Made by a program: the position numbers and the translations under genes. A DNA stretch of 64,000 nt. Source: Nonlabens xylanidelens. Its GTDB lineage: Bacteria; Bacteroidota; Bacteroidia; Flavobacteriales; Flavobacteriaceae. The stretch lies in the NCBI RefSeq assembly GCF_002934445.1, contig NZ_PTJE01000003.1:1-64000 (forward strand). Direction: 5' to 3'. Shown here piece after piece: positions 1 through 64,000 of this stretch (positions within the stretch are counted from its first letter, which is position 1; each line of letters opens with the position of its first letter). The notes under the pieces were generated by a model. It was not told where the DNA came from, did no database searches, and saw nothing but the letters and a program-made list of their open reading frames with translations.

Positions 1-8
1 CTCTTCAT
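1..8 (-). rRNA. 16S ribosomal RNA, extreme 5' end (cut by window edge)
   Basis: Read on the minus strand, the last bases before the window edge are CGATGAAGAG. This matches the usual start of bacterial 16S rRNA, (A)TGAAGAGTTTGATC, and the gene would continue to the left. Only about 8 bases are visible, so the call rests mainly on the upstream leader, which has the layout of a Bacteroidota rRNA leader. The exact mature 5' end cannot be fixed. Confidence 0.6.
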
Positions 9-275
9 CGTCGAATCTTTTAAAGATCATTTAATTATATGACTTTATCGAAACCACTCAATTAGCTTTGTGTCTATCTTATTTTTTTTAACCTACTGTT
101 ATTAAAACAATAAATCTTTTTTTTGTGCTGTCAATATCTCAATGAACTCCTTCAAATACCTTAGTTAAAATCTTACTGCAAATCTTCACGACTCACTAAC
201 TGATCTTTTAACCTATCTGAAGAACATTTGCCTCGTTAAACATTTAGCTGTTTTCCTAAGCGGCTGCAAATATAC
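1..275 (-). promoter_or_regulatory. rRNA operon promoter and leader
   Basis: On the minus strand a perfect -7 box, TATATTTG, lies at 274-267, followed by GCAGCC and a leader of roughly 250 nt. The leader holds GTTCATTGAGATATTGAC (147-130), which from memory resembles the conserved segment upstream of 16S in Bacteroidota, and it ends in the 16S-like start at the window edge. No reading frame of note crosses it. This leader explains the first 300 bases; from there to the terminator at 555 I see only AT-rich spacer. Confidence 0.7.
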
Positions 276-551
276 AACCCCTTTTGTTTAAATTCCTAAC
301 TTTTTATTAATAAAATCGAAATAAAAATAAAACAATTAATTAATCCTTTACTAAACAACATCTTACAATATATTAAAATTAAAGAAACATTACCTCAGTT
401 AGAAAACCCTTATAAAATAACATTATCTTCATCTCAAGGAGAAGCCAACAAATATTTATATCTGTAATACATTAATCCAAATGAAAGAGTTAAACCTGTT
501 AATAATCCAAGTCCTTGTGTGTCGAAATGAAATTGACAAATTTTATATAAT

Positions 552-586
552 AAAAAAAATCCCATCTCAAAAGAGATAGGATTTTT
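552..586 (-). terminator. Terminator of the DEAD-box helicase gene (probably bidirectional)
   Basis: The arms ATCTC and GAGAT, extended by ATCC and GGAT, flank a 4-nt AAAA loop. There is a T run on one side and an A run on the other, so it can end transcripts from both directions. It lies about 25 bp past the helicase stop codon. Confidence 0.75.
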
Positions 587-611
587 TCTATGTTTAAAAC
601 TATTAAAGTAA

Positions 612-2573
612 TTAGTCCCATTTAGAACCAAAAAACTTAGATCGCTTTCCTTTATTACCACCAGAATCATTAGAACCAGAATTATCTCTTCTAGGCTTAG
701 AATCACGATCTCTAAAACTACTACCGGAACGAGAATCATCATTAGATCTAGAACTACGACCTTTGAACCCTCCGCCAGAGCTAGAACTATCATCACGACG
801 ACCTCTATGACTGCTACCGCCTCCAGAATCTCCATCTCTACGACGGCCTTTGAAACCACCGCCAGATCTAGAATCTCCATCTCTACGACCTTTGTAACCA
901 CCTCTACCGCGGCCACCATCACGTCCTCCACGATCTCTCGATTCTCTCACTTCACCTTCGTGTACGTTTGCTCTGATCTCACGTTTATTACGCTCTTGTC
1001 CATTCAACTTCTCCATTTGAGAAGCTACTTCTTCCTTTACATCCATAAAAGAATGGGCACCATCTAAAACAATACGACCTATGTCATTTCCAGAAATACC
1101 AGTTACATCACATACAAAACCTAATAACGCTCCTTTATTCACATCATCTTTGCGACCTAAGTTAATAAAATAGGTCTTCATCCCATCTTCCTTACCTCTG
1201 GATCTCGGCTTTCTTTCACGGTACTCACCTCTATCCTCGCGCGGCTTTGAATTATCATTAAGATCTGTAATAGAATTACGCTTATAAATCTTATTAAACT
1301 CTTGACTTAAAAACTTACCTATTAACTCTTCTTTAGTAACATCTTCAAGACTAGTTTTTACTTCATCAAGAAGCTCATCGCTAATTTTATCATTGACTTC
1401 TAGATCTTTTATACCTTCTGTCCATTTAGTAATACGTCTAGCAGTTATCGCTTCTAACGCTGGAATCTCAGATCTTTCAAATTTAATAGAAAGCTTACTT
1501 TCCATATATCTCATCTTACGAATATCACCTTTAGTAATAAACGCAATAGATTCTCCTTTTTTACCTGCACGAGCGGTACGACCAGAACGGTGTGTATAAA
1601 ATTCTGGATCTTCTGGTAACGCAAAATGAATTACATGTGTAATGTCTTCTACATCAATACCACGAGCAGCAACATCTGTAGCTATCAACAATTTTAGATT
1701 TTTATTTCTAAAACGTTTCATAGCCGCGTCACGCTGTGCTTGTGACATATCTCCATGAAGTGCTTCTGTTGCATAACCGTTGTTATTCAACTCGTCTGCA
1801 ACTTGTTGTGTATCTCTTTTTGTACGACAAAAAACTACACCAAACATATCTTGATTATAATCAAGCATTCTTCTTAGAGCTTCTGTTTTATCTCGAGCTT
1901 TAAGCTGAACAAATTGGTGAGATATATTTGTGTTTACTATGTTCTCGCGGTTGATACGTACCTCTTCTGGATTTACCATGTACGTATCTACTATCTTCTT
2001 GATCTCTCTTGCCATTGTAGCAGAGAACAACCAGATATTACGACCTACATCTGTCTTAGAAAGAATAAAATCAATGTCTTCACGGAAACCCATGTTCAAC
2101 ATCTCATCTGCTTCATCAAGAATCAAGAATCTCAACGCATCGAGTTTTACCTCACGACGTTTCATAAGATCCATAAGACGCCCTGGAGTTGCCACAATCA
2201 CTTGCGCTCCACGTCTAATGTCTTTGATCTGACCCATGATATTTGCTCCTCCAAAAACAGGTACGACATTAAGTCTTCCCATTTTTTGAGACATCGCTTC
2301 TATCTGACGACAAATTTGTTGTGCTAATTCACGCGTTGGGGCTAGTATAAGTGCCTGCGTGTCTCTTGAGCTGGTATCCATTAACTCTAATAATGGTATA
2401 CCGAATGCTGCGGTTTTCCCTGTACCAGTCTGCGCCAGACCTATAAAATCACCATCATGCTTAAGCAATAATGGAATAGCTTGCTGCTGAATCTCCGTAG
2501 GAGTTTCAAAACCCATTTCAGCAAGACCGTCTAATAACGGTTGTGATAGACCTAAGTCTTCAAAATTTTTCAA
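612..2573 (-). CDS. deaD: DEAD-box ATP-dependent RNA helicase, DeaD/CsdA-DbpA type
   Basis: This cytoplasmic RNA helicase unwinds structured RNA in ribosome assembly, decay or cold adaptation. Visible motifs: Q motif in the first 30 residues, Walker A AQTGTGKT (47-54), PTRELAQ (about 79-85), TPGR, DEAD (153-156), SAT (184-186), ARGID and HRSGRTARAG. Residues of about 460-545 look like a DbpA-type RNA-binding domain (YFINLGRKD). The last 100 or so residues are an RG/RGG-, D- and S-rich disordered tail, as in other bacterial helicases of this class. At 653 aa it is normal for the long subfamily. It is monocistronic, with a promoter at 2596-2603 and a terminator at 552-586. The family is certain; the choice among deaD, csdA and rhlE names is not. 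Confidence 0.93.
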   Translation of the reverse strand: MKNFEDLGLSQPLLDGLAEMGFETPTEIQQQAIPLLLKHDGDFIGLAQTGTGKTAAFGIPLLELMDTSSRDTQALILAPTRELAQQICRQIEAMSQKMGRLNVVPVFGGANIMGQIKDIRRGAQVIVATPGRLMDLMKRREVKLDALRFLILDEADEMLNMGFREDIDFILSKTDVGRNIWLFSATMAREIKKIVDTYMVNPEEVRINRENIVNTNISHQFVQLKARDKTEALRRMLDYNQDMFGVVFCRTKRDTQQVADELNNNGYATEALHGDMSQAQRDAAMKRFRNKNLKLLIATDVAARGIDVEDITHVIHFALPEDPEFYTHRSGRTARAGKKGESIAFITKGDIRKMRYMESKLSIKFERSEIPALEAITARRITKWTEGIKDLEVNDKISDELLDEVKTSLEDVTKEELIGKFLSQEFNKIYKRNSITDLNDNSKPREDRGEYRERKPRSRGKEDGMKTYFINLGRKDDVNKGALLGFVCDVTGISGNDIGRIVLDGAHSFMDVKEEVASQMEKLNGQERNKREIRANVHEGEVRESRDRGGRDGGRGRGGYKGRRDGDSRSGGGFKGRRRDGDSGGGSSHRGRRDDSSSSGGGFKGRSSRSNDDSRSGSSFRDRDSKPRRDNSGSNDSGGNKGKRSKFFGSKWD

Positions 2574-2595
2574 ATAACTGTGTTTAATTATTTTG

Positions 2596-2603
2596 CAAAA
2601 GTA
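2596..2603 (-). promoter_or_regulatory. -7 promoter box of the helicase gene
   Basis: On the minus strand TACTTTTG matches TAnnTTTG exactly. It lies 23 bp upstream of the helicase start codon, giving a leader of about 15 nt. No clear -33 TTG is seen. Confidence 0.55.
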
Positions 2604-2728
2604 CGACTAATAAATGAATTTTTTATTATATGGAAATTTTATAGATATAATATCGCAGTTTTAGTATAAAAACTCTTAACAACACAAGCTATTAAATTTA
2701 GACGTAAAATCATAAGCTCTCTCTCTTT

Positions 2729-3310
2729 TTACTGTACAAATTGTGTAAATTCTTCTATACTTTTTCTCTCTGGTACACCTAAAGAAGCTACCGCATCATT
2801 ATCATAAGTACCTATATAAAAGAAACCTAAAAACTCCTCTCTATCATCTACCGTGATTTTTGAAAATTTTGACATGTCTGCAAATGGTTTAGGAGAACTC
2901 CAGTAACATCCATACCCAAGATCGTGTGTAGTAAGCCACATATTTTGCACACTCATACTTACAGCGGCTATTTCCTCCCATTCTGGTATCGACTCTTTTA
3001 CATCTCTAGATTTAAAAATCAAAATCATCGCAGAGGTTACTTCTAGTTTTTCTTGAAGTTTTTTAAGTTTAAGTGGTACTGCTTTATCAGTAGATAGACT
3101 AAACTGCTCAACCATAAAGTTCCCTAAATCTATCAAGGCATTTCCTTGTAATACTTTATAACGCCATGGTTCTGTTTTTCTATGATTAGGTGCCCATCTT
3201 GCACTCTCTAAAATTTTCAATAAATCAGATTGCGGTATAACTCCATTTGTATATTGTGCAGGAAAAATACTGCGACGTGTCTGGATTAATTGTTTTAATG
3301 TCTTTTTCAT
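2729..3310 (-). CDS. Nitroreductase-family FMN oxidoreductase
   Basis: A soluble NAD(P)H/FMN-dependent oxidoreductase of 193 aa; the substrate cannot be told from sequence. The family signature is an RRS motif near the N-terminus (TRRSIFPAQY), the segment ARWAPNHRKTEPWRY (FMN contacts, about residues 38-52) and a C-terminal LGYGCYWSSP-type segment. Length and layout fit the small YdjA/NfnB-like group. The gene stands alone, 155 bp beyond the helicase promoter side and divergent from the 3586 operon. A copy of the 14-bp palindrome sits 24 bp upstream of the start, inside the likely promoter region. Confidence 0.85.
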   Translation of the reverse strand: MKKTLKQLIQTRRSIFPAQYTNGVIPQSDLLKILESARWAPNHRKTEPWRYKVLQGNALIDLGNFMVEQFSLSTDKAVPLKLKKLQEKLEVTSAMILIFKSRDVKESIPEWEEIAAVSMSVQNMWLTTHDLGYGCYWSSPKPFADMSKFSKITVDDREEFLGFFYIGTYDNDAVASLGVPERKSIEEFTQFVQ

Positions 3311-3333
3311 GAATTAAAGATAATGGTTGTTAC

Positions 3334-3347
3334 GCTTTCGCGAAAGC
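3334..3347. repeat. 14-bp palindrome GCTTTCGCGAAAGC, intergenic copy 1
   Basis: Perfect copy just upstream of the nitroreductase gene. It is the first member of the dispersed family described in the findings. Confidence 0.9.
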
Positions 3348-3585
3348 AAAAATTTAAAAACACCTTTTCCTAATACTTAAGTTGAATCAAAGCAAAGGCA
3401 TTATTAAAGAGTAGCATAAATTATCCATCATATAGAACTACATTAAAATGGCTTAGTTAACATAAATTACCGTTTTCTCGGAATAATTGAAAGAGCTTGC
3501 CGAATTAGAACATAAGAATAACTTATGGAATTGTGTTTTTATTATTATTTTAGACCTGAATTATAAACCAACTAAAAGAGTAACA

Positions 3586-3915
3586 ATGGCAGAAAACGTA
3601 GTACCATTATCAGACGCCCAAAAATGGGTAGCAAATTGGAGAAGTAGTGAAAATAAAATTCTTGGAAACACCATAAAGGCATATGAAGCTCCTGGAGTAG
3701 ATTTTGCAGAAACTCTAGCAGAGTCTGGTGCGGTAAACACAAGACTGTACCTAGCAATAGACGGCAAAGGAACATTAAAAACGCTAATAGTAGGCGTTGA
3801 TAAAAATGGTAAGGATATGATAGATGCTACTAAGGAATGGTTTATCTATGATGCTACCTCTACTATTCCTCCTAAAGAAGGAGATGTTAACAGTCCTTTA
3901 ATGACTTTGGAATAG
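3586..3915 (+). CDS. Conserved hypothetical small protein
   Basis: 109 aa, soluble, without signal peptide or membrane segment. The ATG at 3586 is preferred to the upstream in-frame start at 3487: the intervening 33 residues are hydrophobic and low quality, and the protein from MAENVVPLS onward reads as a compact alpha/beta domain (VNTRLYLAIDGKGTLKTLIV, then KNGKDMID). The stop is 6 bp before the next membrane-protein gene, so it is probably the first gene of the 3586-6797 operon. I do not recognise the family. Its position suggests a cytoplasmic or ligand-binding partner of the sensory module, which is inference only. Confidence 0.7.
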   Translation: MAENVVPLSDAQKWVANWRSSENKILGNTIKAYEAPGVDFAETLAESGAVNTRLYLAIDGKGTLKTLIVGVDKNGKDMIDATKEWFIYDATSTIPPKEGDVNSPLMTLE

Positions 3916-3921
3916 CTCAAT

Positions 3922-4596
3922 ATGTGGATTGAAATCTATAAATATTTATTTAATTTCTATTTATTTTTTTTGCTGTTGAATATCTGCGGATATTCAGCAG
4001 CAATATTTTTAGGTGGGAAAAAATTTATTCCTATTTTATTGTATTTAATGGGTGCGTTGATGGCTGAAACAGGCACTTATTTAATTCGAGAAGATATTAT
4101 TACAATATTCGGTGAGGTTACCAATGCTCCTTTCAACACCTTATTCTTAACGATACAGTTTCTAAGTTTCTCGTATTTTTATAAAACAAATATTAAAAAC
4201 ATCTGGTTTCAAAAGTACTTTTACATAATTTTTTGCATGATAAGTGTAATCGCCTATTCTATTTATATCATTGATTTAAATACTTTTATGACTCACAATC
4301 CATGGTTAAGTTTTATTACTCTACCCTTTCTTTTATTATTAAGTACCGTATATTTTTATGACTTATTAAAAGGTGAAAAAGGTTACATATTTATCAATAT
4401 AGGTATTTATATGGTCACAAGTTCCACTCTTATTTTTCTAAGTTCTGCAACATTTTATGAAAATATAAATTATGACTTGTTACTTATTAAGAAGAGTTTA
4501 CACATTACCCCTATTCTTTTACTTCATACCTTACTTTTTTATCAAATCTATCTCTCTTTTAATAAAAGAAAAGAAACAGTCATAGTGGTAAAATAA
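3922..4596 (+). CDS. Multi-pass membrane protein, paralogue A of the sensory module
   Basis: 224 aa with about six or seven hydrophobic segments and no recognised enzymatic motif. It aligns along its whole length with the protein at 4726-5397. Shared landmarks are IEIY/NEIY at the start, an LIR(E/N)D segment, TNAPF (about residue 70), PW-x-x-FITLP, LLxSTVYFxDLLK and GYxFINIGI. The pair therefore arose by tandem duplication. It follows the 3586 gene by 6 bp and precedes a histidine kinase that has only one membrane segment of its own, so these proteins may supply the sensing domain. That role is inferred from gene order. Confidence 0.8.
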   Translation: MWIEIYKYLFNFYLFFLLLNICGYSAAIFLGGKKFIPILLYLMGALMAETGTYLIREDIITIFGEVTNAPFNTLFLTIQFLSFSYFYKTNIKNIWFQKYFYIIFCMISVIAYSIYIIDLNTFMTHNPWLSFITLPFLLLLSTVYFYDLLKGEKGYIFINIGIYMVTSSTLIFLSSATFYENINYDLLLIKKSLHITPILLLHTLLFYQIYLSFNKRKETVIVVK

Positions 4597-4725
4597 ATAA
4601 ATAATTTGCTATGTTTTCTATATTGCTTAAGCAGCTTCACTTTAAAACAGATTAGTTTAACTTAACAGTCCAAAAAATACAATACTTAAAATGTATTTTG
4701 ATGAGGCTATCTAAGTCCAGCGCCA

Positions 4726-5397
4726 TTGAATGAAATTTATGATATTCTAATAGTATGCTATTACATTCTAATAGGCATAAACTTAATATTCTACGCAGTT
4801 GCCGTAGCTAGTGGCTATCGTATTTTTAAATATTTATTAATTTACTTAATAACTGCAGCTAGTACAGAAGTACTTTCTAACTTAATAAGGAACGACGTTA
4901 TTCTTTTTTTAGGAGAAAAAACTAATGCTCCATTTTACTTCTTCTTTATTGTTTTACAATTTATAGCCTTTTCATTATTTTATAAAAATGTCTTGCATAA
5001 AAGAAGGTTCTCTTATTTGTTAAATGCTTTTATTACAGTCATTCTATTCATTACAGCCCTTCCATATCTCATAGATTATAAACTCATTATGACATTTACT
5101 CCATGGGCGGCCTTTATCACCTTACCCATACTATTATTAATGAGCACTGTCTATTTCACAGATTTATTAAAGAATAGGTATGGTTATCCATTCATTAACA
5201 TAGGGATATTTTTAATGATAGGTTGTTCATTAATCAATTTTGTGACATTTCCATTTCAAGCAGGAATAGAAGATCACATTAACAAATTAAAACTTTTACT
5301 ACATATACTGCCATTACTAAGTTTACATCTTTTATTTTTATACCAATGTTTACTCTACTTCAAATCTCAAATACAACCATCAACTATGTTGCGATAG
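4726..5397 (+). CDS. Multi-pass membrane protein, paralogue B of the sensory module
   Basis: 223 aa, six or seven hydrophobic segments, homologous to the preceding protein (TNAPF, PWAAFITLP, LLMSTVYFTDLLK, GYPFINIGI). The start is TTG at 4726; no in-frame ATG lies nearby, and the alignment with paralogue A supports this start (NEIYDIL against IEIYKYL). Its last 52 bp overlap the start of the histidine kinase gene in another frame, which suggests translational coupling. A 129-bp gap separates it from paralogue A, and no promoter is obvious in it. Confidence 0.78.
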   Translation: MNEIYDILIVCYYILIGINLIFYAVAVASGYRIFKYLLIYLITAASTEVLSNLIRNDVILFLGEKTNAPFYFFFIVLQFIAFSLFYKNVLHKRRFSYLLNAFITVILFITALPYLIDYKLIMTFTPWAAFITLPILLLMSTVYFTDLLKNRYGYPFINIGIFLMIGCSLINFVTFPFQAGIEDHINKLKLLLHILPLLSLHLLFLYQCLLYFKSQIQPSTMLR

Positions 5398-6137
5398 GAT
5401 TGATGGTTTTTATCATTTTATTCTCTGTCGGGATGGTTATTTTTTTCTTGCTTTCGCGAAAGCGGATAACCAAAGCAGATCTAGAGGTAAGAGATACTAA
5501 AATTAAAGCTCAGGAAGATGTCATAGAGGCAACTTTATTAACTCAAGAGAAAGAACGACATCGTATTGCGAGAGAATTACATGATGAGATAAGTGCAAAA
5601 CTTAATGTTATTTCTTTAAACACAAATTTACTTACTGATACTACCTTAAGTAAAGATGACCGTGATTTACTGCTAGATCGTATTCAAAATGCTACTGCAA
5701 AAACACTAGAAAATGCTCGTAGGCTAGCACATGATTTATTACCACCGGTTTTGGAAAGATTTGGTTTGTGCCAGGCGCTTACAGAACTCGTGGATTCCAT
5801 ACATAACGATCAATTAAAAATAAACTTTGATTGCGATTGGGATGAGTCTGTATTAACCTCTGACCAGCAGCTACATACTTATAGGATAGTACAGGAATTA
5901 TTCAATAACTCACTCAAATATAGTCAGGCAAACCATATCCATCTATCGCTAACTACAAGTAATGTAAAAAGCATGGTTTACCGTGATAACGGTATAGGTT
6001 TTCAGGAGAATACTGGGAAAGGATTAGGGACTAGTAACATTAACAGTCGTGTTTCTATTTTAAGAGGAAGTATGACATTAGAAACCTCTATTAATCAAGG
6101 GGTTTTATATACCTTTGAATTCCCAACTAACCCCTAG
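5346..6137 (+). CDS. Sensor histidine kinase (HisKA_3/NarL-DesK type)
   Basis: 263 aa. One membrane segment at about residues 14-36 is followed by a short linker, then the dimerisation/phosphoacceptor helix with ERHRIARELHDE (His79), and a HATPase_c domain with N-box ELFNNSLKYSQ and G-box DNGIGF...GKGLGTSNI. It autophosphorylates and passes phosphate to the regulator encoded 6 bp downstream. It lacks a sizeable sensor domain, and its start overlaps the upstream membrane-protein gene by 52 bp, so sensing is probably delegated to those proteins. The 14-bp palindrome lies in the codons for LSRKR just after the membrane segment, outside the usual AFAKA frame. Confidence 0.9.
   Translation: MFTLLQISNTTINYVAIGLMVFIILFSVGMVIFFLLSRKRITKADLEVRDTKIKAQEDVIEATLLTQEKERHRIARELHDEISAKLNVISLNTNLLTDTTLSKDDRDLLLDRIQNATAKTLENARRLAHDLLPPVLERFGLCQALTELVDSIHNDQLKINFDCDWDESVLTSDQQLHTYRIVQELFNNSLKYSQANHIHLSLTTSNVKSMVYRDNGIGFQENTGKGLGTSNINSRVSILRGSMTLETSINQGVLYTFEFPTNP
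5450..5463. repeat. 14-bp palindrome, coding copy 2 (histidine kinase)
   Basis: Perfect copy. Here it is read in the frame that gives LSRKR, the positively charged residues flanking the membrane segment. Confidence 0.9.
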
Positions 6138-6143
6138 ATACTT

Positions 6144-6797
6144 ATGATTAACCTTGCTCTAGCAGACGATGAGACCTTATTTCTAGAAACATTGAGTTTT
6201 ATGCTGAATAGAAACGCTCATTTCAATGTCCTCTTTACCGCAACTAACGGTCAGGAAATGATAGACCAGCTTAATGACTGTGTTGTGATGCCTGATGTTA
6301 TTATTACCGATTTAAAAATGCCTGTTCTTAATGGTATAGAGGCTACTAAAAAAATACACAAAGACTTCCCTGGTCTTAAAGTGATTGCTCTATCTAGTTA
6401 TGATACTGATGTTTTTATTTCTAACATGTTAGGTGTAGGAGCGGTTTCTTACCTAGTAAAAAACTCTAAACCAGAAGAGGTGTACAAAACTATTAAAGAA
6501 GTACATGAAAAAGGATTTTATTATAATGAAAAGCTACTGGCTATATTACATGAGAATTCACAAAACCAAAACTTTAAGAAAAGTGCTCTAGATAAAAAAT
6601 TAATCAGCGACAGGGAAAAAGAAGTATTAGAATTAATTTGCAAGCAACACACTACTAAAGAAATAGCAGATTTATTATTTATATCTACTCGTACCGTGGA
6701 CAGACATAGAGATAGTTTATTAGATAAAACAGATAGTCGCAACGTTGCCGGTCTGGTAGCATTTGCTATTCAAAACAGTCTTATCAACCTTAAATAA
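6144..6797 (+). CDS. Two-component response regulator, NarL/LuxR family
   Basis: 217 aa. The N-terminal receiver domain has acidic residues ADDE at 7-10, phosphoacceptor Asp56 in IITDLKMP, a Ser/Thr switch (LSS) and Lys in LVKNSKP. The C-terminal LuxR-type HTH is at about residues 150-215 (SDREKEVLELI, then TKEIADLLFISTRTVDRHR). It is cognate to the kinase 6 bp upstream. A strong terminator at 6948-6971 closes the operon. The regulon cannot be deduced here. Confidence 0.93.
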   Translation: MINLALADDETLFLETLSFMLNRNAHFNVLFTATNGQEMIDQLNDCVVMPDVIITDLKMPVLNGIEATKKIHKDFPGLKVIALSSYDTDVFISNMLGVGAVSYLVKNSKPEEVYKTIKEVHEKGFYYNEKLLAILHENSQNQNFKKSALDKKLISDREKEVLELICKQHTTKEIADLLFISTRTVDRHRDSLLDKTDSRNVAGLVAFAIQNSLINLK

Positions 6798-6947
6798 AAC
6801 ATGTCGTTCTTAAAATGGGTATTTATACTCATGTGTAGAATTACAAATCGGTATACATTTACAATGTAAATAAAAATGATTTTAAGTGGTAGTTCAGGGG
6901 ACCACTTATACATCAAGAAAAAAGTTTCATTGTAGGGAATGAGATTT

Positions 6948-6971
6948 AAATGGGACTTCGGTCCCATTTTT
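6948..6971 (+). terminator. Rho-independent terminator of the sensory operon
   Basis: AAATGGGAC, a TTCG tetraloop, then GTCCCATTTTT: a stable stem with a T tail, 150 bp after the regulator stop codon. Confidence 0.85.
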
Positions 6972-7233
6972 CATTTACTAATACCATTAGTTATTTATTG
7001 ATTCTATTGCCTCATTCTATATCTACATCCATAGATCTACTCCTGCTAAGTGACTGTTACAGATTAATTTAACCATTCATCTAAAACATAGCTAGTTACT
7101 AGAGTTATGTTATGTATAAGATGGTAATATGCCTTTTTTTAATCTTATATTCGTCCTAATATTGAATGTATAACGAGTAGAATTAGGGATTTACATGTTA
7201 TAAATCAAAATTACCAACTTCTAAAAAAAGTTG

Positions 7234-7262
7234 AAAAATGGAGCCAAGGCTCCATTTTTTTT
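7234..7262 (+). terminator. Rho-independent terminator with no gene assigned to it
   Basis: AAAAATGGAGCC, AA, GGCTCCATTTTT. It lies 115 bp before the comM start and 263 bp after the previous terminator. Between the two terminators (6972-7233) I see no convincing reading frame, so either a small RNA is made here or the hairpin is a backup terminator. Confidence 0.75.
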
Positions 7263-7377
7263 CTTTAAACTGCTTTTTACAACTTTTTAACTGATTATTC
7301 ATTAAAACGTTATCAGACAGTTCACAAACTTTAAAATTAAGCACAACTTTCTTACATTTAGGAAATAAACCAACTTC

Positions 7378-8916
7378 ATGCTTACAAAAGTTTATGGTAG
7401 TGCCGTTTTTGGCGTTGAGGCTACTACTATTACCGTAGAGGTAAATGCCGATAAAGGAATAGGATACCACCTAGTAGGATTACCAGATAAAGCAATAAGT
7501 GAGAGCTCTTATCGCATCACTGCTGCTCTTAAAAATGTAGGTTATAAAATGCCTGGTAAGAAACTAATTTTAAATCTCTCTCCTGCCGATCTTAGAAAAG
7601 AAGGTAGCGCATATGATCTACCGCTAGCATTAGGAATACTTAATGCATCTGGACAGATCACTACCGACCTTTTCAAAGACTACATTATCATGGGAGAATT
7701 ATCCCTAGATGGACAGCTACAGCCTATAAGAGGCGCATTACCCATTGCTATTAAAGCCAGAGAAGAAGGTTATAAGGGTTTTATATTACCCAAGCAAAAC
7801 GCTAGAGAAGCTGCTATAGTAGATAATCTAAATGTCTATGGAGTAGATAATATTCTAGAAGTCATAGAATTTTTTAATGGTGAAAAAGAACTTGAACCTA
7901 CCGTGGTAGATACTAGAGATGAATTTTTCCAAGCACTAGAACATCCAGAATTTGACTTTGCAGATGTAAAAGGACAAGAATCTATTAAAAGATGTATGGA
8001 AATAGCGGCTGCAGGTGGACATAACATTATATTAATAGGACCACCAGGTGCTGGTAAAACGATGTTGGCCAAAAGATTACCATCCATCTTACCTCCCATG
8101 ACACTACATGAAGCACTAGAAACTACAAAAATTCATAGTGTCGCAGGCCGCACACAAGAAAAGGCAGGATTAATTGCCCAGCGACCGTTTAGGAGTCCGC
8201 ATCATACGATATCAGATGTTGCTCTAGTAGGTGGTGGTGCTTATCCACAACCTGGAGAAATATCGTTAAGTCATAACGGTGTTCTATTTCTAGACGAGTT
8301 GCCAGAATTTAAACGCACCGTACTGGAAGTAATGAGGCAACCACTAGAAGATAGAGAAGTAACTATTTCTAGAGCAAAATTTACAGTGACTTATCCTTCT
8401 AGCTTTATGTTAGTGGCTAGTATGAATCCTAGTCCTGGCGGTTACTTTAACGACCCTAATGCACCAGTACAAAGTAGTCCTGCAGAGATGCAACGATATC
8501 TCAGTAAAATATCTGGTCCACTACTCGACCGTATAGACATACACATAGAAGTGACACCAGTACCTTTTGAAAAATTAACAGAAGAACGACTGGCCGAAAG
8601 ATCTACCGTAATTAGAAAACGAGTTACTGCAGCGAGAGATTTACAAACTGCACGATTTAAAGAAAGTGAAAAAACACATTATAATGCACAAATGACGGTT
8701 AAGGATATAAGAAAACACTGTGTACTCGATGCAGCAAGCAAAGAAATGCTCAAAAATGCTATGGAACGTTTAAATCTAAGCGCCAGAGCATATGACCGTA
8801 TTCTTAAAGTAGCTCGCACGATTGCAGACCTAGATGCGGTGGAAACCATAAACGGCACACATATAGCAGAGGCTATCCAGTACCGCAGTCTCGATCGAGA
8901 CGGATGGCTAGGTTAA
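7378..8916 (+). CDS. comM: YifB/ComM family Mg-chelatase-like AAA+ ATPase
   Basis: 512 aa, the usual family length. The N-terminal ChlI-like domain starts with the classic KVYGSAVFGVEA and HLVGLPDKAISES. Walker A GPPGAGKT is at 221-228, Walker B is VLFLDELPEF, followed by sensor residues and a C-terminal Mg-chelatase domain with RAYDRILKVARTIADL. In naturally transformable bacteria ComM is a helicase that extends recombination branches during DNA uptake; the same role is inferred here. The gene is monocistronic, and the start is well supported by family alignment. Confidence 0.92.
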   Translation: MLTKVYGSAVFGVEATTITVEVNADKGIGYHLVGLPDKAISESSYRITAALKNVGYKMPGKKLILNLSPADLRKEGSAYDLPLALGILNASGQITTDLFKDYIIMGELSLDGQLQPIRGALPIAIKAREEGYKGFILPKQNAREAAIVDNLNVYGVDNILEVIEFFNGEKELEPTVVDTRDEFFQALEHPEFDFADVKGQESIKRCMEIAAAGGHNIILIGPPGAGKTMLAKRLPSILPPMTLHEALETTKIHSVAGRTQEKAGLIAQRPFRSPHHTISDVALVGGGAYPQPGEISLSHNGVLFLDELPEFKRTVLEVMRQPLEDREVTISRAKFTVTYPSSFMLVASMNPSPGGYFNDPNAPVQSSPAEMQRYLSKISGPLLDRIDIHIEVTPVPFEKLTEERLAERSTVIRKRVTAARDLQTARFKESEKTHYNAQMTVKDIRKHCVLDAASKEMLKNAMERLNLSARAYDRILKVARTIADLDAVETINGTHIAEAIQYRSLDRDGWLG

Positions 8917-9045
8917 CCTTTTATATTAAACATCGATAAACGGTGGCTTTAATCACTTTTAACATAAGTAATTGACTATTTTTTCAAGCCATTTAACAAC
9001 TTTAGTTAATTATTTTTTTTATCTTCAATCTTAAATCAACTCCAT

Positions 9046-9399
9046 ATGTCTACAATTACTTTACTACCTTTAACAGATCTTAGAGAATCTTTTGATGACG
9101 ATAAGGATATTCTAGTATCCGTACTAGATATGTTTATGGAAGAAGTGCCCGAAGATTATGAACTCCTCAAGCAACAAGTTAAATCTGGTAACTATACAGC
9201 TGCAGGTATGCAGGCACACAAAATAAAATCTAGTTATAGGACACTAGGTATTAATGATATGGCTAGCATATTACAAGAGATAGAAACTCGCGCAAAAAAA
9301 AATGAAGATATCCCATTGATAAATAGTTTACTAGAACAATTTAGTCAAAACTATGATCAGGTAAATGAACAAATACTTTATACTAAAGAAAACCTTTAG
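9046..9399 (+). CDS. Hpt-domain phosphotransfer protein
   Basis: 117 aa, all helical. The histidine phosphotransfer signature AHKIKSSYRTLG gives phosphoacceptor His58, preceded by a FMEEVPEDYELLKQ helix. Such proteins shuttle phosphate from hybrid kinases to response regulators. No kinase gene adjoins it; the nearest hybrid kinase in the window is at 40337-42571, and any pairing is a guess. Its stop codon overlaps that of the convergent DUF4268 gene (TTAG at 9396-9399). Confidence 0.88.
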   Translation: MSTITLLPLTDLRESFDDDKDILVSVLDMFMEEVPEDYELLKQQVKSGNYTAAGMQAHKIKSSYRTLGINDMASILQEIETRAKKNEDIPLINSLLEQFSQNYDQVNEQILYTKENL

Positions 9400-9824
9400 G
9401 CCTCGATAAAGTCTTTGTATTCTATAAAAAAGGCCTCCATTCTATCCATATATTTAAAAAAGAACTCATAGACTTCTGGCCAGTCCGTTTTTTTCTGAAT
9501 TTTTACGCCCTCGTGCATGACAAAAATACGAGATATAATCTTGCCAGACTCTAGCATATAAGCATCGTCATAGATAAGGTCGTTACTTACCTCTTCTAAC
9601 ATGACAGCCTTTAAACTTATAAATTTATCATAGTAATACGATCTAATAAGATCGTCATCATGGGTAATATCTATAGAAACCAAAACTCTACGGTCTTCAA
9701 ATGAATACTTGAGCACCACATCCTTTAATTTTGTGTCGTACAACATCCACTTGCGATCATATCGTTTACCGAACATGGTCCAGAATTGTTGCCTTACGTT
9801 TCTTGCTTCTTCTTTTGAGTACAT
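9396..9824 (-). CDS. DUF4268-like conserved protein
   Basis: 142 aa from the ATG at 9824. The in-frame extension to 9872 is not homologous-looking and was trimmed. The protein starts MYSKEEARNVRQQFWTMFGK and is rich in aromatic and charged residues, the pattern I associate with DUF4268 (sometimes fused to nuclease domains). No catalytic motif is visible. It is convergent with the Hpt gene and overlaps it by 4 bp. Confidence 0.72.
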   Translation of the reverse strand: MYSKEEARNVRQQFWTMFGKRYDRKWMLYDTKLKDVVLKYSFEDRRVLVSIDITHDDDLIRSYYYDKFISLKAVMLEEVSNDLIYDDAYMLESGKIISRIFVMHEGVKIQKKTDWPEVYEFFFKYMDRMEAFFIEYKDFIEA

Positions 9825-9942
9825 TTTGCAATAATACGGGATTTTACATCTTAGAATTTTTGAATTACTCAACTTTTAGAGAATAAATGAATCTGTGCAA
9901 ATTTTAAGCAGGTAACTCCTCGCTTATTTTTACCTTTACCAT

Positions 9943-11379
9943 ATGTATAAAAATGATACCATTGTTGCGCTTGCCACTCCTGCAGGAACAGGCGCTATTG
10001 CTGTTATAAGACTATCAGGACCAGACGCACATGTTATTGCAGGTGCTATTTTTGTTCCCGCTTTCGCGAAAGCGGAACCTACACCATCTCAGGAAACCTA
10101 TAACCATCTAGGTGCAAATACCGTCACCCTAGGTCACATATATGATGAAAATCGAGTAATAGACGAGGTTTTATTAACCAAATTTGTTGCTCCTAGATCC
10201 TACACTGGTGAGCATGTAGTAGAAATATCCTGCCATGGATCTATTTATATACAACAAGAAGTCATAGCCGTATGCCTTAAAAAAGGTGCTCGCATGGCAC
10301 AAGCAGGTGAGTTTACTTTACAGGCTTTTTTAAATGCAAAAATGGATCTATCACAAGCAGAAGCTGTGGCAGATTTAATTGCGAGTGAAAGTGAAACCGC
10401 ACACCAGATTGCGATACAACAAATGCGTGGTGGTTTTTCTGGAGAATTGAAAGATTTGAGATCTCAATTACTCAACTTTGCTAGTTTAATAGAATTAGAG
10501 CTAGATTTTAGTGAAGAAGATGTCGCCTTTGCAAACCGTGACGACCTGCGCAAATTATTGAGTACAAGTCAGCAAACGTTGCGCAAATTGATAGATTCAT
10601 TTGCATTAGGAAATGTCTTAAAAACAGGTATTCCTGTGGCCATAGTAGGAGAACCTAATGTGGGTAAATCTACTTTATTAAATGCTTTACTTAATGAAGA
10701 TAAAGCCATAGTTAGTGATATAGCAGGTACCACACGAGACGCGATAGAAGACGAGATCAACATAGAAGGAGTACGTTTTAGACTTATAGATACCGCAGGA
10801 ATAAGAGAGACCACAGACGCTATAGAAGGTATGGGAATAGAGCGTTCTTATGCCAAAGCTGAGCAGTCTAAACTGGTACTCTATCTACTAGATGCGACAC
10901 AATTAAACACCTCACCTAGAATTATGCACTGTTTATTGCGCATACAACTCATGAGAGAAAAATTTCCTGATAAACCTCTAGTGGTTATCCTGAACAAATT
11001 AGATCAAATTACCGGTCTAGAACATGCCGAAATCACTAAACAAATAAGCACCAAATCACCAGATACCATTCTTATATCACTAAGTGCCAAATCACGTACA
11101 GGCGTAGAAGAATTAAAAACCGCGTTAGTACAAAGTTTTAATAGCGGTGCACTATCTCAAGATGAATCTATAGTAAGTAACGCAAGACATTATGATGCTT
11201 TACAACAAGCTTACAGTTCATTAATAGAAGTACAAGAAGGAATAGAAAACGACATTTCTAGCGAGTTTCTAGCCATAGACATACGCGCCACAGCAGAGTC
11301 TCTAGGCATTATCACCGGAGAAATAACCAATGACGAGTTGCTTGGGAATATATTTAGTCAGTTTTGTATTGGGAAGTAA
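9943..11379 (+). CDS. mnmE: tRNA modification GTPase MnmE
   Basis: 478 aa. With MnmG it installs the (carboxymethyl)aminomethyl group at U34 of tRNAs; it binds formyl-tetrahydrofolate and K+-activated GTP. Visible: N-terminal TrmE domain starting NDTIVALATPAGTGA, P-loop GEPNVGKST, switch DIAGTTRD, DTAGIRETTD, NKLD, SAKS, and the C-terminal CIGK whose Cys is the family hallmark. The 14-bp palindrome lies in codons 40-44 (AFAKA), in a loop of the N-terminal domain where the protein looks somewhat longer than homologues I recall. A bidirectional hairpin region follows. Confidence 0.96.
   Translation: MYKNDTIVALATPAGTGAIAVIRLSGPDAHVIAGAIFVPAFAKAEPTPSQETYNHLGANTVTLGHIYDENRVIDEVLLTKFVAPRSYTGEHVVEISCHGSIYIQQEVIAVCLKKGARMAQAGEFTLQAFLNAKMDLSQAEAVADLIASESETAHQIAIQQMRGGFSGELKDLRSQLLNFASLIELELDFSEEDVAFANRDDLRKLLSTSQQTLRKLIDSFALGNVLKTGIPVAIVGEPNVGKSTLLNALLNEDKAIVSDIAGTTRDAIEDEINIEGVRFRLIDTAGIRETTDAIEGMGIERSYAKAEQSKLVLYLLDATQLNTSPRIMHCLLRIQLMREKFPDKPLVVILNKLDQITGLEHAEITKQISTKSPDTILISLSAKSRTGVEELKTALVQSFNSGALSQDESIVSNARHYDALQQAYSSLIEVQEGIENDISSEFLAIDIRATAESLGIITGEITNDELLGNIFSQFCIGK
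10060..10073. repeat. 14-bp palindrome, coding copy 3 (mnmE)
   Basis: Perfect copy in the frame encoding AFAKA, followed by Glu. Confidence 0.9.
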
Positions 11380-11417
11380 GGGCACACTTAAAAGTGATGT
11401 TTAAAATTTAAAATGAG

Positions 11418-11490
11418 ACCTAACTTATATTTAAAATATAGTTAGGTATTATAACCTATTACCTACAGTTATGTAAAACAGTAGGTTATA
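11418..11490. terminator. Two inverted repeats between convergent mnmE and hsdR
   Basis: The first hairpin (11418-11447) has arms ACCTAACT/AGTTAGGT. The second (11451-11490) has arms ATAACCTA/TAGGTTAT with a long loop. Neither has a long T run, but their position between convergent genes suggests a two-way terminator. Confidence 0.5.
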
Positions 11491-11538
11491 AGAAACATCG
11501 ATATAGTTTATAGTCTGGTATTAATCTTATAAATCTAG

Positions 11539-14415
11539 TTACCCTGTCATTCCCTGCACAAAAACTTGTACAAATTCTCGCATCTTATCGAGTATGCGCT
11601 CACCTATTTCACGAGCTTTTAAAATACTAGGTCTATTATCTAAACATTTAAAAATATCATCGCGCAGTGGTTCTCTACCATAATTAGTGTAACTTTCTAT
11701 CAGTGCTTTAAACTGCTTTTGATCTAGTTGCTCTTCTTCACACATTTTAGAGAGTGCCATGATTTTTTCATCATGCCAGAAACGTTCAAACTCATCTTGT
11801 ATCGCATCTATATCACTGATGTGTGGTAAATTTTCTTCTATAAATTTCTCTATCAGTTCGCGTTTGCTACGCAACTCAATATCTCCAGAAAGCATGTCGA
11901 TGATCGCTTTCTTTTGTGCTGCGGCATCACTTGCTTTTGATTCTTTTAATTGTGCCAGTAATTGTAAAATATAGGCAACATTTATTTGATCACGGTGAAT
12001 CAACTCTAGCTCAAAATCAATATCGTCTAGAATAGATGTCTTTTGTTTTGCTTGATCATTTTTTACCTTTTCATTTAAGTCCAGATATTTACCTTTATAA
12101 TCTTCAAAGGTTTGCTCATCCATTCCTAAATCTTCCCAATCAAAATCGGTATAAGATTCTAGGACATTCTTTGCTCGTAACAAACGTCTAAAAGCCATAA
12201 CAAAAGCGAGCTCATCATCTTCACTTATTAAATCATCGACGCTTTGATAAGTAGGTACTATTTCTAATAATTCTATTAAAGCATCGTCAAATTTCTTTGC
12301 GATAGATTCATATGGTGGTAATATGATTTCTTCTATCGCATCTTTGTTAGAGAACAAGGTTATTGCTTCATCTGTGGCTTTTTTAAGATTTCTAAAAGCC
12401 AGTATATTTCCTTGTGATTTTTGTTCTCCTAAGATTCTATTAGTTCTAGAATAAGCCTGAATTAGACCATGGTATTTTAAGTTCTTATCTACATAAAGTG
12501 TATTCACTTTTTTGGCATCAAAACCTGTGAGCATCATGTTTACTACAATAACTAGATCCAGCCTATTTTTATCCTGAAAGTTTGTTTTCTCGCGTTCTTT
12601 TAAGCGCTTTGAAATGTCTTTAAAATAGTTCTCAAATTGCTGACTGTCTTTCGTTGAGTAACTAGTGCCGTACATTTTATTATAATCAGTGATGTATTCG
12701 TCTAGCTTTTCTCTAGAATGACTGGTTTTGTATTGTGGCTCAGGTTCTGCAGCCATCGGTAGTTGTTCATTAGTTGCTGGCAAGTTATCTTGTGCGTCTT
12801 CATCATCTTCATTAGTACCATATGAGAAAATGGTGGCAATGCGCAAATCGTGTAAACCTTCTTCTTTTTTACGCTTAAAAATGTCGTAGTACTTGATTAA
12901 AGTATCAATATTACTTACCGCAAATAAAGCCGAATAATCTTTATTAAACGTCTTATGACTATGATAAGCAATGATGTAATCTGCAATTTTTTCTAATCGT
13001 TTAGGGTCTGCAAACACCTCTGCTTTATCGATGTCTTCTACCTCTATATCAATAAAAGTATTGCTCTTGCGTTTGTATTTACCGATGTACTCTATCCCAA
13101 AACGCAACACATTTTGATCATGTATGGCGTCTGTAATTACGTATTTATGTAAGCATTCTCCAAAAAGATCTTTGGTCGTACGTTTTCCTAGATCATTCTT
13201 AGACGCATTCTTTGCAAAAATGGGCGTTCCAGTAAATCCAAAAAGCTGACTTTTATGAAAATACTCGGTGATTTTTTTATGTGTATCACCGAACTGACTT
13301 CTATGACATTCATCAAAAATGAAGACCACTTTTTTATCCTGTAAATGTGTTAAGCTCTTTTCATAGTTGGCTTTAGAAATCGCATTATTCAACTTCTGTA
13401 TAGTGGTTAATACCAGTTTTGAATCGTCTGTAAGTTGTTTTACTAGCGATTTTGTATTATCGGTTACATCTACACTATCTTTTTTAAAGCTATTGAACTC
13501 GAGCATGGTCTGATAATCGAGATCTTTGCGATCTACTACAAAAACTACTTTATGCACATTAGGCAAGTCCATGATGATCTGGCTGGTCTTAAATGAAGTC
13601 AGCGTTTTACCAGATCCTGTCGTATGCCATATGTAGCCATTATCATTACTAGTAGCTACCTGATTGACTATTTGTTCTGTAGCATAGAATTGATAAGGTC
13701 GCAATACCATGAGAATCTTGTGCGTCTCATTATGTACTACGTACTGCGCTATCATTTTGCCTAAATGGTTGGTATTTAAAAACGCTTTCGCGAAAGCGGA
13801 AAGATCAGTAACATTCTTGTTATCTACATCTGCCCAGAAGAAGGTTTGCTTAACCGATTGTAGTTTATTGTTAGCAAGATACTTGGTATTACCGCCATTG
13901 CTTATCACAAACAGTTGCACATACTGGAATAAGGCACGAGAAGACCAAAACGAATGACGCTGGTACCGATTGATTTGGTTAAAGGCTTCTTTAATTTCTA
14001 GACCGCGACGTTTTAACTCGATTTGTACCAGTGGCAAACCGTTGATTAACAAGGTAACATCATAGCGGTTTTTATACGTTCCTTCTTGAGTGATTTGATG
14101 AGTGACCTGAAAGAGATTGCTGTTCCAATTTTCTTTATTGAAAAAACGCACATACAGACTATCACCATTTTCTCTAGTAAGTTGAAAGCGATCGCGCAAG
14201 GTTTTGGCCTTTTCAAATACGTTTCCTTTTTCTAGATGGTTGAGTATGGTTTCAAATTCACGATCAGAAAACACGGTGTTGTTAAAAGCCTCGAGCTGCT
14301 TTTTTAAATTATGGATCAACGCATCACTAGTTGTAATAGTTACTTTTTCATAACCTAAACCTACCAGCTGTGCGATCAACTGGTTTTCTAATTGTGCTTC
14401 TGATTGTTTACTCAT
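11539..14415 (-). CDS. hsdR: Type I restriction enzyme, R (motor/nuclease) subunit
   Basis: 958 aa. This is the translocating endonuclease subunit of a type I R-M complex. The N-terminal nuclease motif is visible as D119 ... E133-x-K135 (QIELKRRG). The helicase part has Walker A TTGSGKT (265-271), FIFDECHRSQFG (DEAH-box equivalent), FGFTGTP and further SF2 motifs (NMMLTGFDAKKVNTLYVDK). The C-terminal part is helical and contacts HsdM. The start ATGAG overlaps the stop of the GIY-YIG gene (8-bp overlap), so the two are coupled. A perfect palindrome copy encodes AFAKA at about residues 207-211. Confidence 0.95.
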   Translation of the reverse strand: MSKQSEAQLENQLIAQLVGLGYEKVTITTSDALIHNLKKQLEAFNNTVFSDREFETILNHLEKGNVFEKAKTLRDRFQLTRENGDSLYVRFFNKENWNSNLFQVTHQITQEGTYKNRYDVTLLINGLPLVQIELKRRGLEIKEAFNQINRYQRHSFWSSRALFQYVQLFVISNGGNTKYLANNKLQSVKQTFFWADVDNKNVTDLSAFAKAFLNTNHLGKMIAQYVVHNETHKILMVLRPYQFYATEQIVNQVATSNDNGYIWHTTGSGKTLTSFKTSQIIMDLPNVHKVVFVVDRKDLDYQTMLEFNSFKKDSVDVTDNTKSLVKQLTDDSKLVLTTIQKLNNAISKANYEKSLTHLQDKKVVFIFDECHRSQFGDTHKKITEYFHKSQLFGFTGTPIFAKNASKNDLGKRTTKDLFGECLHKYVITDAIHDQNVLRFGIEYIGKYKRKSNTFIDIEVEDIDKAEVFADPKRLEKIADYIIAYHSHKTFNKDYSALFAVSNIDTLIKYYDIFKRKKEEGLHDLRIATIFSYGTNEDDEDAQDNLPATNEQLPMAAEPEPQYKTSHSREKLDEYITDYNKMYGTSYSTKDSQQFENYFKDISKRLKEREKTNFQDKNRLDLVIVVNMMLTGFDAKKVNTLYVDKNLKYHGLIQAYSRTNRILGEQKSQGNILAFRNLKKATDEAITLFSNKDAIEEIILPPYESIAKKFDDALIELLEIVPTYQSVDDLISEDDELAFVMAFRRLLRAKNVLESYTDFDWEDLGMDEQTFEDYKGKYLDLNEKVKNDQAKQKTSILDDIDFELELIHRDQINVAYILQLLAQLKESKASDAAAQKKAIIDMLSGDIELRSKRELIEKFIEENLPHISDIDAIQDEFERFWHDEKIMALSKMCEEEQLDQKQFKALIESYTNYGREPLRDDIFKCLDNRPSILKAREIGERILDKMREFVQVFVQGMTG
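13784..13797. repeat. 14-bp palindrome, coding copy 4 (hsdR)
   Basis: Perfect copy, in the AFAKA frame of the minus-strand gene. Confidence 0.9.
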
Positions 14416-14698
14416 CTCCTATAATTAAGTCCTGCCACTCAGGATTTATACTTTCTATTAATGCTATTTTCTTTGCTCTATTACCAGCTTTTAATTGTTT
14501 CTCTCTAGCAATAGCATCACCTATCATTTGATGCGCCTCGTGATAGACTAATTTATTCAAATCATATCGCGCGGTAAATGATTTAGGATCATTTTTACTT
14601 TTATGTTCTTTAACACGTCGCTCTAGGTCTGACGTTACACCTACATAAAGCGTCGTGTTATTTTTATTAGTCATTATGTAAACGTATCCTGGTTTCAT
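14408..14698 (-). CDS. GIY-YIG endonuclease domain protein (stand-alone, URI type)
   Basis: 96 aa from the ATG at 14698. The reading frame runs open up to 14968, but that part translates repeat DNA and is rejected. GIY-YIG core: GYVYIMTNK, then TLYVGVTSDLERRVKEHK with the catalytic Arg, and the metal-binding Glu in AIAREKQLK. Such single-domain nucleases are common and mobile; no partner domain is present. It sits between hsdS and hsdR in the same direction, its stop overlapping the hsdR start, and four REP-like repeat copies or partial copies lie within 265 bp upstream. A role in restriction or in mobilising the repeats is open. Confidence 0.9.
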   Translation of the reverse strand: MKPGYVYIMTNKNNTTLYVGVTSDLERRVKEHKSKNDPKSFTARYDLNKLVYHEAHQMIGDAIAREKQLKAGNRAKKIALIESINPEWQDLIIGDE

Positions 14699-14701
14699 AT
14701 G

Positions 14702-14735
14702 GTCATTGCGAGTCGCGAAGCGACGAAGCAATCTG
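14702..14735 (+). repeat. REP-like repeat R1
   Basis: Left box GTCATTGCGAG, palindromic centre TCGCGAAGCGA, right box GAAGCAATCTG. ATTGC and GCAAT pair to make a hairpin. It ends 4 bp from the GIY-YIG start codon. Confidence 0.85.
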
Positions 14736-14761
14736 CTTTTTATTAATTCTATTTTTTTTCC

Positions 14762-14796
14762 GTCATTGCGAGGCTTTGCAAAAGCCGAAGCAATCT
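14762..14796 (+). repeat. REP-like repeat R2
   Basis: Same left and right boxes as R1, with a different palindromic centre (GGCTTTGCAAAAGCC). Confidence 0.85.
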
Positions 14797-14902
14797 CCTG
14801 CAATACAATACCTACACTACCTTCTATTCCCTTTACGCAAGGATTTCTATTCACCATGCAACATCGCAGCGCTTTGCAGGTTGAGTGGTTGCTCACTTGC
14901 GG

Positions 14903-14936
14903 CAGATTGCCACGCTCGTGCCTCGCTCGCAATGAC
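14903..14936 (-). repeat. REP-like repeat R3 (inverted)
   Basis: Same element on the minus strand: GTCATTGCGAG, centre CGAGGCACGAGCG, right box slightly changed (TGGCAATCTG). Confidence 0.8.
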
Positions 14937-14949
14937 GGACTTGAAAGAC

Positions 14950-14961
14950 GCTCGCAATGAC
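14950..14961 (-). repeat. REP-like repeat R4, left-box fragment
   Basis: Only GTCATTGCGAGC remains. It starts at the last base of the hsdS stop codon, so the gene ends exactly where the repeat begins. Confidence 0.65.
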
Positions 14962-16214
14962 TACACAAATAACTGCTGCAACAGCCCTTTTTTAAACACT
15001 TGTGTTTGTTCTATTTGTACTTGTACCGCTTCTATTTCATCATCTAGCGCGCTTAAATAAGACGCTATTTTTTGTTGTTCTTTTAAATTAGGTAATTTCA
15101 CTTTACAGTTCCCAATTTCTCCTAGGTTTATTTTCTTTGGAAATGCTACATGTATAGTTCGCTTCCAAAGTTCATTTTGAAAAAATCTAGAAGAAATAAA
15201 CTGATTCAAATATGTCGAATTAAAGGTTTCATTTTGTTTTAGAAGCGCTAGGCTTACATAAAACGATGCATTTACATCCCAATCTATTAATCGTGAGGTT
15301 CCAATATCACCAATTCTTGTCATTAAAATGTCGCCTCTTTCAAGTTTTACTCTCTTGTTTTCTTTCTCAAATACTTCATTCGTAATAAATTTTGTTTTTG
15401 AGAACTGATTTGCTGTTACATGCTCTACACTATAGAATGGAATTCCTTCTTCTACATATTTTGGAGTTTGATGAGTCCCATCATAATACTTTGCAACCTC
15501 ACCCAACCGCTTCTCTTCCCAATCTGGAAAATCATTCCCATTCTCGTCCTTAAACCGCAACTCTTGAGAAAAAAGCTGCTGCATCACGCCTTTTTTATAC
15601 TTTGTGAGTTGTTGTTTTTTACTGGTGAGTTGGCTTATTTTTTTATCTACTGCCGTAAGGAATGTGGCTGTTTTTTGTTGTTCTTTTAGGGATGGGAGAT
15701 TGATTTTTAATCTGTAAAAATCGCTGTGATTGAGATCTGGAATCGTTGAAGTACCTGCCAATTTTAAAATCTCATTTTGAGTTTTGTAATCAGTCAAAAA
15801 ATAAAAAAAGAACCATTTATTGATGCTTGAGGTGAATTTAATCTTAAAAAAATTATTGTGAAAAGCTCCTCTTACTCCTGTAACGACCTGACCAGTGTTA
15901 CCGGTTCTCGTCATTAAAATATCTTCCTCAGTACACAGGACTGATTCTGTCGGATTTTTTATAAAATACTTTTTAGTTGAACCAGCTCTTAGAAATTCAT
16001 TAGTTATGTAAAAAAAAGAATTTTCAACCTCTTCTAAAAATCTATCTTTAATAGCAATTTGCAGTCCTTGATTGATTTTTGTAATCTCTCCTAACTTCTT
16101 CTTTTCCCATTCTCCATCAAACTCTTTAAAGCGTAGTTTGGGTACTAAAGCGGCAGATTGCTTCGCTCGTTCCTCGCTCGCAATGACACTATTATTATTG
16201 TCTTTTGTTGCCAT
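14961..16214 (-). CDS. hsdS: Type I restriction-modification specificity subunit
   Basis: 417 aa with two target-recognition domains (about residues 27-170 and 225-370). Each is followed by a conserved helical spacer: LPSLKEQQKTATFLTAVDKK and LPNLKEQQKIASYLSALDDE. It sets the DNA sequence recognised by the HsdM and HsdR subunits. The usual start of the family (LVPKLRFKEF) is at residue 23; residues 9-21 (SVIASEERAKQSA) are encoded by a REP-like repeat, so the N-terminus appears extended by repeat insertion. The start overlaps the hsdM stop by 1 bp (TAATG). Confidence 0.93.
   Translation of the reverse strand: MATKDNNNSVIASEERAKQSAALVPKLRFKEFDGEWEKKKLGEITKINQGLQIAIKDRFLEEVENSFFYITNEFLRAGSTKKYFIKNPTESVLCTEEDILMTRTGNTGQVVTGVRGAFHNNFFKIKFTSSINKWFFFYFLTDYKTQNEILKLAGTSTIPDLNHSDFYRLKINLPSLKEQQKTATFLTAVDKKISQLTSKKQQLTKYKKGVMQQLFSQELRFKDENGNDFPDWEEKRLGEVAKYYDGTHQTPKYVEEGIPFYSVEHVTANQFSKTKFITNEVFEKENKRVKLERGDILMTRIGDIGTSRLIDWDVNASFYVSLALLKQNETFNSTYLNQFISSRFFQNELWKRTIHVAFPKKINLGEIGNCKVKLPNLKEQQKIASYLSALDDEIEAVQVQIEQTQVFKKGLLQQLFV
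16154..16187 (-). repeat. REP-like repeat R5, inside hsdS
   Basis: Complete element (left box, centre CGAGGAACGAGC, right box GAAGCAATCTG) read through in frame near the N-terminus of HsdS. Confidence 0.85.
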
Positions 16215-17785
16215 TAAAACGGTGTTTCTATTCCTAGTTCGTTACAAAAGCCTGCTATTATCTCATCGGTTTGTTGCATGTCGTGGTCTAGTTGCTTTAT
16301 AGCTTTCGCGACAGCGGTAATATCTACCGGTTCTTCTTCTTCAAAGGTGTCTACATAACGTGGTATGTTCAGGTTATAATCGTTTTCTTTTACCTCATCG
16401 AGTGTAGCGACATAGCTGTATTTATCGGTTACAATTCTATTGCGATAGGTGTTCACGATCTCTTCTATGTGCGTGTCTTGTAATACGTTTTGCGTCTTTA
16501 CTTTTTCAAAATGTGCGCTGGCGTCTATGAATAGAATATTACCAGCTTGCTCGCGATTCTTTTTTAAGACGAGAATACAGGTTGGGATACTGGTACCGTA
16601 AAATATGTTTGCTGGTAGACCTATCACGGCATCGAGGTAATTTTTTTCTTCTATGAGAAATTTCCTGATATGACCTTCGGCCGCACCGCGAAATAATACA
16701 CCATGTGGTAACACGCACGCCATGGTTCCATCATCATCCAGTTGATGGATCATGTGTTGTACAAAGGCAAAATCTGCCTTAGACTTAGGTGCTAGTTTTC
16801 CATAGTCAGAAAAACGGTCGTCACTCATAAAAAGTGGGCTCGCACTCCAGTTTGCACTAAAGGGTGGATTTGCCACTATAGCTTCAAATCGTTTATCGAT
16901 ATGATTAGGACTAGGATTGACCAGTGTGTCTTCATTATAAATGTCAAAACGCTTGTAATGTACATCGTGCATGATCATGTTCATTCTACACAGGTTGTAA
17001 GTCGTTGGGTTGCTTTCCTGACCATAGAACTCGCCTACTTCTTTTACTTCTTTGGCCACTCGCAATAGTAAAGAACCAGAACCACAAGTTGGGTCATAAA
17101 CGCTTTTGAGTTTTGTTTTATTAGTGGTAACCAGTTGTGCCAGTATTTTAGAAACCTGTTGTGGTGTATAAAACTCGCCTGCTTTTTTTCCTGCACCACT
17201 GGCAAATTGGCCAATCAAGTATTCATAAGCATCACCTAATATATCGCTATCGCTGTTCTCTAGGTCAAAATCGATACCTTCTAGATGTGTGAGTACTTTA
17301 ACGATCAGTTCGTTTTTTGCATCTTCGGTCTTTCCTAGTTTACTACTAGTAAGATCTAAATCTTCAAACAGGTTGCCAAAATCGTCCTCGCTCTCGCTAC
17401 CCATCGTGCTTTGCTCTATGCTCGTGAGCACATTTGCCAGATCGCCTAGAATAAAGTTGTTTTTATTACCAGAGTTGCCACGCTTTGCCAGTTCACTAAA
17501 CAGCTCACTAGGTTTTAAGAAATACCCCAATTTATCCAGCGCTTCAAAACGTATCGCCTCTAGTAATTCTGTCGCCTGTGGATGTTGCTCTACGGTTTCA
17601 TAATCCAGACCGTCAGGTTGCAAGATCACGTTTGCATAGAGTTCCATCTTGCGACTCAGGTATTTATAAAAAATAAAACCTAGTATGTAATCTCTAAAAT
17701 CGTCTGCATCCATATTACCACGCAAGTCGTTTGCAATATTCCAGAGCGTTTGTTTGAGTATTTGTTGTTTTTCTTCTTCTGACAT
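16214..17785 (-). CDS. hsdM: Type I restriction-modification N6-adenine methyltransferase subunit
   Basis: 523 aa. It methylates adenine in the target sequence and forms the M2S core with HsdS. An HsdM_N helical domain (about 1-150) is followed by the methylase domain with the SAM-binding motif DPTCGSGSLL and catalytic NPPF (IVANPPFSANW). It is the first gene of the operon hsdM-hsdS-GIY-YIG-hsdR. A decayed palindrome copy lies near the 3' end (AVAKA in place of AFAKA), and a perfect copy sits 30 bp upstream of the start. Confidence 0.96.
   Translation of the reverse strand: MSEEEKQQILKQTLWNIANDLRGNMDADDFRDYILGFIFYKYLSRKMELYANVILQPDGLDYETVEQHPQATELLEAIRFEALDKLGYFLKPSELFSELAKRGNSGNKNNFILGDLANVLTSIEQSTMGSESEDDFGNLFEDLDLTSSKLGKTEDAKNELIVKVLTHLEGIDFDLENSDSDILGDAYEYLIGQFASGAGKKAGEFYTPQQVSKILAQLVTTNKTKLKSVYDPTCGSGSLLLRVAKEVKEVGEFYGQESNPTTYNLCRMNMIMHDVHYKRFDIYNEDTLVNPSPNHIDKRFEAIVANPPFSANWSASPLFMSDDRFSDYGKLAPKSKADFAFVQHMIHQLDDDGTMACVLPHGVLFRGAAEGHIRKFLIEEKNYLDAVIGLPANIFYGTSIPTCILVLKKNREQAGNILFIDASAHFEKVKTQNVLQDTHIEEIVNTYRNRIVTDKYSYVATLDEVKENDYNLNIPRYVDTFEEEEPVDITAVAKAIKQLDHDMQQTDEIIAGFCNELGIETPF
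16302..16315. repeat. 14-bp palindrome, decayed coding copy (hsdM)
   Basis: GCTTTCGCGACAGC, one mismatch to the core, in the AFAKA frame. Confidence 0.7.
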
Positions 17786-17814
17786 TTAGGGTACTATTTG
17801 TGTGTTGTAATTCC

Positions 17815-17828
17815 GCTTTCGCGAAAGC
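17815..17828. repeat. 14-bp palindrome, intergenic copy upstream of hsdM
   Basis: Perfect copy with flanks TTCC and GAGAT, the same flanks as the copy at 19733-19746. Confidence 0.9.
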
Positions 17829-17895
17829 GAGATTTTTATTGATTATATCGAATTCTAAAACTACTATTCTTTATATAGAAATCTCGCATGATTTC

Positions 17896-19059
17896 TTATG
17901 CAGTTTTCAATTCTTTCAAAGATTTTTTATTGAAAAAGGTTTTGAGGCGTTTCCAAAATGAGGCATTATATGCAGCATCATCACTTTCAGGCTCTATGTA
18001 CTGAATATTTAATTGTGCCGCAATCTCTGCATAGTGGTTTTTATAACTGCGATTAAGTAACAAATTCACTGACTGGTCTGAGTTAGTAATAGAGGAAAAG
18101 AGTATACCTCTTTTTATAAATGCTCCAGTAAGATCTAACTCTACTTTATGTGGGAAAAAGAAATACCTACGTCTAGATATAAATAGACGTTCACCTTCTT
18201 TTTCTAGCCGTACGATACGACCAGCTTTCATTTTATTGTACTTGGTTTTATTGTAGACTAAAATAGAAAGCTCTTCACCATTAGTCAAGATCTTTTCTTT
18301 ATGACGCCACATATTATAAAGAGGATATAATACTAAGTATTTAAATCGTTGTATGGTACGTCGTGCACGTTTATACAATAATAAAGAGATTAAAAATATA
18401 ATGATGGTAAATACAAAACCAGCCACAGGATAAAAAATGCTAAGTAAAACTAGGCCAAAAGTAAAACCCATTTTTGCAAGGTTAAGAATACTATCTACCA
18501 GTGGAAATGGGGATAGAAATACTAATAAATCTATAAAATAACGCACGGTAGAAATAACTATTACGAAGTATGTGGTAATTAAAAGAAGTAAAACCACTTT
18601 AAAACTAAGTGATATAAAACCTGCTTGGACCACAGTTTCTTGCATCACTGGATCATGATTTAAAAATGTGGGAAGTACTACAACTATTAAATTGATTAGG
18701 ACGGAAGCTTTAGTTTCTAAAAAATCTTCGGCATTTGCAACTACACCACTCACCTGATTAGTTTTAAAAATAGTTCCTATAATTGCTGTAAAACTAAAAA
18801 GTACACCAAAAAGAATAACAATAAACCAGTTATCATAAAAAGGGTGGTTATGGATGTATTCATTATGAAATCCCATTTTAGAAAGTAATGCCGTACCAAA
18901 TACAGCGAGATAAGGGTTTACAGCTACTGGACTAACGTTACTTATAATCTCAACAAATTCAATGTTGTGATCTAAGGTTTCTATAGCAACATCTTCTTGT
19001 GCGTTAAGCCATAGTGTATTCATTAAAAGTAAAACAAAAAAGGTCAGTTTTGTTTTCAT
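17896..19059 (-). CDS. Membrane protein of unknown function (possibly DUF4126-like)
   Basis: 387 aa. An N-terminal signal peptide ends at LNAQ, followed by about five or six hydrophobic segments between residues 50 and 230 and a cytoplasmic-looking basic C-terminal half (about 230-387). The segment SPVAVNPYLAVFGTALLSK recalls the DUF4126 family, but this is weak. No catalytic motif is visible. It stands alone between the restriction operon and the KTSC-like gene, in the same direction as both. Confidence 0.75.
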   Translation of the reverse strand: MKTKLTFFVLLLMNTLWLNAQEDVAIETLDHNIEFVEIISNVSPVAVNPYLAVFGTALLSKMGFHNEYIHNHPFYDNWFIVILFGVLFSFTAIIGTIFKTNQVSGVVANAEDFLETKASVLINLIVVVLPTFLNHDPVMQETVVQAGFISLSFKVVLLLLITTYFVIVISTVRYFIDLLVFLSPFPLVDSILNLAKMGFTFGLVLLSIFYPVAGFVFTIIIFLISLLLYKRARRTIQRFKYLVLYPLYNMWRHKEKILTNGEELSILVYNKTKYNKMKAGRIVRLEKEGERLFISRRRYFFFPHKVELDLTGAFIKRGILFSSITNSDQSVNLLLNRSYKNHYAEIAAQLNIQYIEPESDDAAYNASFWKRLKTFFNKKSLKELKTA

Positions 19060-19084
19060 AGATAAGGTACTTTTTAAAATAAAA

Positions 19085-19153
19085 AAAACCTAAAACACAC
19101 TTATCCAATGATAAAGGAAAAAGCATGTTTTAGGGGATTGTGAAGATAAGAAT
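19085..19153 (-). terminator. Hairpin terminator with conserved upstream flank (copy A)
   Basis: On the minus strand the arms CCTAAAACA/TGTTTTAGG (19134-19126 and 19097-19089) are followed by a run of eight T. It can end transcripts from the KTSC gene. The 25 bases at 19153-19129, just upstream, match the element at 42994-42970 in 22 of 25 positions; they include TATCTTCA, a poor match to a -7 box. Confidence 0.65.
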
Positions 19154-19197
19154 TTATAGCACAAATCATTTCCGTATAAATAAAATTCCACTGTGTA

Positions 19198-19563
19198 TTA
19201 ATCTAAATCTGGCGCGCAAGGCGAGTTATCACCATAGGGTTCTATATATTTCCAGAACGCTTTTCCTGCGCTGTTTAAATAATTTATGGAGTAGTTATAT
19301 TTTGTATTAGACCCTACTTGATACAAATACTCACTACAGCCATAGGAGTATTTACTTTTAAAGCAAACTACGGCATAATATACCGTGCTGTAATCTATAG
19401 TTGCTTCATAAAAAGTAACCTTGGACACGGCAGTACTCAAAGAACTGGTATAGGTAGAACCATAATAATTCTCATCTAGATAATCTATTTGTTCCTGACA
19501 AGTTTGAGAAAAAACCATGCTTGTTAAAAACAATAATGTAATGGTGGTCAATAGGGTTTTCAT
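19198..19563 (-). CDS. Secreted KTSC-like small protein
   Basis: 121 aa from the ATG at 19563; the in-frame start at 19602 lies across the promoter box and was rejected. A signal peptide ends at VFSQ. The mature part, SKVTFYEATID ... YYAVVCFKSK ... YLYQVG ... AGKAFWKYI, has the spacing of a KTSC domain (a small domain that ends in an S/A-x-G-x-[YF]-x-x-x-I helix). Four Cys residues suggest disulfides. The promoter upstream carries the GGGATACCGTAA element 21 bp from a -7 box. Function unknown; domain call moderate. Confidence 0.72.
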   Translation of the reverse strand: MKTLLTTITLLFLTSMVFSQTCQEQIDYLDENYYGSTYTSSLSTAVSKVTFYEATIDYSTVYYAVVCFKSKYSYGCSEYLYQVGSNTKYNYSINYLNSAGKAFWKYIEPYGDNSPCAPDLD

Positions 19564-19599
19564 GTGGTTTATTAAAACAGTTTTAAGTTCTATAAAAAA

Positions 19600-19674
19600 C
19601 AAACCTAAACCTATCTCTTATCATTCCTTTACGGTATCCCGTAACGTGGAGTTGATTTGTTATAAATATCTTTG
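19600..19674. promoter_or_regulatory. Divergent promoters around a GGGATACCGTAA operator
   Basis: The palindromic operator TTACGGTATCCCGTAA lies at 19629-19644. On the minus strand a TAGGTTTG box (19607-19600) is 21 bp away and faces the KTSC-like gene. On the plus strand TATCTTTG (19667-19674) is 22 bp away and faces the secreted nuclease gene at 19780. Both boxes match TAnnTTTG exactly. Confidence 0.6.
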
Positions 19675-19732
19675 TGCGGTTCTTATTTTAGTAGTTTTAC
19701 TATTTGAGATCGATTTGTTTTTTTTTAATTCC

Positions 19733-19746
19733 GCTTTCGCGAAAGC
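19733..19746. repeat. 14-bp palindrome, intergenic copy upstream of 19780
   Basis: Perfect copy in the leader of the secreted nuclease gene. Confidence 0.9.
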
Positions 19747-19779
19747 GAGATCATCAACCCACTTAACACCTATTTTATA

Positions 19780-20610
19780 ATGAGTTTAAAGCATCTGTTT
19801 CTATTACTGTTTTTCTTATTAAGCATGCCTAACTTAGTGAGTGCGCAGGATGAGATCGCTCTAGTTTCATGGAATATTAGAGATTTTGGTAAAACAAAGT
19901 CGGCTGAAGAAATAGAACAGATAGGTGCTATTTTAAAGGAATATGATGTGATTGCGCTGCAAGAAGTGGTGTCTGGTTACGGCGGCTCGCAAGCGGTGGC
20001 TAGACTGGCAGATTACCTTAATAGGACGGGAAGCAAGTGGGATTATTCTATAAGTAATCCTACTAAAAGTCCTAAGTACAAAACGGAGAAGTATGCCTTT
20101 TTATGGAAAACGAGTAAGGTGAAAGTTATAGAAAAGGCAAAACTAATTACTGACCTAGATGAATGTGTTTATAGAGAACCGTATCAAGTAAAATTGGAGT
20201 CTAAGAAGGGATCGAAGGGTTCTTTTACTTTGCTTAATTATCACTCTAGAAAACATAGTGAGCAACCTGAAATAGAGGTGAGTTGTATAAACGATTATAT
20301 GATGAATCATAAGAACGAGAATATAATCCTTGCTGGTGATTTTAATTTAACGATAGATCACAATGTATTTGATAAAATAAAGAACGATTCTTATAAAGCA
20401 TGTTTAAATGGAAATAGAACGACTTTAAAACGATTGTGTAAAGACGGTAATTATTTGAATCATGCTATAGATAATATTATCTACAACGCTGCAAAAAATG
20501 AGTTGATGGATTGCGGTACGATAGACTTTGTCAAAGAGTGTGGTCAACTAGAATCCATGAGAATGCTGTCTGATCATTTACCGGTTTATATGAGGTTTAA
20601 AAGCAATTGA
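19780..20610 (+). CDS. Secreted endonuclease/exonuclease/phosphatase-family (DNase I-fold) protein
   Basis: 276 aa. A signal peptide ends at LVSA. The DNase I-fold motifs are complete: SWNIRDFG (Asn metal/phosphate ligand), IALQEV (catalytic Glu), NYHSRKH, LAGDFNL (Asp/Asn) and SDHLPV (catalytic His). It is probably an extracellular or periplasmic nuclease that hydrolyses DNA for nutrients, though a phosphodiesterase role cannot be excluded. It is divergent from the KTSC-like gene and shares its operator. Confidence 0.88.
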   Translation: MSLKHLFLLLFFLLSMPNLVSAQDEIALVSWNIRDFGKTKSAEEIEQIGAILKEYDVIALQEVVSGYGGSQAVARLADYLNRTGSKWDYSISNPTKSPKYKTEKYAFLWKTSKVKVIEKAKLITDLDECVYREPYQVKLESKKGSKGSFTLLNYHSRKHSEQPEIEVSCINDYMMNHKNENIILAGDFNLTIDHNVFDKIKNDSYKACLNGNRTTLKRLCKDGNYLNHAIDNIIYNAAKNELMDCGTIDFVKECGQLESMRMLSDHLPVYMRFKSN

Positions 20611-20739
20611 ATTATCCAAATCGTATACCTATAAAAAACTCATTTCTTATCGGTAAATAGAAACATGATTATTTAAATAACTAATGGTCACTCTATATCG
20701 TAAGAATCTCTACAAGAACACAATTGATTACATGATGTA

Positions 20740-21327
20740 TTAATAATACAATCTAAAATCGAGCAATTTACTAAGCTGATGATGTTTATAGAACAGACGT
20801 TCTACGACTTGTTTTAAATCGTCGTTTTCATAGAATAGACTGAAGAATACACGGTCGATGGTGAAGGCGCTGGTCATGTGAGGTGAAGGAACTCCATAAC
20901 CAGAAATGGCGCGAGCACCTGTAACGTCTAGAAAATACTGAGATTCATCTGCAGTGAGATCGAGTACTTTTTTATTTGCTATATGAATCAGCTTTCCTTC
21001 CATTTTACCTTCAAAAAGCTCTGCTATTTCTTCTATGCTGTAGTAATAACCGTTTATTAATATATTGTTAGCTTCTCCTGGTAGGACCAGATAAATGATC
21101 TCGTAATCTTTAAAATTATGATCTTCATAAAGCAAGTGATTGATACTTTCTTCTAGATCTTCTATGGTATCGCAGGCCTTATAAATACTATTGATATTTT
21201 GATTTAACGTCATATCTTCTAGAATGGTAAGTACCTCTGTCGTCTCAGTCAAAGTAGCGTCTGGAACGACCTCTAGACAATAAATGAAATTTTCTATATC
21301 GGTTATGGGTACTTCTAATTCATTCAT
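20740..21327 (-). CDS. Conserved cytoplasmic protein, DUF6642-like
   Basis: 195 aa, acidic, no signal or membrane segment. The block LLYEDHNFKDYEIIYLV, followed by YYYSIEEIAELFEG and QYFLDVTGARAISGYG, resembles a family I remember as DUF6642, whose alpha/beta core looks like a caspase or CHAT-type fold. No catalytic His-Cys pair can be assigned, and there is no Cys after the VTGARAISGYG block. It is a single gene, convergent with the nuclease gene. Confidence 0.7.
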   Translation of the reverse strand: MNELEVPITDIENFIYCLEVVPDATLTETTEVLTILEDMTLNQNINSIYKACDTIEDLEESINHLLYEDHNFKDYEIIYLVLPGEANNILINGYYYSIEEIAELFEGKMEGKLIHIANKKVLDLTADESQYFLDVTGARAISGYGVPSPHMTSAFTIDRVFFSLFYENDDLKQVVERLFYKHHQLSKLLDFRLYY

Positions 21328-21885
21328 GGTCTGGGATTCTTTTTTTACTATACAGCTTCTTTAAGTCGACTATGCCTTCATAGCCTTGCAAATTATTGCT
21401 TTTTATTTTTAGAATACAAAATGATGTGCATGTTCTTCTAGTCACTGTTTCCATTTATCTTTTACTAATTCATAAATATGTATGAAAATTTATCAAAGTA
21501 GAAACATCGGTTTTTACCTCACTTTTTTAAATCAATCGTTTCAAAACCGATTTAGTTATCATTTGTTTTAAAACTAAAGAACAATAGTATTAATGTGTCG
21601 CATGAAGTAAGTAGTCTCAAATAAAGCTAGACAGATTTAAAAGGTTTTATCTAATATTGAATTGATATACAAAGAAGTATTGCGTCTAAGGGTGATCTTA
21701 ATGTGATAAATTTTGAGTAAATTTTACCTTTCTTAAAAAGCAACCAACCTCGTTATGATTACTATAAGTTTATACCGAACATACCTATATTCCGTATTTA
21801 TGGTTATGATAAGACATTTGAATTTTTATTCAAGATCAGGCTCCTATATGCTTAGTTTAAAATATAATTTGAAAAACTTTATATA
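21328..21885. other. 558-bp intergenic region without recognised features
   Basis: AT-rich spacer between divergent genes. I see no reading frame, hairpin terminator or exact TAnnTTTG box that would support a feature. Promoters for both flanking genes must lie here. Confidence 0.5.
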
Positions 21886-22257
21886 ATGGAGCATTGGTAT
21901 CTACCCATAACTATCATACCAGGAATAGGTCTTTTGATTCTATCGACATCTAATTTAATGGTCGCGCTTAGTGATGAGTTGGACAAATTAATAACTAATT
22001 GTAAGGACGATAATTTAATAAGTCGCAAACTGAAACAGTTAAAATTATTGAATAGAGCTATGATTTACTTTTATATAGCGGTTTTCTTATTACTCATTTC
22101 TGGAGTGATTGCTGGTATAAATCAAAGCTATAAAATAGCAACCTATTTAGGAGTTTGTGCGATTGCAGTAGCAACGTTTGGGCTTGTATCATTGATTATA
22201 TATTCAACTAGATCTGTGAATATTCATCAAAATCAATTTAAAAATAGATCTAATTAA
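21886..22257 (+). CDS. Small membrane protein, DUF2721-like
   Basis: 123 aa with three hydrophobic segments (about 6-28, 60-80, 88-110) and a charged linker between the first two. The pattern PGIGLLILSTSNLMVALSDEL is like DUF2721 proteins. It lies 12 bp upstream of the Rieske-TPP gene and is probably cotranscribed with it. No function can be given. Confidence 0.7.
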   Translation: MEHWYLPITIIPGIGLLILSTSNLMVALSDELDKLITNCKDDNLISRKLKQLKLLNRAMIYFYIAVFLLLISGVIAGINQSYKIATYLGVCAIAVATFGLVSLIIYSTRSVNIHQNQFKNRSN

Positions 22258-22269
22258 ATCAACTTAATT

Positions 22270-24213
22270 ATGGATAATAAAAAGTGGTATAAAGTTTTAG
22301 ATAATAGAAATACGTTGCCCGAAGGACGTGTACAAACCGTAACTGCTGGTCATCAAGGTATTTGTTTAACACATTATGACGGCAAATTTTCAGCACTAGA
22401 TAACGCCTGTCCACATCAAGGCGGTCCTCTAGGAGAAGGTTCTATAGAAAACGGTATGCTGCGATGTCCGTGGCACGGTTGGGATTTTGACCCTTGCAAT
22501 GGTCAGTCGCCAGGTGGTCATGATGATAGTATTATCACTTTTGAAGTAAAAGAAGAAGGCGACGCCATTTATGTTGCCATACCAGAAGAGGAGTCTCACA
22601 AAGACACGATATCTGACGTCATGATAGAAACCATGGTAAACTGGGGCATAGACACCGTTTTTGGAATGGTAGGACATAGTAATCTTGCCGTGGCAGATGC
22701 TATGCGCCGACAAGAAGAGAAAGGAAAACTACAATTTTTTGGGATAAGACATGAAGGCGCCGCAGCGTTTGCAGCATCTGGTTATGCAAAATTAACTGGA
22801 AAACCTGCTGCATGTTTTGGGATAGCTGGTCCTGGCGCTACAAACATGTTTACAGGAATGTGGGATGCCAAAGTAGATCGAGCACCTATGCTAGCCCTTT
22901 CTGGACAAGTAAATACACAAGTAGTAGGAACAGGAGCTTTTCAAGAAGTGGATCTCGTTAAGGCTTTTGACAGCGTTACACAATTTAATCATGCGGTTCA
23001 TTTAAACTCTAATCATAGTGAGTTAATGTCTCAAGCTGTAAAAACTGCGTTGATCAAAAGAGATGTGGTACACATAACTTTTCCTGATGAAGTAGCCTTT
23101 ACTGAAAAGCCAGAACATGCCGTAGCGCAAACACCAGAAAATAGAATTACCCCTTTTAATATATCGCCTCCCAAGGAAATGGTAGAAAAGGCGGTTAACT
23201 TACTTAAGAAAGCAAAAAGACCTGTAATTATAGTAGGCCATGGAGCACGTTTTGAGATGGATGCTATTACCGCTTTCGCGAAAGCGTTAAACTGTCCAGT
23301 CATAACCACATTTAAAGCAAAAGGATTGATAGCAGACAGTCATCCATTAGGTTGTGGTGTGCTAGGAAGAAGCGGTACTCCTATCGCATCTTGGTTTATG
23401 AATGAATGTGATCTTATGCTCGTGTTAGGTGCATCGTTCTCTAACCATACTGGAATAACACCTAAGAAACCTATTATTCAGGTAGATTACGATCCTATGG
23501 CATTGAGTAAACACCATAAAGTAGATGTGGCATTATGGGGAGAGATTTCTGAAACGCTTCATATTATTACTACTCAAACTAAAGATAAAACCGCTGCCAT
23601 AGATCAGACCGAAGAAATTAAAGAACGATGGAAACTGTGGAGAGAGGAAAAAGAAAGTCGTTTAAAGGACTGTGGTAATGGATTGAGCTCTATTTCTGTA
23701 TTTAACGCAATGAATAAAGTTACTCCAGATAACGCTGTTATAGCGGTAGATGTAGGGAACAACACCTACTCTTTTGGAAGGTATTTTGAACCGACAAATC
23801 AAGCCGTATTAATGTCTGGATATTTAGGCTCTATAGGATTTGCTTTACCAGCAGCTATGGGAGCATGGGCTGCCCAAGGTGATAAAAGACCTATATGGTC
23901 TGTGTCTGGTGATGCTGGTCTAGGACAGTACCTAGCCGAAATAAATACACTAGTCAAGTACAATATGAATATTAAACACGTCGTGCTTAATAATTCTGAA
24001 CTAGGAAAAATATCTAAAGAACAACGTGCTGCCGAGGTAGATGTATGGCAAACATCGCTCTCTAACCCAAGCTTTGCAAAATATGCAGAGAATTGCGGTG
24101 CTCTAGGAATACGTGTAGAAAAGTTAGAAGATCTAATTCCTGCAATGGAAAAACTACGTGATCATGATGGTCCTGCACTACTAGAAATTATTACAGATGT
24201 AAATTTGATTTAA
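22270..24213 (+). CDS. Rieske [2Fe-2S] domain fused to a thiamine-pyrophosphate enzyme (pyruvate oxidase/acetolactate synthase family)
   Basis: 647 aa. Residues 1-105 form a Rieske ferredoxin domain with cluster ligands C47-x-H49 (CPHQGG) and C66-x-x-H69 (CPWHGWDF). Residues from about 115 form a three-domain TPP enzyme: HEGAAAFAASGYAKLTG with the activating Glu, a central nucleotide-binding-like domain, and the C-terminal TPP/Mg motif GDAG ... NN (VVLNNSELGKIS). Enzymes like PoxB decarboxylate a 2-keto acid and pass electrons on; the attached Rieske domain suggests electron transfer within one chain. The substrate is unknown. A palindrome copy encodes AFAKA at about residue 335. It is downstream of the DUF2721-like gene and followed by a strong terminator. 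Confidence 0.88.
   Translation: MDNKKWYKVLDNRNTLPEGRVQTVTAGHQGICLTHYDGKFSALDNACPHQGGPLGEGSIENGMLRCPWHGWDFDPCNGQSPGGHDDSIITFEVKEEGDAIYVAIPEEESHKDTISDVMIETMVNWGIDTVFGMVGHSNLAVADAMRRQEEKGKLQFFGIRHEGAAAFAASGYAKLTGKPAACFGIAGPGATNMFTGMWDAKVDRAPMLALSGQVNTQVVGTGAFQEVDLVKAFDSVTQFNHAVHLNSNHSELMSQAVKTALIKRDVVHITFPDEVAFTEKPEHAVAQTPENRITPFNISPPKEMVEKAVNLLKKAKRPVIIVGHGARFEMDAITAFAKALNCPVITTFKAKGLIADSHPLGCGVLGRSGTPIASWFMNECDLMLVLGASFSNHTGITPKKPIIQVDYDPMALSKHHKVDVALWGEISETLHIITTQTKDKTAAIDQTEEIKERWKLWREEKESRLKDCGNGLSSISVFNAMNKVTPDNAVIAVDVGNNTYSFGRYFEPTNQAVLMSGYLGSIGFALPAAMGAWAAQGDKRPIWSVSGDAGLGQYLAEINTLVKYNMNIKHVVLNNSELGKISKEQRAAEVDVWQTSLSNPSFAKYAENCGALGIRVEKLEDLIPAMEKLRDHDGPALLEIITDVNLI
23272..23285. repeat. 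14-bp palindrome, coding copy (Rieske-TPP enzyme)
   Basis: Perfect copy, AFAKA frame, in a helix of the central domain. Confidence 0.9.
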
Positions 24214-24222
24214 ATCTTTGAT

Positions 24223-24256
24223 AAAATGGCAACTACGAGAGTTATTGCCATTTTTA
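24223..24256 (+). terminator. Terminator of the Rieske-TPP operon
   Basis: AAAATGGCAA and TTGCCATTTTT arms around a 12-nt loop, starting 10 bp after the stop codon. Confidence 0.8.
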
Positions 24257-24332
24257 AATAAATTTTAAAAATTACGACAGCATCTAAAGTTTTAAAAGTT
24301 GCTACGTTAATTAAAGAAAGAATAAAATAATT

Positions 24333-25349
24333 ATGATTAAGAAGATGAAATTGAGTTTCGGCTTTATATTATTACTATGTTTTAGTACCGCTCTAAATGC
24401 ACAAGATTTATCAAGCCTTTTTGGGCAACTAGATGAATCTGTAGTAACTATAGAGGTTGTTGAATATAAGGTACAAAATCAGCAAGTAACTAGTTCAGGT
24501 GGTTTAGGATCTGGTGTTATTATAAGTAAGGAAGGTTTAATTCTTACGGCTGCACACGTGGTGGAGTCTGCAAACGAGATCTCTGTTAAACTTCAAAATG
24601 GAATAGCCTTCTCGGCAGATGTGATATCCAGCTCTAAAGCCGCAGATGTAGCTTTACTTAAACTAAGAACGATTCCTACTGGTTTACAACCTGCTGTAAT
24701 AGGAGATTCTAATAAATCAAAGGTAGGAGAACAAATACTTGTTATAGGTGCACCTCGTGGACTTGAGCATTCTTTATCTGTAGGTCACATAAGTAGAAAA
24801 GTCGATAAAAACATGATAGCAAATGGAGAAATGGCTGGATTTATACAGACAGATGCTTCTATAAATCAAGGTAACTCTGGCGGGCCTATGTTTAATGTAA
24901 AAGGCGAAGTTATAGGTATTGTAAGTTTTATTCTAACTAACAGTGGTGGTTTTGAAGGTTTAGGATTTGCCGTAGACACTAATACTATAAAAAAAGTACT
25001 GTTTGATGTAAATAGTTTTTGGACTGGTTTTGATGGATTATTTTTAAACGAAGGACTAGCAGGCATATTTAATACTCCACAGAAATCTGGTGTATTGATA
25101 CAACGTGTTCTTCCTAATTCATTTGCTGACAAAATAGGATTGAAACCAGGTGTTATACAAGCTGAAATTTTAGGGCAAAAACTATGGTTAGGTGGTGATA
25201 TAATTTTGAGTATTCAAGGTTTAAGTTGCAACAGTCCTCATGATCTAGGTTCTATTAAAAAACAAATAGAAAGTCTCAATGAAGGTGATAAAGTACTTAT
25301 TAAAGTTTTGAGAAAAGGAAAAGTACTGACTCTAGAGGCTAATTTTTAG
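24333..25349 (+). CDS. HtrA/DegP-like trypsin-type serine protease with PDZ domain
   Basis: 338 aa. A signal peptide ends at LNAQ, so it acts in the periplasm. The catalytic triad is visible: His75 (LTAAHVV), Asp105 (ADVALLK) and Ser182 (GNSGGP). The C-terminal region from about 245 is PDZ-like (GVLIQRVLPNSFADKIGLKPG ...). Only one PDZ is present, as in DegS. It is the first gene of an operon with a K+ channel (7-bp gap) and an antiporter (7-bp gap), which suggests a role in envelope stress or quality control of these transporters. That link is inference from gene order. Confidence 0.9.
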   Translation: MIKKMKLSFGFILLLCFSTALNAQDLSSLFGQLDESVVTIEVVEYKVQNQQVTSSGGLGSGVIISKEGLILTAAHVVESANEISVKLQNGIAFSADVISSSKAADVALLKLRTIPTGLQPAVIGDSNKSKVGEQILVIGAPRGLEHSLSVGHISRKVDKNMIANGEMAGFIQTDASINQGNSGGPMFNVKGEVIGIVSFILTNSGGFEGLGFAVDTNTIKKVLFDVNSFWTGFDGLFLNEGLAGIFNTPQKSGVLIQRVLPNSFADKIGLKPGVIQAEILGQKLWLGGDIILSIQGLSCNSPHDLGSIKKQIESLNEGDKVLIKVLRKGKVLTLEANF

Positions 25350-25356
25350 TAGTCTT

Positions 25357-26016
25357 ATGAAATTACTATCTATAATTAACTGGAACACGATAACGAGCAA
25401 CAAGTATTTGATTGCTCTAATTGCTGCATTCAACTTTTTATTGACTCCTATTCATGTAGCAATAAGTAGCCTTACACCTGGTTATGTTATAGTAATTAAT
25501 TATACATTAGTCATATTGAGCAGTTCATTACTGGCCTCTAAAAAAAGTGCTAAATTAGTTACCTATGTGATAGGTATATTAACTTTACTAGCTATATGGT
25601 TAGAACTATCTAACCAGAATTCTGATCCTATATTAATATATAGATTAACGACTTCACTCCTACTTTTTTCTTGTTTTGGTGTTATATTAATCAGACAGCT
25701 ATTAAAAATAAAGAAGGTAAACCTACAGTTTATCTTAGGGCCATTATTGGGGTTTCTTTATCTGGGAATAATAGGAGGTATTTTTTTTGAATCCATACAT
25801 TTAATAGATCCTAATTCATTTGAATTAATAAAGGGGTACTCTGGTTTTAGTTTTTACTATTTTAGTTTCATCAGTATAACAACAGTAGGTTATGGTGATA
25901 TTACTCCAATTAGTGCACCTGCACAATCACTTACTCTAGTGATGAATATAATAGGTCAGTTTTATCTCGCTATAGTGATAGCCGTATTTGTAGGGAAATA
26001 TATTAATACTAAATAA
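25357..26016 (+). CDS. Voltage-gated-like K+ channel protein
   Basis: 219 aa with about six hydrophobic segments. The selectivity filter TTVGYGD is followed by ITP and a last membrane helix, the signature of the K+ channel pore domain. The voltage-sensor part is degenerate, with few regularly spaced Arg/Lys, so gating may be simple. It lies between a periplasmic protease and a cation/proton antiporter, suggesting a shared job in ion homeostasis. Confidence 0.88.
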   Translation: MKLLSIINWNTITSNKYLIALIAAFNFLLTPIHVAISSLTPGYVIVINYTLVILSSSLLASKKSAKLVTYVIGILTLLAIWLELSNQNSDPILIYRLTTSLLLFSCFGVILIRQLLKIKKVNLQFILGPLLGFLYLGIIGGIFFESIHLIDPNSFELIKGYSGFSFYYFSFISITTVGYGDITPISAPAQSLTLVMNIIGQFYLAIVIAVFVGKYINTK

Positions 26017-26023
26017 AAATAAA

Positions 26024-27271
26024 ATGTTCGAGTCATTCAGTATCGTATTTACTATTGCAGCATTTTTTAGCTACATTAATTATAAGTGGTTAAAATTACC
26101 TACTACCATAGGTTTAATGATTTTAAGCTTGCTACTCATTATACCTATCACTTTAAGTAAGTCTATCTTTCCTGAGTTTTATAAATTCTTTTGTGACATC
26201 ATTGTTAATGCAGATTTTAAAACACTTTTATTAGATGGTATATTGAGTTTCTTATTATTTGCAGGAGCGCTGCATGTTAACCTTGCCGCACTAGCCAAAG
26301 AAAAGAAATCAATCATCTTATTTGCAACTTTAGGAGTTCTTATATCTACCGTAATCGTAGGTACTTTAACTTATTTTGCAGCACAACTATTTGATTTAGA
26401 TTTACTTTTTATACATGCACTTCTTTTTGGAGCTTTAATATCACCTACTGATCCTATCGCTGTTATGGCTATTTTAAAGAAAGCTAATATTGCCGAAAGT
26501 CTAGGAATTAAAATAGAAGGAGAATCGCTTTTTAATGATGGTATAGGCGTGGTTGTTTTCTCAGGAATACTCATAATAGCATCTGTTACTGGAGAATTTA
26601 ATAGTACCGAAATAGGAACTGAAATAGGCATTCTATTTTTAGAAGAAGCTGTAGGCGGCATACTTTATGGATTATTGATAGGTTTTATAGGCTTAAAATG
26701 TATGCAGTCCTTAAATGATAACCCACAACTTGCAGTAATGATGAGTCTTGCTGTAGTAATGGGTGGAACAGCAGGAGCCTTTTTAATGCATACCTCTGCT
26801 CCACTAGCTATGGTAGTCGCAGGATTATTAATCGGTAACAAAATCCATGTTAGTGAAAATAAAAGTGAAGTACAAATAGCTATCAATTCATTTTGGGCCA
26901 TCCTAGACGACGTTTTTAACGGTATTCTATTTGTACTAATAGGTCTTGCCATTCACTTATTAGATTTTACTAGCAGTTATGTCTACCTAGGTGTAATAAC
27001 AATTATCATTGTGTTGTTAGCAAGATTTATTTCTGTGTTCTTACCTTATTCTTTACTTAAACATGAAGAAGATAAACCTATTAAAACCATTGCTATATTG
27101 ACTTGGGGTGGTTTACGCGGTGGTATTTCTATAGCACTAGCATTAAGTTTAAGTGATCAGTATTCTGGGAATCTTATTTTGCATATTACCTATATTATCG
27201 TCATTTTTTCAATTATAATACAAGGATTAAGTATAGGTACCGTTGCTCAAAAATTATATAAGAAGGGATAG
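26024..27271 (+). CDS. Na+(K+)/H+ antiporter, CPA1 (NhaP-like) family
   Basis: 415 aa with 11-13 predicted membrane helices. The transport core shows SPTDPIAVMAILKKA (the TDP motif of unwound helix IV), ESLFNDGIGVVVF (ND motif of helix V) and WGGLRGGISIALALSL (helix XI region), all diagnostic of CPA1 exchangers. It lacks the long C-terminal regulatory tail. Ion choice cannot be told. It is the last gene of the protease-channel-antiporter operon, closed by the terminator at 27411-27437. Confidence 0.92.
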   Translation: MFESFSIVFTIAAFFSYINYKWLKLPTTIGLMILSLLLIIPITLSKSIFPEFYKFFCDIIVNADFKTLLLDGILSFLLFAGALHVNLAALAKEKKSIILFATLGVLISTVIVGTLTYFAAQLFDLDLLFIHALLFGALISPTDPIAVMAILKKANIAESLGIKIEGESLFNDGIGVVVFSGILIIASVTGEFNSTEIGTEIGILFLEEAVGGILYGLLIGFIGLKCMQSLNDNPQLAVMMSLAVVMGGTAGAFLMHTSAPLAMVVAGLLIGNKIHVSENKSEVQIAINSFWAILDDVFNGILFVLIGLAIHLLDFTSSYVYLGVITIIIVLLARFISVFLPYSLLKHEEDKPIKTIAILTWGGLRGGISIALALSLSDQYSGNLILHITYIIVIFSIIIQGLSIGTVAQKLYKKG

Positions 27272-27387
27272 AAGGAAATTCACGTACTATAATTAACGAG
27301 GTTGTGGAGGTAAAAACATCTGGAATTTTCCTATTTACTAAATACAAGGTTATAGTTTCTGGTCAAGTAATTGAATTTACTGAATAA
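27262..27387 (+). pseudogene. Possible C-terminal gene remnant
   Basis: A 41-codon open frame without ATG overlaps the antiporter end and runs to a stop at 27387. Its translation (EVVEVKTSGIFLF, then VIVSGQVIEFTE) reads like a beta-rich protein end rather than random DNA. It could be a leftover of a deleted gene, or chance. Confidence 0.2.
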
Positions 27388-27410
27388 TACAGACTACCCA
27401 ATTCATTTAT

Positions 27411-27437
27411 AAAAGCACCCAATCAATGGGTGCTTTT
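27411..27437. terminator. Bidirectional terminator
   Basis: AAAAGCACCC, AATCAA, TGGGTGCTTTTTT between convergent genes. It serves both the antiporter operon and the minus-strand gene at 27449. Confidence 0.85.
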
Positions 27438-27448
27438 TTATTTCCTTT

Positions 27449-28192
27449 TTATTCTACACAAATATGTGTATCAATCATGTAGCCTGAAATAGGTTTAAGG
27501 GTTTTACCTGTCTCTGGATGCAGCCCTAAATCTGTAAAGTACTCTAACTGTTTATCACCATTCTTTCCATACCAGACTAGAACGCTACCATCTGGATGAA
27601 AGAAATCAGTGAGGCAGGTTACTTTTATTTTCCTGAATGATAAAATGCGATCTTCTTTATATAATTTTAATTGTTTTATGTCGTATTTCTTGGCGTCAAA
27701 ATCCACTTCAGTATAGCGGTCTTCTTTCCAGACCATCCATCGCTGTCTGGTCGTATAATTATATAGCCAGAATAAAAGAATACACATTACACCTATCAAA
27801 ATGTAAAATCTATAGTTTCTTAAAATAGACTTTTTAGGCAATTTCTCTACAGCCGATTTTACTACAGTAGATTCTATTATAATAGGTCCATCCACTTCTA
27901 GTGTATCATTTCTATTTACAAAATCCTGATAATTTTCATATCCTAAATAATGACATAAACCTGTAATAACATCCACTTGTTTGATTCTTATATCTCCTGC
28001 GTCGTGCTCTAGTTTTTGTGCTGCACTTCTATAATCTCTCAGGCTACGTTCACCTAAATTAAAGTCCATCTTTTCGTCTAAATAGCTAGATATTTCTGTC
28101 GCTTTTTCAGTAAGAGAAGGCTTAATTATGCCTTTATTTTTGATTTCTTGTTCCGCTTTCGCGAAAGCGTGCATTATTAAAATTTTATTCAT
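27449..28192 (-). CDS. Membrane-anchored protein with flavobacterial N-terminal helical domain
   Basis: 247 aa. Residues 1-95 form a helical domain with LGERSLRDYRSAA and GLCHYLGYENYQDFV, a pattern I recall at the N-terminus of various flavobacterial proteins of unknown function. One membrane helix lies at about 127-147. The C-terminal 100 residues (FHPDGSVLVWYGKNGDKQLEYF) are beta-rich and probably extracytoplasmic. The palindrome encodes residues 9-13 (AFAKA), at the very start of the protein. No enzyme motif is visible. Confidence 0.75.
   Translation of the reverse strand: MNKILIMHAFAKAEQEIKNKGIIKPSLTEKATEISSYLDEKMDFNLGERSLRDYRSAAQKLEHDAGDIRIKQVDVITGLCHYLGYENYQDFVNRNDTLEVDGPIIIESTVVKSAVEKLPKKSILRNYRFYILIGVMCILLFWLYNYTTRQRWMVWKEDRYTEVDFDAKKYDIKQLKLYKEDRILSFRKIKVTCLTDFFHPDGSVLVWYGKNGDKQLEYFTDLGLHPETGKTLKPISGYMIDTHICVE
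28155..28168. repeat. 14-bp palindrome, coding copy (N-terminus of the 27449-28192 gene)
   Basis: Perfect copy, AFAKA frame on the minus strand. Confidence 0.9.
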
Positions 28193-28537
28193 ACTACTGA
28201 TTAACAGATTATTAAATCAAGGAAAGTTATTGGAAAAAGATTTCCTGAATATTTCCAAACAGTTTCCCACGCTCTTCCTATGGGACAGAAACAATAGACT
28301 TTTATTTGTCCCAGAATTAATGACCGCCTTACTCGCAATAGGGCTTGCGATAATCAATTCTATCATGGAGTTGCCAGGTAATTGAGATGACCATTTGGGA
28401 AGTAATTATCTCTTTTACTCGTGCCAGTTCCTACTTCCCTAAGAAGAACAAACTCTTCTAAATAAAGCAAGTGTTGCTATAAAAAATATTCTGAGAAAAT
28501 CTCGGACAGCCACACCTATGCCCAATTTTAAACACTC
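28193..28537. other. 345-bp leader/intergenic region with hairpins
   Basis: No gene is supported. It holds inverted repeats GGGACA/TGTCCC (about 28281-28313) and a small CGCAA/TTGCG hairpin. On the minus strand there is a CCGAGATTTTCTCAG hairpin followed by ATATTTTTTA (about 28505-28478) that could end a short transcript from the promoter at 28545-28538. Confidence 0.4.
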
Positions 28538-28581
28538 CAAATATGAAAAAATTATTATTAATAGTCCTTACGGTATCCCTC
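28538..28581 (-). promoter_or_regulatory. Candidate promoter with GAGGGATACCGTAA operator (minus strand)
   Basis: On the minus strand GAGGGATACCGTAA (28581-28568) is followed after 22 bp by CATATTTG (28545-28538), one mismatch from TAnnTTTG. The geometry equals that at 31622-31664. It faces the 27449 gene with a 340-nt leader, and it overlaps the start of the lipoprotein gene in antisense. Confidence 0.45.
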
Positions 28582-28713
28582 AATCTGGCATTATTTTCTT
28601 GTACTCCAGATAAAATTATAGAAGAAACTACAGAGGTACAAGCCTGTTGTGATGACGAAGGAACTATAGAGTTACCACCGCCACCACCACCAGCAGATGA
28701 GTCTGAAGATTAA
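28543..28713 (+). CDS. Small Pro-rich lipoprotein
   Basis: 56 aa. A short signal peptide has lipobox LFSC (Cys20). The mature part has CC at 35-36, six consecutive Pro (45-50) and an acidic end (ADESED). It is 35 bp upstream of the TPR histidine kinase. I do not know its function; position suggests an envelope-side partner or target of the kinase. The 14-base operator lies inside its signal-peptide codons. A protein this short has little statistical weight, but a complete lipoprotein signal supports it. Confidence 0.72.
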   Translation: MKKLLLIVLTVSLNLALFSCTPDKIIEETTEVQACCDDEGTIELPPPPPPADESED

Positions 28714-28748
28714 TCGCTAGTTGTAAAATTTGTTATTACATTAGAGGA

Positions 28749-30377
28749 ATGAAACTAACCTTTACTTCATTCCTCTTTTTATTTTTCACCTATCTCATAA
28801 CAAACTCGTTACATGCACAGAGTACAGATTCTACACAATACTATGTGAGACTAATTAAGAATCCTAAACAGAGTAACGATCTTGCTAGGGCTTATAAATA
28901 TTTTTCTAAACAAAAAATTAAACATTATAAGGCTGGATTATTTCTAAAAGAAATATACGACAATCAAAATCTTGCTGAAATTCAAAAAGAACTAGGTTTA
29001 ATCTATGAGAGTGAACGGTTAAATGTAGAAACCTTAAGATTGATAGATCGATTAGAAAAAAAGACGCCCTGGACGGACCATTGTTATTTAAAAACTATTA
29101 ATGAGTTAGGAATACTCTATAGAGAAAAGAAGGATTATACAGAGGCTTTATCTTTTTATGACGAGGCATTAAATAAGGTTAAACTACCTAAAAATATTTC
29201 TACTCTTTTAAATAATAAAGGACGCACTTATGAATCTCTAGAACAACTGGAAAAGGCAAAAGGTTTTTATGAAAAGGCTTATGATATAGCCATAGAGGTT
29301 AATGATTCTAGCAAAATAGCAAGATCACTAAGTAATCTAAGTTATGTAAAATCAAAATTAAATATTCCCGGTGCCGAAGAGGGATTACTAGAGGCACTTA
29401 ATATAAGGCGTAAAGGGAAAAACAGTAACGCATTAGGTTCTAGTTATACGCATTTAACTAAATATTATTTGAGTAAAAAAGATACCTTGAATATGTCCAA
29501 ATATTCAGATCTTTTTTTAAACATGGCTTATAAAAATGGAGCTATACGACAGTTAGAAAGTGCTTTACGTTTAAAAATACAAATAGGAGACTCTAATAAT
29601 GCAAAAGAATATTTGCGTTTAAGCGATAGCCTAATTACCATAAACAAGACAAAACTCAACAATTTTAATCACTACGTTTATCAATACAATAAGAAAGAGA
29701 AAGATCTACAAGACAGTAAATTAAAAAATGAGAGATTGATCTATCTCTTGTTATTTATAGCATTAGGAGCTGTTTCTATCTATTTTATCTTAAAGTATAA
29801 ACACAGGAAGGAAAAATTCCAAGAAATATATAATACAGAAACACGCATCTCGAGAAAAATCCATGATGAAGTTGCAAATGATGTTTACCATGTAATGACC
29901 CAATTACAAGATTCTCCAGAAACTAACAAAACTTTACTAGACCATTTAGAAGATATTTATAAGCGTACTAGAGATATTTCTAGAGAGAATAGCTCTATAG
30001 ATCTTAATATTAACTTTAAAGATTTAATAAGCGATCTTTTATTAAGTTATAAAACTGAGAGGATTAATGTCCTATCCATGGGAATACAACAAATTAACTG
30101 GCAACACTTAAATAATTTACAAAAGTCTACTATTTATAGGGTATTACAAGAATTACTGACCAATACAAACAAACATAGTCAGGCCTCTATTATTGTGATA
30201 AACTTCAGCTATACTGGTAAATCTATTGTCATTAATTATAAGGATAATGGTATAGGAACAGAATTAATTAAAGGAAATGGATTGCAGAATACGGAAAACC
30301 GTATTCATTCCATAAATGGATCTATTACTTTTGAATCTGAAACAGAAAAAGGGTTCAAAGCAATAATAACTATTTAG
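28749..30377 (+). CDS. TPR-containing sensor histidine kinase
   Basis: 542 aa. A signal peptide ends at LHAQ. A periplasmic TPR-like helical array (about 90-310) includes ELGILYREKKDYTEALSFYD. A membrane helix at about 332-350 is followed by the phosphoacceptor helix RISRKIHDEVANDVYHV and a HATPase_c domain (ELLTNTNKHSQA, DNGIGT, GNGLQNTENRI). The architecture is common in Flavobacteriia. It is followed 3 bp later by its response regulator. The ligand is unknown; TPR sensors usually bind peptides or partner proteins. Confidence 0.92.
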   Translation: MKLTFTSFLFLFFTYLITNSLHAQSTDSTQYYVRLIKNPKQSNDLARAYKYFSKQKIKHYKAGLFLKEIYDNQNLAEIQKELGLIYESERLNVETLRLIDRLEKKTPWTDHCYLKTINELGILYREKKDYTEALSFYDEALNKVKLPKNISTLLNNKGRTYESLEQLEKAKGFYEKAYDIAIEVNDSSKIARSLSNLSYVKSKLNIPGAEEGLLEALNIRRKGKNSNALGSSYTHLTKYYLSKKDTLNMSKYSDLFLNMAYKNGAIRQLESALRLKIQIGDSNNAKEYLRLSDSLITINKTKLNNFNHYVYQYNKKEKDLQDSKLKNERLIYLLLFIALGAVSIYFILKYKHRKEKFQEIYNTETRISRKIHDEVANDVYHVMTQLQDSPETNKTLLDHLEDIYKRTRDISRENSSIDLNINFKDLISDLLLSYKTERINVLSMGIQQINWQHLNNLQKSTIYRVLQELLTNTNKHSQASIIVINFSYTGKSIVINYKDNGIGTELIKGNGLQNTENRIHSINGSITFESETEKGFKAIITI

Positions 30378-30380
30378 AAT

Positions 30381-31046
30381 ATGTTTAAGAAAGTATTAAT
30401 TTCAGATGACTTTGGTAGTATCAATAAAGGTGTCCTGACAGTTTTAAATCAGGCAGGTATTAACAATGTAAAACAAGTGCAATACTGTGACGATGCTTAT
30501 CTAGAAATAAAAAGTGCTATCAAGAATAATGTTCCTTATGATCTATTTATAACAGATCTTAATTTTAAAACAGACCATCGTGCTCAAAAATACGGCTCTG
30601 GAGAGGCTATTACAGAGCAATTAAGAAAAGAATACCCTACTCTGAAGATGATTACTTACTCTGTTGAAGACCGATTACAAAAGGTACGTCACCTTATCAA
30701 TAATATAGAAGTTAATGCATTTGTATGTAAGGGTAGAAATGGATTGCTAGATTTATCAAAAGCTATCGATAGTGTTTATAAAAATGAGCTTTTCTTATCT
30801 GATCAGGTTAAGCAAGCATTACATTCTAGAAACGAACTAGAAATAGTGGACTATGATATTCACCTGCTTACACAACTATCTCTAGGACATTCTAAAGACG
30901 CTATAAGTAATTATTTTAAGGAGAATGGCATAGCTCCTAATAGTCTTAGCTCAATAGAAAAAAGACAAGGTAAATTACTTATTCAATTTAGAGCTAGCAA
31001 TGCTATACACTTGATAAGTATTGTTAAAGATCTAGGTTTGATATAA
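30381..31046 (+). CDS. Response regulator with divergent C-terminal helical output domain
   Basis: 221 aa. The receiver domain has SDD at 8-10, phosphoacceptor Asp59 (FITDLNF) and a Lys in FVCKGRNG. The C-terminal part (about 155-221) contains LTQLSLGHSKDAISNYFKEN and SSIEKRQGKLL. This recalls a LuxR-type HTH in spacing but lacks its usual residues, and includes an insertion. It is cognate to the kinase 3 bp upstream. The operator GGGATACCGTAA on both sides of the operon is a plausible binding site, which is inference. Confidence 0.85.
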   Translation: MFKKVLISDDFGSINKGVLTVLNQAGINNVKQVQYCDDAYLEIKSAIKNNVPYDLFITDLNFKTDHRAQKYGSGEAITEQLRKEYPTLKMITYSVEDRLQKVRHLINNIEVNAFVCKGRNGLLDLSKAIDSVYKNELFLSDQVKQALHSRNELEIVDYDIHLLTQLSLGHSKDAISNYFKENGIAPNSLSSIEKRQGKLLIQFRASNAIHLISIVKDLGLI

Positions 31047-31145
31047 TATCACACTTAGTGTCTTTCTTAAATAAATTAGAAATGATTAAAACGAAATCAA
31101 TTCAATGAAGTCGTACTAAGTATTTAAATAAAAGATAATTTATTT

Positions 31146-31316
31146 TTAATCAGGAATATTACTTACAAAGTGTTTAAAATAAACTTGATAGTAGAGTTTT
31201 TTCTGATAGGACTTACTACCAGAAGATCGTTTTTTCTTAATTTTTTCTACACCTATGTAAGTTGCTATGGCAATAGCAAATAGTATAGCAATAATTAAAA
31301 TTAAATACGTATCCAT
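31146..31316 (-). CDS. Possible small membrane protein
   Basis: 56 aa. One N-terminal hydrophobic segment (about 4-22, rich in Ile/Ala/Leu) is followed by a strongly basic tail (KIKKKRSSGSKSYQKK) and an aromatic end. This is the layout of small single-pass membrane proteins. It is convergent with the regulator gene. No homologue is recognised; a chance frame is possible. Confidence 0.5.
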   Translation of the reverse strand: MDTYLILIIAILFAIAIATYIGVEKIKKKRSSGSKSYQKKLYYQVYFKHFVSNIPD

Positions 31317-31621
31317 ATAAAAGTAAACTGGCAGATCTAAAAAACTCTAAAGTTGTAGATCTTTATAGTTTGCAAATTAAAACCCTAGTCTTTAAAACAT
31401 TAATCCTGTAGGTATAAGTTTACCGTTATTCGTTAAGTCGCCAGGAATATAGGATTATAAACAGAAGAACGAGATTTTTTTTGAAAAGATTCTCTTCAAG
31501 CCTGCACAGATATCAAAACCCTATATAATCTAAAATACTGTTTGGACGTTATTATTTAGCTCTTATTTAATGAGGCCTCTTAATGTAGTTTAAAGAAAAA
31601 TAAGAATTTAAATGACTAAAT
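31317..31621. other. About 300-bp intergenic stretch, nothing recognised
   Basis: AT-rich; no coding frame or terminator seen. It may contain the promoter of the small minus-strand gene. Confidence 0.4.
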
Positions 31622-31664
31622 GAGGGATACCGTAAAAATATATCAAATCGTACCTTTATGTTTG
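31622..31664 (+). promoter_or_regulatory. Promoter with GAGGGATACCGTAA operator
   Basis: GAGGGATACCGTAA at 31622-31635, a 21-bp spacer, then TATGTTTG (31657-31664), an exact TAnnTTTG box. The operator would be centred close to the -35 region, as for an activator. Downstream there is only a short RNA ending at the hairpin 31711-31741. Confidence 0.6.
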
Positions 31665-31670
31665 TACCGT

Positions 31671-31741
31671 TAGATTAATCAGAAGATTAATTTATATTAA
31701 GGGGAAGTTAAAGCACATACTTTTAAAGTATGTGCTTTTTT
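31671..31741 (+). ncRNA. Candidate short RNA
   Basis: Bounded by the promoter at 31657-31664 and a strong terminator. The expected length is about 70 nt, with no open frame over 15 codons. The terminator may in part serve the opposing gene at 31762, so expression needs proof. Confidence 0.4.
31711..31741. terminator. Bidirectional terminator
   Basis: AAGCACATACTTT and AAAGTATGTGCTTTTTT arms. It lies between the candidate RNA (plus) and the end of the DUF5706 gene (minus). Confidence 0.85.
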
Positions 31742-31761
31742 ATTTTGAGAAAGATTGTTTC

Positions 31762-32388
31762 TTATAATAAACCACCAAATAAAACATGACATGCTACAAA
31801 AGCAATAACAGATAGGATAATACCTACTAAGAAAACATGAAAAGAATGTCTTAATAATTTGAATTTATGATTCATGGTTTTACCTAAATGAAAAGTATCT
31901 TTTGCAATGGTTTTATATAACTCATCACCTTCATTCATCAACGAGGTGATTTCATTTACATAATCTTCTTCTTCCATATTCTGAAAATTACCATAGAACA
32001 TCAAATTTCTAGATTTTTCATTTCCATGAACTAATTCTGGACGCGTTGCAAAAATTGCAAAGGTTATGGAAGCAAGATTAGTAAGTAACATCATAATCAC
32101 AGGATAAATAAGGTGAGGATCATTTTTAAGCTGTCCCATTACCGTACCTAGAATTAATGATAAAATCAAAGCATTAATAGAAATCAAGATGTTAGATTTT
32201 TTATCTATCATCGAGTTTAACGTGTATTGATTTTTAGAAAGTAGTCTAAATAAAGTCTCTACACCACGCTCAGATCTAGGTTCTAATTTTGCTAGTTTTT
32301 TCTTGAGTGCTTTTAACTTCTCCTTATCCACATTTAATTCGGTCATTAAATATTTCTCTTCTTCTTTTCTTATCTGTTTATCACTCAT
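31762..32388 (-). CDS. DUF5706 (Pycsar-TM-like) membrane protein
   Basis: 208 aa. The helical N-terminus is followed by RGVETLFRLLSKNQYTLNSM and DKKSNILISINALILSL, then membrane segments at about 70-90, 95-115 and 180-205, with YGNFQNMEEEDY between. This matches the DUF5706 domain, which forms the membrane effector of Pycsar anti-phage systems but also occurs in flavobacterial HD-domain proteins. Here neither an HD domain nor a nucleotide cyclase gene adjoins it. It is the last gene of a minus-strand run behind the Rieske-glutamate-synthase fusion. Confidence 0.8.
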   Translation of the reverse strand: MSDKQIRKEEEKYLMTELNVDKEKLKALKKKLAKLEPRSERGVETLFRLLSKNQYTLNSMIDKKSNILISINALILSLILGTVMGQLKNDPHLIYPVIMMLLTNLASITFAIFATRPELVHGNEKSRNLMFYGNFQNMEEEDYVNEITSLMNEGDELYKTIAKDTFHLGKTMNHKFKLLRHSFHVFLVGIILSVIAFVACHVLFGGLL

Positions 32389-32413
32389 GAGATGTTGTTA
32401 TCTATCTTATGTA

Positions 32414-33157
32414 TTAAGATGCTAAAAATACCTGAATAGCTTCTTTGAAAAATGTAGTCGCCTGACTAGCAGTCTCACCTGCAGCAGGTAAAATAGCACC
32501 TTTAAATCCTTCTTTACTCCATTTTCCTCTAGATAAATCAGTATAACTTGCTGTTTCCATCTGTCCGTCATTATTATAACCACTAATATAGAAATAATGA
32601 ACTGGGCTTACCGTATCAGGTATAGCTAGACCAAAACCTATGGATATATCACTATCTGGAAACTTAGTATAAATACCAGAATCAAAATGATGTGGCCACA
32701 CTCTTATACTCGTATTCAGATTAAAGTCTGCGTTTATTTGCTCTAGGCTTAATTGAATTTGTGTTCTTAAGTTTTTTAAATCTACTAATTCTTTAGGATC
32801 TTCTAACTTAAACGTGAATGAGCTATCTATTTTATAAGGTAAATCATAATGTAGGTTATAAGAATACGTTTTATTTAATGCCTTTTGAGCCGTCTCTGTA
32901 ATCCATTTTAAAACATCTTCATGTGTAGACCCATCGAGATTATAAACGATAGAGCTCGATTTTGATTTCCATTCTAGTGAGAAATCTACGTAATTTAAAA
33001 ACAATTGGTCTCCATGGTCTGATAAAAGATGTGTTTCTAAACTACCTCTTTCTATATCAAAACCTAGATTAGTATGACTATCATCTGCTTTTTTTTCTAA
33101 GAAACTTATTCCTGCAGCTGCTAGATATTGAGCAGCTAGATGCATTTGCTTTTTCAT
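32414..33157 (-). CDS. Conserved hypothetical protein
   Basis: 247 aa, soluble, mixed alpha/beta. The central block RVWPHHFDSGIY followed by ISIGFGLAIPD ... HYFYISGY is conserved-looking and distantly recalls DUF5996, a weak match. It lies 11 bp downstream of the Rieske-glutamate-synthase gene and 25 bp upstream of the DUF5706 gene, so the three are probably one transcript. Function unknown. Confidence 0.7.
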   Translation of the reverse strand: MKKQMHLAAQYLAAAGISFLEKKADDSHTNLGFDIERGSLETHLLSDHGDQLFLNYVDFSLEWKSKSSSIVYNLDGSTHEDVLKWITETAQKALNKTYSYNLHYDLPYKIDSSFTFKLEDPKELVDLKNLRTQIQLSLEQINADFNLNTSIRVWPHHFDSGIYTKFPDSDISIGFGLAIPDTVSPVHYFYISGYNNDGQMETASYTDLSRGKWSKEGFKGAILPAAGETASQATTFFKEAIQVFLAS

Positions 33158-33168
33158 TATTTTATTTT

Positions 33169-34776
33169 TTAAATTCCAGCGTAATTAATACCTGTTAATA
33201 AGTGCATATCTCTATCAAATGTAGATAGGTCTTCTTGATTAAACTTTGTTATATCATCATATCCACACGCTCTCGCTACTACTTTAATAAGGTTATTTGT
33301 TGCGTCAAAGTAGTTGTGCAATTGCTTTGCAGAACTGTCTATAATTAAACGACTACGCAAAGATTCTTTTTGAGTTGCAATACCTACTGGACAGTTATTA
33401 CTACCACAAGCACGCATTCCTAAACAACCTATAGCTTGTAATGCCGAGTTAGATACCGCAATAGCATCTGCTCCTAACATTAGTGCTTTAGAAAAGTCTT
33501 CGGCAACCCTTAATCCACCAGTAATAACTAAGGTTACATCTGTAGCGCCTACTTTATCTAAATATTTACGCGCTCTAGCAAGTGCTGGAATAGTAGGTAC
33601 ATTGATATGATCTCTTAAAATAGTAGGAGCAGATCCTGTTCCACCACCACGACCATCGAGTATAATGTAATCTACACCTACATCTAGAGCAAACTGAATG
33701 TCCTTCTCAATATGGCTGGCTGCGATCTTAAATCCTATTGGGATTCCACCTGTGCGTTCTCTTACCGCTTTCGCGAAAGCTTTAAAATCATCTACCCCAT
33801 GGAAAGTAGGAAAAGTTGCAGGAGATATAGCCGTCTCTCCTTCTTTAAGTCCTCTTACTTCAGCTATTTCTTTACTTACTTTACTACCAGGTAAATGTCC
33901 ACCTGTTCCTGTTTTTGCACCTTGACCTCCTTTAAAATGGAACGCCTGTACATTATCTAATTTATCCCAAGAGAATCCAAATTGAGCTGAAGCTAGTTCA
34001 TAAAAGTATTTTGAATTGCTAGCTTGTTCTTCTGGTAACATACCTCCTTCTCCAGAGCATATTCCTGTACCAGCGAGTTGGGCTCCCTTAGACAAAGCAA
34101 TTTTTGCCTCACGAGATAAGGCTCCAAAACTCATATCACTTACAAATAGAGGAATGTCAAGAACTAGAGGCTTTTTTGCATTAGGGCCTATTACTACTTC
34201 AGTTGCTACAGCATCTTCATCTAATAAAGGTCTGGTAGCTAGTTGTGCCGGTAAAAATTGGATATCATTCCATTTAGGCAGTGTGTTTCTATCCACACCC
34301 ATGGAGGCAGAAAAACCATGATGCCCTATATTCTTTAATCCATTTTGAGCCAATTCTTTTATATAACCTGTATAAGGTTCTGTTTCTTCTGGGTGCGTGT
34401 CTGCATAAGCACCTAGATAATTATCTCTATTAAAAGGTTGTGGATTATTAACTAGATAAGCGTCTATTTCAAACTCATCTACCATTAAATCATCACCTTC
34501 TATCTTAGTAGAAAATTTATGTAAAACTTCTTTGTTATTATACTCTGACACACCAGAATCCACTCTATAATCCCAACCGTGTACACCACAAATAAGATTA
34601 TGACCGTCTACATGACCGTCTGACATTAATGCACCTCTATGTAAACATCTACCGTATAAAACAGATATATCATCATCAAACATGACTATTACTAGATCCA
34701 ATCCATTAACTAATGCATGAACAGGTTGTTTATTTATTAATTGACTTATTTGCGCTATAACTTTTGCTTTTTTCAT
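33169..34776 (-). CDS. Rieske domain fused to a glutamate-synthase-like FMN/[3Fe-4S] domain
   Basis: 535 aa. Residues 1-100 form a Rieske domain with C44-x-H46 (CLHRG) and C63-x-x-H66 (CGVHGWDY). From about 150 it is the FMN-binding TIM barrel of glutamate synthase: GGQGAKTGTGGHLPG, GVDYIILDGRGGGTGSAP and the [3Fe-4S] motif C-x5-C-x4-C (CLGMRACGSNNC). It lacks the amidotransferase domain of GltB. Related two-domain proteins are common in marine bacteria; electrons presumably pass from the Rieske centre to FMN. The substrate is unknown. A palindrome copy encodes AFAKA (KAFAKAVRERTG). Confidence 0.88.
   Translation of the reverse strand: MKKAKVIAQISQLINKQPVHALVNGLDLVIVMFDDDISVLYGRCLHRGALMSDGHVDGHNLICGVHGWDYRVDSGVSEYNNKEVLHKFSTKIEGDDLMVDEFEIDAYLVNNPQPFNRDNYLGAYADTHPEETEPYTGYIKELAQNGLKNIGHHGFSASMGVDRNTLPKWNDIQFLPAQLATRPLLDEDAVATEVVIGPNAKKPLVLDIPLFVSDMSFGALSREAKIALSKGAQLAGTGICSGEGGMLPEEQASNSKYFYELASAQFGFSWDKLDNVQAFHFKGGQGAKTGTGGHLPGSKVSKEIAEVRGLKEGETAISPATFPTFHGVDDFKAFAKAVRERTGGIPIGFKIAASHIEKDIQFALDVGVDYIILDGRGGGTGSAPTILRDHINVPTIPALARARKYLDKVGATDVTLVITGGLRVAEDFSKALMLGADAIAVSNSALQAIGCLGMRACGSNNCPVGIATQKESLRSRLIIDSSAKQLHNYFDATNNLIKVVARACGYDDITKFNQEDLSTFDRDMHLLTGINYAGI
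33767..33780. repeat. 14-bp palindrome, coding copy (Rieske-glutamate-synthase fusion)
   Basis: Perfect copy in the AFAKA frame, minus strand. Confidence 0.9.
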
Positions 34777-34807
34777 AAGTATCTATTGTATCGATTAAAG
34801 ATTAATT

Positions 34808-37800
34808 TTAAAATGCAAACCCTAATACAAAGGAAATTTGCCCACCGTCTGAACTACCGTAATATCCTAAGTTTGCTGTAAATGTGTCCAGTCCACTTAT
34901 CCAGAAAGATCCTCCTACACTGTTGTGCCATTTATCTGAAGTATCGTTTTCTTCCCAAACACGTCCATAATCAAACCCACCGGTAACACCATATTTGAAT
35001 GGTAATACACTTGTTTTAAATTTACCAAGTTCTAATCTTACATCTGTATTATGGTAAGCGGCATATTTACCGATAAATCTTTCTTTTCTAAATCCTCTTA
35101 GACTAGCTCCTCCACCTATTTGTGCAGCATGATACAGTTCAAAGTTATCTCCTAAAATAGCATCACCTCCTATTTTTGAAGCTAATACTAACGTTGCACT
35201 TCTATTAAGTCTATGGTCTATTGCAAGGTGTGGTTTTAAATAACCGAATTTATTATCAGAACCTGCACCACTATCTACATTTGCTTTATATCCTGCTGTA
35301 AGACCTACATCTAGTCCCATAGTAGGATAAGCTGCGTCATCCTTATTTTTATAAGAATAATTAACCTCAGCACCTACATATGTTTGCTCGTCAAAAAGTG
35401 TAGAATTTGCTGGCAAGATATTGATAAATCTATCTGCTACATTTTCTACTTCAAAAGTTTCTATTAATGGTTTAAAGTAGAAGGAACCACCGTCTCTACC
35501 TTTCCAAATTAAAGAAATAGCAGCACTCCACTCTCTTATACTCACACGGTTAAAATCTATCTCCACAGCATCTTTATCATATGTAGACTCGTTTCCAAAA
35601 CCAAAGAAGTTCTGTGCAAAATTAGGGCTGGTATATTTTCCTTCTACTCCAAAGTTCCAATTATGAAAGATATTAGAGAACTCTCCTTTATAACCGATAT
35701 CATATCCAGAATTACCTGTATAGTAAGAAGCACTTAAACTATGCTTAGTAGTAAATGGATTGCGTTGTAAACCATAGGTAGTAAAGTTATCTACAAAACC
35801 TATTTGAAGTCCATCATCTGCATTTACTCCTATCACTGGTATTATTTGATTGATACTATACTTTCTTTTTTTGTAATCGTAGTTATTGATTTCATAATCA
35901 TCAACTAACCATTTTTTTGACTTTTTGTTTACAATAGTATTGTTTTTACCTGCGTAGTCATAAATTTTAACCTTCTTAGTATTGTCAAAGTTATAGGTGT
36001 CATTTTTCTTACCTCCCATGATTTTAATTTTGATCAAATCTTTTCCTTCACCAGTGACGTTAAAAGTGTCTTTACCGTCTAAACCGTATAACCAGATTTC
36101 CTTAGTCTCTTCTTTATTAAAGGTTCTATTAAAAACACCTATGTCTTTTCTATGAACACTTAAGGTCGTCTCTCCATTAGGCAGTCGTACAATCTCAAAA
36201 ACATCAGCTTTATTAGTTCCAGTAACTACCTGATGTCTATTCACATAACTGTAATACTCTTGTGCTATCTTAACTATATTAACACGTCTACCTTTTAATT
36301 TTCTTTTAATATCTTCTATAGTTTGCCCTTTAATTTCTACTGGTAAGTTTTTAAAAGCCTCTTCTATAATCTCGTCTGTCATCCCATTTTGTAAAGATTT
36401 TGCTTCTCTTTCCCAATCTTGCCAGTTCGACTGATTAATAAATGTCATATCTAATGGGTAAGGTTCAAAACTAAACCATTTAGGACTAGGCAACTCTTCA
36501 TCAAATGATTGCATCATACGTATACTAGGAATAGCAAAACGAAGAAAGCTTAACATACTACCATCAAAGACAGAAAAAGCTTGATCTCTATCTCTAGGTA
36601 TAGGCTTACACAATTCTGTACCATCTTCATTTTTGTATAAAGCCCAACGCCATTGATCTTCATGTCTATCCCAATCACCTATAAGCATATCAAATAAACG
36701 TGCTCTGATGTAAGAGGGCTCATCTACTACTTCTTTTCCTGTCTTGTGAATTTCTTGTAATACGTCTGAAGTACTTAATATTTTATCTGGCTTACCAAAA
36801 CTAGCTAGATCTACATGACCAGATTCTACTCGCTCTTCAATTAGGTATAATTCATCTCCATACTCGTCGTTATAAACGCCTAATTTTTCTTGTTTAGGAA
36901 TGTAAAATAATTCTGGATTTGTATGAAAAACATCAACCGCATCTGCCAGAGTACCAATAGTCGTAGGTGTATAAGGATGTGCCGTTGTATAGAAATCATG
37001 TAAGAAACCGTCTGCATAACTGCCCTCTAGATCTTCTTCTACATATTTATCTTTAAAAGCAGTAGACTGCAAGAATTTTATAGCACTTTTACGTAGAGCA
37101 CGCATTACATATTGCTTGCCATCTTTAGTTTCTAATCTTAATGATTTTGATTGATGTCCACCACCACGTCTTACTGGTGTCAAGCCTCCATATAAAGTAT
37201 CTATAAATGCTACTTTAGCATCTACTGGCTTACTGTAAAACTCTCTATAGTGTTCTCCCCAAACGGCTTTATAAAACTTACTTTTTTCTGTTTCTTCTTC
37301 AGAGTATACGGTAGATGTATATGTTTTACCAAAGCTGCTTTCTTCTTTAAAGTCTGTAAACAATTCATTTTCAACTGGTCGTATAACCTCTATAGTACGA
37401 GGTGATTCTACACCTTGAAAAGAGACATTAACAGCTCCACCTTTCAATAAGTCTATACGCACATATCCATTCTCCCTAGATGCATAATCATCTTCAGTTA
37501 CAGGAGATGCTTTTGTCGTTTTGCCAGCTGCTCCACTAATTATTTGTGGTACACCGAATTTATTTATGTACTGTAAATTTGCATCGTGACCAGATACAAA
37601 AAAGATATTATCTGTCTGTCTAGCTAGAGTTATAATACGGTTTCTGAATTTTCTATTTTGTTTGTTTTGAAAATCATTTAATGAAGTACCTCCTACTCTA
37701 GCTAAAAAACCGTCATTAGTATTAGAAAATATAGGATGATGTGATGCCACCATTATCGTTTTTCCCTGAGCTTTTTTAATAATGCTTTCAAATTCTAAGA

Positions 37801-38329
37801 AAAACTGAGTCTTGTTTTTAATATCACAATCTTCATTCAAATAAATATGATCATTCCAATCTTCTAAAAACCATTGAGAATCGATCGTTATTAAAACAAC
37901 ATCTTCAGTAAGGTCTTTATCTTTGATAGGACAACCATCATTAGGATAAAACTTTGCTTCACTATTTTTTTGAATATATTTTTCTAAGTCTCTAACACCT
38001 CTATGTCCATAAGTTGCCCATTCATTATTTCCCGGAGCAAAGTAAACATCTCCATTAAACTCTGATACTTCTTTTAATTGAGCGTCTATAAAAGGATTTT
38101 GATTCTTTGAATAACCTTTTTCATGCACTGCATTACCCAGCAGTAACATTTTTGATTTCTTTAGTGTGCTAGCTTCTTTATTTATTTGTTTAATAATGGT
38201 AAGATCGTTTGCTGAGCTTGTATTTGCGGTAACAAAAACAGATGTCTCTACTTTTTGTCCCAACGCCGCATATCCTGCTAATAAAGTTAGACCGCATACT
38301 ATGCTTTTAAGTAATTTAAGGGGTTTCAT
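34808..38329 (-). CDS. Metallophosphoesterase-like protein with central kinase-like region and Omp85-type barrel
   Basis: 1173 aa from the ATG at 38329, chosen because a normal signal peptide (ending AALGQ) starts there; a start six codons upstream is possible. Residues 26-280 have the calcineurin-like fold, but motifs are eroded: GD is GN (65-66), GNH[DE] is GNNE (100-103), GHxH is GHDA (247-250); only HH (197-198) is intact. Residues about 380-720 include GGGHQSKSLRL, IGDWDRHEDQW and PRDRDQAF, reminiscent of HipA/CotH-type kinase folds. The C-terminal 350 residues form an outer-membrane barrel with the Omp85 mark SLRGF and a terminal Phe. It probably sits in the outer membrane. It is 54 bp downstream of the Crp/Fnr gene. 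Confidence 0.85.
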   Translation of the reverse strand: MKPLKLLKSIVCGLTLLAGYAALGQKVETSVFVTANTSSANDLTIIKQINKEASTLKKSKMLLLGNAVHEKGYSKNQNPFIDAQLKEVSEFNGDVYFAPGNNEWATYGHRGVRDLEKYIQKNSEAKFYPNDGCPIKDKDLTEDVVLITIDSQWFLEDWNDHIYLNEDCDIKNKTQFFLEFESIIKKAQGKTIMVASHHPIFSNTNDGFLARVGGTSLNDFQNKQNRKFRNRIITLARQTDNIFFVSGHDANLQYINKFGVPQIISGAAGKTTKASPVTEDDYASRENGYVRIDLLKGGAVNVSFQGVESPRTIEVIRPVENELFTDFKEESSFGKTYTSTVYSEEETEKSKFYKAVWGEHYREFYSKPVDAKVAFIDTLYGGLTPVRRGGGHQSKSLRLETKDGKQYVMRALRKSAIKFLQSTAFKDKYVEEDLEGSYADGFLHDFYTTAHPYTPTTIGTLADAVDVFHTNPELFYIPKQEKLGVYNDEYGDELYLIEERVESGHVDLASFGKPDKILSTSDVLQEIHKTGKEVVDEPSYIRARLFDMLIGDWDRHEDQWRWALYKNEDGTELCKPIPRDRDQAFSVFDGSMLSFLRFAIPSIRMMQSFDEELPSPKWFSFEPYPLDMTFINQSNWQDWEREAKSLQNGMTDEIIEEAFKNLPVEIKGQTIEDIKRKLKGRRVNIVKIAQEYYSYVNRHQVVTGTNKADVFEIVRLPNGETTLSVHRKDIGVFNRTFNKEETKEIWLYGLDGKDTFNVTGEGKDLIKIKIMGGKKNDTYNFDNTKKVKIYDYAGKNNTIVNKKSKKWLVDDYEINNYDYKKRKYSINQIIPVIGVNADDGLQIGFVDNFTTYGLQRNPFTTKHSLSASYYTGNSGYDIGYKGEFSNIFHNWNFGVEGKYTSPNFAQNFFGFGNESTYDKDAVEIDFNRVSIREWSAAISLIWKGRDGGSFYFKPLIETFEVENVADRFINILPANSTLFDEQTYVGAEVNYSYKNKDDAAYPTMGLDVGLTAGYKANVDSGAGSDNKFGYLKPHLAIDHRLNRSATLVLASKIGGDAILGDNFELYHAAQIGGGASLRGFRKERFIGKYAAYHNTDVRLELGKFKTSVLPFKYGVTGGFDYGRVWEENDTSDKWHNSVGGSFWISGLDTFTANLGYYGSSDGGQISFVLGFAF

Positions 38330-38382
38330 ACTTTTTGAGATTATCACATGTCAAGTGAACAGTTATTAAATTTATTATAAAA

Positions 38383-39138
38383 TTAAAAGCCTCCAGAAGC
38401 TTTTTTTAAATTGTTGATCGTTGATATTTGTTTTGAATTATAATCTATCAATTCATCTTTTCTCATATTACTCATAACATTACTAACAGTTTGCCTAGAC
38501 GTATTAGTAAGGTTTGATATATCCTTATGCGATAATAGATTTTTTGCCGTGAACGTACCGTCACTGTTCTCTTCTCCAAATTCTCTTACATAGTAAAAAA
38601 CGAACTCCTTAATTCTAGTAGAACTGTCTTTATATAAAAGATCGCTTAAACGCGTTTCTAATTTTTTAATACGTAGACCTTGAATCTTTATTAATCCATT
38701 CTTGAGAGATGAATGTTTTTCTATTAATTCTTCCATTTTATCAGAATCAATAAAACATATAATAGATTCTTCTAAAGCATAAGCAACTTCTTTAATAGTC
38801 TTACCTTCTTCAAACAATGATAACTCACCAAAGATATTACCACGTTTTACTATACACTTTACATTACCAGAAGAACCATCTACTATTTTAACAGTGCCTT
38901 TTTTGAGAAAAAAAACACAGTTCTTATTTAACTTGTCAAATTCTATACGAGCTCCTTTCTCTATGTTTTCCATTTCAGGAATCTCACTCAATTGCATCAT
39001 CGAAGCCTTACTTAATTTACTAAATAAATTAAAACCTTCTAAAAACCAATACTTTGTAAACCTATTCAAATTTGGATATTTTATGTTAAAAAATAAAAAT
39101 AAACTATTTTTTAATGAATAAGATGGAGTATATAGCAT
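38383..39138 (-). CDS. Crp/Fnr-family transcriptional regulator
   Basis: 251 aa. An N-terminal cyclic-nucleotide-binding-type beta roll (about 60-150, with RGNIFGELSLFEEG at the phosphate-binding cassette) is followed by a dimer helix and a C-terminal winged HTH with LSHKDISNLTNTSRQTVSNV. The cassette lacks the Arg-Ser pair that contacts cAMP, so it may bind another effector or none. The first 20 residues are unusual (aromatic and basic), and an internal start is possible. It is upstream of the metallophosphoesterase-barrel gene, which may be a target. Confidence 0.87.
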   Translation of the reverse strand: MLYTPSYSLKNSLFLFFNIKYPNLNRFTKYWFLEGFNLFSKLSKASMMQLSEIPEMENIEKGARIEFDKLNKNCVFFLKKGTVKIVDGSSGNVKCIVKRGNIFGELSLFEEGKTIKEVAYALEESIICFIDSDKMEELIEKHSSLKNGLIKIQGLRIKKLETRLSDLLYKDSSTRIKEFVFYYVREFGEENSDGTFTAKNLLSHKDISNLTNTSRQTVSNVMSNMRKDELIDYNSKQISTINNLKKASGGF

Positions 39139-39233
39139 ATTCTTACTTCACACGACATGTTGATTGATTTATAGTAGTAATATTTACGAAAAACGCAATT
39201 AATTTAATAAAAACAGAAAGATTTGTAAAATAT

Positions 39234-39279
39234 AACAGTCTCTTTTAAAAAATAAAAATAATTTCAAAAGAGACTGTTT
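39234..39279 (-). terminator. Inverted repeat downstream of the 39301 gene
   Basis: AACAGTCTCTTTT and AAAAGAGACTGTT: a perfect 13-bp stem with a 20-nt AT loop, 21 bp after the stop codon of the minus-strand gene. The tail is AT-rich without a long T run. Confidence 0.6.
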
Positions 39280-39300
39280 AAATAAAGTATGTATTTTTAA

Positions 39301-40011
39301 TTAAAGCTTGGTTATTTTAAGATAACTACTATCAGAAAGCAATCCTCCTACCGCAACACCGCTTGTTATAACAAAGTCTATTTCTTCAGAGGCATCAGTA
39401 ATTGTAACTATCGCAGACTGTGTGTTCACTCCAGTAACTATTACACCTAAACCTAGTCCTAATGATATGGTATTTGCCGATCCAGCTATAGAAGTAGGGC
39501 ATACTATACCATCAACACGTACATCCCAGCCTAATAGTAAATTAGGACTTGTACTTAGCTTTGATTCTATCTCATAATTTCCTGGCGGTAAATGCAATTT
39601 ATCACCTACAAAATAAGCTCCTAAAATATTATTAAATTTTAAATCTGGAAAATTAAAAACCGTACCAGTTAATCCGATAGACCCTCCTGATTTACCGCAA
39701 AGCATGGTACTGTTCTCCACCATCACTTTAGACCAACTGGATAAAGAACTATTCCAAAAGTAAAACCCAGGAGAGTTACTATCTTCTGTAGTCGTTAAAT
39801 AAACTAGCATACCGTCTTGATCACTTGTGGGGTTCACCAGTGGAAAAGCATCGATACGAGGCACAAGTATACCATCTGTATTTTCTGGTGCTGCAGGATT
39901 TGCTACTCCTATATCTAGAGTTGCTTTAGGAATTTCTGTATTGATTCCTACTTGTGCATTACAAAATAAAGTTACAATGAATAAAATTGAGAATAGCGTT
40001 ATAGTTTTCAT
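39301..40011 (-). CDS. Secreted protein with VGINT-type N-terminus
   Basis: 236 aa from the ATG at 40011. The in-frame extension to 40080 precedes a clear signal peptide and was trimmed. The signal ends at CNAQ. The mature N-terminus VGINTEIPKATLDI is the familiar start of many secreted flavobacterial surface proteins. It is followed by GFYFWNSSLSSWSKV and a beta-rich C-terminal domain of about 110 residues (PPGNYEIESKL, ASEEIDFVI) resembling a C1q/TNF-like jelly roll. No T9SS sorting domain is seen. It may be an adhesin or surface component. It stands as a single gene. Confidence 0.78.
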   Translation of the reverse strand: MKTITLFSILFIVTLFCNAQVGINTEIPKATLDIGVANPAAPENTDGILVPRIDAFPLVNPTSDQDGMLVYLTTTEDSNSPGFYFWNSSLSSWSKVMVENSTMLCGKSGGSIGLTGTVFNFPDLKFNNILGAYFVGDKLHLPPGNYEIESKLSTSPNLLLGWDVRVDGIVCPTSIAGSANTISLGLGLGVIVTGVNTQSAIVTITDASEEIDFVITSGVAVGGLLSDSSYLKITKL

Positions 40012-40336
40012 AATAGTTGAATTGGTTTTATGACAAAAAAGATATTTATGGCAGGTATTTACATTAATTAGATAAAACACTTATTAATACGTCTAAATAC
40101 ACAATATCGGTACAATTTTAAATAAACAAGTTTTACTGAACAAGAATAAACACTAAATACCAACTATAATTAACTAGTGTTAAAATAAAAATCCGACGAG
40201 AAGTAATCGTTCGATAAATGGATACATATTCCATGTATTACAAACCGTAGTTCAAATCGTTTGCAAGAGGAATTGAAGAATAAATTAAATATGAAAAATT
40301 TACTATAATTTTAGAACAAGAGAAGTCAAGAACTAA

Positions 40337-42571
40337 TTACATCTCTCGTAATAAGGCTTGTAATAAATGCTCTGTATCATACGGCTTTACTATAATAGAA
40401 TTAACACCATGTCGGTATACTTCTTTTTCTGGGTCAACAAAATTAGTTGCTGTAAGAGCTATTATAGGCGTCTCTACGTCAAATTCTCTTATTCTACGAG
40501 TAGCCTCTATACCATTCATAACAGGCATATTTATATCCATTAGGATAAAATCAAATGATTCCTTCTCTACCATATCCACTGCCTCCTTACCATTACTAGC
40601 AGTACGATGCATCATGTCATGTTGCTCTAAGACCTTTTGAGTAACTAGCTGATTGATCTTATTATCATCTACTATTAATACCTTTTTACCTTCTAACGAT
40701 TTAACATCTATAGATGGAGCTTCTTTATTAATAGCCTCTAGGCATCCCTCTTTAATGTCTAACGTAAAAGAGAACGTAGTACCTTTATTATAAATGCTAT
40801 TCATTTTTAAAGAACTCCCTAATATGCTCAATATTTTATTTACTATAGGCAGTCCTAAACCAGTACCTGCCACATCTTCATCATAAGAGTCTTTTACTTG
40901 TGTAAACTCTTCAAAAATCCCTTTTTGATGATCTGGGTGTATCCCTTTACCAGAATCTTTAACTTCAAAGTACAGTTTTAAATTATTTCCTTTGTGCTCT
41001 TTTTTAATCACCGTTAAGGATATAAAACCATCTTCAGTAAATTTACTAGCATTACTCATCAAGTTCATAAGTACTTGAGAAATTTTAGTCTTATCTCCGT
41101 ATAAAGCTACTGGTACTTCTGGATCTAATGACTTAGTAACTATATTATTATGTTTTTCATTTAAGAAAGTAAACGTTTGTATAATATTCTTTAATAAAAT
41201 AGATAGATTAAAATGAACCTCTGTTAATCTATGTCCTTCTTTAGAAGAAAACTTATTGATATGAAGCACATCATTAACCAAAGCAAGTAAATAGTCTGCT
41301 GAAAATTTTAAAGATTTAAATTCATTTTTAAAATCTGCTAGCCTAGGATCTTTTAAAAAGGTGGCAGTTAGACCTACAATACCATAAAGTGGGGTACGTA
41401 ATTCATGACTAATAGTAGATAAAAATCTTGTATTACTGTTAGCTAGCTCTTCTGACTTTTCCTTAGCTTCTAAATACTGTTTGTTTTTGAGAATTAAACC
41501 CTTTACTAATCTATCTCTTTTATTTTTTGCTTTTAAAAGTAAAATCGCAACTAATAATAATAATGCTGCAACTACTATGAAAAATAATAATAACATTTTA
41601 CCTACAGATGCTTTTTGAGTCACTAACTGATTTTCTAATTGAGACTCTCTTAAATCTTGTACCACATTATCTAGATGTAGTTCTACACGCGCTATTTGTT
41701 GTTGTTTAACTGTTTCTTTTTCATTTCTCAAATCTTTTAAAGAATCATAAACCTTATGCACTTCGTTCAATTTCTTGTAATCTTTAATAGCCTCATAACC
41801 TGCCATTAAGTGTTTGTAGTTTCCGAATTTATAATTCTCATCAATATATTTTTGATACTTAAGAGATTCTAGTGTAAGATCAATGGACTCTTGTGGTTTA
41901 TTTTCTAATAAAGCTAGACCAGCTTTAATATAAGTGGTCGTAGCTATGAATGTTTTACGACGGCCATCCATTTCTTTTAAATAGATTTGATCTTCTATCT
42001 TACTTAGAAAATGTTTAGTAAGTTCTACGTTCTCTAGACCTACATATAACTCTGCTAGATTATGATTTATAATAAAGTTGAGCTCAACAGATTTATTACC
42101 TTTATAATTATAATCAAGTCCTTTTCTAAAGTAAGCGGCAGCTTTTACTCTATCTTCTGTAAAATAAGTATTACCCAAATTCACATACATAGTTACTATA
42201 CCTAGTGTATCGTTTTTCTTTTTTGCCAGTTCAAGTGCTTGAGAAAAAAATACATCTGCTCTTTCTAGATCGTCTAATCTTACAAAAGAATTACCTAATA
42301 AATTACGTAGTTTTAATTCTGTTTCATAAGAATCTATTTCTTTTGCATTTCTTATTAATTCTGGTGTCTCTTGAAGTATTTTTTCATAAACCCCATCATT
42401 AAAATAAGTCAACATTATTTTAGTTATAGAATCTAATTCTTTCTGATTAAAGTTGGAGGTTTGTTCATGTACTTGAGCGTATGCATCCAAGTCATCAGAG
42501 TATTGAGCAGTAGAATTGCTTACTTTAAATAGAACTAAGAAAAATGTTACAAAATAAAGGACTTTCGTCAT
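40337..42571 (-). CDS. TPR-containing hybrid histidine kinase with receiver domain
   Basis: 744 aa. A signal peptide, then TPR-like helices (about 30-290), a membrane helix at about 325-347, HisKA with STISHELRTPLYGIVGL, HATPase_c (NASKFTEDG, DSGKGI, GTGLGLPIV), and a C-terminal receiver with VDDN, phosphoacceptor Asp in FILMDINMPVMNG, and the KPY motif. A hybrid kinase of this kind needs an Hpt protein to pass phosphate on; the only Hpt protein in the window is at 9046-9399. No promoter is clear, and the gene stands alone. Confidence 0.93.
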   Translation of the reverse strand: MTKVLYFVTFFLVLFKVSNSTAQYSDDLDAYAQVHEQTSNFNQKELDSITKIMLTYFNDGVYEKILQETPELIRNAKEIDSYETELKLRNLLGNSFVRLDDLERADVFFSQALELAKKKNDTLGIVTMYVNLGNTYFTEDRVKAAAYFRKGLDYNYKGNKSVELNFIINHNLAELYVGLENVELTKHFLSKIEDQIYLKEMDGRRKTFIATTTYIKAGLALLENKPQESIDLTLESLKYQKYIDENYKFGNYKHLMAGYEAIKDYKKLNEVHKVYDSLKDLRNEKETVKQQQIARVELHLDNVVQDLRESQLENQLVTQKASVGKMLLLFFIVVAALLLLVAILLLKAKNKRDRLVKGLILKNKQYLEAKEKSEELANSNTRFLSTISHELRTPLYGIVGLTATFLKDPRLADFKNEFKSLKFSADYLLALVNDVLHINKFSSKEGHRLTEVHFNLSILLKNIIQTFTFLNEKHNNIVTKSLDPEVPVALYGDKTKISQVLMNLMSNASKFTEDGFISLTVIKKEHKGNNLKLYFEVKDSGKGIHPDHQKGIFEEFTQVKDSYDEDVAGTGLGLPIVNKILSILGSSLKMNSIYNKGTTFSFTLDIKEGCLEAINKEAPSIDVKSLEGKKVLIVDDNKINQLVTQKVLEQHDMMHRTASNGKEAVDMVEKESFDFILMDINMPVMNGIEATRRIREFDVETPIIALTATNFVDPEKEVYRHGVNSIIVKPYDTEHLLQALLREM

Positions 42572-42894
42572 TTTTTGATTTATAAATTAAATATTAACAC
42601 CTACCCACCTAAGCTACTATTAATAAAATTATTAATTAATAATTAGGTAAAATAAAAATAAAAAAACTGCATACAAAAAACACAATCTTCTGTTTATCAA
42701 ATACTTATATTTCGTATTAGTTTTAATTAAAATGACACTTTAACTATATCACTTCTTTTTTTCAGAGTTAAACAGTTTTTGTCTAAAGAAAACAAGCGTT
42801 TTTCAAACATAAAGTTCGCATGTAAAATATAACAGCCTTAAATTGATACGTACCACATTTGTCCAATTTAAAGAGTGTGTTTTATAATAATTAC

Positions 42895-42908
42895 GCTTTC
42901 GCGAAAGC
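42895..42908. repeat. 14-bp palindrome, intergenic copy upstream of the hybrid kinase
   Basis: Perfect copy with symmetric flanks (TTAC and GTAA), next to the hairpin element. Confidence 0.9.
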
Positions 42909-42911
42909 GTA

Positions 42912-42994
42912 AAAACAAAAATCCCTAAATAACTATCTTACTTCTATGTTACTAGAAATAAGATCATCATTTAGGGGACTGCTAAGATAAGAAT
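42912..42994 (-). ncRNA. Candidate short hairpin RNA (copy B of the conserved element)
   Basis: On the minus strand: TATCTTAG box (42989-42982) with a TGACA 17 bp upstream, then CCCTAAAT ... ATTTAGGG arms enclosing a second stem (ATCTTA-TTCTA with TAGAA-TAAGAT), then ATTTTTGTTTTT. That is a promoter, structured RNA and terminator in about 80 bp. The 25-base flank is shared with copy A at 19129-19153. Confidence 0.45.
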
Positions 42995-43175
42995 ATTTAA
43001 AAGAATTGTCATAATCTATATTATCCAGAAAGGACTTTTTTTTAAGTTTTTGAGACATTTATTTTACTTGTAAAAAAGCGACTGTATCAATGCATACACC
43101 TAAATGTAACAAAGTATTATTAAAAAATTAGTTACATGATATGGTTAGTTTCTCTTATTAAATAAGTGATAAAAA

Positions 43176-43207
43176 AAACGGCTGTAAAAATATTTTACAG
43201 CCGTTTA
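43176..43207 (-). terminator. Terminator of the tricorn-type protease gene
   Basis: AAACGGCTGTAAAA, TATT, TTTACAGCCGTTT: a strong stem with a T run on the minus-strand side, 18 bp after the stop. Confidence 0.85.
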
Positions 43208-43225
43208 AGAATATGTGAATCTATT

Positions 43226-46200
43226 TTATTCTTTTACATCTTTAAGTAGTTCTATAATGGCTCGATCTAATTGTTGATCCATACCGTTATCGATCTTACC
43301 AGGCATATTTTTAACCGTAATTAAAGGCTCTGTCTGATTGTTTTCCATCCAGTTTCCATTCCTATCTTTGGCACTTATAGGGACTACACCCCAGTAAGAA
43401 CCGTCTGGTAGACCTTCCCAACCTGCAAAACTACAAGTCCCAGGTGTAGGCATACCTACTGTTTTACCTATTTTAAGATCTGTATAACCGCAAGCAAAAC
43501 AATGACCGTCACTATATTGGGCCTCATTAATCATAGCTAGTGTAGGTTTCACCCACCTTGAGGTAGGTTCTCCTCCTACAATCTTATCCTCAGTCTCATA
43601 GGTAATAAATGGCGTGCCGGTAAAGAACATAGCGAGGTCTGCAACGAGGTCTCCACCACCATTAAAACGAGTATCAATAATCATCGCTTTACGGTCAAAG
43701 TATTTACCCATCATTTTTTCATAAATATCACGATAAGGCCCATCTCCCATACCTGGTATATGTACATAGCCCAGTTGCCCATTACTTTTTTCAGTAACTT
43801 CTTGTTCATTTTGCTTTACCCATCTTTTATAAAGAAGTCTATTTTGAGCACCTAGACTTATAGGTTTTACGGTAATAGTCTTATTCTTTTTACTCTCAGG
43901 ATCATTAATTTCTAATAAAGTAAATTTTCCTGATTTACGATTTAAGTATTGTGCGATATCCTTAGTAGCACTTACGGTCTCGCCATCTATTTTTTCAATG
44001 ATCATCCCTGCTTTTATATCAAAGCCAGATTTATCTAGTGGACCACCTTTAATCACCTCTGTTATCTTTATTCCATCAGTTTTATGATTATAATCCATAA
44101 ATATTCCTAAGGATGCGGTAGCATCTTTATTCTTCATGGTAATACTCGCACCACCAGCACCGGCATGAGATACATTAAGCTCTCCTAACATTTCTGACAG
44201 TAACTCTGTAAACTCATAACTATTCCCTACATATGGTAAATGTTTACCATATTCTTTTTTCATTAAATTCCAGTCTATACCATGAAAATCTGGATGGTAA
44301 AAAATAGCATTAGTACGTATCCATACATGATCAAACATGGCCTGACGCTCTGCAACGGCATCATACTCCATCTCTCCAGATATTTTTACTCCTGTTTTTT
44401 TACTCTTTCCTAAATCTATTTTAGAAATACTACCACTACTTAAAAGAAATAGGTTTTTCTGTTCTTTATCCCATTGTAAACTACCAGAAGAAGCGTTAAG
44501 TTTTATCGCCATCTTAGTTTCCTTAGTTCTCAGGTCTGTCATCCATAGATTTAATTTACCTTCAAATCTAGTGAGGTAATACAACTTGCTACCATCTTTA
44601 GATAGTATGGCATCTCTAAGACTAGAGGAGTGAATGGTAAAACGTTTTGTTCTATCCTTCATCTCTTCCCAATCAAATTCTAGATTTTTTATTGTATCCT
44701 TTTTCTTTCCTTTATCTTCTTTTTTCTTCTTTTTATCTTTTTTCTTATCGTCATCTTCTTTCTTTGAGTCGTCAGACAGTTTCTTGATTTCTTTATGAAG
44801 CGCATATTCCTCTTTGCTTAGGTTAAACTCATCCCACGCATCTTGTATAAAAAACATACTATAGACATCGCTTTGAGAAGAACCGCTAGTTGCATAAGAC
44901 TTTAAACCATCACGATTAGAAAACCATATCATTTGCTTACCACCATTTACCCACTGCGGGCTCGAGTCATAATAACCACTCTCATTAAGATTGACTCTTT
45001 TAGATCCATCTGCTGCGAGTAAAAGAATCTCACTATTATTGAGTGATAAACCCCAGTCCATAAGCAACCATTTACTATCTGGACTCCATGTAAAGTTTTT
45101 ATCTCCATCTCTCATGTGAAACAAATCTTTAGGCGTCATTAAAGTAACCTCATCACCACTTTTTACATCTTTTATTTTAAGAGTACGTCTGTCTTCAATA
45201 AAAGCAAGTTTCTTACCATCTGGCGAGTATTTTGCTAGATAATTATCTTTACCGTTTTCTAGTACAGCGGTTTCCTTTATTAAGGTAGACGCAAAGAAAA
45301 ATGGTTCTTCTTTACGCGTTTTTTCTGTTTTATAGATACTCCATTTACCATTGCGCTCACTACTGTAAACTATTGACTTCCCTTCTGGTCCCCAGGTTAC
45401 AAAACTTTCTGCCTCGGGCGTGTTGGTAATTCTCTTAGTAAAAGACTCGTCTACTGAGGTTACAAAAACCTCTCCTCGAGCTATAAAAGCAATTTCTTTA
45501 CCATTTGGAGACACTTCCATTTCACTCACACCGCCATTTATGGAAATAAACTTATCGCTATTACTTATGGCTTGTGTAGTAATATTTACTTGAAGTTTTT
45601 TAGGTGCTTCTCCTTCTTTCATGGTATAAAGTTTACCATCTTGACTAAAACTTAATATTCCATTACCATAAGAGAGAAAACGCACAGGATGTAGATCAAA
45701 TGATGTCAGCTGTTCTCTTTTAGAATTATCTGCCAGATATACTTTAAAGATATTAAAATTACCACTGCTCTCACTCAAGTAATAAAAAGCATCTTCTTTA
45801 TCATTAAAAACCGGCATTCTATCTTCTCCTTTATAGCCAGTAAGCATTTTATGCGTGTTGGTCACAACATCATAACTCCATATATCTCTAGCAATACTAG
45901 ACTCTTGGTGTTTTCTCCATATATTCTCACCACCTTTTTTATCATGATATAAAATCGTTTTACCGTCTTTACTCATATTTAAAAATTCTGCCGGAATAGT
46001 AAATACTTGATCTACTCTACCACCAGTCACCGGCACTTTATAAACTTCTGGTTGAGATCCTGTAGGATACTGTCTGTGATTTACGGCATCCATGCGCACG
46101 GCACCGAATAAAACCTCTTTATCATCATGAGAAAAAGTAAACGGCTGCTCGTCTGTAGAATGATAAGTAAGTCTGGTCGCTGCACCTCCATTTGCACTCA

Positions 46201-46474
46201 TTACATACACATCAAAATTACCATAACGATTAGAGGCAAACGCTATTTGTTTCCCATCCTTACTCCACACTGCCTGATAATCATGCGCTTCATGAAAAGT
46301 TAACTGCTGCGCATCTCCACCTTGAGAGGCTACCTTGTATAAATCTCCTTTATAAGTAAAAACGATTTGAGAACCATCTGGTGATATGGTGTTGTGTCGC
46401 AGCCATCCTGCATCTTGTTGTGCGTGTACTGCTGCCATGGTAAGTAGCAATACCCATGAAAAAATGGATTTCAT
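43226..46474 (-). CDS. Tricorn-type S41 protease with beta-propeller (secreted)
   Basis: 1082 aa. The signal peptide ends at VHAQ. PD40/WD-like propeller repeats (about 25-550) include SPDGSQIVF, SKDGKQIAFASNRYGNFDVYV and SPDSKWLLM. A Lys-rich linker of about 35 residues lies near 570-605. A PDZ domain (about 790-870) is followed by the S41 peptidase core with DTRFNGGGDLV and the likely nucleophile region NEAQYSDGHCF. Tricorn-like enzymes trim peptides delivered by other proteases; here it is exported to the periplasm or cell surface. It is a single gene with its own terminator, upstream of a palindrome copy. Confidence 0.9.
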   Translation of the reverse strand: MKSIFSWVLLLTMAAVHAQQDAGWLRHNTISPDGSQIVFTYKGDLYKVASQGGDAQQLTFHEAHDYQAVWSKDGKQIAFASNRYGNFDVYVMSANGGAATRLTYHSTDEQPFTFSHDDKEVLFGAVRMDAVNHRQYPTGSQPEVYKVPVTGGRVDQVFTIPAEFLNMSKDGKTILYHDKKGGENIWRKHQESSIARDIWSYDVVTNTHKMLTGYKGEDRMPVFNDKEDAFYYLSESSGNFNIFKVYLADNSKREQLTSFDLHPVRFLSYGNGILSFSQDGKLYTMKEGEAPKKLQVNITTQAISNSDKFISINGGVSEMEVSPNGKEIAFIARGEVFVTSVDESFTKRITNTPEAESFVTWGPEGKSIVYSSERNGKWSIYKTEKTRKEEPFFFASTLIKETAVLENGKDNYLAKYSPDGKKLAFIEDRRTLKIKDVKSGDEVTLMTPKDLFHMRDGDKNFTWSPDSKWLLMDWGLSLNNSEILLLAADGSKRVNLNESGYYDSSPQWVNGGKQMIWFSNRDGLKSYATSGSSQSDVYSMFFIQDAWDEFNLSKEEYALHKEIKKLSDDSKKEDDDKKKDKKKKKEDKGKKKDTIKNLEFDWEEMKDRTKRFTIHSSSLRDAILSKDGSKLYYLTRFEGKLNLWMTDLRTKETKMAIKLNASSGSLQWDKEQKNLFLLSSGSISKIDLGKSKKTGVKISGEMEYDAVAERQAMFDHVWIRTNAIFYHPDFHGIDWNLMKKEYGKHLPYVGNSYEFTELLSEMLGELNVSHAGAGGASITMKNKDATASLGIFMDYNHKTDGIKITEVIKGGPLDKSGFDIKAGMIIEKIDGETVSATKDIAQYLNRKSGKFTLLEINDPESKKNKTITVKPISLGAQNRLLYKRWVKQNEQEVTEKSNGQLGYVHIPGMGDGPYRDIYEKMMGKYFDRKAMIIDTRFNGGGDLVADLAMFFTGTPFITYETEDKIVGGEPTSRWVKPTLAMINEAQYSDGHCFACGYTDLKIGKTVGMPTPGTCSFAGWEGLPDGSYWGVVPISAKDRNGNWMENNQTEPLITVKNMPGKIDNGMDQQLDRAIIELLKDVKE

Positions 46475-46588
46475 AAATTTAAATTATTGGTTTGGAATGA
46501 TGTCATTAGTTACTCTAATAGACTCTATCTAGATTAAAAAGTTACACTTTACAATTGAATAAACTTTTAAAAGTGGGATACGTGTTCC

Positions 46589-46602
46589 GCTTTCGCGAAA
46601 GC
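46589..46602. repeat. 14-bp palindrome, intergenic copy between tricorn and YchJ-like genes
   Basis: Perfect core; here the symmetry extends to 22 bp (46585-46606), the longest in the window. Confidence 0.9.
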
Positions 46603-46632
46603 GGAATTAAAATCAATGATAATTCTACTATT

Positions 46633-47022
46633 CTAGCCTTGTGCATCTAGATAAACCCAGTGATCTTTTTCTTTACAAAAACGAGAATTTTCTTCTATAA
46701 TCTGCACGCTTCCATTTTCTATGAAAAAGGCTTTAAAATAAACAGTTCCCGTAGAATCACTCACCGTTCCCGCAGTATGATTAATGACGTCTAGTTTCAC
46801 CCATTCTACAGTTTTGGTCCATCGAGCTGTTTCTTTATCATCTCTCTTTGATGGCCTGGTGCTGCTGTGATGGCTCTTGCTTAAATAATCTATATCGCCT
46901 AGAACAAAGGCGCTATACCTAGACCTCATCAACTCTCGAGCTGTTGTTGCGTTAAAAATATCCTGATGTACTTTTTTACAACAGTCTTTATAAAGTTTTT
47001 CTGGGTTACAAGGACACTTCAT
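46633..47022 (-). CDS. YchJ-family SEC-C protein
   Basis: 129 aa. It starts with the Cys-rich zinc-binding motif CPCNPEKLYKDCC, followed by the family helix ARELMRSRYSAFVLGDIDYL and an NTF2-like beta domain ending WVYLDA. Members have unknown function. It lies 18 bp downstream of the 47041 gene, so the two are probably cotranscribed. Confidence 0.85.
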   Translation of the reverse strand: MKCPCNPEKLYKDCCKKVHQDIFNATTARELMRSRYSAFVLGDIDYLSKSHHSSTRPSKRDDKETARWTKTVEWVKLDVINHTAGTVSDSTGTVYFKAFFIENGSVQIIEENSRFCKEKDHWVYLDAQG

Positions 47023-47040
47023 ATTATTCGCTTTTTACTT

Positions 47041-47412
<372 letters not shown>

Positions 47413-47418
47413 TTAATG

Positions 47419-47463
47419 CAAATGTAAGTTCTATCGCTTTGACATCTATAACAACTACCTTTG
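47419..47463. promoter_or_regulatory. Divergent promoter pair
   Basis: On the minus strand TACATTTG (47426-47419) faces the 47041 gene. On the plus strand TACCTTTG (47456-47463), with TTGAC 13 bp upstream, faces the small basic protein. Both match TAnnTTTG. Confidence 0.6.
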
Positions 47464-47481
47464 CAACTATATTAAATGACC

Positions 47482-47643
47482 ATGGCTAAGAAAGGAAGAG
47501 AAAAAAACACAAAGAATAAAGGAAAGCATAGTGTTCTAGTAGAACGTGTAAAGAACAAAAAACGAAAAGAAAAAGAAGACCGTAAGGCTAGACTTAAGGC
47601 TATTACAAAAGCCGCTCAAAAAGCCAGTCAAGAAGAAAAATAG
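47482..47643 (+). CDS. Small basic protein
   Basis: 53 aa, nearly 40% Lys/Arg, starting MAKKGREKNTKNKGKH and ending in a KxxxAxKA helix. An in-frame ATG two codons upstream (47476) is equally possible. Short basic proteins of this type with an MAKKGRE start are, as I remember, conserved in Bacteroidota; a nucleic-acid or ribosome-binding role is a guess. A promoter box lies 18 bp upstream. Confidence 0.72.
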   Translation: MAKKGREKNTKNKGKHSVLVERVKNKKRKEKEDRKARLKAITKAAQKASQEEK

Positions 47644-47750
47644 TATTTATTTAAGATAAATGAACTGTTTCATGTCTTTTAATAACTTCATTTTATCAAT
47701 TTGTGAGCTAAAACTGTTCTAATTTTGAGTAGTTTTAATCCTCTATTTAA

Positions 47751-48578
47751 ATGTCATTAAAAAATTTCTTTTTGTTTTTATCTACCAGCCTATTGCTAAG
47801 CAGTTGCTCTGTAAAAAAGTTTAAGAACTTAGATTATAAAGCGCCGCAAATAAAAGAAACGCCTGCACCTACTTTAAATGTTTTTTCTAAGAGAAAACCT
47901 ACAGACTCTTTACAACCTGTATTAATTTTTGTTTACGGTGGTAACTGGAACAGTGGTAAAAAGGAAATTTATAATCGTATAGGTCGCAACTTTGCTAACA
48001 ACGATGTTACGGTAGTAATACCTGATTATACTAAAAGTCCTGTCGCTAGTTATGACGACATGACTCTTCAAATAGCGCAGGCTATTAAATGGACACTAGA
48101 AAACATTAAAAACTATTCTGGAGATCCTAACCAGATTTACATAACTGGTCACAGTGCTGGTGCTCATCTTGCGGCACTAGCTGTTATGAATAAAAAATAC
48201 CAGACAGACTCTCGCGATATAAAAGGTATTATATTTAATGATGCTGCTGGTCTAGATATGTATACTTATTTTTTAGAAAATAAACCTACAGAAAAAGACG
48301 ATTATATAAGCACATGGACTCTCAATTCTGAAACATGGAAAGAAGCCTCTCCATATTATTATATAGATGAGACTACACCAGAAATTAAAATATATAACGG
48401 TACAAAGACTTATCCTTCTATATTAGAAGGTAACGAGTTGTTTCTTGAGAAACTACAAGATTACCAGCCCAAAGCACATATTAATTATCTGGATAAAAAA
48501 CACTCTGCTATGGTGATACAAATGTTTTTCCCATGGAATGACATGATAGACGAGATAGTAGATTTCATGAAGCAATAA
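47751..48578 (+). CDS. Lipoprotein alpha/beta hydrolase (BD-FAE/carboxylesterase-like)
   Basis: 275 aa. Signal peptide with lipobox LLSSC. The hydrolase core has an oxyanion-hole GGNW (FVYGGNWNSG), nucleophile motif GHSAGAH, and a likely catalytic His in KKHSAMV near the C-terminus. The GGNW/GHSAGAH pair is typical of esterases that deacetylate carbohydrates or peptides. It is probably anchored in the envelope. It lies 34 bp upstream of selO, in the same direction. Confidence 0.85.
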   Translation: MSLKNFFLFLSTSLLLSSCSVKKFKNLDYKAPQIKETPAPTLNVFSKRKPTDSLQPVLIFVYGGNWNSGKKEIYNRIGRNFANNDVTVVIPDYTKSPVASYDDMTLQIAQAIKWTLENIKNYSGDPNQIYITGHSAGAHLAALAVMNKKYQTDSRDIKGIIFNDAAGLDMYTYFLENKPTEKDDYISTWTLNSETWKEASPYYYIDETTPEIKIYNGTKTYPSILEGNELFLEKLQDYQPKAHINYLDKKHSAMVIQMFFPWNDMIDEIVDFMKQ

Positions 48579-48612
48579 AACTAAATCCATCCAGTGGGTG
48601 GTACTATTACAT

Positions 48613-50202
48613 ATGATTGATCTAGAGATTTCAAATAGTTTTTACAACTCACTGCCTAAAGATCCTATAGAAGACAACTATACTCGTCAGGTAAACAATG
48701 CAGCTTATTCACTAGCGACTCCTTTAAAATTCTCTGAAAGTAGTTTTATTCATGTATCAAAACTAGCAACAGAATTAGGCTTTACAGAAGAACAAATACA
48801 GTCGCCAGAATTTCTTAAACTATTTACTGGACAATATACATATCCTAATACAAGGTCATATGCAATGGCATATGCTGGGCATCAATTTGGCAACTGGGCC
48901 GGACAGTTAGGTGATGGTCGTGCTATTAATCTCTTTGAAATAGTGCACAATAATAATCGATGGGCTTTTCAATTAAAAGGTGCTGGACCTACACCTTATT
49001 CTCGTCGTGGTGATGGACTTGCTGTTCTTAGATCTAGCATAAGAGAACACCTTTGTAGTGAGGCTATGTATCATTTAGGCATACCTACTACTCGATCATT
49101 ATCACTTTCTTTAAGTGGAGAAGAAGTATTGCGCGATATGCTTTACGATGGTAATGCTGCTTATGAAAAAGGCGCTATAGTATGTCGTGTGGCACCCAGT
49201 TTCATACGGTTCGGTAATTTTGAGCTAGCCGCAGCTCAAAGCGATAACGATTTACTTAAAAAACTAACCGATTATACCATCGCTACTTTTTTTACTGATA
49301 TTACCTCTACTGGTAGAGATGCTTACTTACAATTCTTTAAAGAAGTTACAGACCGTACTCTAGAAATGATCATGCACTGGCAACGTGTAGGATTTGTACA
49401 TGGTGTTATCAATACCGATAACATGTCCATTCTAGGACTTACTATAGATTATGGACCTTATGGATGGTTAGAACCTTATGATCATGGCTGGACTCCTAAT
49501 ACTACAGATAATCAGTTTAAAAGATACAGGTATGGCGCACAACCAGAAATGGGGTTGTGGAATCTTTTACAACTAGCAAATTCTCTGTTTCCATTAATTG
49601 AAGACGCTGCACCTTTACAAGATATTCTAGACAGTTATAAAACTAATTATCAAGTGCAATATCTGGAATTGATGATGGATAAAATAGGTGTTTATCATGC
49701 AAATAATCAAGATCGCGATTTGATACAGTCTCTAGAAGAAAACCTTCATTTACATGAAACTGACATGACTATTTTTTATAGAGAGCTAAGTAAAATTAAC
49801 ACAGAAACTACTATAGAAAATGCCTTTGCAATAATTTCTGCTGCTTTTTATAATCGAGAAGATTTATCTGAATTACATAAAGACACTTGGCTGGCATGGT
49901 TAACAGACTATGTGGCTAGATTGCAGTTTGATATGGAGCAAAGTGATGGTGATAAATCAGCTTTCACAATAGCGAGAACAGAAAAAATGAATGCTATCAA
50001 TCCCAAGTACGTATTAAGAAACTACATCTCTCAATTAGTTATAGAAGATGCTGAAAAAGGAGATTACCAACTGCTTAACGAGGTGTATGCCATGTTGCAA
50101 AATCCATATGAAGAACAGCCAGAATACAATAAATGGTATGCCTTGCGTCCAGAATGGGCACGTTCTAAGGTAGGTTGCAGTAAACTGAGCTGTAGTAGTT
50201 AA
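48613..50202 (+). CDS. selO: Protein adenylyltransferase SelO (YdiU/UPF0061)
   Basis: 529 aa from the ATG at 48613; the open frame reaches a GTG at 48598 but MIDLEIS fits the family start better. SelO is a pseudokinase-fold enzyme that transfers AMP to proteins in redox stress. Conserved blocks: YAGHQFGNWAGQLGDGRAI, LKGAGPTPYSRRGDGLAVLR (nucleotide-binding), HGVINTDNMSI and IDYGPYG (DFG equivalent). The C-terminal CSKLSCSS keeps the redox Cys found in bacterial SelO. Confidence 0.95.
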   Translation: MIDLEISNSFYNSLPKDPIEDNYTRQVNNAAYSLATPLKFSESSFIHVSKLATELGFTEEQIQSPEFLKLFTGQYTYPNTRSYAMAYAGHQFGNWAGQLGDGRAINLFEIVHNNNRWAFQLKGAGPTPYSRRGDGLAVLRSSIREHLCSEAMYHLGIPTTRSLSLSLSGEEVLRDMLYDGNAAYEKGAIVCRVAPSFIRFGNFELAAAQSDNDLLKKLTDYTIATFFTDITSTGRDAYLQFFKEVTDRTLEMIMHWQRVGFVHGVINTDNMSILGLTIDYGPYGWLEPYDHGWTPNTTDNQFKRYRYGAQPEMGLWNLLQLANSLFPLIEDAAPLQDILDSYKTNYQVQYLELMMDKIGVYHANNQDRDLIQSLEENLHLHETDMTIFYRELSKINTETTIENAFAIISAAFYNREDLSELHKDTWLAWLTDYVARLQFDMEQSDGDKSAFTIARTEKMNAINPKYVLRNYISQLVIEDAEKGDYQLLNEVYAMLQNPYEEQPEYNKWYALRPEWARSKVGCSKLSCSS

Positions 50203-50420
50203 AAGAATTAGACTTAGATTATGGTTATAGACATTTTCTCATATTCCTTCATCTAACGAGATGGTATTTTCATGCCATGAACTACACCCTTTAAATAATC
50301 CCTATTTAGATTCCTTTAACATATCCTCAAATTAGCTCTATAATTTAGGGGTTAGCTAGTTTTTTATAATTAGCTCAGTATTACTGGCGATGTATCATGT
50401 AACCCATAGAAATTTAATTT

Positions 50421-52136
50421 ATGGAAAAGAAATCTATAAGGTTTTTGTGCATGTTCATTTTGTCATTTTTTTGGTTTTGTGCAAGTTATGCTCAAGAAGA
50501 AGAAAAAGAAAAGTCTCCAGTAAAGTTGAGTGGTAGCATAGGTTTTTTTTATGACTACTATTATTTTTATGAAAATAACTACTCCTCTTTTAGACCCAGA
50601 TATCCTGAAAATTTACTGCGTCTCAATGCTCAAGTCAATTTACAACTAGGTAAACATTTTAGTATACCATTTAGTGTAAATGTCACTAATCAAAAAGTAC
50701 TTTACAACCTACCCAGTCTGCCAGAAGAAAGTGCGTTAGATTATTTACAAAATCCTGCAAATAATATAAGTATCAACCCTAAGTATAAATGGGCACAAGC
50801 CTTTATAGGTACACAGACACCACTATATTCTACATTATCTACAGGTGACATTCCTATTTTTGGCGCAGGTATAGAAATCAATCCAGGTAAATTTATACTG
50901 TCTGCTACTTTTGGTAAATCGCAGCGTGCCATAGAGCCTAATATTACACTTAATATACCAGGTGCTTATGAGCAAAACATAGTTGCCGCACGTATAGGTG
51001 TAGGGAAACTAGAAGGATCTAAGTTTACCATAAATGTGGTAAAAATAGAAGACGATCTTACATCGGTAAATACGGCACCTATAGGTGTGGACCCTATCGA
51101 GGGTTTTACCATATCACCCTATGCAGAATTTAAAATATTTGAGAAATTAAAGATCAGTACAGAAACGGCAGGTTCTATCTATACCAGCGACCTATTAAAC
51201 GTAGGTGTCATAGATGCAGAGTTTATAAACGACCTTGCTGATTATATTACTATAAACGCCAGTTCTACCGCAGACTTTGCACACAATTCTAGAATAGACT
51301 GGAAGGGCGACACCTTTCAACTAGGTGGTGAGGTTAAATATGTAGGACCAGGGTTTTTACCTGTAGGATATCGATTTATAGAACGTGACATTCTAGATTA
51401 TAAGATCAATACAGGATTAAATTTATTTAAGAAAAAGGTAAATCTTACTGGTAGTTTTGGAATACGTACTAATAATCTTAATGACACAAAACTATCCTCT
51501 TCAGAACGTGTGATTACTAACGCAAATCTTTTTGCGCAGGTTACAGAGGGCTTTTCCATCAACTTAAATTACAGCAATTTTGGCTTTAATAATGATGCCA
51601 GCATTCTCAATCAGCGCATCGAGCTGGTAAATAATTCCATTACTGTATCTCCAGTTTACACTTGGAAGAATGAGAAATACAACCACCTCATCGCTGGAAA
51701 TGTCGCTCTGAGTAGTTTTGAGCAATTTGATGTGGTTAGTAACGCTTTCGCGAAAGCGGAAAACTCCACCTACTCCTTAAACTACAATCTAGCTTTTTTA
51801 AAAATGCCACTTCAGATAGGTGCACAGGCCATCTACCTAGAAAACCAAATACCTACCGGTGATTTTAACATGCTTAATTATGGAATTACCAGTAGCTATA
51901 AACTGCTAGATAAAAAGTTAACACCATCTCTAGGGTTAAACATAGCACATATAGATATGACCGGTTTTACTACCGATTATAGGACAAGTCTACATGCTAA
52001 AATAGCATACAAATGGACCAAAAAACTAACCTTCAAGTTACAGTCAAGATATTCATATTTCAAGTATGGCACATCTAGACCTAATGCCACACTAGACCAA
52101 AATAGAGTACAATTTTCTGTACAACAACGATTTTAA
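50421..52136 (+). CDS. Outer-membrane beta-barrel protein
   Basis: 571 aa. A signal peptide ends at SYAQ, followed by an acidic linker and alternating amphipathic strands to a C-terminal Phe (VQQRF), the usual Bam insertion signal. No plug, TonB box or enzyme motif. The stop is 11 bp before the 2306-residue secreted protein, so it is probably the export or anchoring partner of that protein. A palindrome copy encodes AFAKA in a loop near residue 443. The exact family is not recognised. Confidence 0.8.
   Translation: MEKKSIRFLCMFILSFFWFCASYAQEEEKEKSPVKLSGSIGFFYDYYYFYENNYSSFRPRYPENLLRLNAQVNLQLGKHFSIPFSVNVTNQKVLYNLPSLPEESALDYLQNPANNISINPKYKWAQAFIGTQTPLYSTLSTGDIPIFGAGIEINPGKFILSATFGKSQRAIEPNITLNIPGAYEQNIVAARIGVGKLEGSKFTINVVKIEDDLTSVNTAPIGVDPIEGFTISPYAEFKIFEKLKISTETAGSIYTSDLLNVGVIDAEFINDLADYITINASSTADFAHNSRIDWKGDTFQLGGEVKYVGPGFLPVGYRFIERDILDYKINTGLNLFKKKVNLTGSFGIRTNNLNDTKLSSSERVITNANLFAQVTEGFSINLNYSNFGFNNDASILNQRIELVNNSITVSPVYTWKNEKYNHLIAGNVALSSFEQFDVVSNAFAKAENSTYSLNYNLAFLKMPLQIGAQAIYLENQIPTGDFNMLNYGITSSYKLLDKKLTPSLGLNIAHIDMTGFTTDYRTSLHAKIAYKWTKKLTFKLQSRYSYFKYGTSRPNATLDQNRVQFSVQQRF
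51744..51757. repeat. 14-bp palindrome, coding copy (outer-membrane barrel)
   Basis: Perfect copy in the AFAKA frame, followed by Glu. Confidence 0.9.
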
Positions 52137-52147
52137 AAAACTGAATT

Positions 52148-55100
52148 ATGAAAAGAGTTTTTATTTTATGTATGCTACTACTACAAGTTATGGTAGGACA
52201 TGCGCAGTTGCAAGCCACTCTAAATGTAGATTCTAACCCAACTCCTGAATTGAGCGAATGGGTGAATAGAAATGATCTCGCGATTCTAACGGTTACTAAT
52301 CCAGTCGCCGGAACAAATATAGATTACCAGATTAAAGTCAGTTTACTACTAGATGGTGATGTAAAATTAACAACTGACAACACAGTACCATTTATGGTCG
52401 CTGATTTTGGCACCGAAACATTCCTTGCAGATGAATTGATCCCTTACAACGCAATCCAATTTATAGATACTAGTTTTAGAGATCAAGTGACTCGCACGGG
52501 ACTTTTACCACCAGGATCCTACAGCTTTTGTATAGAATTACTAGGTGGATCTGGTGAAAGTCTTACTAGGCCAGAGCAAATCTGTCGTCCTATGATTATC
52601 ACAGATTATCAAATGCCAGAGTTGTTAGACCCTGTAGATAATAGGTCTATAGATCCTATTTTAATTAATAGTATCATGTTTAAATGGACACCACTAGCAC
52701 CTATGCCAGACGTACGATCAGGTCTGGTCTATCTTATTGCTGTGAGCGAGGTACAACCTGGACAGACACCTAGCCAGGCTTTTAGTGTGAACTATCCTAT
52801 TATAGAAGAAGAAGTCAGTTTTGGAACGCAATTTACATGGCCTACAGACATTGAAGCACCAGATGAAGACCAACAATATGTATGGGGTATAAAACCCATG
52901 ACTGATAATGGCAGTACCTACCGTGCGCAGAATAACGGTTTTGTAGACTATGGTGTATTTACCATACGCGGTACTGATAACGATAACATTACTACTCGAT
53001 CTAATGAACAAACTATCATTAATTGTAATGTAAATAACAACGATCTTAATGATCAATTATTTATTATAGAGAGCTCTAGCGAGTCAACTATCGATTTACA
53101 TGGTATTAGTGCAATGCAAAATATGTATTGGCTTAATGCTGCAGGAACTATAGATCCTACAAAGTACCAATTGATTACTAGTATAGACTGGGGTTGTTCT
53201 CACCCCACGGAGATGATTCCATTCAATACATCTTCAAAATCTCATGATTATAATAATAGTAATGATAACAGTATTATTCCTGCCGACATAAAAGTTAGTA
53301 TGGAATTAAGGCCTATTGCTGCAGGGCTAACACCTTGTTCTATAGAGGTTACAAAAACTATAGATGCGACTACACGAGAAATAAATCAACTCTGTGAATT
53401 CCCATCTCAAAGAGATTTTGAAAGTGCTATAAACTTCGTAGCTACCAGTTCAAGCCCAGACCCTTTGCACATATCATTATCTGATATAGGTGCATTTACT
53501 AGCCTGTTAGAACAAGAATTAAGATCAGGATCTAATACGGCTACATTCCGTACAGAGTTATTGATCAATTATGATAACGGTGTACATTATAATCCTATAG
53601 TAGCTACAAATGGCCAGGCTATGATTGTAGACCATACTTACACAGTAAATTGTATAACTGGTAACGATTACCCAACTGAAGTCTGTTTTACCTATACGGT
53701 AGAAAAAAATCTTAATGGAGAGCGTACAATTTGTGAACAGACTTATTGCTTACCATTACCTAATGATACCATAGTAGCACTCGATCAATTAGTAAACCCA
53801 GAAAGCGCTATCGACGAAGAATCAGATACAAATCCAAATGCTTCTTTAGGAGATCAATGTGAATGCTTAAATGGTAATAGTATATCCATAGCTGACCTAG
53901 AAATGAGATACAGTATCAACGATGCAGGAGATGAACAAACTCTATACATAGTAGGTTCTGATGTGGAACTTCAAAGGATCATAAACTGTATGACCACAAT
54001 AAAAACATTTGATAGCACTCAGAATGTCAATAATGATCCAGAATTTAATCATCAATCACAATTTTTCACAGGTACAATAACCCATGATTGGGAAGACCCT
54101 AATGACGCCGTTGACACTGACTATATTCACACTTATAATACTGCAGTTAATGATATTTCTGTACTTCCAGAATTTGTAACCGTGACTTATACTATTGAAA
54201 ATTCAAATGCTGGAATCAATTGTACGTTTACACAAGAAGTTCCATTACCTACTGATGATCTTAATATGCCAGATGCAAATACTATTGAAAACTCTGAAGA
54301 TGAGGAAGATTGTGAATGCGATCTTGCACCATTAGTAGAACCTGTTGTTACAATAGAACAATTAGAGCCCAATACCTACCCTAGAAAACTAAGTCTCACT
54401 AATATAACAGCATTGAGAGATTATTTAATCAACTGTAAATCTACATACAATTCAAATCCAAATGATTACACTATTGAAACAAGTATCAACTGGGGTGAAG
54501 ATCATGATGATGAACCTATCACAGGTAATGATGCTTTTGAGCATCAATACAGCGCTGGATCTCACGAGATTCCTGAAGAAATTTGTATCACTTACACCAT
54601 AAGCCCTGTAGACGGTATAGATGGTGAACCTTGTGTGAAGGAATATTGCATAGATGTTCCTACTAGTTTTCAAGACTTAAACACTAGTGATACACCTACA
54701 GAATCTATTGCAGTAGGAGAAACTATTCACGCTGGTCTAGGTCACGAATTTGAAGTTCTAGTTACTGAAGTGGCAGTAGACTCTACTAATAATCTTACTG
54801 GAAAAGGTACCGTAGAAGTAGGATGGTTAGGATCTAGAGTGGCTGTAAATTTTAATAACATAACTATAGATGCTAATAAAAACTTACTTACAGGAAAAAT
54901 ACTAGGTGAGATTTATGAAGCACCTGCTCCTGTTTATCCTCTAGCGTGGGGTGAAGAAATTCTAGGTAATGGATTAGGAGGAAACACAGCTGCAGCCACT
55001 GTAGAAGATTGGGCAAACCCAATTGTATCAGATGTAGTAGACTGGGCAAATGATACGGCAGGTGATGCTGTAGATTGGGTTAATAGTACAGCAGGTACAT

Positions 55101-58100
55101 CGATCAATTCACCGCAAATAGGATCTACACCTCAAATAGATGCGCAATCTACTCCGGTAAAATTACCTCTAGGTGTTAATTATGCAAATGGTGATCAATT
55201 TGCCATTACTGAAATGGTTTTTAGACCCAACCTGTCTGAGTTTAATATGGTTGCCGCAAAGAACACGCCACCTAGCTGGCAAGGTCCTGGTGAAGATCCA
55301 CAACTTATCGGTTTTATAGCTAGAAATATAAAATTTCATCCTACTAGTGTAGAGACACCGCCAGAAAGATTAGAACTGCTAGAAGATGTAGAGGTAGGTA
55401 ACATGAACAATAAAATTACATTTAAGTTCATAAGCCCTGCTAGTAATCCGCAAGGAGGTTGTTATATAGAATGGGATGAAAATGGTTTTTCACAATTCGG
55501 TATAGAGTTAGAAAGCACATTCACTAGAGAATGGTTAACGCCTATACCAGATGATGGTTCTTCTAGAACTACCGCGACATTCCAAGCTATAGTACAAAAC
55601 TGGGATGATATGGTTTTAACTGGTAATCTAGAAGAATGTGAAATAGTAGATTCTCAAGGTATGACCATTTATGCAGGTAATATCTCGTTTGACATGTCAG
55701 ATACCTTAAACCCTAATAACTTACAAGCTGCAAATGATTTCCCATCAAATTACACAGGAGAAAACACAGTACTATTTAGAGGTTTCCATATGGAGCAACT
55801 TACAGTCGGAATGCCTACCTCATGGCAAACTAATACCAACGGAGTACCTCAACTCTCTATTTATGATATGATCATAAATGACACTGGTCTTACTATGGTT
55901 GCCGAAGCTGAAAACGTAGCTGCATTTAGGGGAGCAAATGTCGCCGACTTAATTGCAAGTATTGATACCGTAAGAGTGGATATAAGAAGTAGTTCTTTTC
56001 ATGATGCTTATGTGAAAGGAAAAATAGGCTTACCTGTTAGCAAAGGAGATTCCATTCAAAATCCGTTAAAGTACAAAGCCCTTTTTACAACCGCTACTAC
56101 TCCATCTTCTTTCCAGTTAACAATTGAACCTACTGGACCTATTAATGCCAATTTATTAAAAGGTAGCATGGAGTTAACGCCTAACTCTAATATTGTAGCT
56201 TGGGTAGATAATAATAAAAAAACATTTGACATTGATTTGAATGGAACTTTTGTCTGGGATAATGTAAAGCTAGGACCAGTTAAAAATGTCAATATGGAAT
56301 TAGGTTTTCAAGGTATTGAAATGAACTATGACTCTAGTTTATCCAGTGAAAAATTCAAATTTGAACCTGGAACTTGGGCTTTTGCGAGTCCTCAAAAAAT
56401 GTTATCTAATTTTCCAGTAACCATATCTAATATAGACTTTGAAACCAAATCAAACTCTGGAAATCAATTGATACATGGTGACCTTACTTTTGATGTTATT
56501 TTTAACTTAACAGAAGACATAGGAGGACAGACTAAGATGGCAGTAGAGCTTGCCATTGAAGATAATCCAGGTGGTACTGGCGCACAAAAATTCAAACCTA
56601 AATATTTAAGTACTGGAATTGATGCTATTTCTATTTATGCTCATTTACCTGCAGTTTCTATAGATGGGACTTTAGAGTTTAGAAATGACGATCCTGTTTA
56701 TGGTAATGGATTTAAAGGGACTTTAGAAGCTTCTTTTAAAACACCTAGCATAGGAATATCTGCTTTGGCAGAATTTGGTAACACCAGTTATTTAAATAAT
56801 GGCACCACTTACAGATACTGGCGTATAGAAGCTGCAGCAAAATTCTCACCTGGATTACCTTTTTTACCTGGTCTAGCATTTAACGGTTTTGGTGGTGGGG
56901 CCTACAAAAACATGGAAGGTACATTAGAACCATCTAGCGGTAATATTCCAGCTCATTATACTTTTTCACCTAAAAAAGGAACTCTAGGTTTTAAAGTAGA
57001 GGCTACTATAGCTAACTCTGCCAGTCCAGATTCTTTTAATGCAGATATAGGTTTAAATGGTCAATTCTCGCAATCACAAGGATTAATAAACATAGGCTTT
57101 ACTGGAGATTTTTATATAGGCGGCCCTATAACTCCTCAATCTGAAAGAGATGAAGCTCAAGTAAAAGGAAGTGTCCTAGCTGATTATAATTTCCCTGATA
57201 AACACTTTACACTTAATGTAGATGCAAATGTGAATACTGAAAACATTTACACACCAAATCCAGCAAATTTAAATGTAGATATTAATGGAACTACTAACCT
57301 GTGGCATTTCAAATTCGGACAGCCATCAGCATTAAATACAGTTAATGTTTTTGGAGTTTCTTTATATGAATATTTGACATTTGGAAATAATATAGAATCG
57401 CCAGATGGCTTTACGCCCATTTTCAAAAATGGTTGGGCAGGAGTTTTTAATGGAGACCAACCAGGTATTCCTGTAACAAGTGGTGTAGATAGCAACTCAG
57501 CGTTAGGAAAAGGTTTTGCCTTCGGTATCGGATTTCAATTTGAAAAGAATATTAATAAAAATGTTGTAGGAAACTATGATATCAATTTAGACCTAGCTGC
57601 AGGAGCAGAAATTAACCTAAGTATGATGAAGAAACTAGGTGTTAATTGTGCCGATTCTAGTAAAGAGTTTGGCCTTAATGGTTGGAGAGCTAGAGGTTCA
57701 CTTGGCTTTTATGCTTCTATAGATGCTTATGTTTCTAAAAATTCTGATAGATGGGATTTATTAAACATTAAAGCTGGTGGCTGGCTAGATGGTAAATTCC
57801 CTGGCCCTACTTATGTAATAGGAGAAGTAAGAGCAGATGTTAAAATAGGTGGTATAACTAAAAGAGTTCATAATATTCAAGGAGACTGCGGAAGATGTAG
57901 AGATGAAGGTAATCATGTTAATTATCTTCATTCATGGTCACATGGAAAAATTGGTAGACCACTGAAAACCTGTCAGCATTGGGAAACCATCTATTTAGTG
58001 AATAGAAGTTTTCAATCTAACTTTGAATGGGGAACGGACTGTAATGGAAGTGCTCCTACTCCAACAGAAACTTTTTATCAAGAAGATGCTGCTGGAGATC

Positions 58101-59068
58101 AAGCACAAAGATTGATCACTTATATCCATCCAGATCCACCTACTGTAACTTACAATTTTCCAGTTGATCAGCCTATTGCGGTTAAATTTGGTTTAAGTCC
58201 CGAAGATGAATTTGATGTAGGAGAACAACAAGATACAGGAGCTGTTGTAAATAGAACTTTTAAACTAGATCGCGAGGTAAAGTTATATATAGACGCACAA
58301 GGTGACAATAACTTTGTAGAAATCCCTAGAGCAAGTATGTATGGTGGTAATGCTAGTCCTACAGGATTAATTAAACATGACAATAATCTTGGAGAAGAAC
58401 TTTATGTAATAGGTACCGTGTCCGTTCAAAATTTGAATGCTGCAGCAAATGTAAATTTAGCTTTATCACCTAGTCCAGGGAACAATACAGGTAACTCTAA
58501 TAATGGCTATGTATCAAGTAGTACTTCACAAGTGGCAAATATGCCTATGGCTACTATGGGAAGTACAGGTCTTAATACAGGCGCTTTTTCAAGTAATACA
58601 CTAGCAAGTACATTAAATGCACCAGCAGTTATGTATCCAGCGCCACCATCTTCATCTGGACCAGCAGTAACACCACCGCCACCAGGTGGCAGTTCTGGCC
58701 CGGCAAATTATGGCACATTACCACCAGCGGCACCACCGGTGGTAAATGAACTTCAAGTAGACAAAACTTATAAAATAATAGTAATTGCCACCCTTAAAGA
58801 AAAAATCAACAACAGTTGGGTAAACGCAACCGATTCTAATGGAAATGCGGTTACAGAAACAAAGGAGAAAACGGTAAGAACTGGACCTATGCAAGCAGTA
58901 GATCTAACTGCTGGCGCTATTAATACCAGATTAAATGTCGTTGAACCATCTGGTGGTAACACAGGTAATAATCCTAATCCACCAGCTAGTATGTTTACAA
59001 GATCTAGAGCTACAGCGGTTAATGGAAACGTACTGGCAGGTAATAGAGCCATGCGCAGCCGCAATTAA
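52148..59068 (+). CDS. Very large secreted surface protein (2306 aa)
   Basis: A signal peptide ends at GHAQ. Residues about 22-290 resemble the N-terminal region of large secreted Bacteroidota proteins (possibly TANFOR-like, from memory), with an FnIII-like segment (LLDPVDNRSIDP, FKWTPL). Residues about 290-850 hold four degenerate repeats of about 130-150 residues with Cys pairs, each ending in xxCxTYT-like strands; two begin CEC. A DW-x-N mini-repeat lies at about 950-985. The long middle and C-terminal part (1000-2060) is beta-rich. A Pro/Ser/Gly-rich linker precedes the end. No T9SS sorting domain or enzyme motif is seen. It is flanked by a barrel and an FnIII protein in one operon, so it is probably displayed at the surface. 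Confidence 0.85.
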   Translation: MKRVFILCMLLLQVMVGHAQLQATLNVDSNPTPELSEWVNRNDLAILTVTNPVAGTNIDYQIKVSLLLDGDVKLTTDNTVPFMVADFGTETFLADELIPYNAIQFIDTSFRDQVTRTGLLPPGSYSFCIELLGGSGESLTRPEQICRPMIITDYQMPELLDPVDNRSIDPILINSIMFKWTPLAPMPDVRSGLVYLIAVSEVQPGQTPSQAFSVNYPIIEEEVSFGTQFTWPTDIEAPDEDQQYVWGIKPMTDNGSTYRAQNNGFVDYGVFTIRGTDNDNITTRSNEQTIINCNVNNNDLNDQLFIIESSSESTIDLHGISAMQNMYWLNAAGTIDPTKYQLITSIDWGCSHPTEMIPFNTSSKSHDYNNSNDNSIIPADIKVSMELRPIAAGLTPCSIEVTKTIDATTREINQLCEFPSQRDFESAINFVATSSSPDPLHISLSDIGAFTSLLEQELRSGSNTATFRTELLINYDNGVHYNPIVATNGQAMIVDHTYTVNCITGNDYPTEVCFTYTVEKNLNGERTICEQTYCLPLPNDTIVALDQLVNPESAIDEESDTNPNASLGDQCECLNGNSISIADLEMRYSINDAGDEQTLYIVGSDVELQRIINCMTTIKTFDSTQNVNNDPEFNHQSQFFTGTITHDWEDPNDAVDTDYIHTYNTAVNDISVLPEFVTVTYTIENSNAGINCTFTQEVPLPTDDLNMPDANTIENSEDEEDCECDLAPLVEPVVTIEQLEPNTYPRKLSLTNITALRDYLINCKSTYNSNPNDYTIETSINWGEDHDDEPITGNDAFEHQYSAGSHEIPEEICITYTISPVDGIDGEPCVKEYCIDVPTSFQDLNTSDTPTESIAVGETIHAGLGHEFEVLVTEVAVDSTNNLTGKGTVEVGWLGSRVAVNFNNITIDANKNLLTGKILGEIYEAPAPVYPLAWGEEILGNGLGGNTAAATVEDWANPIVSDVVDWANDTAGDAVDWVNSTAGTSINSPQIGSTPQIDAQSTPVKLPLGVNYANGDQFAITEMVFRPNLSEFNMVAAKNTPPSWQGPGEDPQLIGFIARNIKFHPTSVETPPERLELLEDVEVGNMNNKITFKFISPASNPQGGCYIEWDENGFSQFGIELESTFTREWLTPIPDDGSSRTTATFQAIVQNWDDMVLTGNLEECEIVDSQGMTIYAGNISFDMSDTLNPNNLQAANDFPSNYTGENTVLFRGFHMEQLTVGMPTSWQTNTNGVPQLSIYDMIINDTGLTMVAEAENVAAFRGANVADLIASIDTVRVDIRSSSFHDAYVKGKIGLPVSKGDSIQNPLKYKALFTTATTPSSFQLTIEPTGPINANLLKGSMELTPNSNIVAWVDNNKKTFDIDLNGTFVWDNVKLGPVKNVNMELGFQGIEMNYDSSLSSEKFKFEPGTWAFASPQKMLSNFPVTISNIDFETKSNSGNQLIHGDLTFDVIFNLTEDIGGQTKMAVELAIEDNPGGTGAQKFKPKYLSTGIDAISIYAHLPAVSIDGTLEFRNDDPVYGNGFKGTLEASFKTPSIGISALAEFGNTSYLNNGTTYRYWRIEAAAKFSPGLPFLPGLAFNGFGGGAYKNMEGTLEPSSGNIPAHYTFSPKKGTLGFKVEATIANSASPDSFNADIGLNGQFSQSQGLINIGFTGDFYIGGPITPQSERDEAQVKGSVLADYNFPDKHFTLNVDANVNTENIYTPNPANLNVDINGTTNLWHFKFGQPSALNTVNVFGVSLYEYLTFGNNIESPDGFTPIFKNGWAGVFNGDQPGIPVTSGVDSNSALGKGFAFGIGFQFEKNINKNVVGNYDINLDLAAGAEINLSMMKKLGVNCADSSKEFGLNGWRARGSLGFYASIDAYVSKNSDRWDLLNIKAGGWLDGKFPGPTYVIGEVRADVKIGGITKRVHNIQGDCGRCRDEGNHVNYLHSWSHGKIGRPLKTCQHWETIYLVNRSFQSNFEWGTDCNGSAPTPTETFYQEDAAGDQAQRLITYIHPDPPTVTYNFPVDQPIAVKFGLSPEDEFDVGEQQDTGAVVNRTFKLDREVKLYIDAQGDNNFVEIPRASMYGGNASPTGLIKHDNNLGEELYVIGTVSVQNLNAAANVNLALSPSPGNNTGNSNNGYVSSSTSQVANMPMATMGSTGLNTGAFSSNTLASTLNAPAVMYPAPPSSSGPAVTPPPPGGSSGPANYGTLPPAAPPVVNELQVDKTYKIIVIATLKEKINNSWVNATDSNGNAVTETKEKTVRTGPMQAVDLTAGAINTRLNVVEPSGGNTGNNPNPPASMFTRSRATAVNGNVLAGNRAMRSRN

Positions 59069-59115
59069 ATGACTCATTAAAAAGTATAAGTTGATCAAAC
59101 TATAAAAGCTAAAAA

Positions 59116-61191
59116 ATGAAAAAATATATAATCATAATTGTCCTTGCCCTATTCTCCATCCCTAGTATGGCACAGTTCACAGAAAATGTTAAACCTTCTA
59201 GTACCATAAATGTAATAGGAAGATATACGGATAATGCCGTAGAGCTTATTTATTTCCCTGATAAAAACAAAGCACTTTATCAAGGTCTTAAAAAAGGTTT
59301 TATTATTGAACGAGCAGAATTTTCAGAATCTAGTGACACGTTAACCTATAAAAAAATAGCTGAAGTATTTCCTTATGAAGAAGACGCATGGAGCACATTA
59401 ATGGCTAACAGTAAAGAAGAAACTAAAAAGGATATTACCCTTGCAAAAGAGTTTTACGATAATAGGGAAAAACAAAGTGGAGGTAAATTTTCCTTTGATG
59501 AGGGAATTAAAGAAATGCAAGAACAAAAGTTTAAAGAAGATTTTGAGTACATTATTTTTGTTATGAATGCCATAAAAAACAACACTATTGCTCGTGCACT
59601 AGCATTATCTTATACTGATAAAACTGTCGAAGAAAATAAGGAATATGTGTACCGTATTTCTTTAAAAGAAAAGCTAGAAAATTATACCGTAGGACAAGGC
59701 ATGTGCCTTATGGAAACCCTTAAGGAAAGTGATAAGGTGGAACGTGATATATATGTAAAAACATGGGACAAAAAGTTGACATTTATATGGGAAGAAAATG
59801 ACATGATCACTGGTGCTCATGTAGAACGTAAAAATAATGCTACAGGAGAATTTGAATTATTAAATAAGAAACCTGTTTTAAAATCAGACCCTACTTCTAC
59901 TAGAAATAGTTATACCGATCAAAACCTTACCAACTACACCAACTATGAATACCGTTTTTACGGAATCAACCCTTTTGGAGAAAAGGCCTATTTTGGAACA
60001 GCAAGCGGAATGCCTAAAGATTTAACGCCACCAGTTAATCCAGCCATAGTTAGTGGAAAAAATAATAGGCCCGAAGAGATAAAAATCATATGGAAAATGC
60101 CTGTTATGGCACCAGATTTAAAAGGTTTTGTAGTAGCTCGTTCAACTAAAAATAAAGGTGATTTTAAACTTCTACATTCTAAATTACTTCCTAAAAACAC
60201 CACCAGCTATATTGATAAAACATTTCATAAAGAAAAAGATAATTATTATGTCGTACAGGCCATAGATACCACTGGTAATATAAGCTCTTCTAGCCCCTAT
60301 TTTGTGACTGTAATAGACTCTATTCCACCTGTAAAACCTAACTTTATCTCAGGTAAAATTGATTCATTAGGAATTGTAACCTTAGACATAGAATTGAATA
60401 AAGAGCGTGATTTAATGGGGTACCGTCTTTTTAGATCTAATGCTCCAGAACATGAATTTTCTGTAATAAATGAGGGGTTTCATGAAAAAGACACCATTTA
60501 TACTAAAGCTCTTAGTGTTTTTAAGGATACTGTCACCCTAAAATCCTTAACACCATACATTTATTATAAGATCAAGGCTTTAGATTATAATTTTAATCAG
60601 TCTCCTTATTCTGACATATTAAAAGTAAAACGACCTGACTTAATACCACCAGAAACTCCGGTCTTTAAAAACGTAAAAGTAGGTAAAGAAGATATCGAGT
60701 TAGAGTTTATACTAAGCTCAAATGAAGATGTTATAGAGCAAACTTTATACAGAAAACTAGACCTTAAGAAAGAATGGATAAAACATGCTTCCTTAAAAAA
60801 TGAGCAAACTACGTATATCGATAAAGAAGTAGAAACAGGAGTCAAATATTTTTACACCTTACGTGCAAAAGATGATAGCGATAACTACTCTGACTACTCC
60901 ATTCCAGTAATGGGTAAACCCTATGATGATGGTAATCGCCCTGGAGTAAAGAATCTACGAATAAATAGAGAAAAAGATCAAGTTTACTTACAGTGGGATT
61001 ATGAGCAAATGAATGAAAACACCTTCTTTGTGATTTACAAAAAAAATAAAAAAGGACAATTTATTCAACATGATAGAAGTCTAGAGTTACGCTTTCGCGA
61101 AAGCGAGAAAAACACAAGCTCCTATGCCATAAAAGTGTTTACCAAAGATGGTGGACAGTCTAAATTGAGTGAAGAAGTAAGCATTAAGTAG
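59116..61191 (+). CDS. Secreted FnIII-domain protein
   Basis: 691 aa. A signal peptide ends at SMAQ. An N-terminal helical/coiled part (about 70-180) is followed by four or five fibronectin type III-like repeats (from about 200), with landmarks such as TNYEYRFYGINPFGE, NYYVVQAIDTTGN, YIYYKIKALDYN and KYFYTLRAKDDSDNYS. These are adhesive or structural modules. It follows the giant protein by 47 bp and precedes the sensor kinase by 13 bp. A palindrome copy near the 3' end is read out of the AFAKA frame (RFRES). It is probably a surface partner of the giant protein. Confidence 0.82.
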   Translation: MKKYIIIIVLALFSIPSMAQFTENVKPSSTINVIGRYTDNAVELIYFPDKNKALYQGLKKGFIIERAEFSESSDTLTYKKIAEVFPYEEDAWSTLMANSKEETKKDITLAKEFYDNREKQSGGKFSFDEGIKEMQEQKFKEDFEYIIFVMNAIKNNTIARALALSYTDKTVEENKEYVYRISLKEKLENYTVGQGMCLMETLKESDKVERDIYVKTWDKKLTFIWEENDMITGAHVERKNNATGEFELLNKKPVLKSDPTSTRNSYTDQNLTNYTNYEYRFYGINPFGEKAYFGTASGMPKDLTPPVNPAIVSGKNNRPEEIKIIWKMPVMAPDLKGFVVARSTKNKGDFKLLHSKLLPKNTTSYIDKTFHKEKDNYYVVQAIDTTGNISSSSPYFVTVIDSIPPVKPNFISGKIDSLGIVTLDIELNKERDLMGYRLFRSNAPEHEFSVINEGFHEKDTIYTKALSVFKDTVTLKSLTPYIYYKIKALDYNFNQSPYSDILKVKRPDLIPPETPVFKNVKVGKEDIELEFILSSNEDVIEQTLYRKLDLKKEWIKHASLKNEQTTYIDKEVETGVKYFYTLRAKDDSDNYSDYSIPVMGKPYDDGNRPGVKNLRINREKDQVYLQWDYEQMNENTFFVIYKKNKKGQFIQHDRSLELRFRESEKNTSSYAIKVFTKDGGQSKLSEEVSIK
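61091..61104. repeat. 14-bp palindrome, coding copy (FnIII protein)
   Basis: Perfect copy read in the frame that gives RFRES. Confidence 0.9.
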
Positions 61192-61204
61192 TACATTAGT
61201 TCTA

Positions 61205-64000
61205 ATGGTCAGAATATGGATCTTTCTCGTCTTTCTATGTGTCACAAATTTGTGCTCTGGGCAGTCCTGCATTAACTATTCTGAAAAAGATGGTTTACCT
61301 AGTAATCATGTATATAAAATAACTCAAGATGTACATGGTTTTATATGGATCGCTACAGATGAAGGTCTGGTGAAATATAATGGTACTGAATTTAAAACCT
61401 TTACCACTAAAGACGGTTTACCTACTAACGATATCTGGAATCTATTTCCTGGTACTGATGGTAAATTATGGTACATAGCAAAAAGTACGAGCCTAGGTTA
61501 TATACTGGATGATGTGGTTTATGACTATAGTAATGAGCAAGAAGAAATTATTCTAGATCCTATTTTTGCAGGTTTTACTGGTAATAAGGTCATATTATCT
61601 GACTCACATCTATCACATACTTTAAATGACCAGTTACTGTGGCAATTAAAGTATTACAATCCCAAAGAACGTTATCAAAATTTTGCCTACTTACTGAATG
61701 ATACCTATCAAGGTCTGGCTATTGAAAAACTTGTTCACAAAGGTAAAATGGCCGTAATTACTAAAGATCATGAGTATATAAGTATAGATAACTCTGCCTT
61801 AAACTCAGACAGTTATTCTAGAAGCCAAATAACTGATAGTCTTTTTGTTACTAACAGTTTTCATTCTTATGCCTTTCTAAACTTAAATAATTTAATGGCC
61901 AAAGAATACACCTATCAAGAACAGTTAGGAATACCTTCTTTAAAATATGGTCGCATTCATCTAGTGAATGGAAAACTGCAATTAACTGGTGAGAATGTAA
62001 TTGCTATTTTAGACCAAAAATTAAAACCTGAAAAAGTTATTCCTATACCTGCCGCATGGAGATCGCATTTTTCATTTATTGATAAAGAAAATACGATATG
62101 GGTAGCCACTTTTACAGACGGCATTTACAAATATTCTTTAAATGAACAGCGTGTCGCTACACAACTAGAACCCTATAAAATCAATGACATAACTCAAGTA
62201 AATGATGATATTATCGCACTAGTTAATGGAAAAGGGTTTTATAAATATAATGACTCCTTAAATCTCTTTAAATCCTACATAGATAGTGATAAATTTCTCT
62301 ATAAGTCTAAATACATAAAGGATTATAACACGGCCTATTATATTACAAAAAACAACATCTTCACCTTAAAAAATGGAGTTTTAAAAGACACTGTATTTCC
62401 AGACGTTAATGAAACTGCAAGATCTGTTTCTATGTACGATGGCTCTTTATACGGTCATTATACTACAGGTTTAAAAAAAATAGACCCTGCCAGTCTCAAA
62501 GTGCTTAAAGTTTATTATTTAAAAGGAATACGTAATGAGGTTACTTTTAAAGATAATATTATCGTTGCTGCATCAAATGGATTGTATCATTTAAAATCTG
62601 ACGAGTTAACTAGAATTGAAGCACTTTCAGATTTTAAAAAACCAGTTACTGACTTAATAACCATAGAAAAAGAGAAGCTATTAATTACGACTAGTGGATA
62701 TGGCGTTTACTGGACCGATTTAAATTCTATTCATTTATTAAAAGGCAGTGAATATCTCAAATCTAATAATCCCTTTTACCAAGATAATCAGTTATATCTC
62801 CCTACTAATAAAGGTGTTTACAATTATGAGTATAAGGATGGGAAATTCAATTTACAACACATATGGGATAATACAAATGGTCTACCTACTAATAAAATAA
62901 ACGGTATTCACAGAATAGATAACCAGTTACTCGTTGCAACTAATAAAGGTATCATCAATTTACCTATGGATTTTAAAACGCATCAACGTTTGTTAGATCT
63001 ATATGTTGAGACTGCCAGTTACAATAAGAATAATTTAAAAATATCTAACCATGTAGATTACAGTAGTAATAGTGACTTGCAGCTGGTTATAAAGAGTATT
63101 GATTATAGAAATAATCAAAAACCAGCTTATCAATATAGATTAATGCCTGCTCAAACAGATTGGGTAATGTCCAGTTCTTCAAATTTAAGTTTTACAGACT
63201 TAACGCCAGGAGATTATAAACTAGAATTGCGCATTGATCAGGTAACAAATTCTTTTGATTTTGTGGTAGAACCTAGATGGTATCAGACCTGGTGGTTTTA
63301 TGTAATCGCATTTTTACTTTTTATTTTATTAGTGATAATCATTACAAAGACCATTACCAAAAAATCCGAAAAAAAGAAAACTAAGAACCTTTTTCAGGCA
63401 AAAAAACTATCAGAATTGCAACTTAAAGCACTTCGATCTCAAATGAATCCGCATTTTGTTTTTAATTCCTTAACTGCTATACAGTATTATATAAACGAAA
63501 ATGATTTTGAAACTTCAGATACTTATCTCGTAAAGTTCTCTAGATTAATTAGAGAGTTTTTTGAAATGTCCAAAGAACACCTAGTAAGTGTAGACAGAGA
63601 GATTAAATTATTAAACAACTATTTATCTCTAGAACAATTAAGATTTAAGGGGAAATTAAACTACATCTTTGAAATAGACCCAGAACTAGATCTTAATGAT
63701 AAATTGCCCAGCATGCTTTTACAACCTATTGTAGAAAACGCCGTTAATCACGGTATCTTTAATAAAGAAACGGCAGGTACTGTTCTTATAAAGTTTACAC
63801 GCATAGACTCTAACGAGATAAAAATATGCATAGTAGATAATGGTAAAGGATACAAAGCTACTCAAGAAGATGGCAGGTATAAATCTACATCAGTATTAGA
63901 TGATCGATTAAAATATTTACGTGAGACAGGAGATTGGGAAATAACTGTAAAACGTGAAGATGCATTTCCACACAAAAAAGATAAAGGTCACCAGGTTCTA
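61205..64000 (+). CDS. Propeller-type LytS-like sensor histidine kinase (partial, cut by window end)
   Basis: 932 residues are visible. The ATG at 61205 starts a signal peptide ending CSGQ. Two-component regulator propeller repeats follow (DGLPSNHVYKITQD, GFIWIATDEGLVKYNG, DGLPTNDIWNL) to about residue 600, then a Y_Y_Y-like domain (YRLMPAQTDWV ... LTPGDYKLELR), a membrane helix at about 700-718, and a LytS-type kinase with phosphoacceptor NPHFVFNSLTAI and N-box PIVENAVNHGI. G-box DNGKGY is present. The gene runs off the window; a LytTR-type regulator is expected just beyond it. It lies 13 bp after the FnIII gene, so the kinase is probably made together with the surface proteins. Confidence 0.93.
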   Translation, partial: MVRIWIFLVFLCVTNLCSGQSCINYSEKDGLPSNHVYKITQDVHGFIWIATDEGLVKYNGTEFKTFTTKDGLPTNDIWNLFPGTDGKLWYIAKSTSLGYILDDVVYDYSNEQEEIILDPIFAGFTGNKVILSDSHLSHTLNDQLLWQLKYYNPKERYQNFAYLLNDTYQGLAIEKLVHKGKMAVITKDHEYISIDNSALNSDSYSRSQITDSLFVTNSFHSYAFLNLNNLMAKEYTYQEQLGIPSLKYGRIHLVNGKLQLTGENVIAILDQKLKPEKVIPIPAAWRSHFSFIDKENTIWVATFTDGIYKYSLNEQRVATQLEPYKINDITQVNDDIIALVNGKGFYKYNDSLNLFKSYIDSDKFLYKSKYIKDYNTAYYITKNNIFTLKNGVLKDTVFPDVNETARSVSMYDGSLYGHYTTGLKKIDPASLKVLKVYYLKGIRNEVTFKDNIIVAASNGLYHLKSDELTRIEALSDFKKPVTDLITIEKEKLLITTSGYGVYWTDLNSIHLLKGSEYLKSNNPFYQDNQLYLPTNKGVYNYEYKDGKFNLQHIWDNTNGLPTNKINGIHRIDNQLLVATNKGIINLPMDFKTHQRLLDLYVETASYNKNNLKISNHVDYSSNSDLQLVIKSIDYRNNQKPAYQYRLMPAQTDWVMSSSSNLSFTDLTPGDYKLELRIDQVTNSFDFVVEPRWYQTWWFYVIAFLLFILLVIIITKTITKKSEKKKTKNLFQAKKLSELQLKALRSQMNPHFVFNSLTAIQYYINENDFETSDTYLVKFSRLIREFFEMSKEHLVSVDREIKLLNNYLSLEQLRFKGKLNYIFEIDPELDLNDKLPSMLLQPIVENAVNHGIFNKETAGTVLIKFTRIDSNEIKICIVDNGKGYKATQEDGRYKSTSVLDDRLKYLRETGDWEITVKREDAFPHKKDKGHQVL

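What the first reader, a model, noticed from the sequence alone, without database searches (positions are those of the whole stretch)
19600..31664. Candidate regulon: GGGATACCGTAA placed 21-22 bp upstream of TAnnTTTG boxes at four promoters
The element occurs at 19629-19644 (palindromic, with boxes on both sides: N21-TAGGTTTG and N22-TATCTTTG), at 28581-28568 (N22-CATATTTG) and 31622-31635 (N21-TATGTTTG). Two of the three sites flank the TPR-kinase/regulator operon, and the third sits between a secreted KTSC-like gene and a secreted nuclease gene. Constant spacing to the -7 box argues for an activator site. The flanking regulator, with its unusual output domain, is the natural candidate.
Basis: partly seen in the sequence, partly recalled or inferred. 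Interest (0 to 1): 0.75.

Follow-up and report, generated by a model that had tools for sequence, protein, structure and literature searches.

The report
Defence regulon switch with small RNA
A short palindromic DNA switch, placed at one exact distance from the promoter and found mostly in flavobacteria that carry a particular sensor-regulator pair, appears to let that pair turn on a small RNA and a changing set of genes that includes many anti-virus defence systems.

Summary
The core is the palindrome TTACGG-N4-CCGTAA, 21 bp (sometimes 22) before a TAnnTTTG box. In 397 Flavobacteriaceae genomes it occurs at 114 places in 78 genomes; spacing is N21 in 105 of 114 although 18-24 was allowed, and the backwards control gave none. 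A pattern with N17 found 0 of 299 genomes. It co-occurs with the flanking response regulator (71 of 78; 19 to 1 within mixed genera), and 55 of 114 sites lie just downstream of that gene. Three of the four claimed promoters hold; the one at 28568 lies inside an overlooked lipoprotein gene. Behind the 31624 site lies no protein gene but a conserved ~70-nt RNA with compensatory changes and a terminator. Elsewhere the element precedes cas9 and its tracrRNA, Dnd, Gabija, type I restriction, PD-Lambda-1 and many small secreted proteins. Best reading: a TPR kinase and NarL/RcsB-like regulator switch on a small RNA and a horizontally changing, defence-rich regulon through a class II activator site. 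No expression or binding data exist here.

The parts
19600..19607 (-). TAGGTTTG -7 box, N21 from the element, towards the small secreted protein gene
19629..19644 (.). perfect palindrome TTACGGTATCCCGTAA, proposed bidirectional activator site
   Evidence: element with two divergent boxes also beside the orthologous nuclease gene in G003 and G020
19667..19674 (+). TATCTTTG -7 box, N22 from the element, towards the secreted nuclease gene
19198..19563 (-).
19780..20610 (+). endonuclease/exonuclease/phosphatase-family nuclease with a signal peptide (by eye); predicted target, recurs under the element in other species
   Evidence: Pfam Exo_endo_phos 1.8e-10, MnuA-like 5.4e-16 but below its cut-off
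28543..28713 (+). 56-aa lipoprotein (signal peptide, lipobox, CC motif, polyproline tail, all by eye), first gene of the kinase operon
   Evidence: orthologues in 6 of 8 congeneric loci with an intact regulator; same type upstream of the kinase in about 37 of 80 named loci (40 flagged by rule, 3 plainly false)
28568..28583 (.). element-like copy TTACGGTATCCCTCAA inside the lipoprotein coding sequence; probably not the promoter proposed
28749..30377 (+). histidine kinase with N-terminal signal peptide and one later TM segment (by eye), TPR region and kinase domain
   Evidence: Pfam TPR_12 4.5e-20, HATPase_c 1.8e-05, slightly below its cut-off; UhpB 1.6e-14 and LiaS 1.1e-10, both below cut-off
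30381..31046 (+). NarL/RcsB-like response regulator, the proposed activator
31620..31635 (+). element ATGAGGGATACCGTAA upstream of the small RNA (one half imperfect)
31657..31664 (+). TATGTTTG -7 box at N21
31669..31742 (+). predicted small RNA, about 70 nt: hairpin 1, AGGGGA linker, intrinsic terminator; both ends are inferred
   Evidence: z -6.3

Best explanation
The palindrome TTACGG-N4-CCGTAA (A/T at the two central bases) is the binding site of a dimer of the response regulator encoded at 30381-31046. Placed 21 bp upstream of the TAnnTTTG box (centre near -41.5, taking the box at -12 to -5 as mapped in Flavobacterium psychrophilum), it stands next to where a -33 element would be and activates sigma-A promoters that lack that element (class II activation). 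The upstream kinase, whose TPR region is predicted by eye to be periplasmic, and the small lipoprotein of the same operon are taken to sense something at the envelope. When phosphorylated, the regulator switches on (1) a small RNA behind its own gene, with a hairpin, a G-rich stretch and a terminator, presumably an antisense regulator, and (2) a changing set of genes: small secreted and lipoproteins, secreted nucleases, and anti-phage systems that have acquired this promoter. Shown here by sequence: the element, its fixed spacing, its co-occurrence with the regulator, the conserved RNA structure and the identity of downstream genes. Inferred: binding, activation, the envelope signal, the RNA's targets, and protection against phage.
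For: 114 family sites, 105 at N21, backwards control 0 of 397 genomes; N17 pattern 0 of 299. In viral contigs N21 70 stretches, N17 0, N25 0. RR and site co-occur: 71 of 78 site genomes have RR against 72 of the 319 others, Fisher 7e-30; within 36 mixed genera 19 to 1, 2 ties with sites, 14 without any. 55 of 114 sites lie downstream of RR on the same strand within 3 kb. In 158 distinct strict N21 sites the two central bases, left free by the search, are A/T in 158 and 157, and a TTG at -33 spacing occurs in only 3. RR: D10, D59 and K117 invariant in 39 sequences, C-terminus strongly conserved; model pLDDT 88.5, closest solved folds RcsB and other NarL-type regulators. RNA: 5 of 17 pairs changed on both sides, 3 of them in hairpin 1, 97.1% of cells paired, 0 of 500 shuffles; outside the genus too, 47 of 69 sites next to RR are followed by a terminator and 40 of those 47 hold GGG before it. 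Targets: Cas9, DndC, DndD/PbeC, GajA, type I restriction and methylation, PD-Lambda-1, PDC-S28, PDC-M60A, PDC-S60, PDC-M26A; in 113 control ORFs the best PADLOC hit was 1.5e-28.
Against: No binding, expression or transcription-start data. 72 of 143 RR genomes have no strict site and 7 genomes have sites without an RR hit at the cut-off used; one of the two CRISPR cases (G012) has no RR hit, nor has G303, which supplies two of the defence hits. The window's own RNA site is imperfect in one half. Two of four own-genome perfect sites, and the cas9 side of both CRISPR cases, have a box with one mismatch. Many targets are not defence genes (malonate transporter, AMP-binding enzyme, S15 peptidase, MscS). 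Terminators were not detected for 22 of 69 sites next to RR, and the RNA model finds nothing strong in G006 and G018 although both have RR and an element. The measure 'further standard pair types' gives no support (384 of 500 shuffles as high), and related sequences can exceed shuffles without structure. A predicted pairing of the RNA with the operon's own lipoprotein mRNA was not better than expected. PADLOC is redundant for restriction systems, and only 20 of 101 target ORFs, chosen as likely, were scanned singly.
Confidence: 0.78

Rival explanations
1. The element is bound by a different transcription factor that merely co-occurs with the kinase-regulator pair; the pair is itself one of its targets.
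For: Sites without an RR hit in 7 of 78 genomes; viral contigs carry the same promoter, with some repressor-like genes behind it.
Against: Association survives within genera (19 to 1); sites cluster directly behind the regulator gene; in G029 and G262 the site lies just upstream of it, as in autoregulation; a NarL-type dimer suits a short palindrome.
Confidence: 0.1
2. It is a general envelope-stress or surface regulon (small lipoproteins, secreted proteins, peptidases, YidD); defence genes appear because the accessory region behind the regulator and genomic islands are rich in them.
For: Many near-regulator targets are small secreted or unknown proteins; the commonest Pfam families there are DUF4236, M48, DUF6804 and TerB.
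Against: The strong defence hits counted come from promoters that I classed as remote from the regulator, directly behind the element; control ORFs from 20 random stretches of site-bearing genomes gave 0 of 113 at 1e-40 against at least 14 of 99; one element serves cas9 and a tracrRNA-like gene divergently in two genera.
Confidence: 0.25
3. The conserved RNA is not a regulator but an untranslated remnant or a terminator with a promoter, or it encodes a very short peptide.
For: The RNA body is short (median 39 nt before the terminator) and its sequence varies between genera.
Against: Compensatory changes in hairpin 1, not only in the terminator; G-run in 40 of 47 and CTATTA in 24 of 47 against 9 and 2 of 78 mRNA-type leaders; 11 of the 13 terminator-bearing units have no ATG-started ORF of 30 aa in the first 150 nt (exceptions G059, 42 aa, and G004, 30 aa).
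Confidence: 0.15
4. The element is a repressor operator.
For: A palindrome near -41 could also block polymerase.
Against: The promoters show no excess of a -33 TTG (3 of 158) and the spacing to the box is nearly invariant, which fits an activator; repressor sites usually tolerate other positions (general knowledge).
Confidence: 0.07

Closest known systems
Rcs envelope-stress phosphorelay with RcsB and the RprA small RNA (enterobacteria; general knowledge)
   Same: NarL-type regulator (closest solved folds include RcsB, also in complex with the rprA promoter), a small lipoprotein in the system, a small RNA as target.
   Different: RcsB equivalog cut-off clearly missed (28.6 against 235 bits); single kinase with TPR region instead of RcsC/RcsD; the lipoprotein has no shown relation to RcsF; operator and genome layout differ.
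PpoS/PpoR - Csr cascade controlling CRISPR-Cas in Marinomonas mediterranea (PMC8523701, abstract and outline seen)
   Same: A kinase and response regulator control CRISPR-Cas expression and phage resistance, with small RNAs in the circuit.
   Different: That is a BarA/UvrY-CsrA pathway; CsrA was not found in this genome, and here defence promoters seem to carry the operator themselves.
CovR control of cas9 in group B Streptococcus (PMC12216829, abstract and outline seen)
   Same: A response regulator acts on a cas promoter.
   Different: CovR represses; here a proposed activator site serves cas9 and a tracrRNA divergently.
Rsm (Csr) control of several CRISPR-Cas systems in Serratia (PMC8450108, abstract and outline seen)
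   Same: One pathway coordinates several defence systems.
   Different: Post-transcriptional through RsmA; here transcriptional through a shared operator.

Membership tests
NarL/LuxR-type response regulator | receiver domain with conserved phospho-acceptor aspartate | tested here: met
   D10, D59, K117 invariant in 39 sequences; Pfam Response_reg 23.7 bits, below the 30.2 cut-off; fold match
NarL/LuxR-type response regulator | C-terminal four-helix HTH | tested here: met
   predicted helices 157-167, 172-181, 189-202, 208-217; PDB matches to RcsB, LiaR, VraR
Pfam DUF5932 | score at or above the curated cut-off | tested here: not met
   22.4 against 23.7 bits, just below
Rcs system | RcsB equivalog | tested here: not met
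   28.6 against 235 bits
Csr/Rsm-type regulatory RNA circuit | CsrA present | tested here: not met
   PF02599 0 of 1 in the own genome; found in 3 of 14 control genomes
Class II activator-dependent promoter | operator at a fixed position abutting the promoter core, no own -33/-35 element | tested here: met
   105 of 114 at N21; -33 TTG in 3 of 158
Class II activator-dependent promoter | activation by the bound regulator | not testable with these tools
   needs expression or in-vitro transcription
Known Rfam RNA family | match at gathering score | tested here: not met
   0 matches for window 17000-34000; only hits below gathering score
Intrinsically terminated bacterial small RNA | promoter-like sequence, conserved structure, intrinsic terminator, no ORF | tested here: met
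   no ORF of 30 aa in 11 of 13 terminator-bearing units, the window's among them
Intrinsically terminated bacterial small RNA | transcript of the predicted size | not testable with these tools
   needs RNA-seq or Northern blot
Anti-phage defence regulon | known defence genes directly behind the operator | tested here: met
Anti-phage defence regulon | regulator changes phage resistance | not testable with these tools
   needs phage assays

The most novel reading that the evidence does not exclude
One envelope-sensing two-component system is a family-wide master switch of anti-phage immunity in flavobacteria: unrelated, horizontally acquired defence systems (CRISPR-Cas9 with its tracrRNA, Dnd, Gabija, restriction, PD-Lambda-1) plug into it by carrying the same palindrome at N21, a linked small RNA adds a second layer, and prophages have adopted the same promoter.
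Probability: 0.5. Interest if true: 0.88.

Novelty: new variant of a known kind. Interest (0 to 1): 0.78.

Why it matters
How bacteria decide when to run their many defence systems is an open question, and regulation in Bacteroidota is little studied. Here a sequence rule of 18 fixed bases predicts regulon members in Flavobacteriaceae and a neighbouring family, with next to no background in the controls run, so the claim can be tested directly by deleting one regulator gene. It would also give the group a two-component-controlled small RNA and would point to genes of unknown function behind the element (for example the 614-aa family at C2:74512) as candidate defence genes.

Tried and rejected
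Promoter at 28568: rejected as proposed; the copy is in a lipoprotein coding sequence and its 'box' is the start-codon region. Type I restriction operon of the window (17785-11539) as part of the leftward transcript: not accepted; a terminator-like hairpin with a T run follows the 121-aa gene (by eye), so hsdM and hsdS were left out of the comparison. CsrA sponge for the RNA: rejected, no CsrA found. Pairing of the RNA with the operon's own lipoprotein mRNA: not supported (21 loci, median best rank 5.9% where about 9% is expected for the best of some seven windows, my estimate). Half-sites as sites: only weak excess, 62 against 42 over 23 genomes. Known RNA family: none. Riemerella RAYM_RS09735/09740 as the same system: rejected, described there as OmpR/BaeS-type PhoP/PhoR (passages of PMC5399024). 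Publications: among the rows listed by the searches (listings are cut, for instance 20 of 66) I saw no paper on this motif or regulator, and DUF5932 is in 0 papers; the library holds only open-licence papers.

Limits of the counts: the site and RR lists were typed; eight weak RR rows listed were not typed and one search does not list all matches, so closeness to RR is a lower bound. The RR-positive set includes G274, whose best match has stops. The near/remote split of targets was a typed list; the box rule was relaxed for three loci (L078, L082, L084). Genus membership was typed. The eight strong hits are the sequences the model was built from, so that call shows only that no further strong copy exists in those 23 genomes.
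Full report
WHAT WAS CLAIMED AND WHAT IS THERE. The element GGGATACCGTAA is present at the three stated places and only once more in the whole genome. Its real core is a palindrome, TTACGG-N4-CCGTAA, perfect at 19629-19644. Two divergent boxes flank it at N21 and N22, and the 31620-31635 copy has TATGTTTG at N21.

IS IT MORE THAN CHANCE. The own genome has four perfect palindromes (about 0.14 expected by my composition arithmetic), and all four have a TAnnTTTG-like box at N21 or N22 on at least one side, two of them with one mismatch. Among 397 Flavobacteriaceae genomes the pattern with a spacer of 18-24 gave 114 places in 78 genomes; 105 have N21, 7 N22 and 2 N20, and the backwards control gave none. 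With N17 instead, 0 of 299 genomes matched (the backwards form of that pattern matched twice). Viral contigs gave 70 stretches with N21 and none with N17 or N25. In a phylum-wide draw of 296 genomes the pattern occurred in 25: 19 of 30 in the own family, 5 of 6 in a second family of the same order, and 1 in another family of the class; backwards control none (families read from its table). Imperfect copies and half-sites show little or no excess.

WHO BINDS IT. A relative of the response regulator at 30381-31046 is found in 143 of the 397 genomes (E <= 1e-30; one of them, G274, with stops). Site and regulator occur together in 71 genomes, site alone in 7, regulator alone in 72, neither in 247 (Fisher 7e-30). 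Within 36 genera that contain both kinds of species, the site is commoner in regulator-bearing species in 19, in the others in 1, tied in 2 and absent in 14 (p 4e-05). In the window's genus, nine genomes with a full regulator hold 20 of 24 perfect palindromes, one with a broken regulator 2, and the other thirteen 2; two regulator-bearing genomes (G011, G018) have none that is perfect; the backwards control gave 5 places. Of the 114 sites, 61 lie within 6 kb of a regulator gene and 55 of these downstream on its strand. In 80 named loci fetched by the regulator (Nonlabens, Polaribacter, Winogradskyella, Maribacter, Olleya and others), 67 have the element with a box downstream by a relaxed rule and 46 by the strict one. 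The window's genus is inferred to be Nonlabens: congeneric G005 and G020 match records of N. dokdonensis and N. ulvanivorans in contig length and range.

HOW IT WORKS AS A PROMOTER. In 158 distinct strict N21 sites the two central spacer bases, which the search left free, are A or T in 158 and 157 cases, and a TTG at -33 spacing is present in only 3. In F. psychrophilum the TAnnTTTG box was mapped at -12 to -5 (passage of PMC9723704); that puts the centre of the element at about -41.5, the classical class II activator position (general knowledge). The regulator has invariant D10, D59 and K117 and a strongly conserved C-terminus; the model (mean pLDDT 88.5) has a four-helix HTH and matches RcsB, LiaR, VraR and spr1814 structures. 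The kinase has a signal peptide and a later membrane segment (by eye), TPRs and a HATPase domain, and resembles UhpB/LiaS-type kinases below their cut-offs. A small lipoprotein with CC and polyproline motifs precedes it here, in 6 of 8 congeneric loci with an intact regulator and in about 37 of 80 named loci (40 flagged, 3 plainly false).

THE SMALL RNA. Behind the regulator in congeneric genomes the element is followed by the box and then by about 70 nt with a hairpin, an AGGGGA-like linker and a strong terminator. On eight sequences from seven genomes, 5 of 17 pairs change on both sides, three of them in hairpin 1; 97.1% of cells pair and no shuffle of 500 reaches this, though one of five measures (further pair types) is no higher than in shuffles. 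A covariance model of these eight finds them again (68.7-77.6 bits) and nothing else above 34.8 bits in the 23 congeneric genomes, so the RNA is a single-copy feature of the locus (two in G011, where the regulator is also double); it is not found in G006 and G018, which have a regulator and an element. In the window the RNA lies about 0.6 kb beyond the regulator and folds with z -6.3. Among the 80 named loci, which include two of this genus, 69 have an element within 75 bp of the regulator's stop by a looser rule and 47 of the 69 a terminator; 40 of the 47 hold GGG before it (20% of shuffled bodies; 9 of 78 mRNA-type leaders) and 24 hold CTATTA near the 5' end (1.5%; 2 of 78). No Rfam family matches, CsrA was not found, and one guessed target, the lipoprotein mRNA, was not supported. 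An antisense role for the G-rich stretch is inference.

THE REGULON. In the own genome the four perfect sites precede: the nuclease and a small secreted protein (window); a PD-Lambda-1 gene (1.1e-188; C2:335178); a DUF4062 protein whose N-terminal part matches PDC-S60 (4.6e-49; C2:144911); and a 614-aa protein with no Pfam or PADLOC match whose relative also stands behind the element in G010 (C2:74512). Elsewhere: Cas9, DndC with DndD/PbeC, GajA, type I restriction and methylation enzymes, an McrB-like protein, a PDC-S28 helicase and a PDC-M60A protein. In G012 and G138 one element lies between cas9 (N21, box with one mismatch) and a tracrRNA-like gene (N22 and N21, exact box) whose anti-repeat matches the nearby CRISPR repeat by eye, with cas1- and cas2-like genes and the array on the far side of cas9 (the cas1/cas2 names are by position and eye); G012 itself has no regulator hit. 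With PADLOC at E <= 1e-10, 261 families were hit among 101 ORFs behind remote sites and 6 among 113 ORFs from 20 arbitrary stretches of site-bearing genomes. Counting proteins at E <= 1e-40 gives at least 14 of 99 against 0 of 113 (Fisher 1.4e-05); three of the 14 come from genomes without a regulator hit (G012, G303). The family count is inflated by redundant restriction models, and only 20 chosen ORFs were scanned singly; 6 of those 20 had no hit. Non-defence targets exist too: malonate transporter subunits, an AMP-binding enzyme, a peptidase, MscS. Near the regulator, recurring targets are small secreted or unknown proteins, TerB/TerY, SNase, HNH and GIY-YIG (the last two by eye), YidD, M48 peptidases and another type I restriction set.

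WHAT IS KNOWN. Two-component control of CRISPR-Cas exists in other bacteria (PMC8523701, PMC12216829; abstracts and outlines seen), as does coordinated post-transcriptional control (PMC8450108, abstract and outline). In the listings I saw no paper on this motif, this regulator family or such a small RNA in flavobacteria, and DUF5932 is in no held paper; subscription papers are not covered. It works like the Rcs-RprA arrangement but is not a member of it.

VERDICT. The operator and its spacing are close to certain from sequence; the regulator as its owner is very likely; the small RNA is likely; the defence emphasis is probable but needs expression and phage data.

Noticed in passing
viral contigs L367-L436: The same promoter (element, N21, TAnnTTTG) occurs in 70 stretches of viral contigs against 0 for N17 and N25. 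Of 53 distinct first ORFs behind it most match no PHROG at 1e-5; matches include repressors, head maturation proteases, a terminase subunit and an O-acetyltransferase.
   Followed up: partly
window 30289-30304: A palindrome ATACGGAAAACCGTAT near the 3' end of the kinase gene is identical in six orthologous loci; it may be an intragenic site or a coding constraint.
   Followed up: no
window 28503-28523 and orthologues: The leader of the lipoprotein-kinase operon holds CGGACAGC...TGTCC, an inverted repeat conserved in the congeneric loci shown (the window itself reads TGCCC at the second arm); possibly another operator or an RNA hairpin.
   Followed up: no
window 31762-32388 (-): A gene with a PycTM (Pycsar effector) domain, 1.7e-24, ends against the small RNA's terminator from the other side; no cyclase was looked for.
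   Followed up: no
window 11539-17785 (-): A type I restriction-modification set (hsdM, hsdS, hsdR) with a GIY-YIG-like ORF (by eye) between hsdS and hsdR lies beyond the leftward target gene, behind a terminator-like hairpin.
   Followed up: partly
L082:1587-3428 (-) and L073: A 614-aa family without Pfam or PADLOC match stands behind the element in the own genome and in G010, both times with a one-mismatch box (the G010 copy was compared by eye only); candidate defence gene.
   Followed up: partly
L039 (G017) and L031 (G011): The regulator is broken by stops in G017, which keeps two perfect palindromes; in G011 the regulator (second copy at least in part) and its small RNA occur twice about 5 kb apart.
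   Followed up: no
L151, L121, L088, L167 and others: A recurrent ~49-aa protein (MAVKN.E.GEVHRG.KGG.TGCGFDT...HW by eye) and a recurrent secreted ~240-aa family stand behind the element in several genera; both of unknown function.
   Followed up: no
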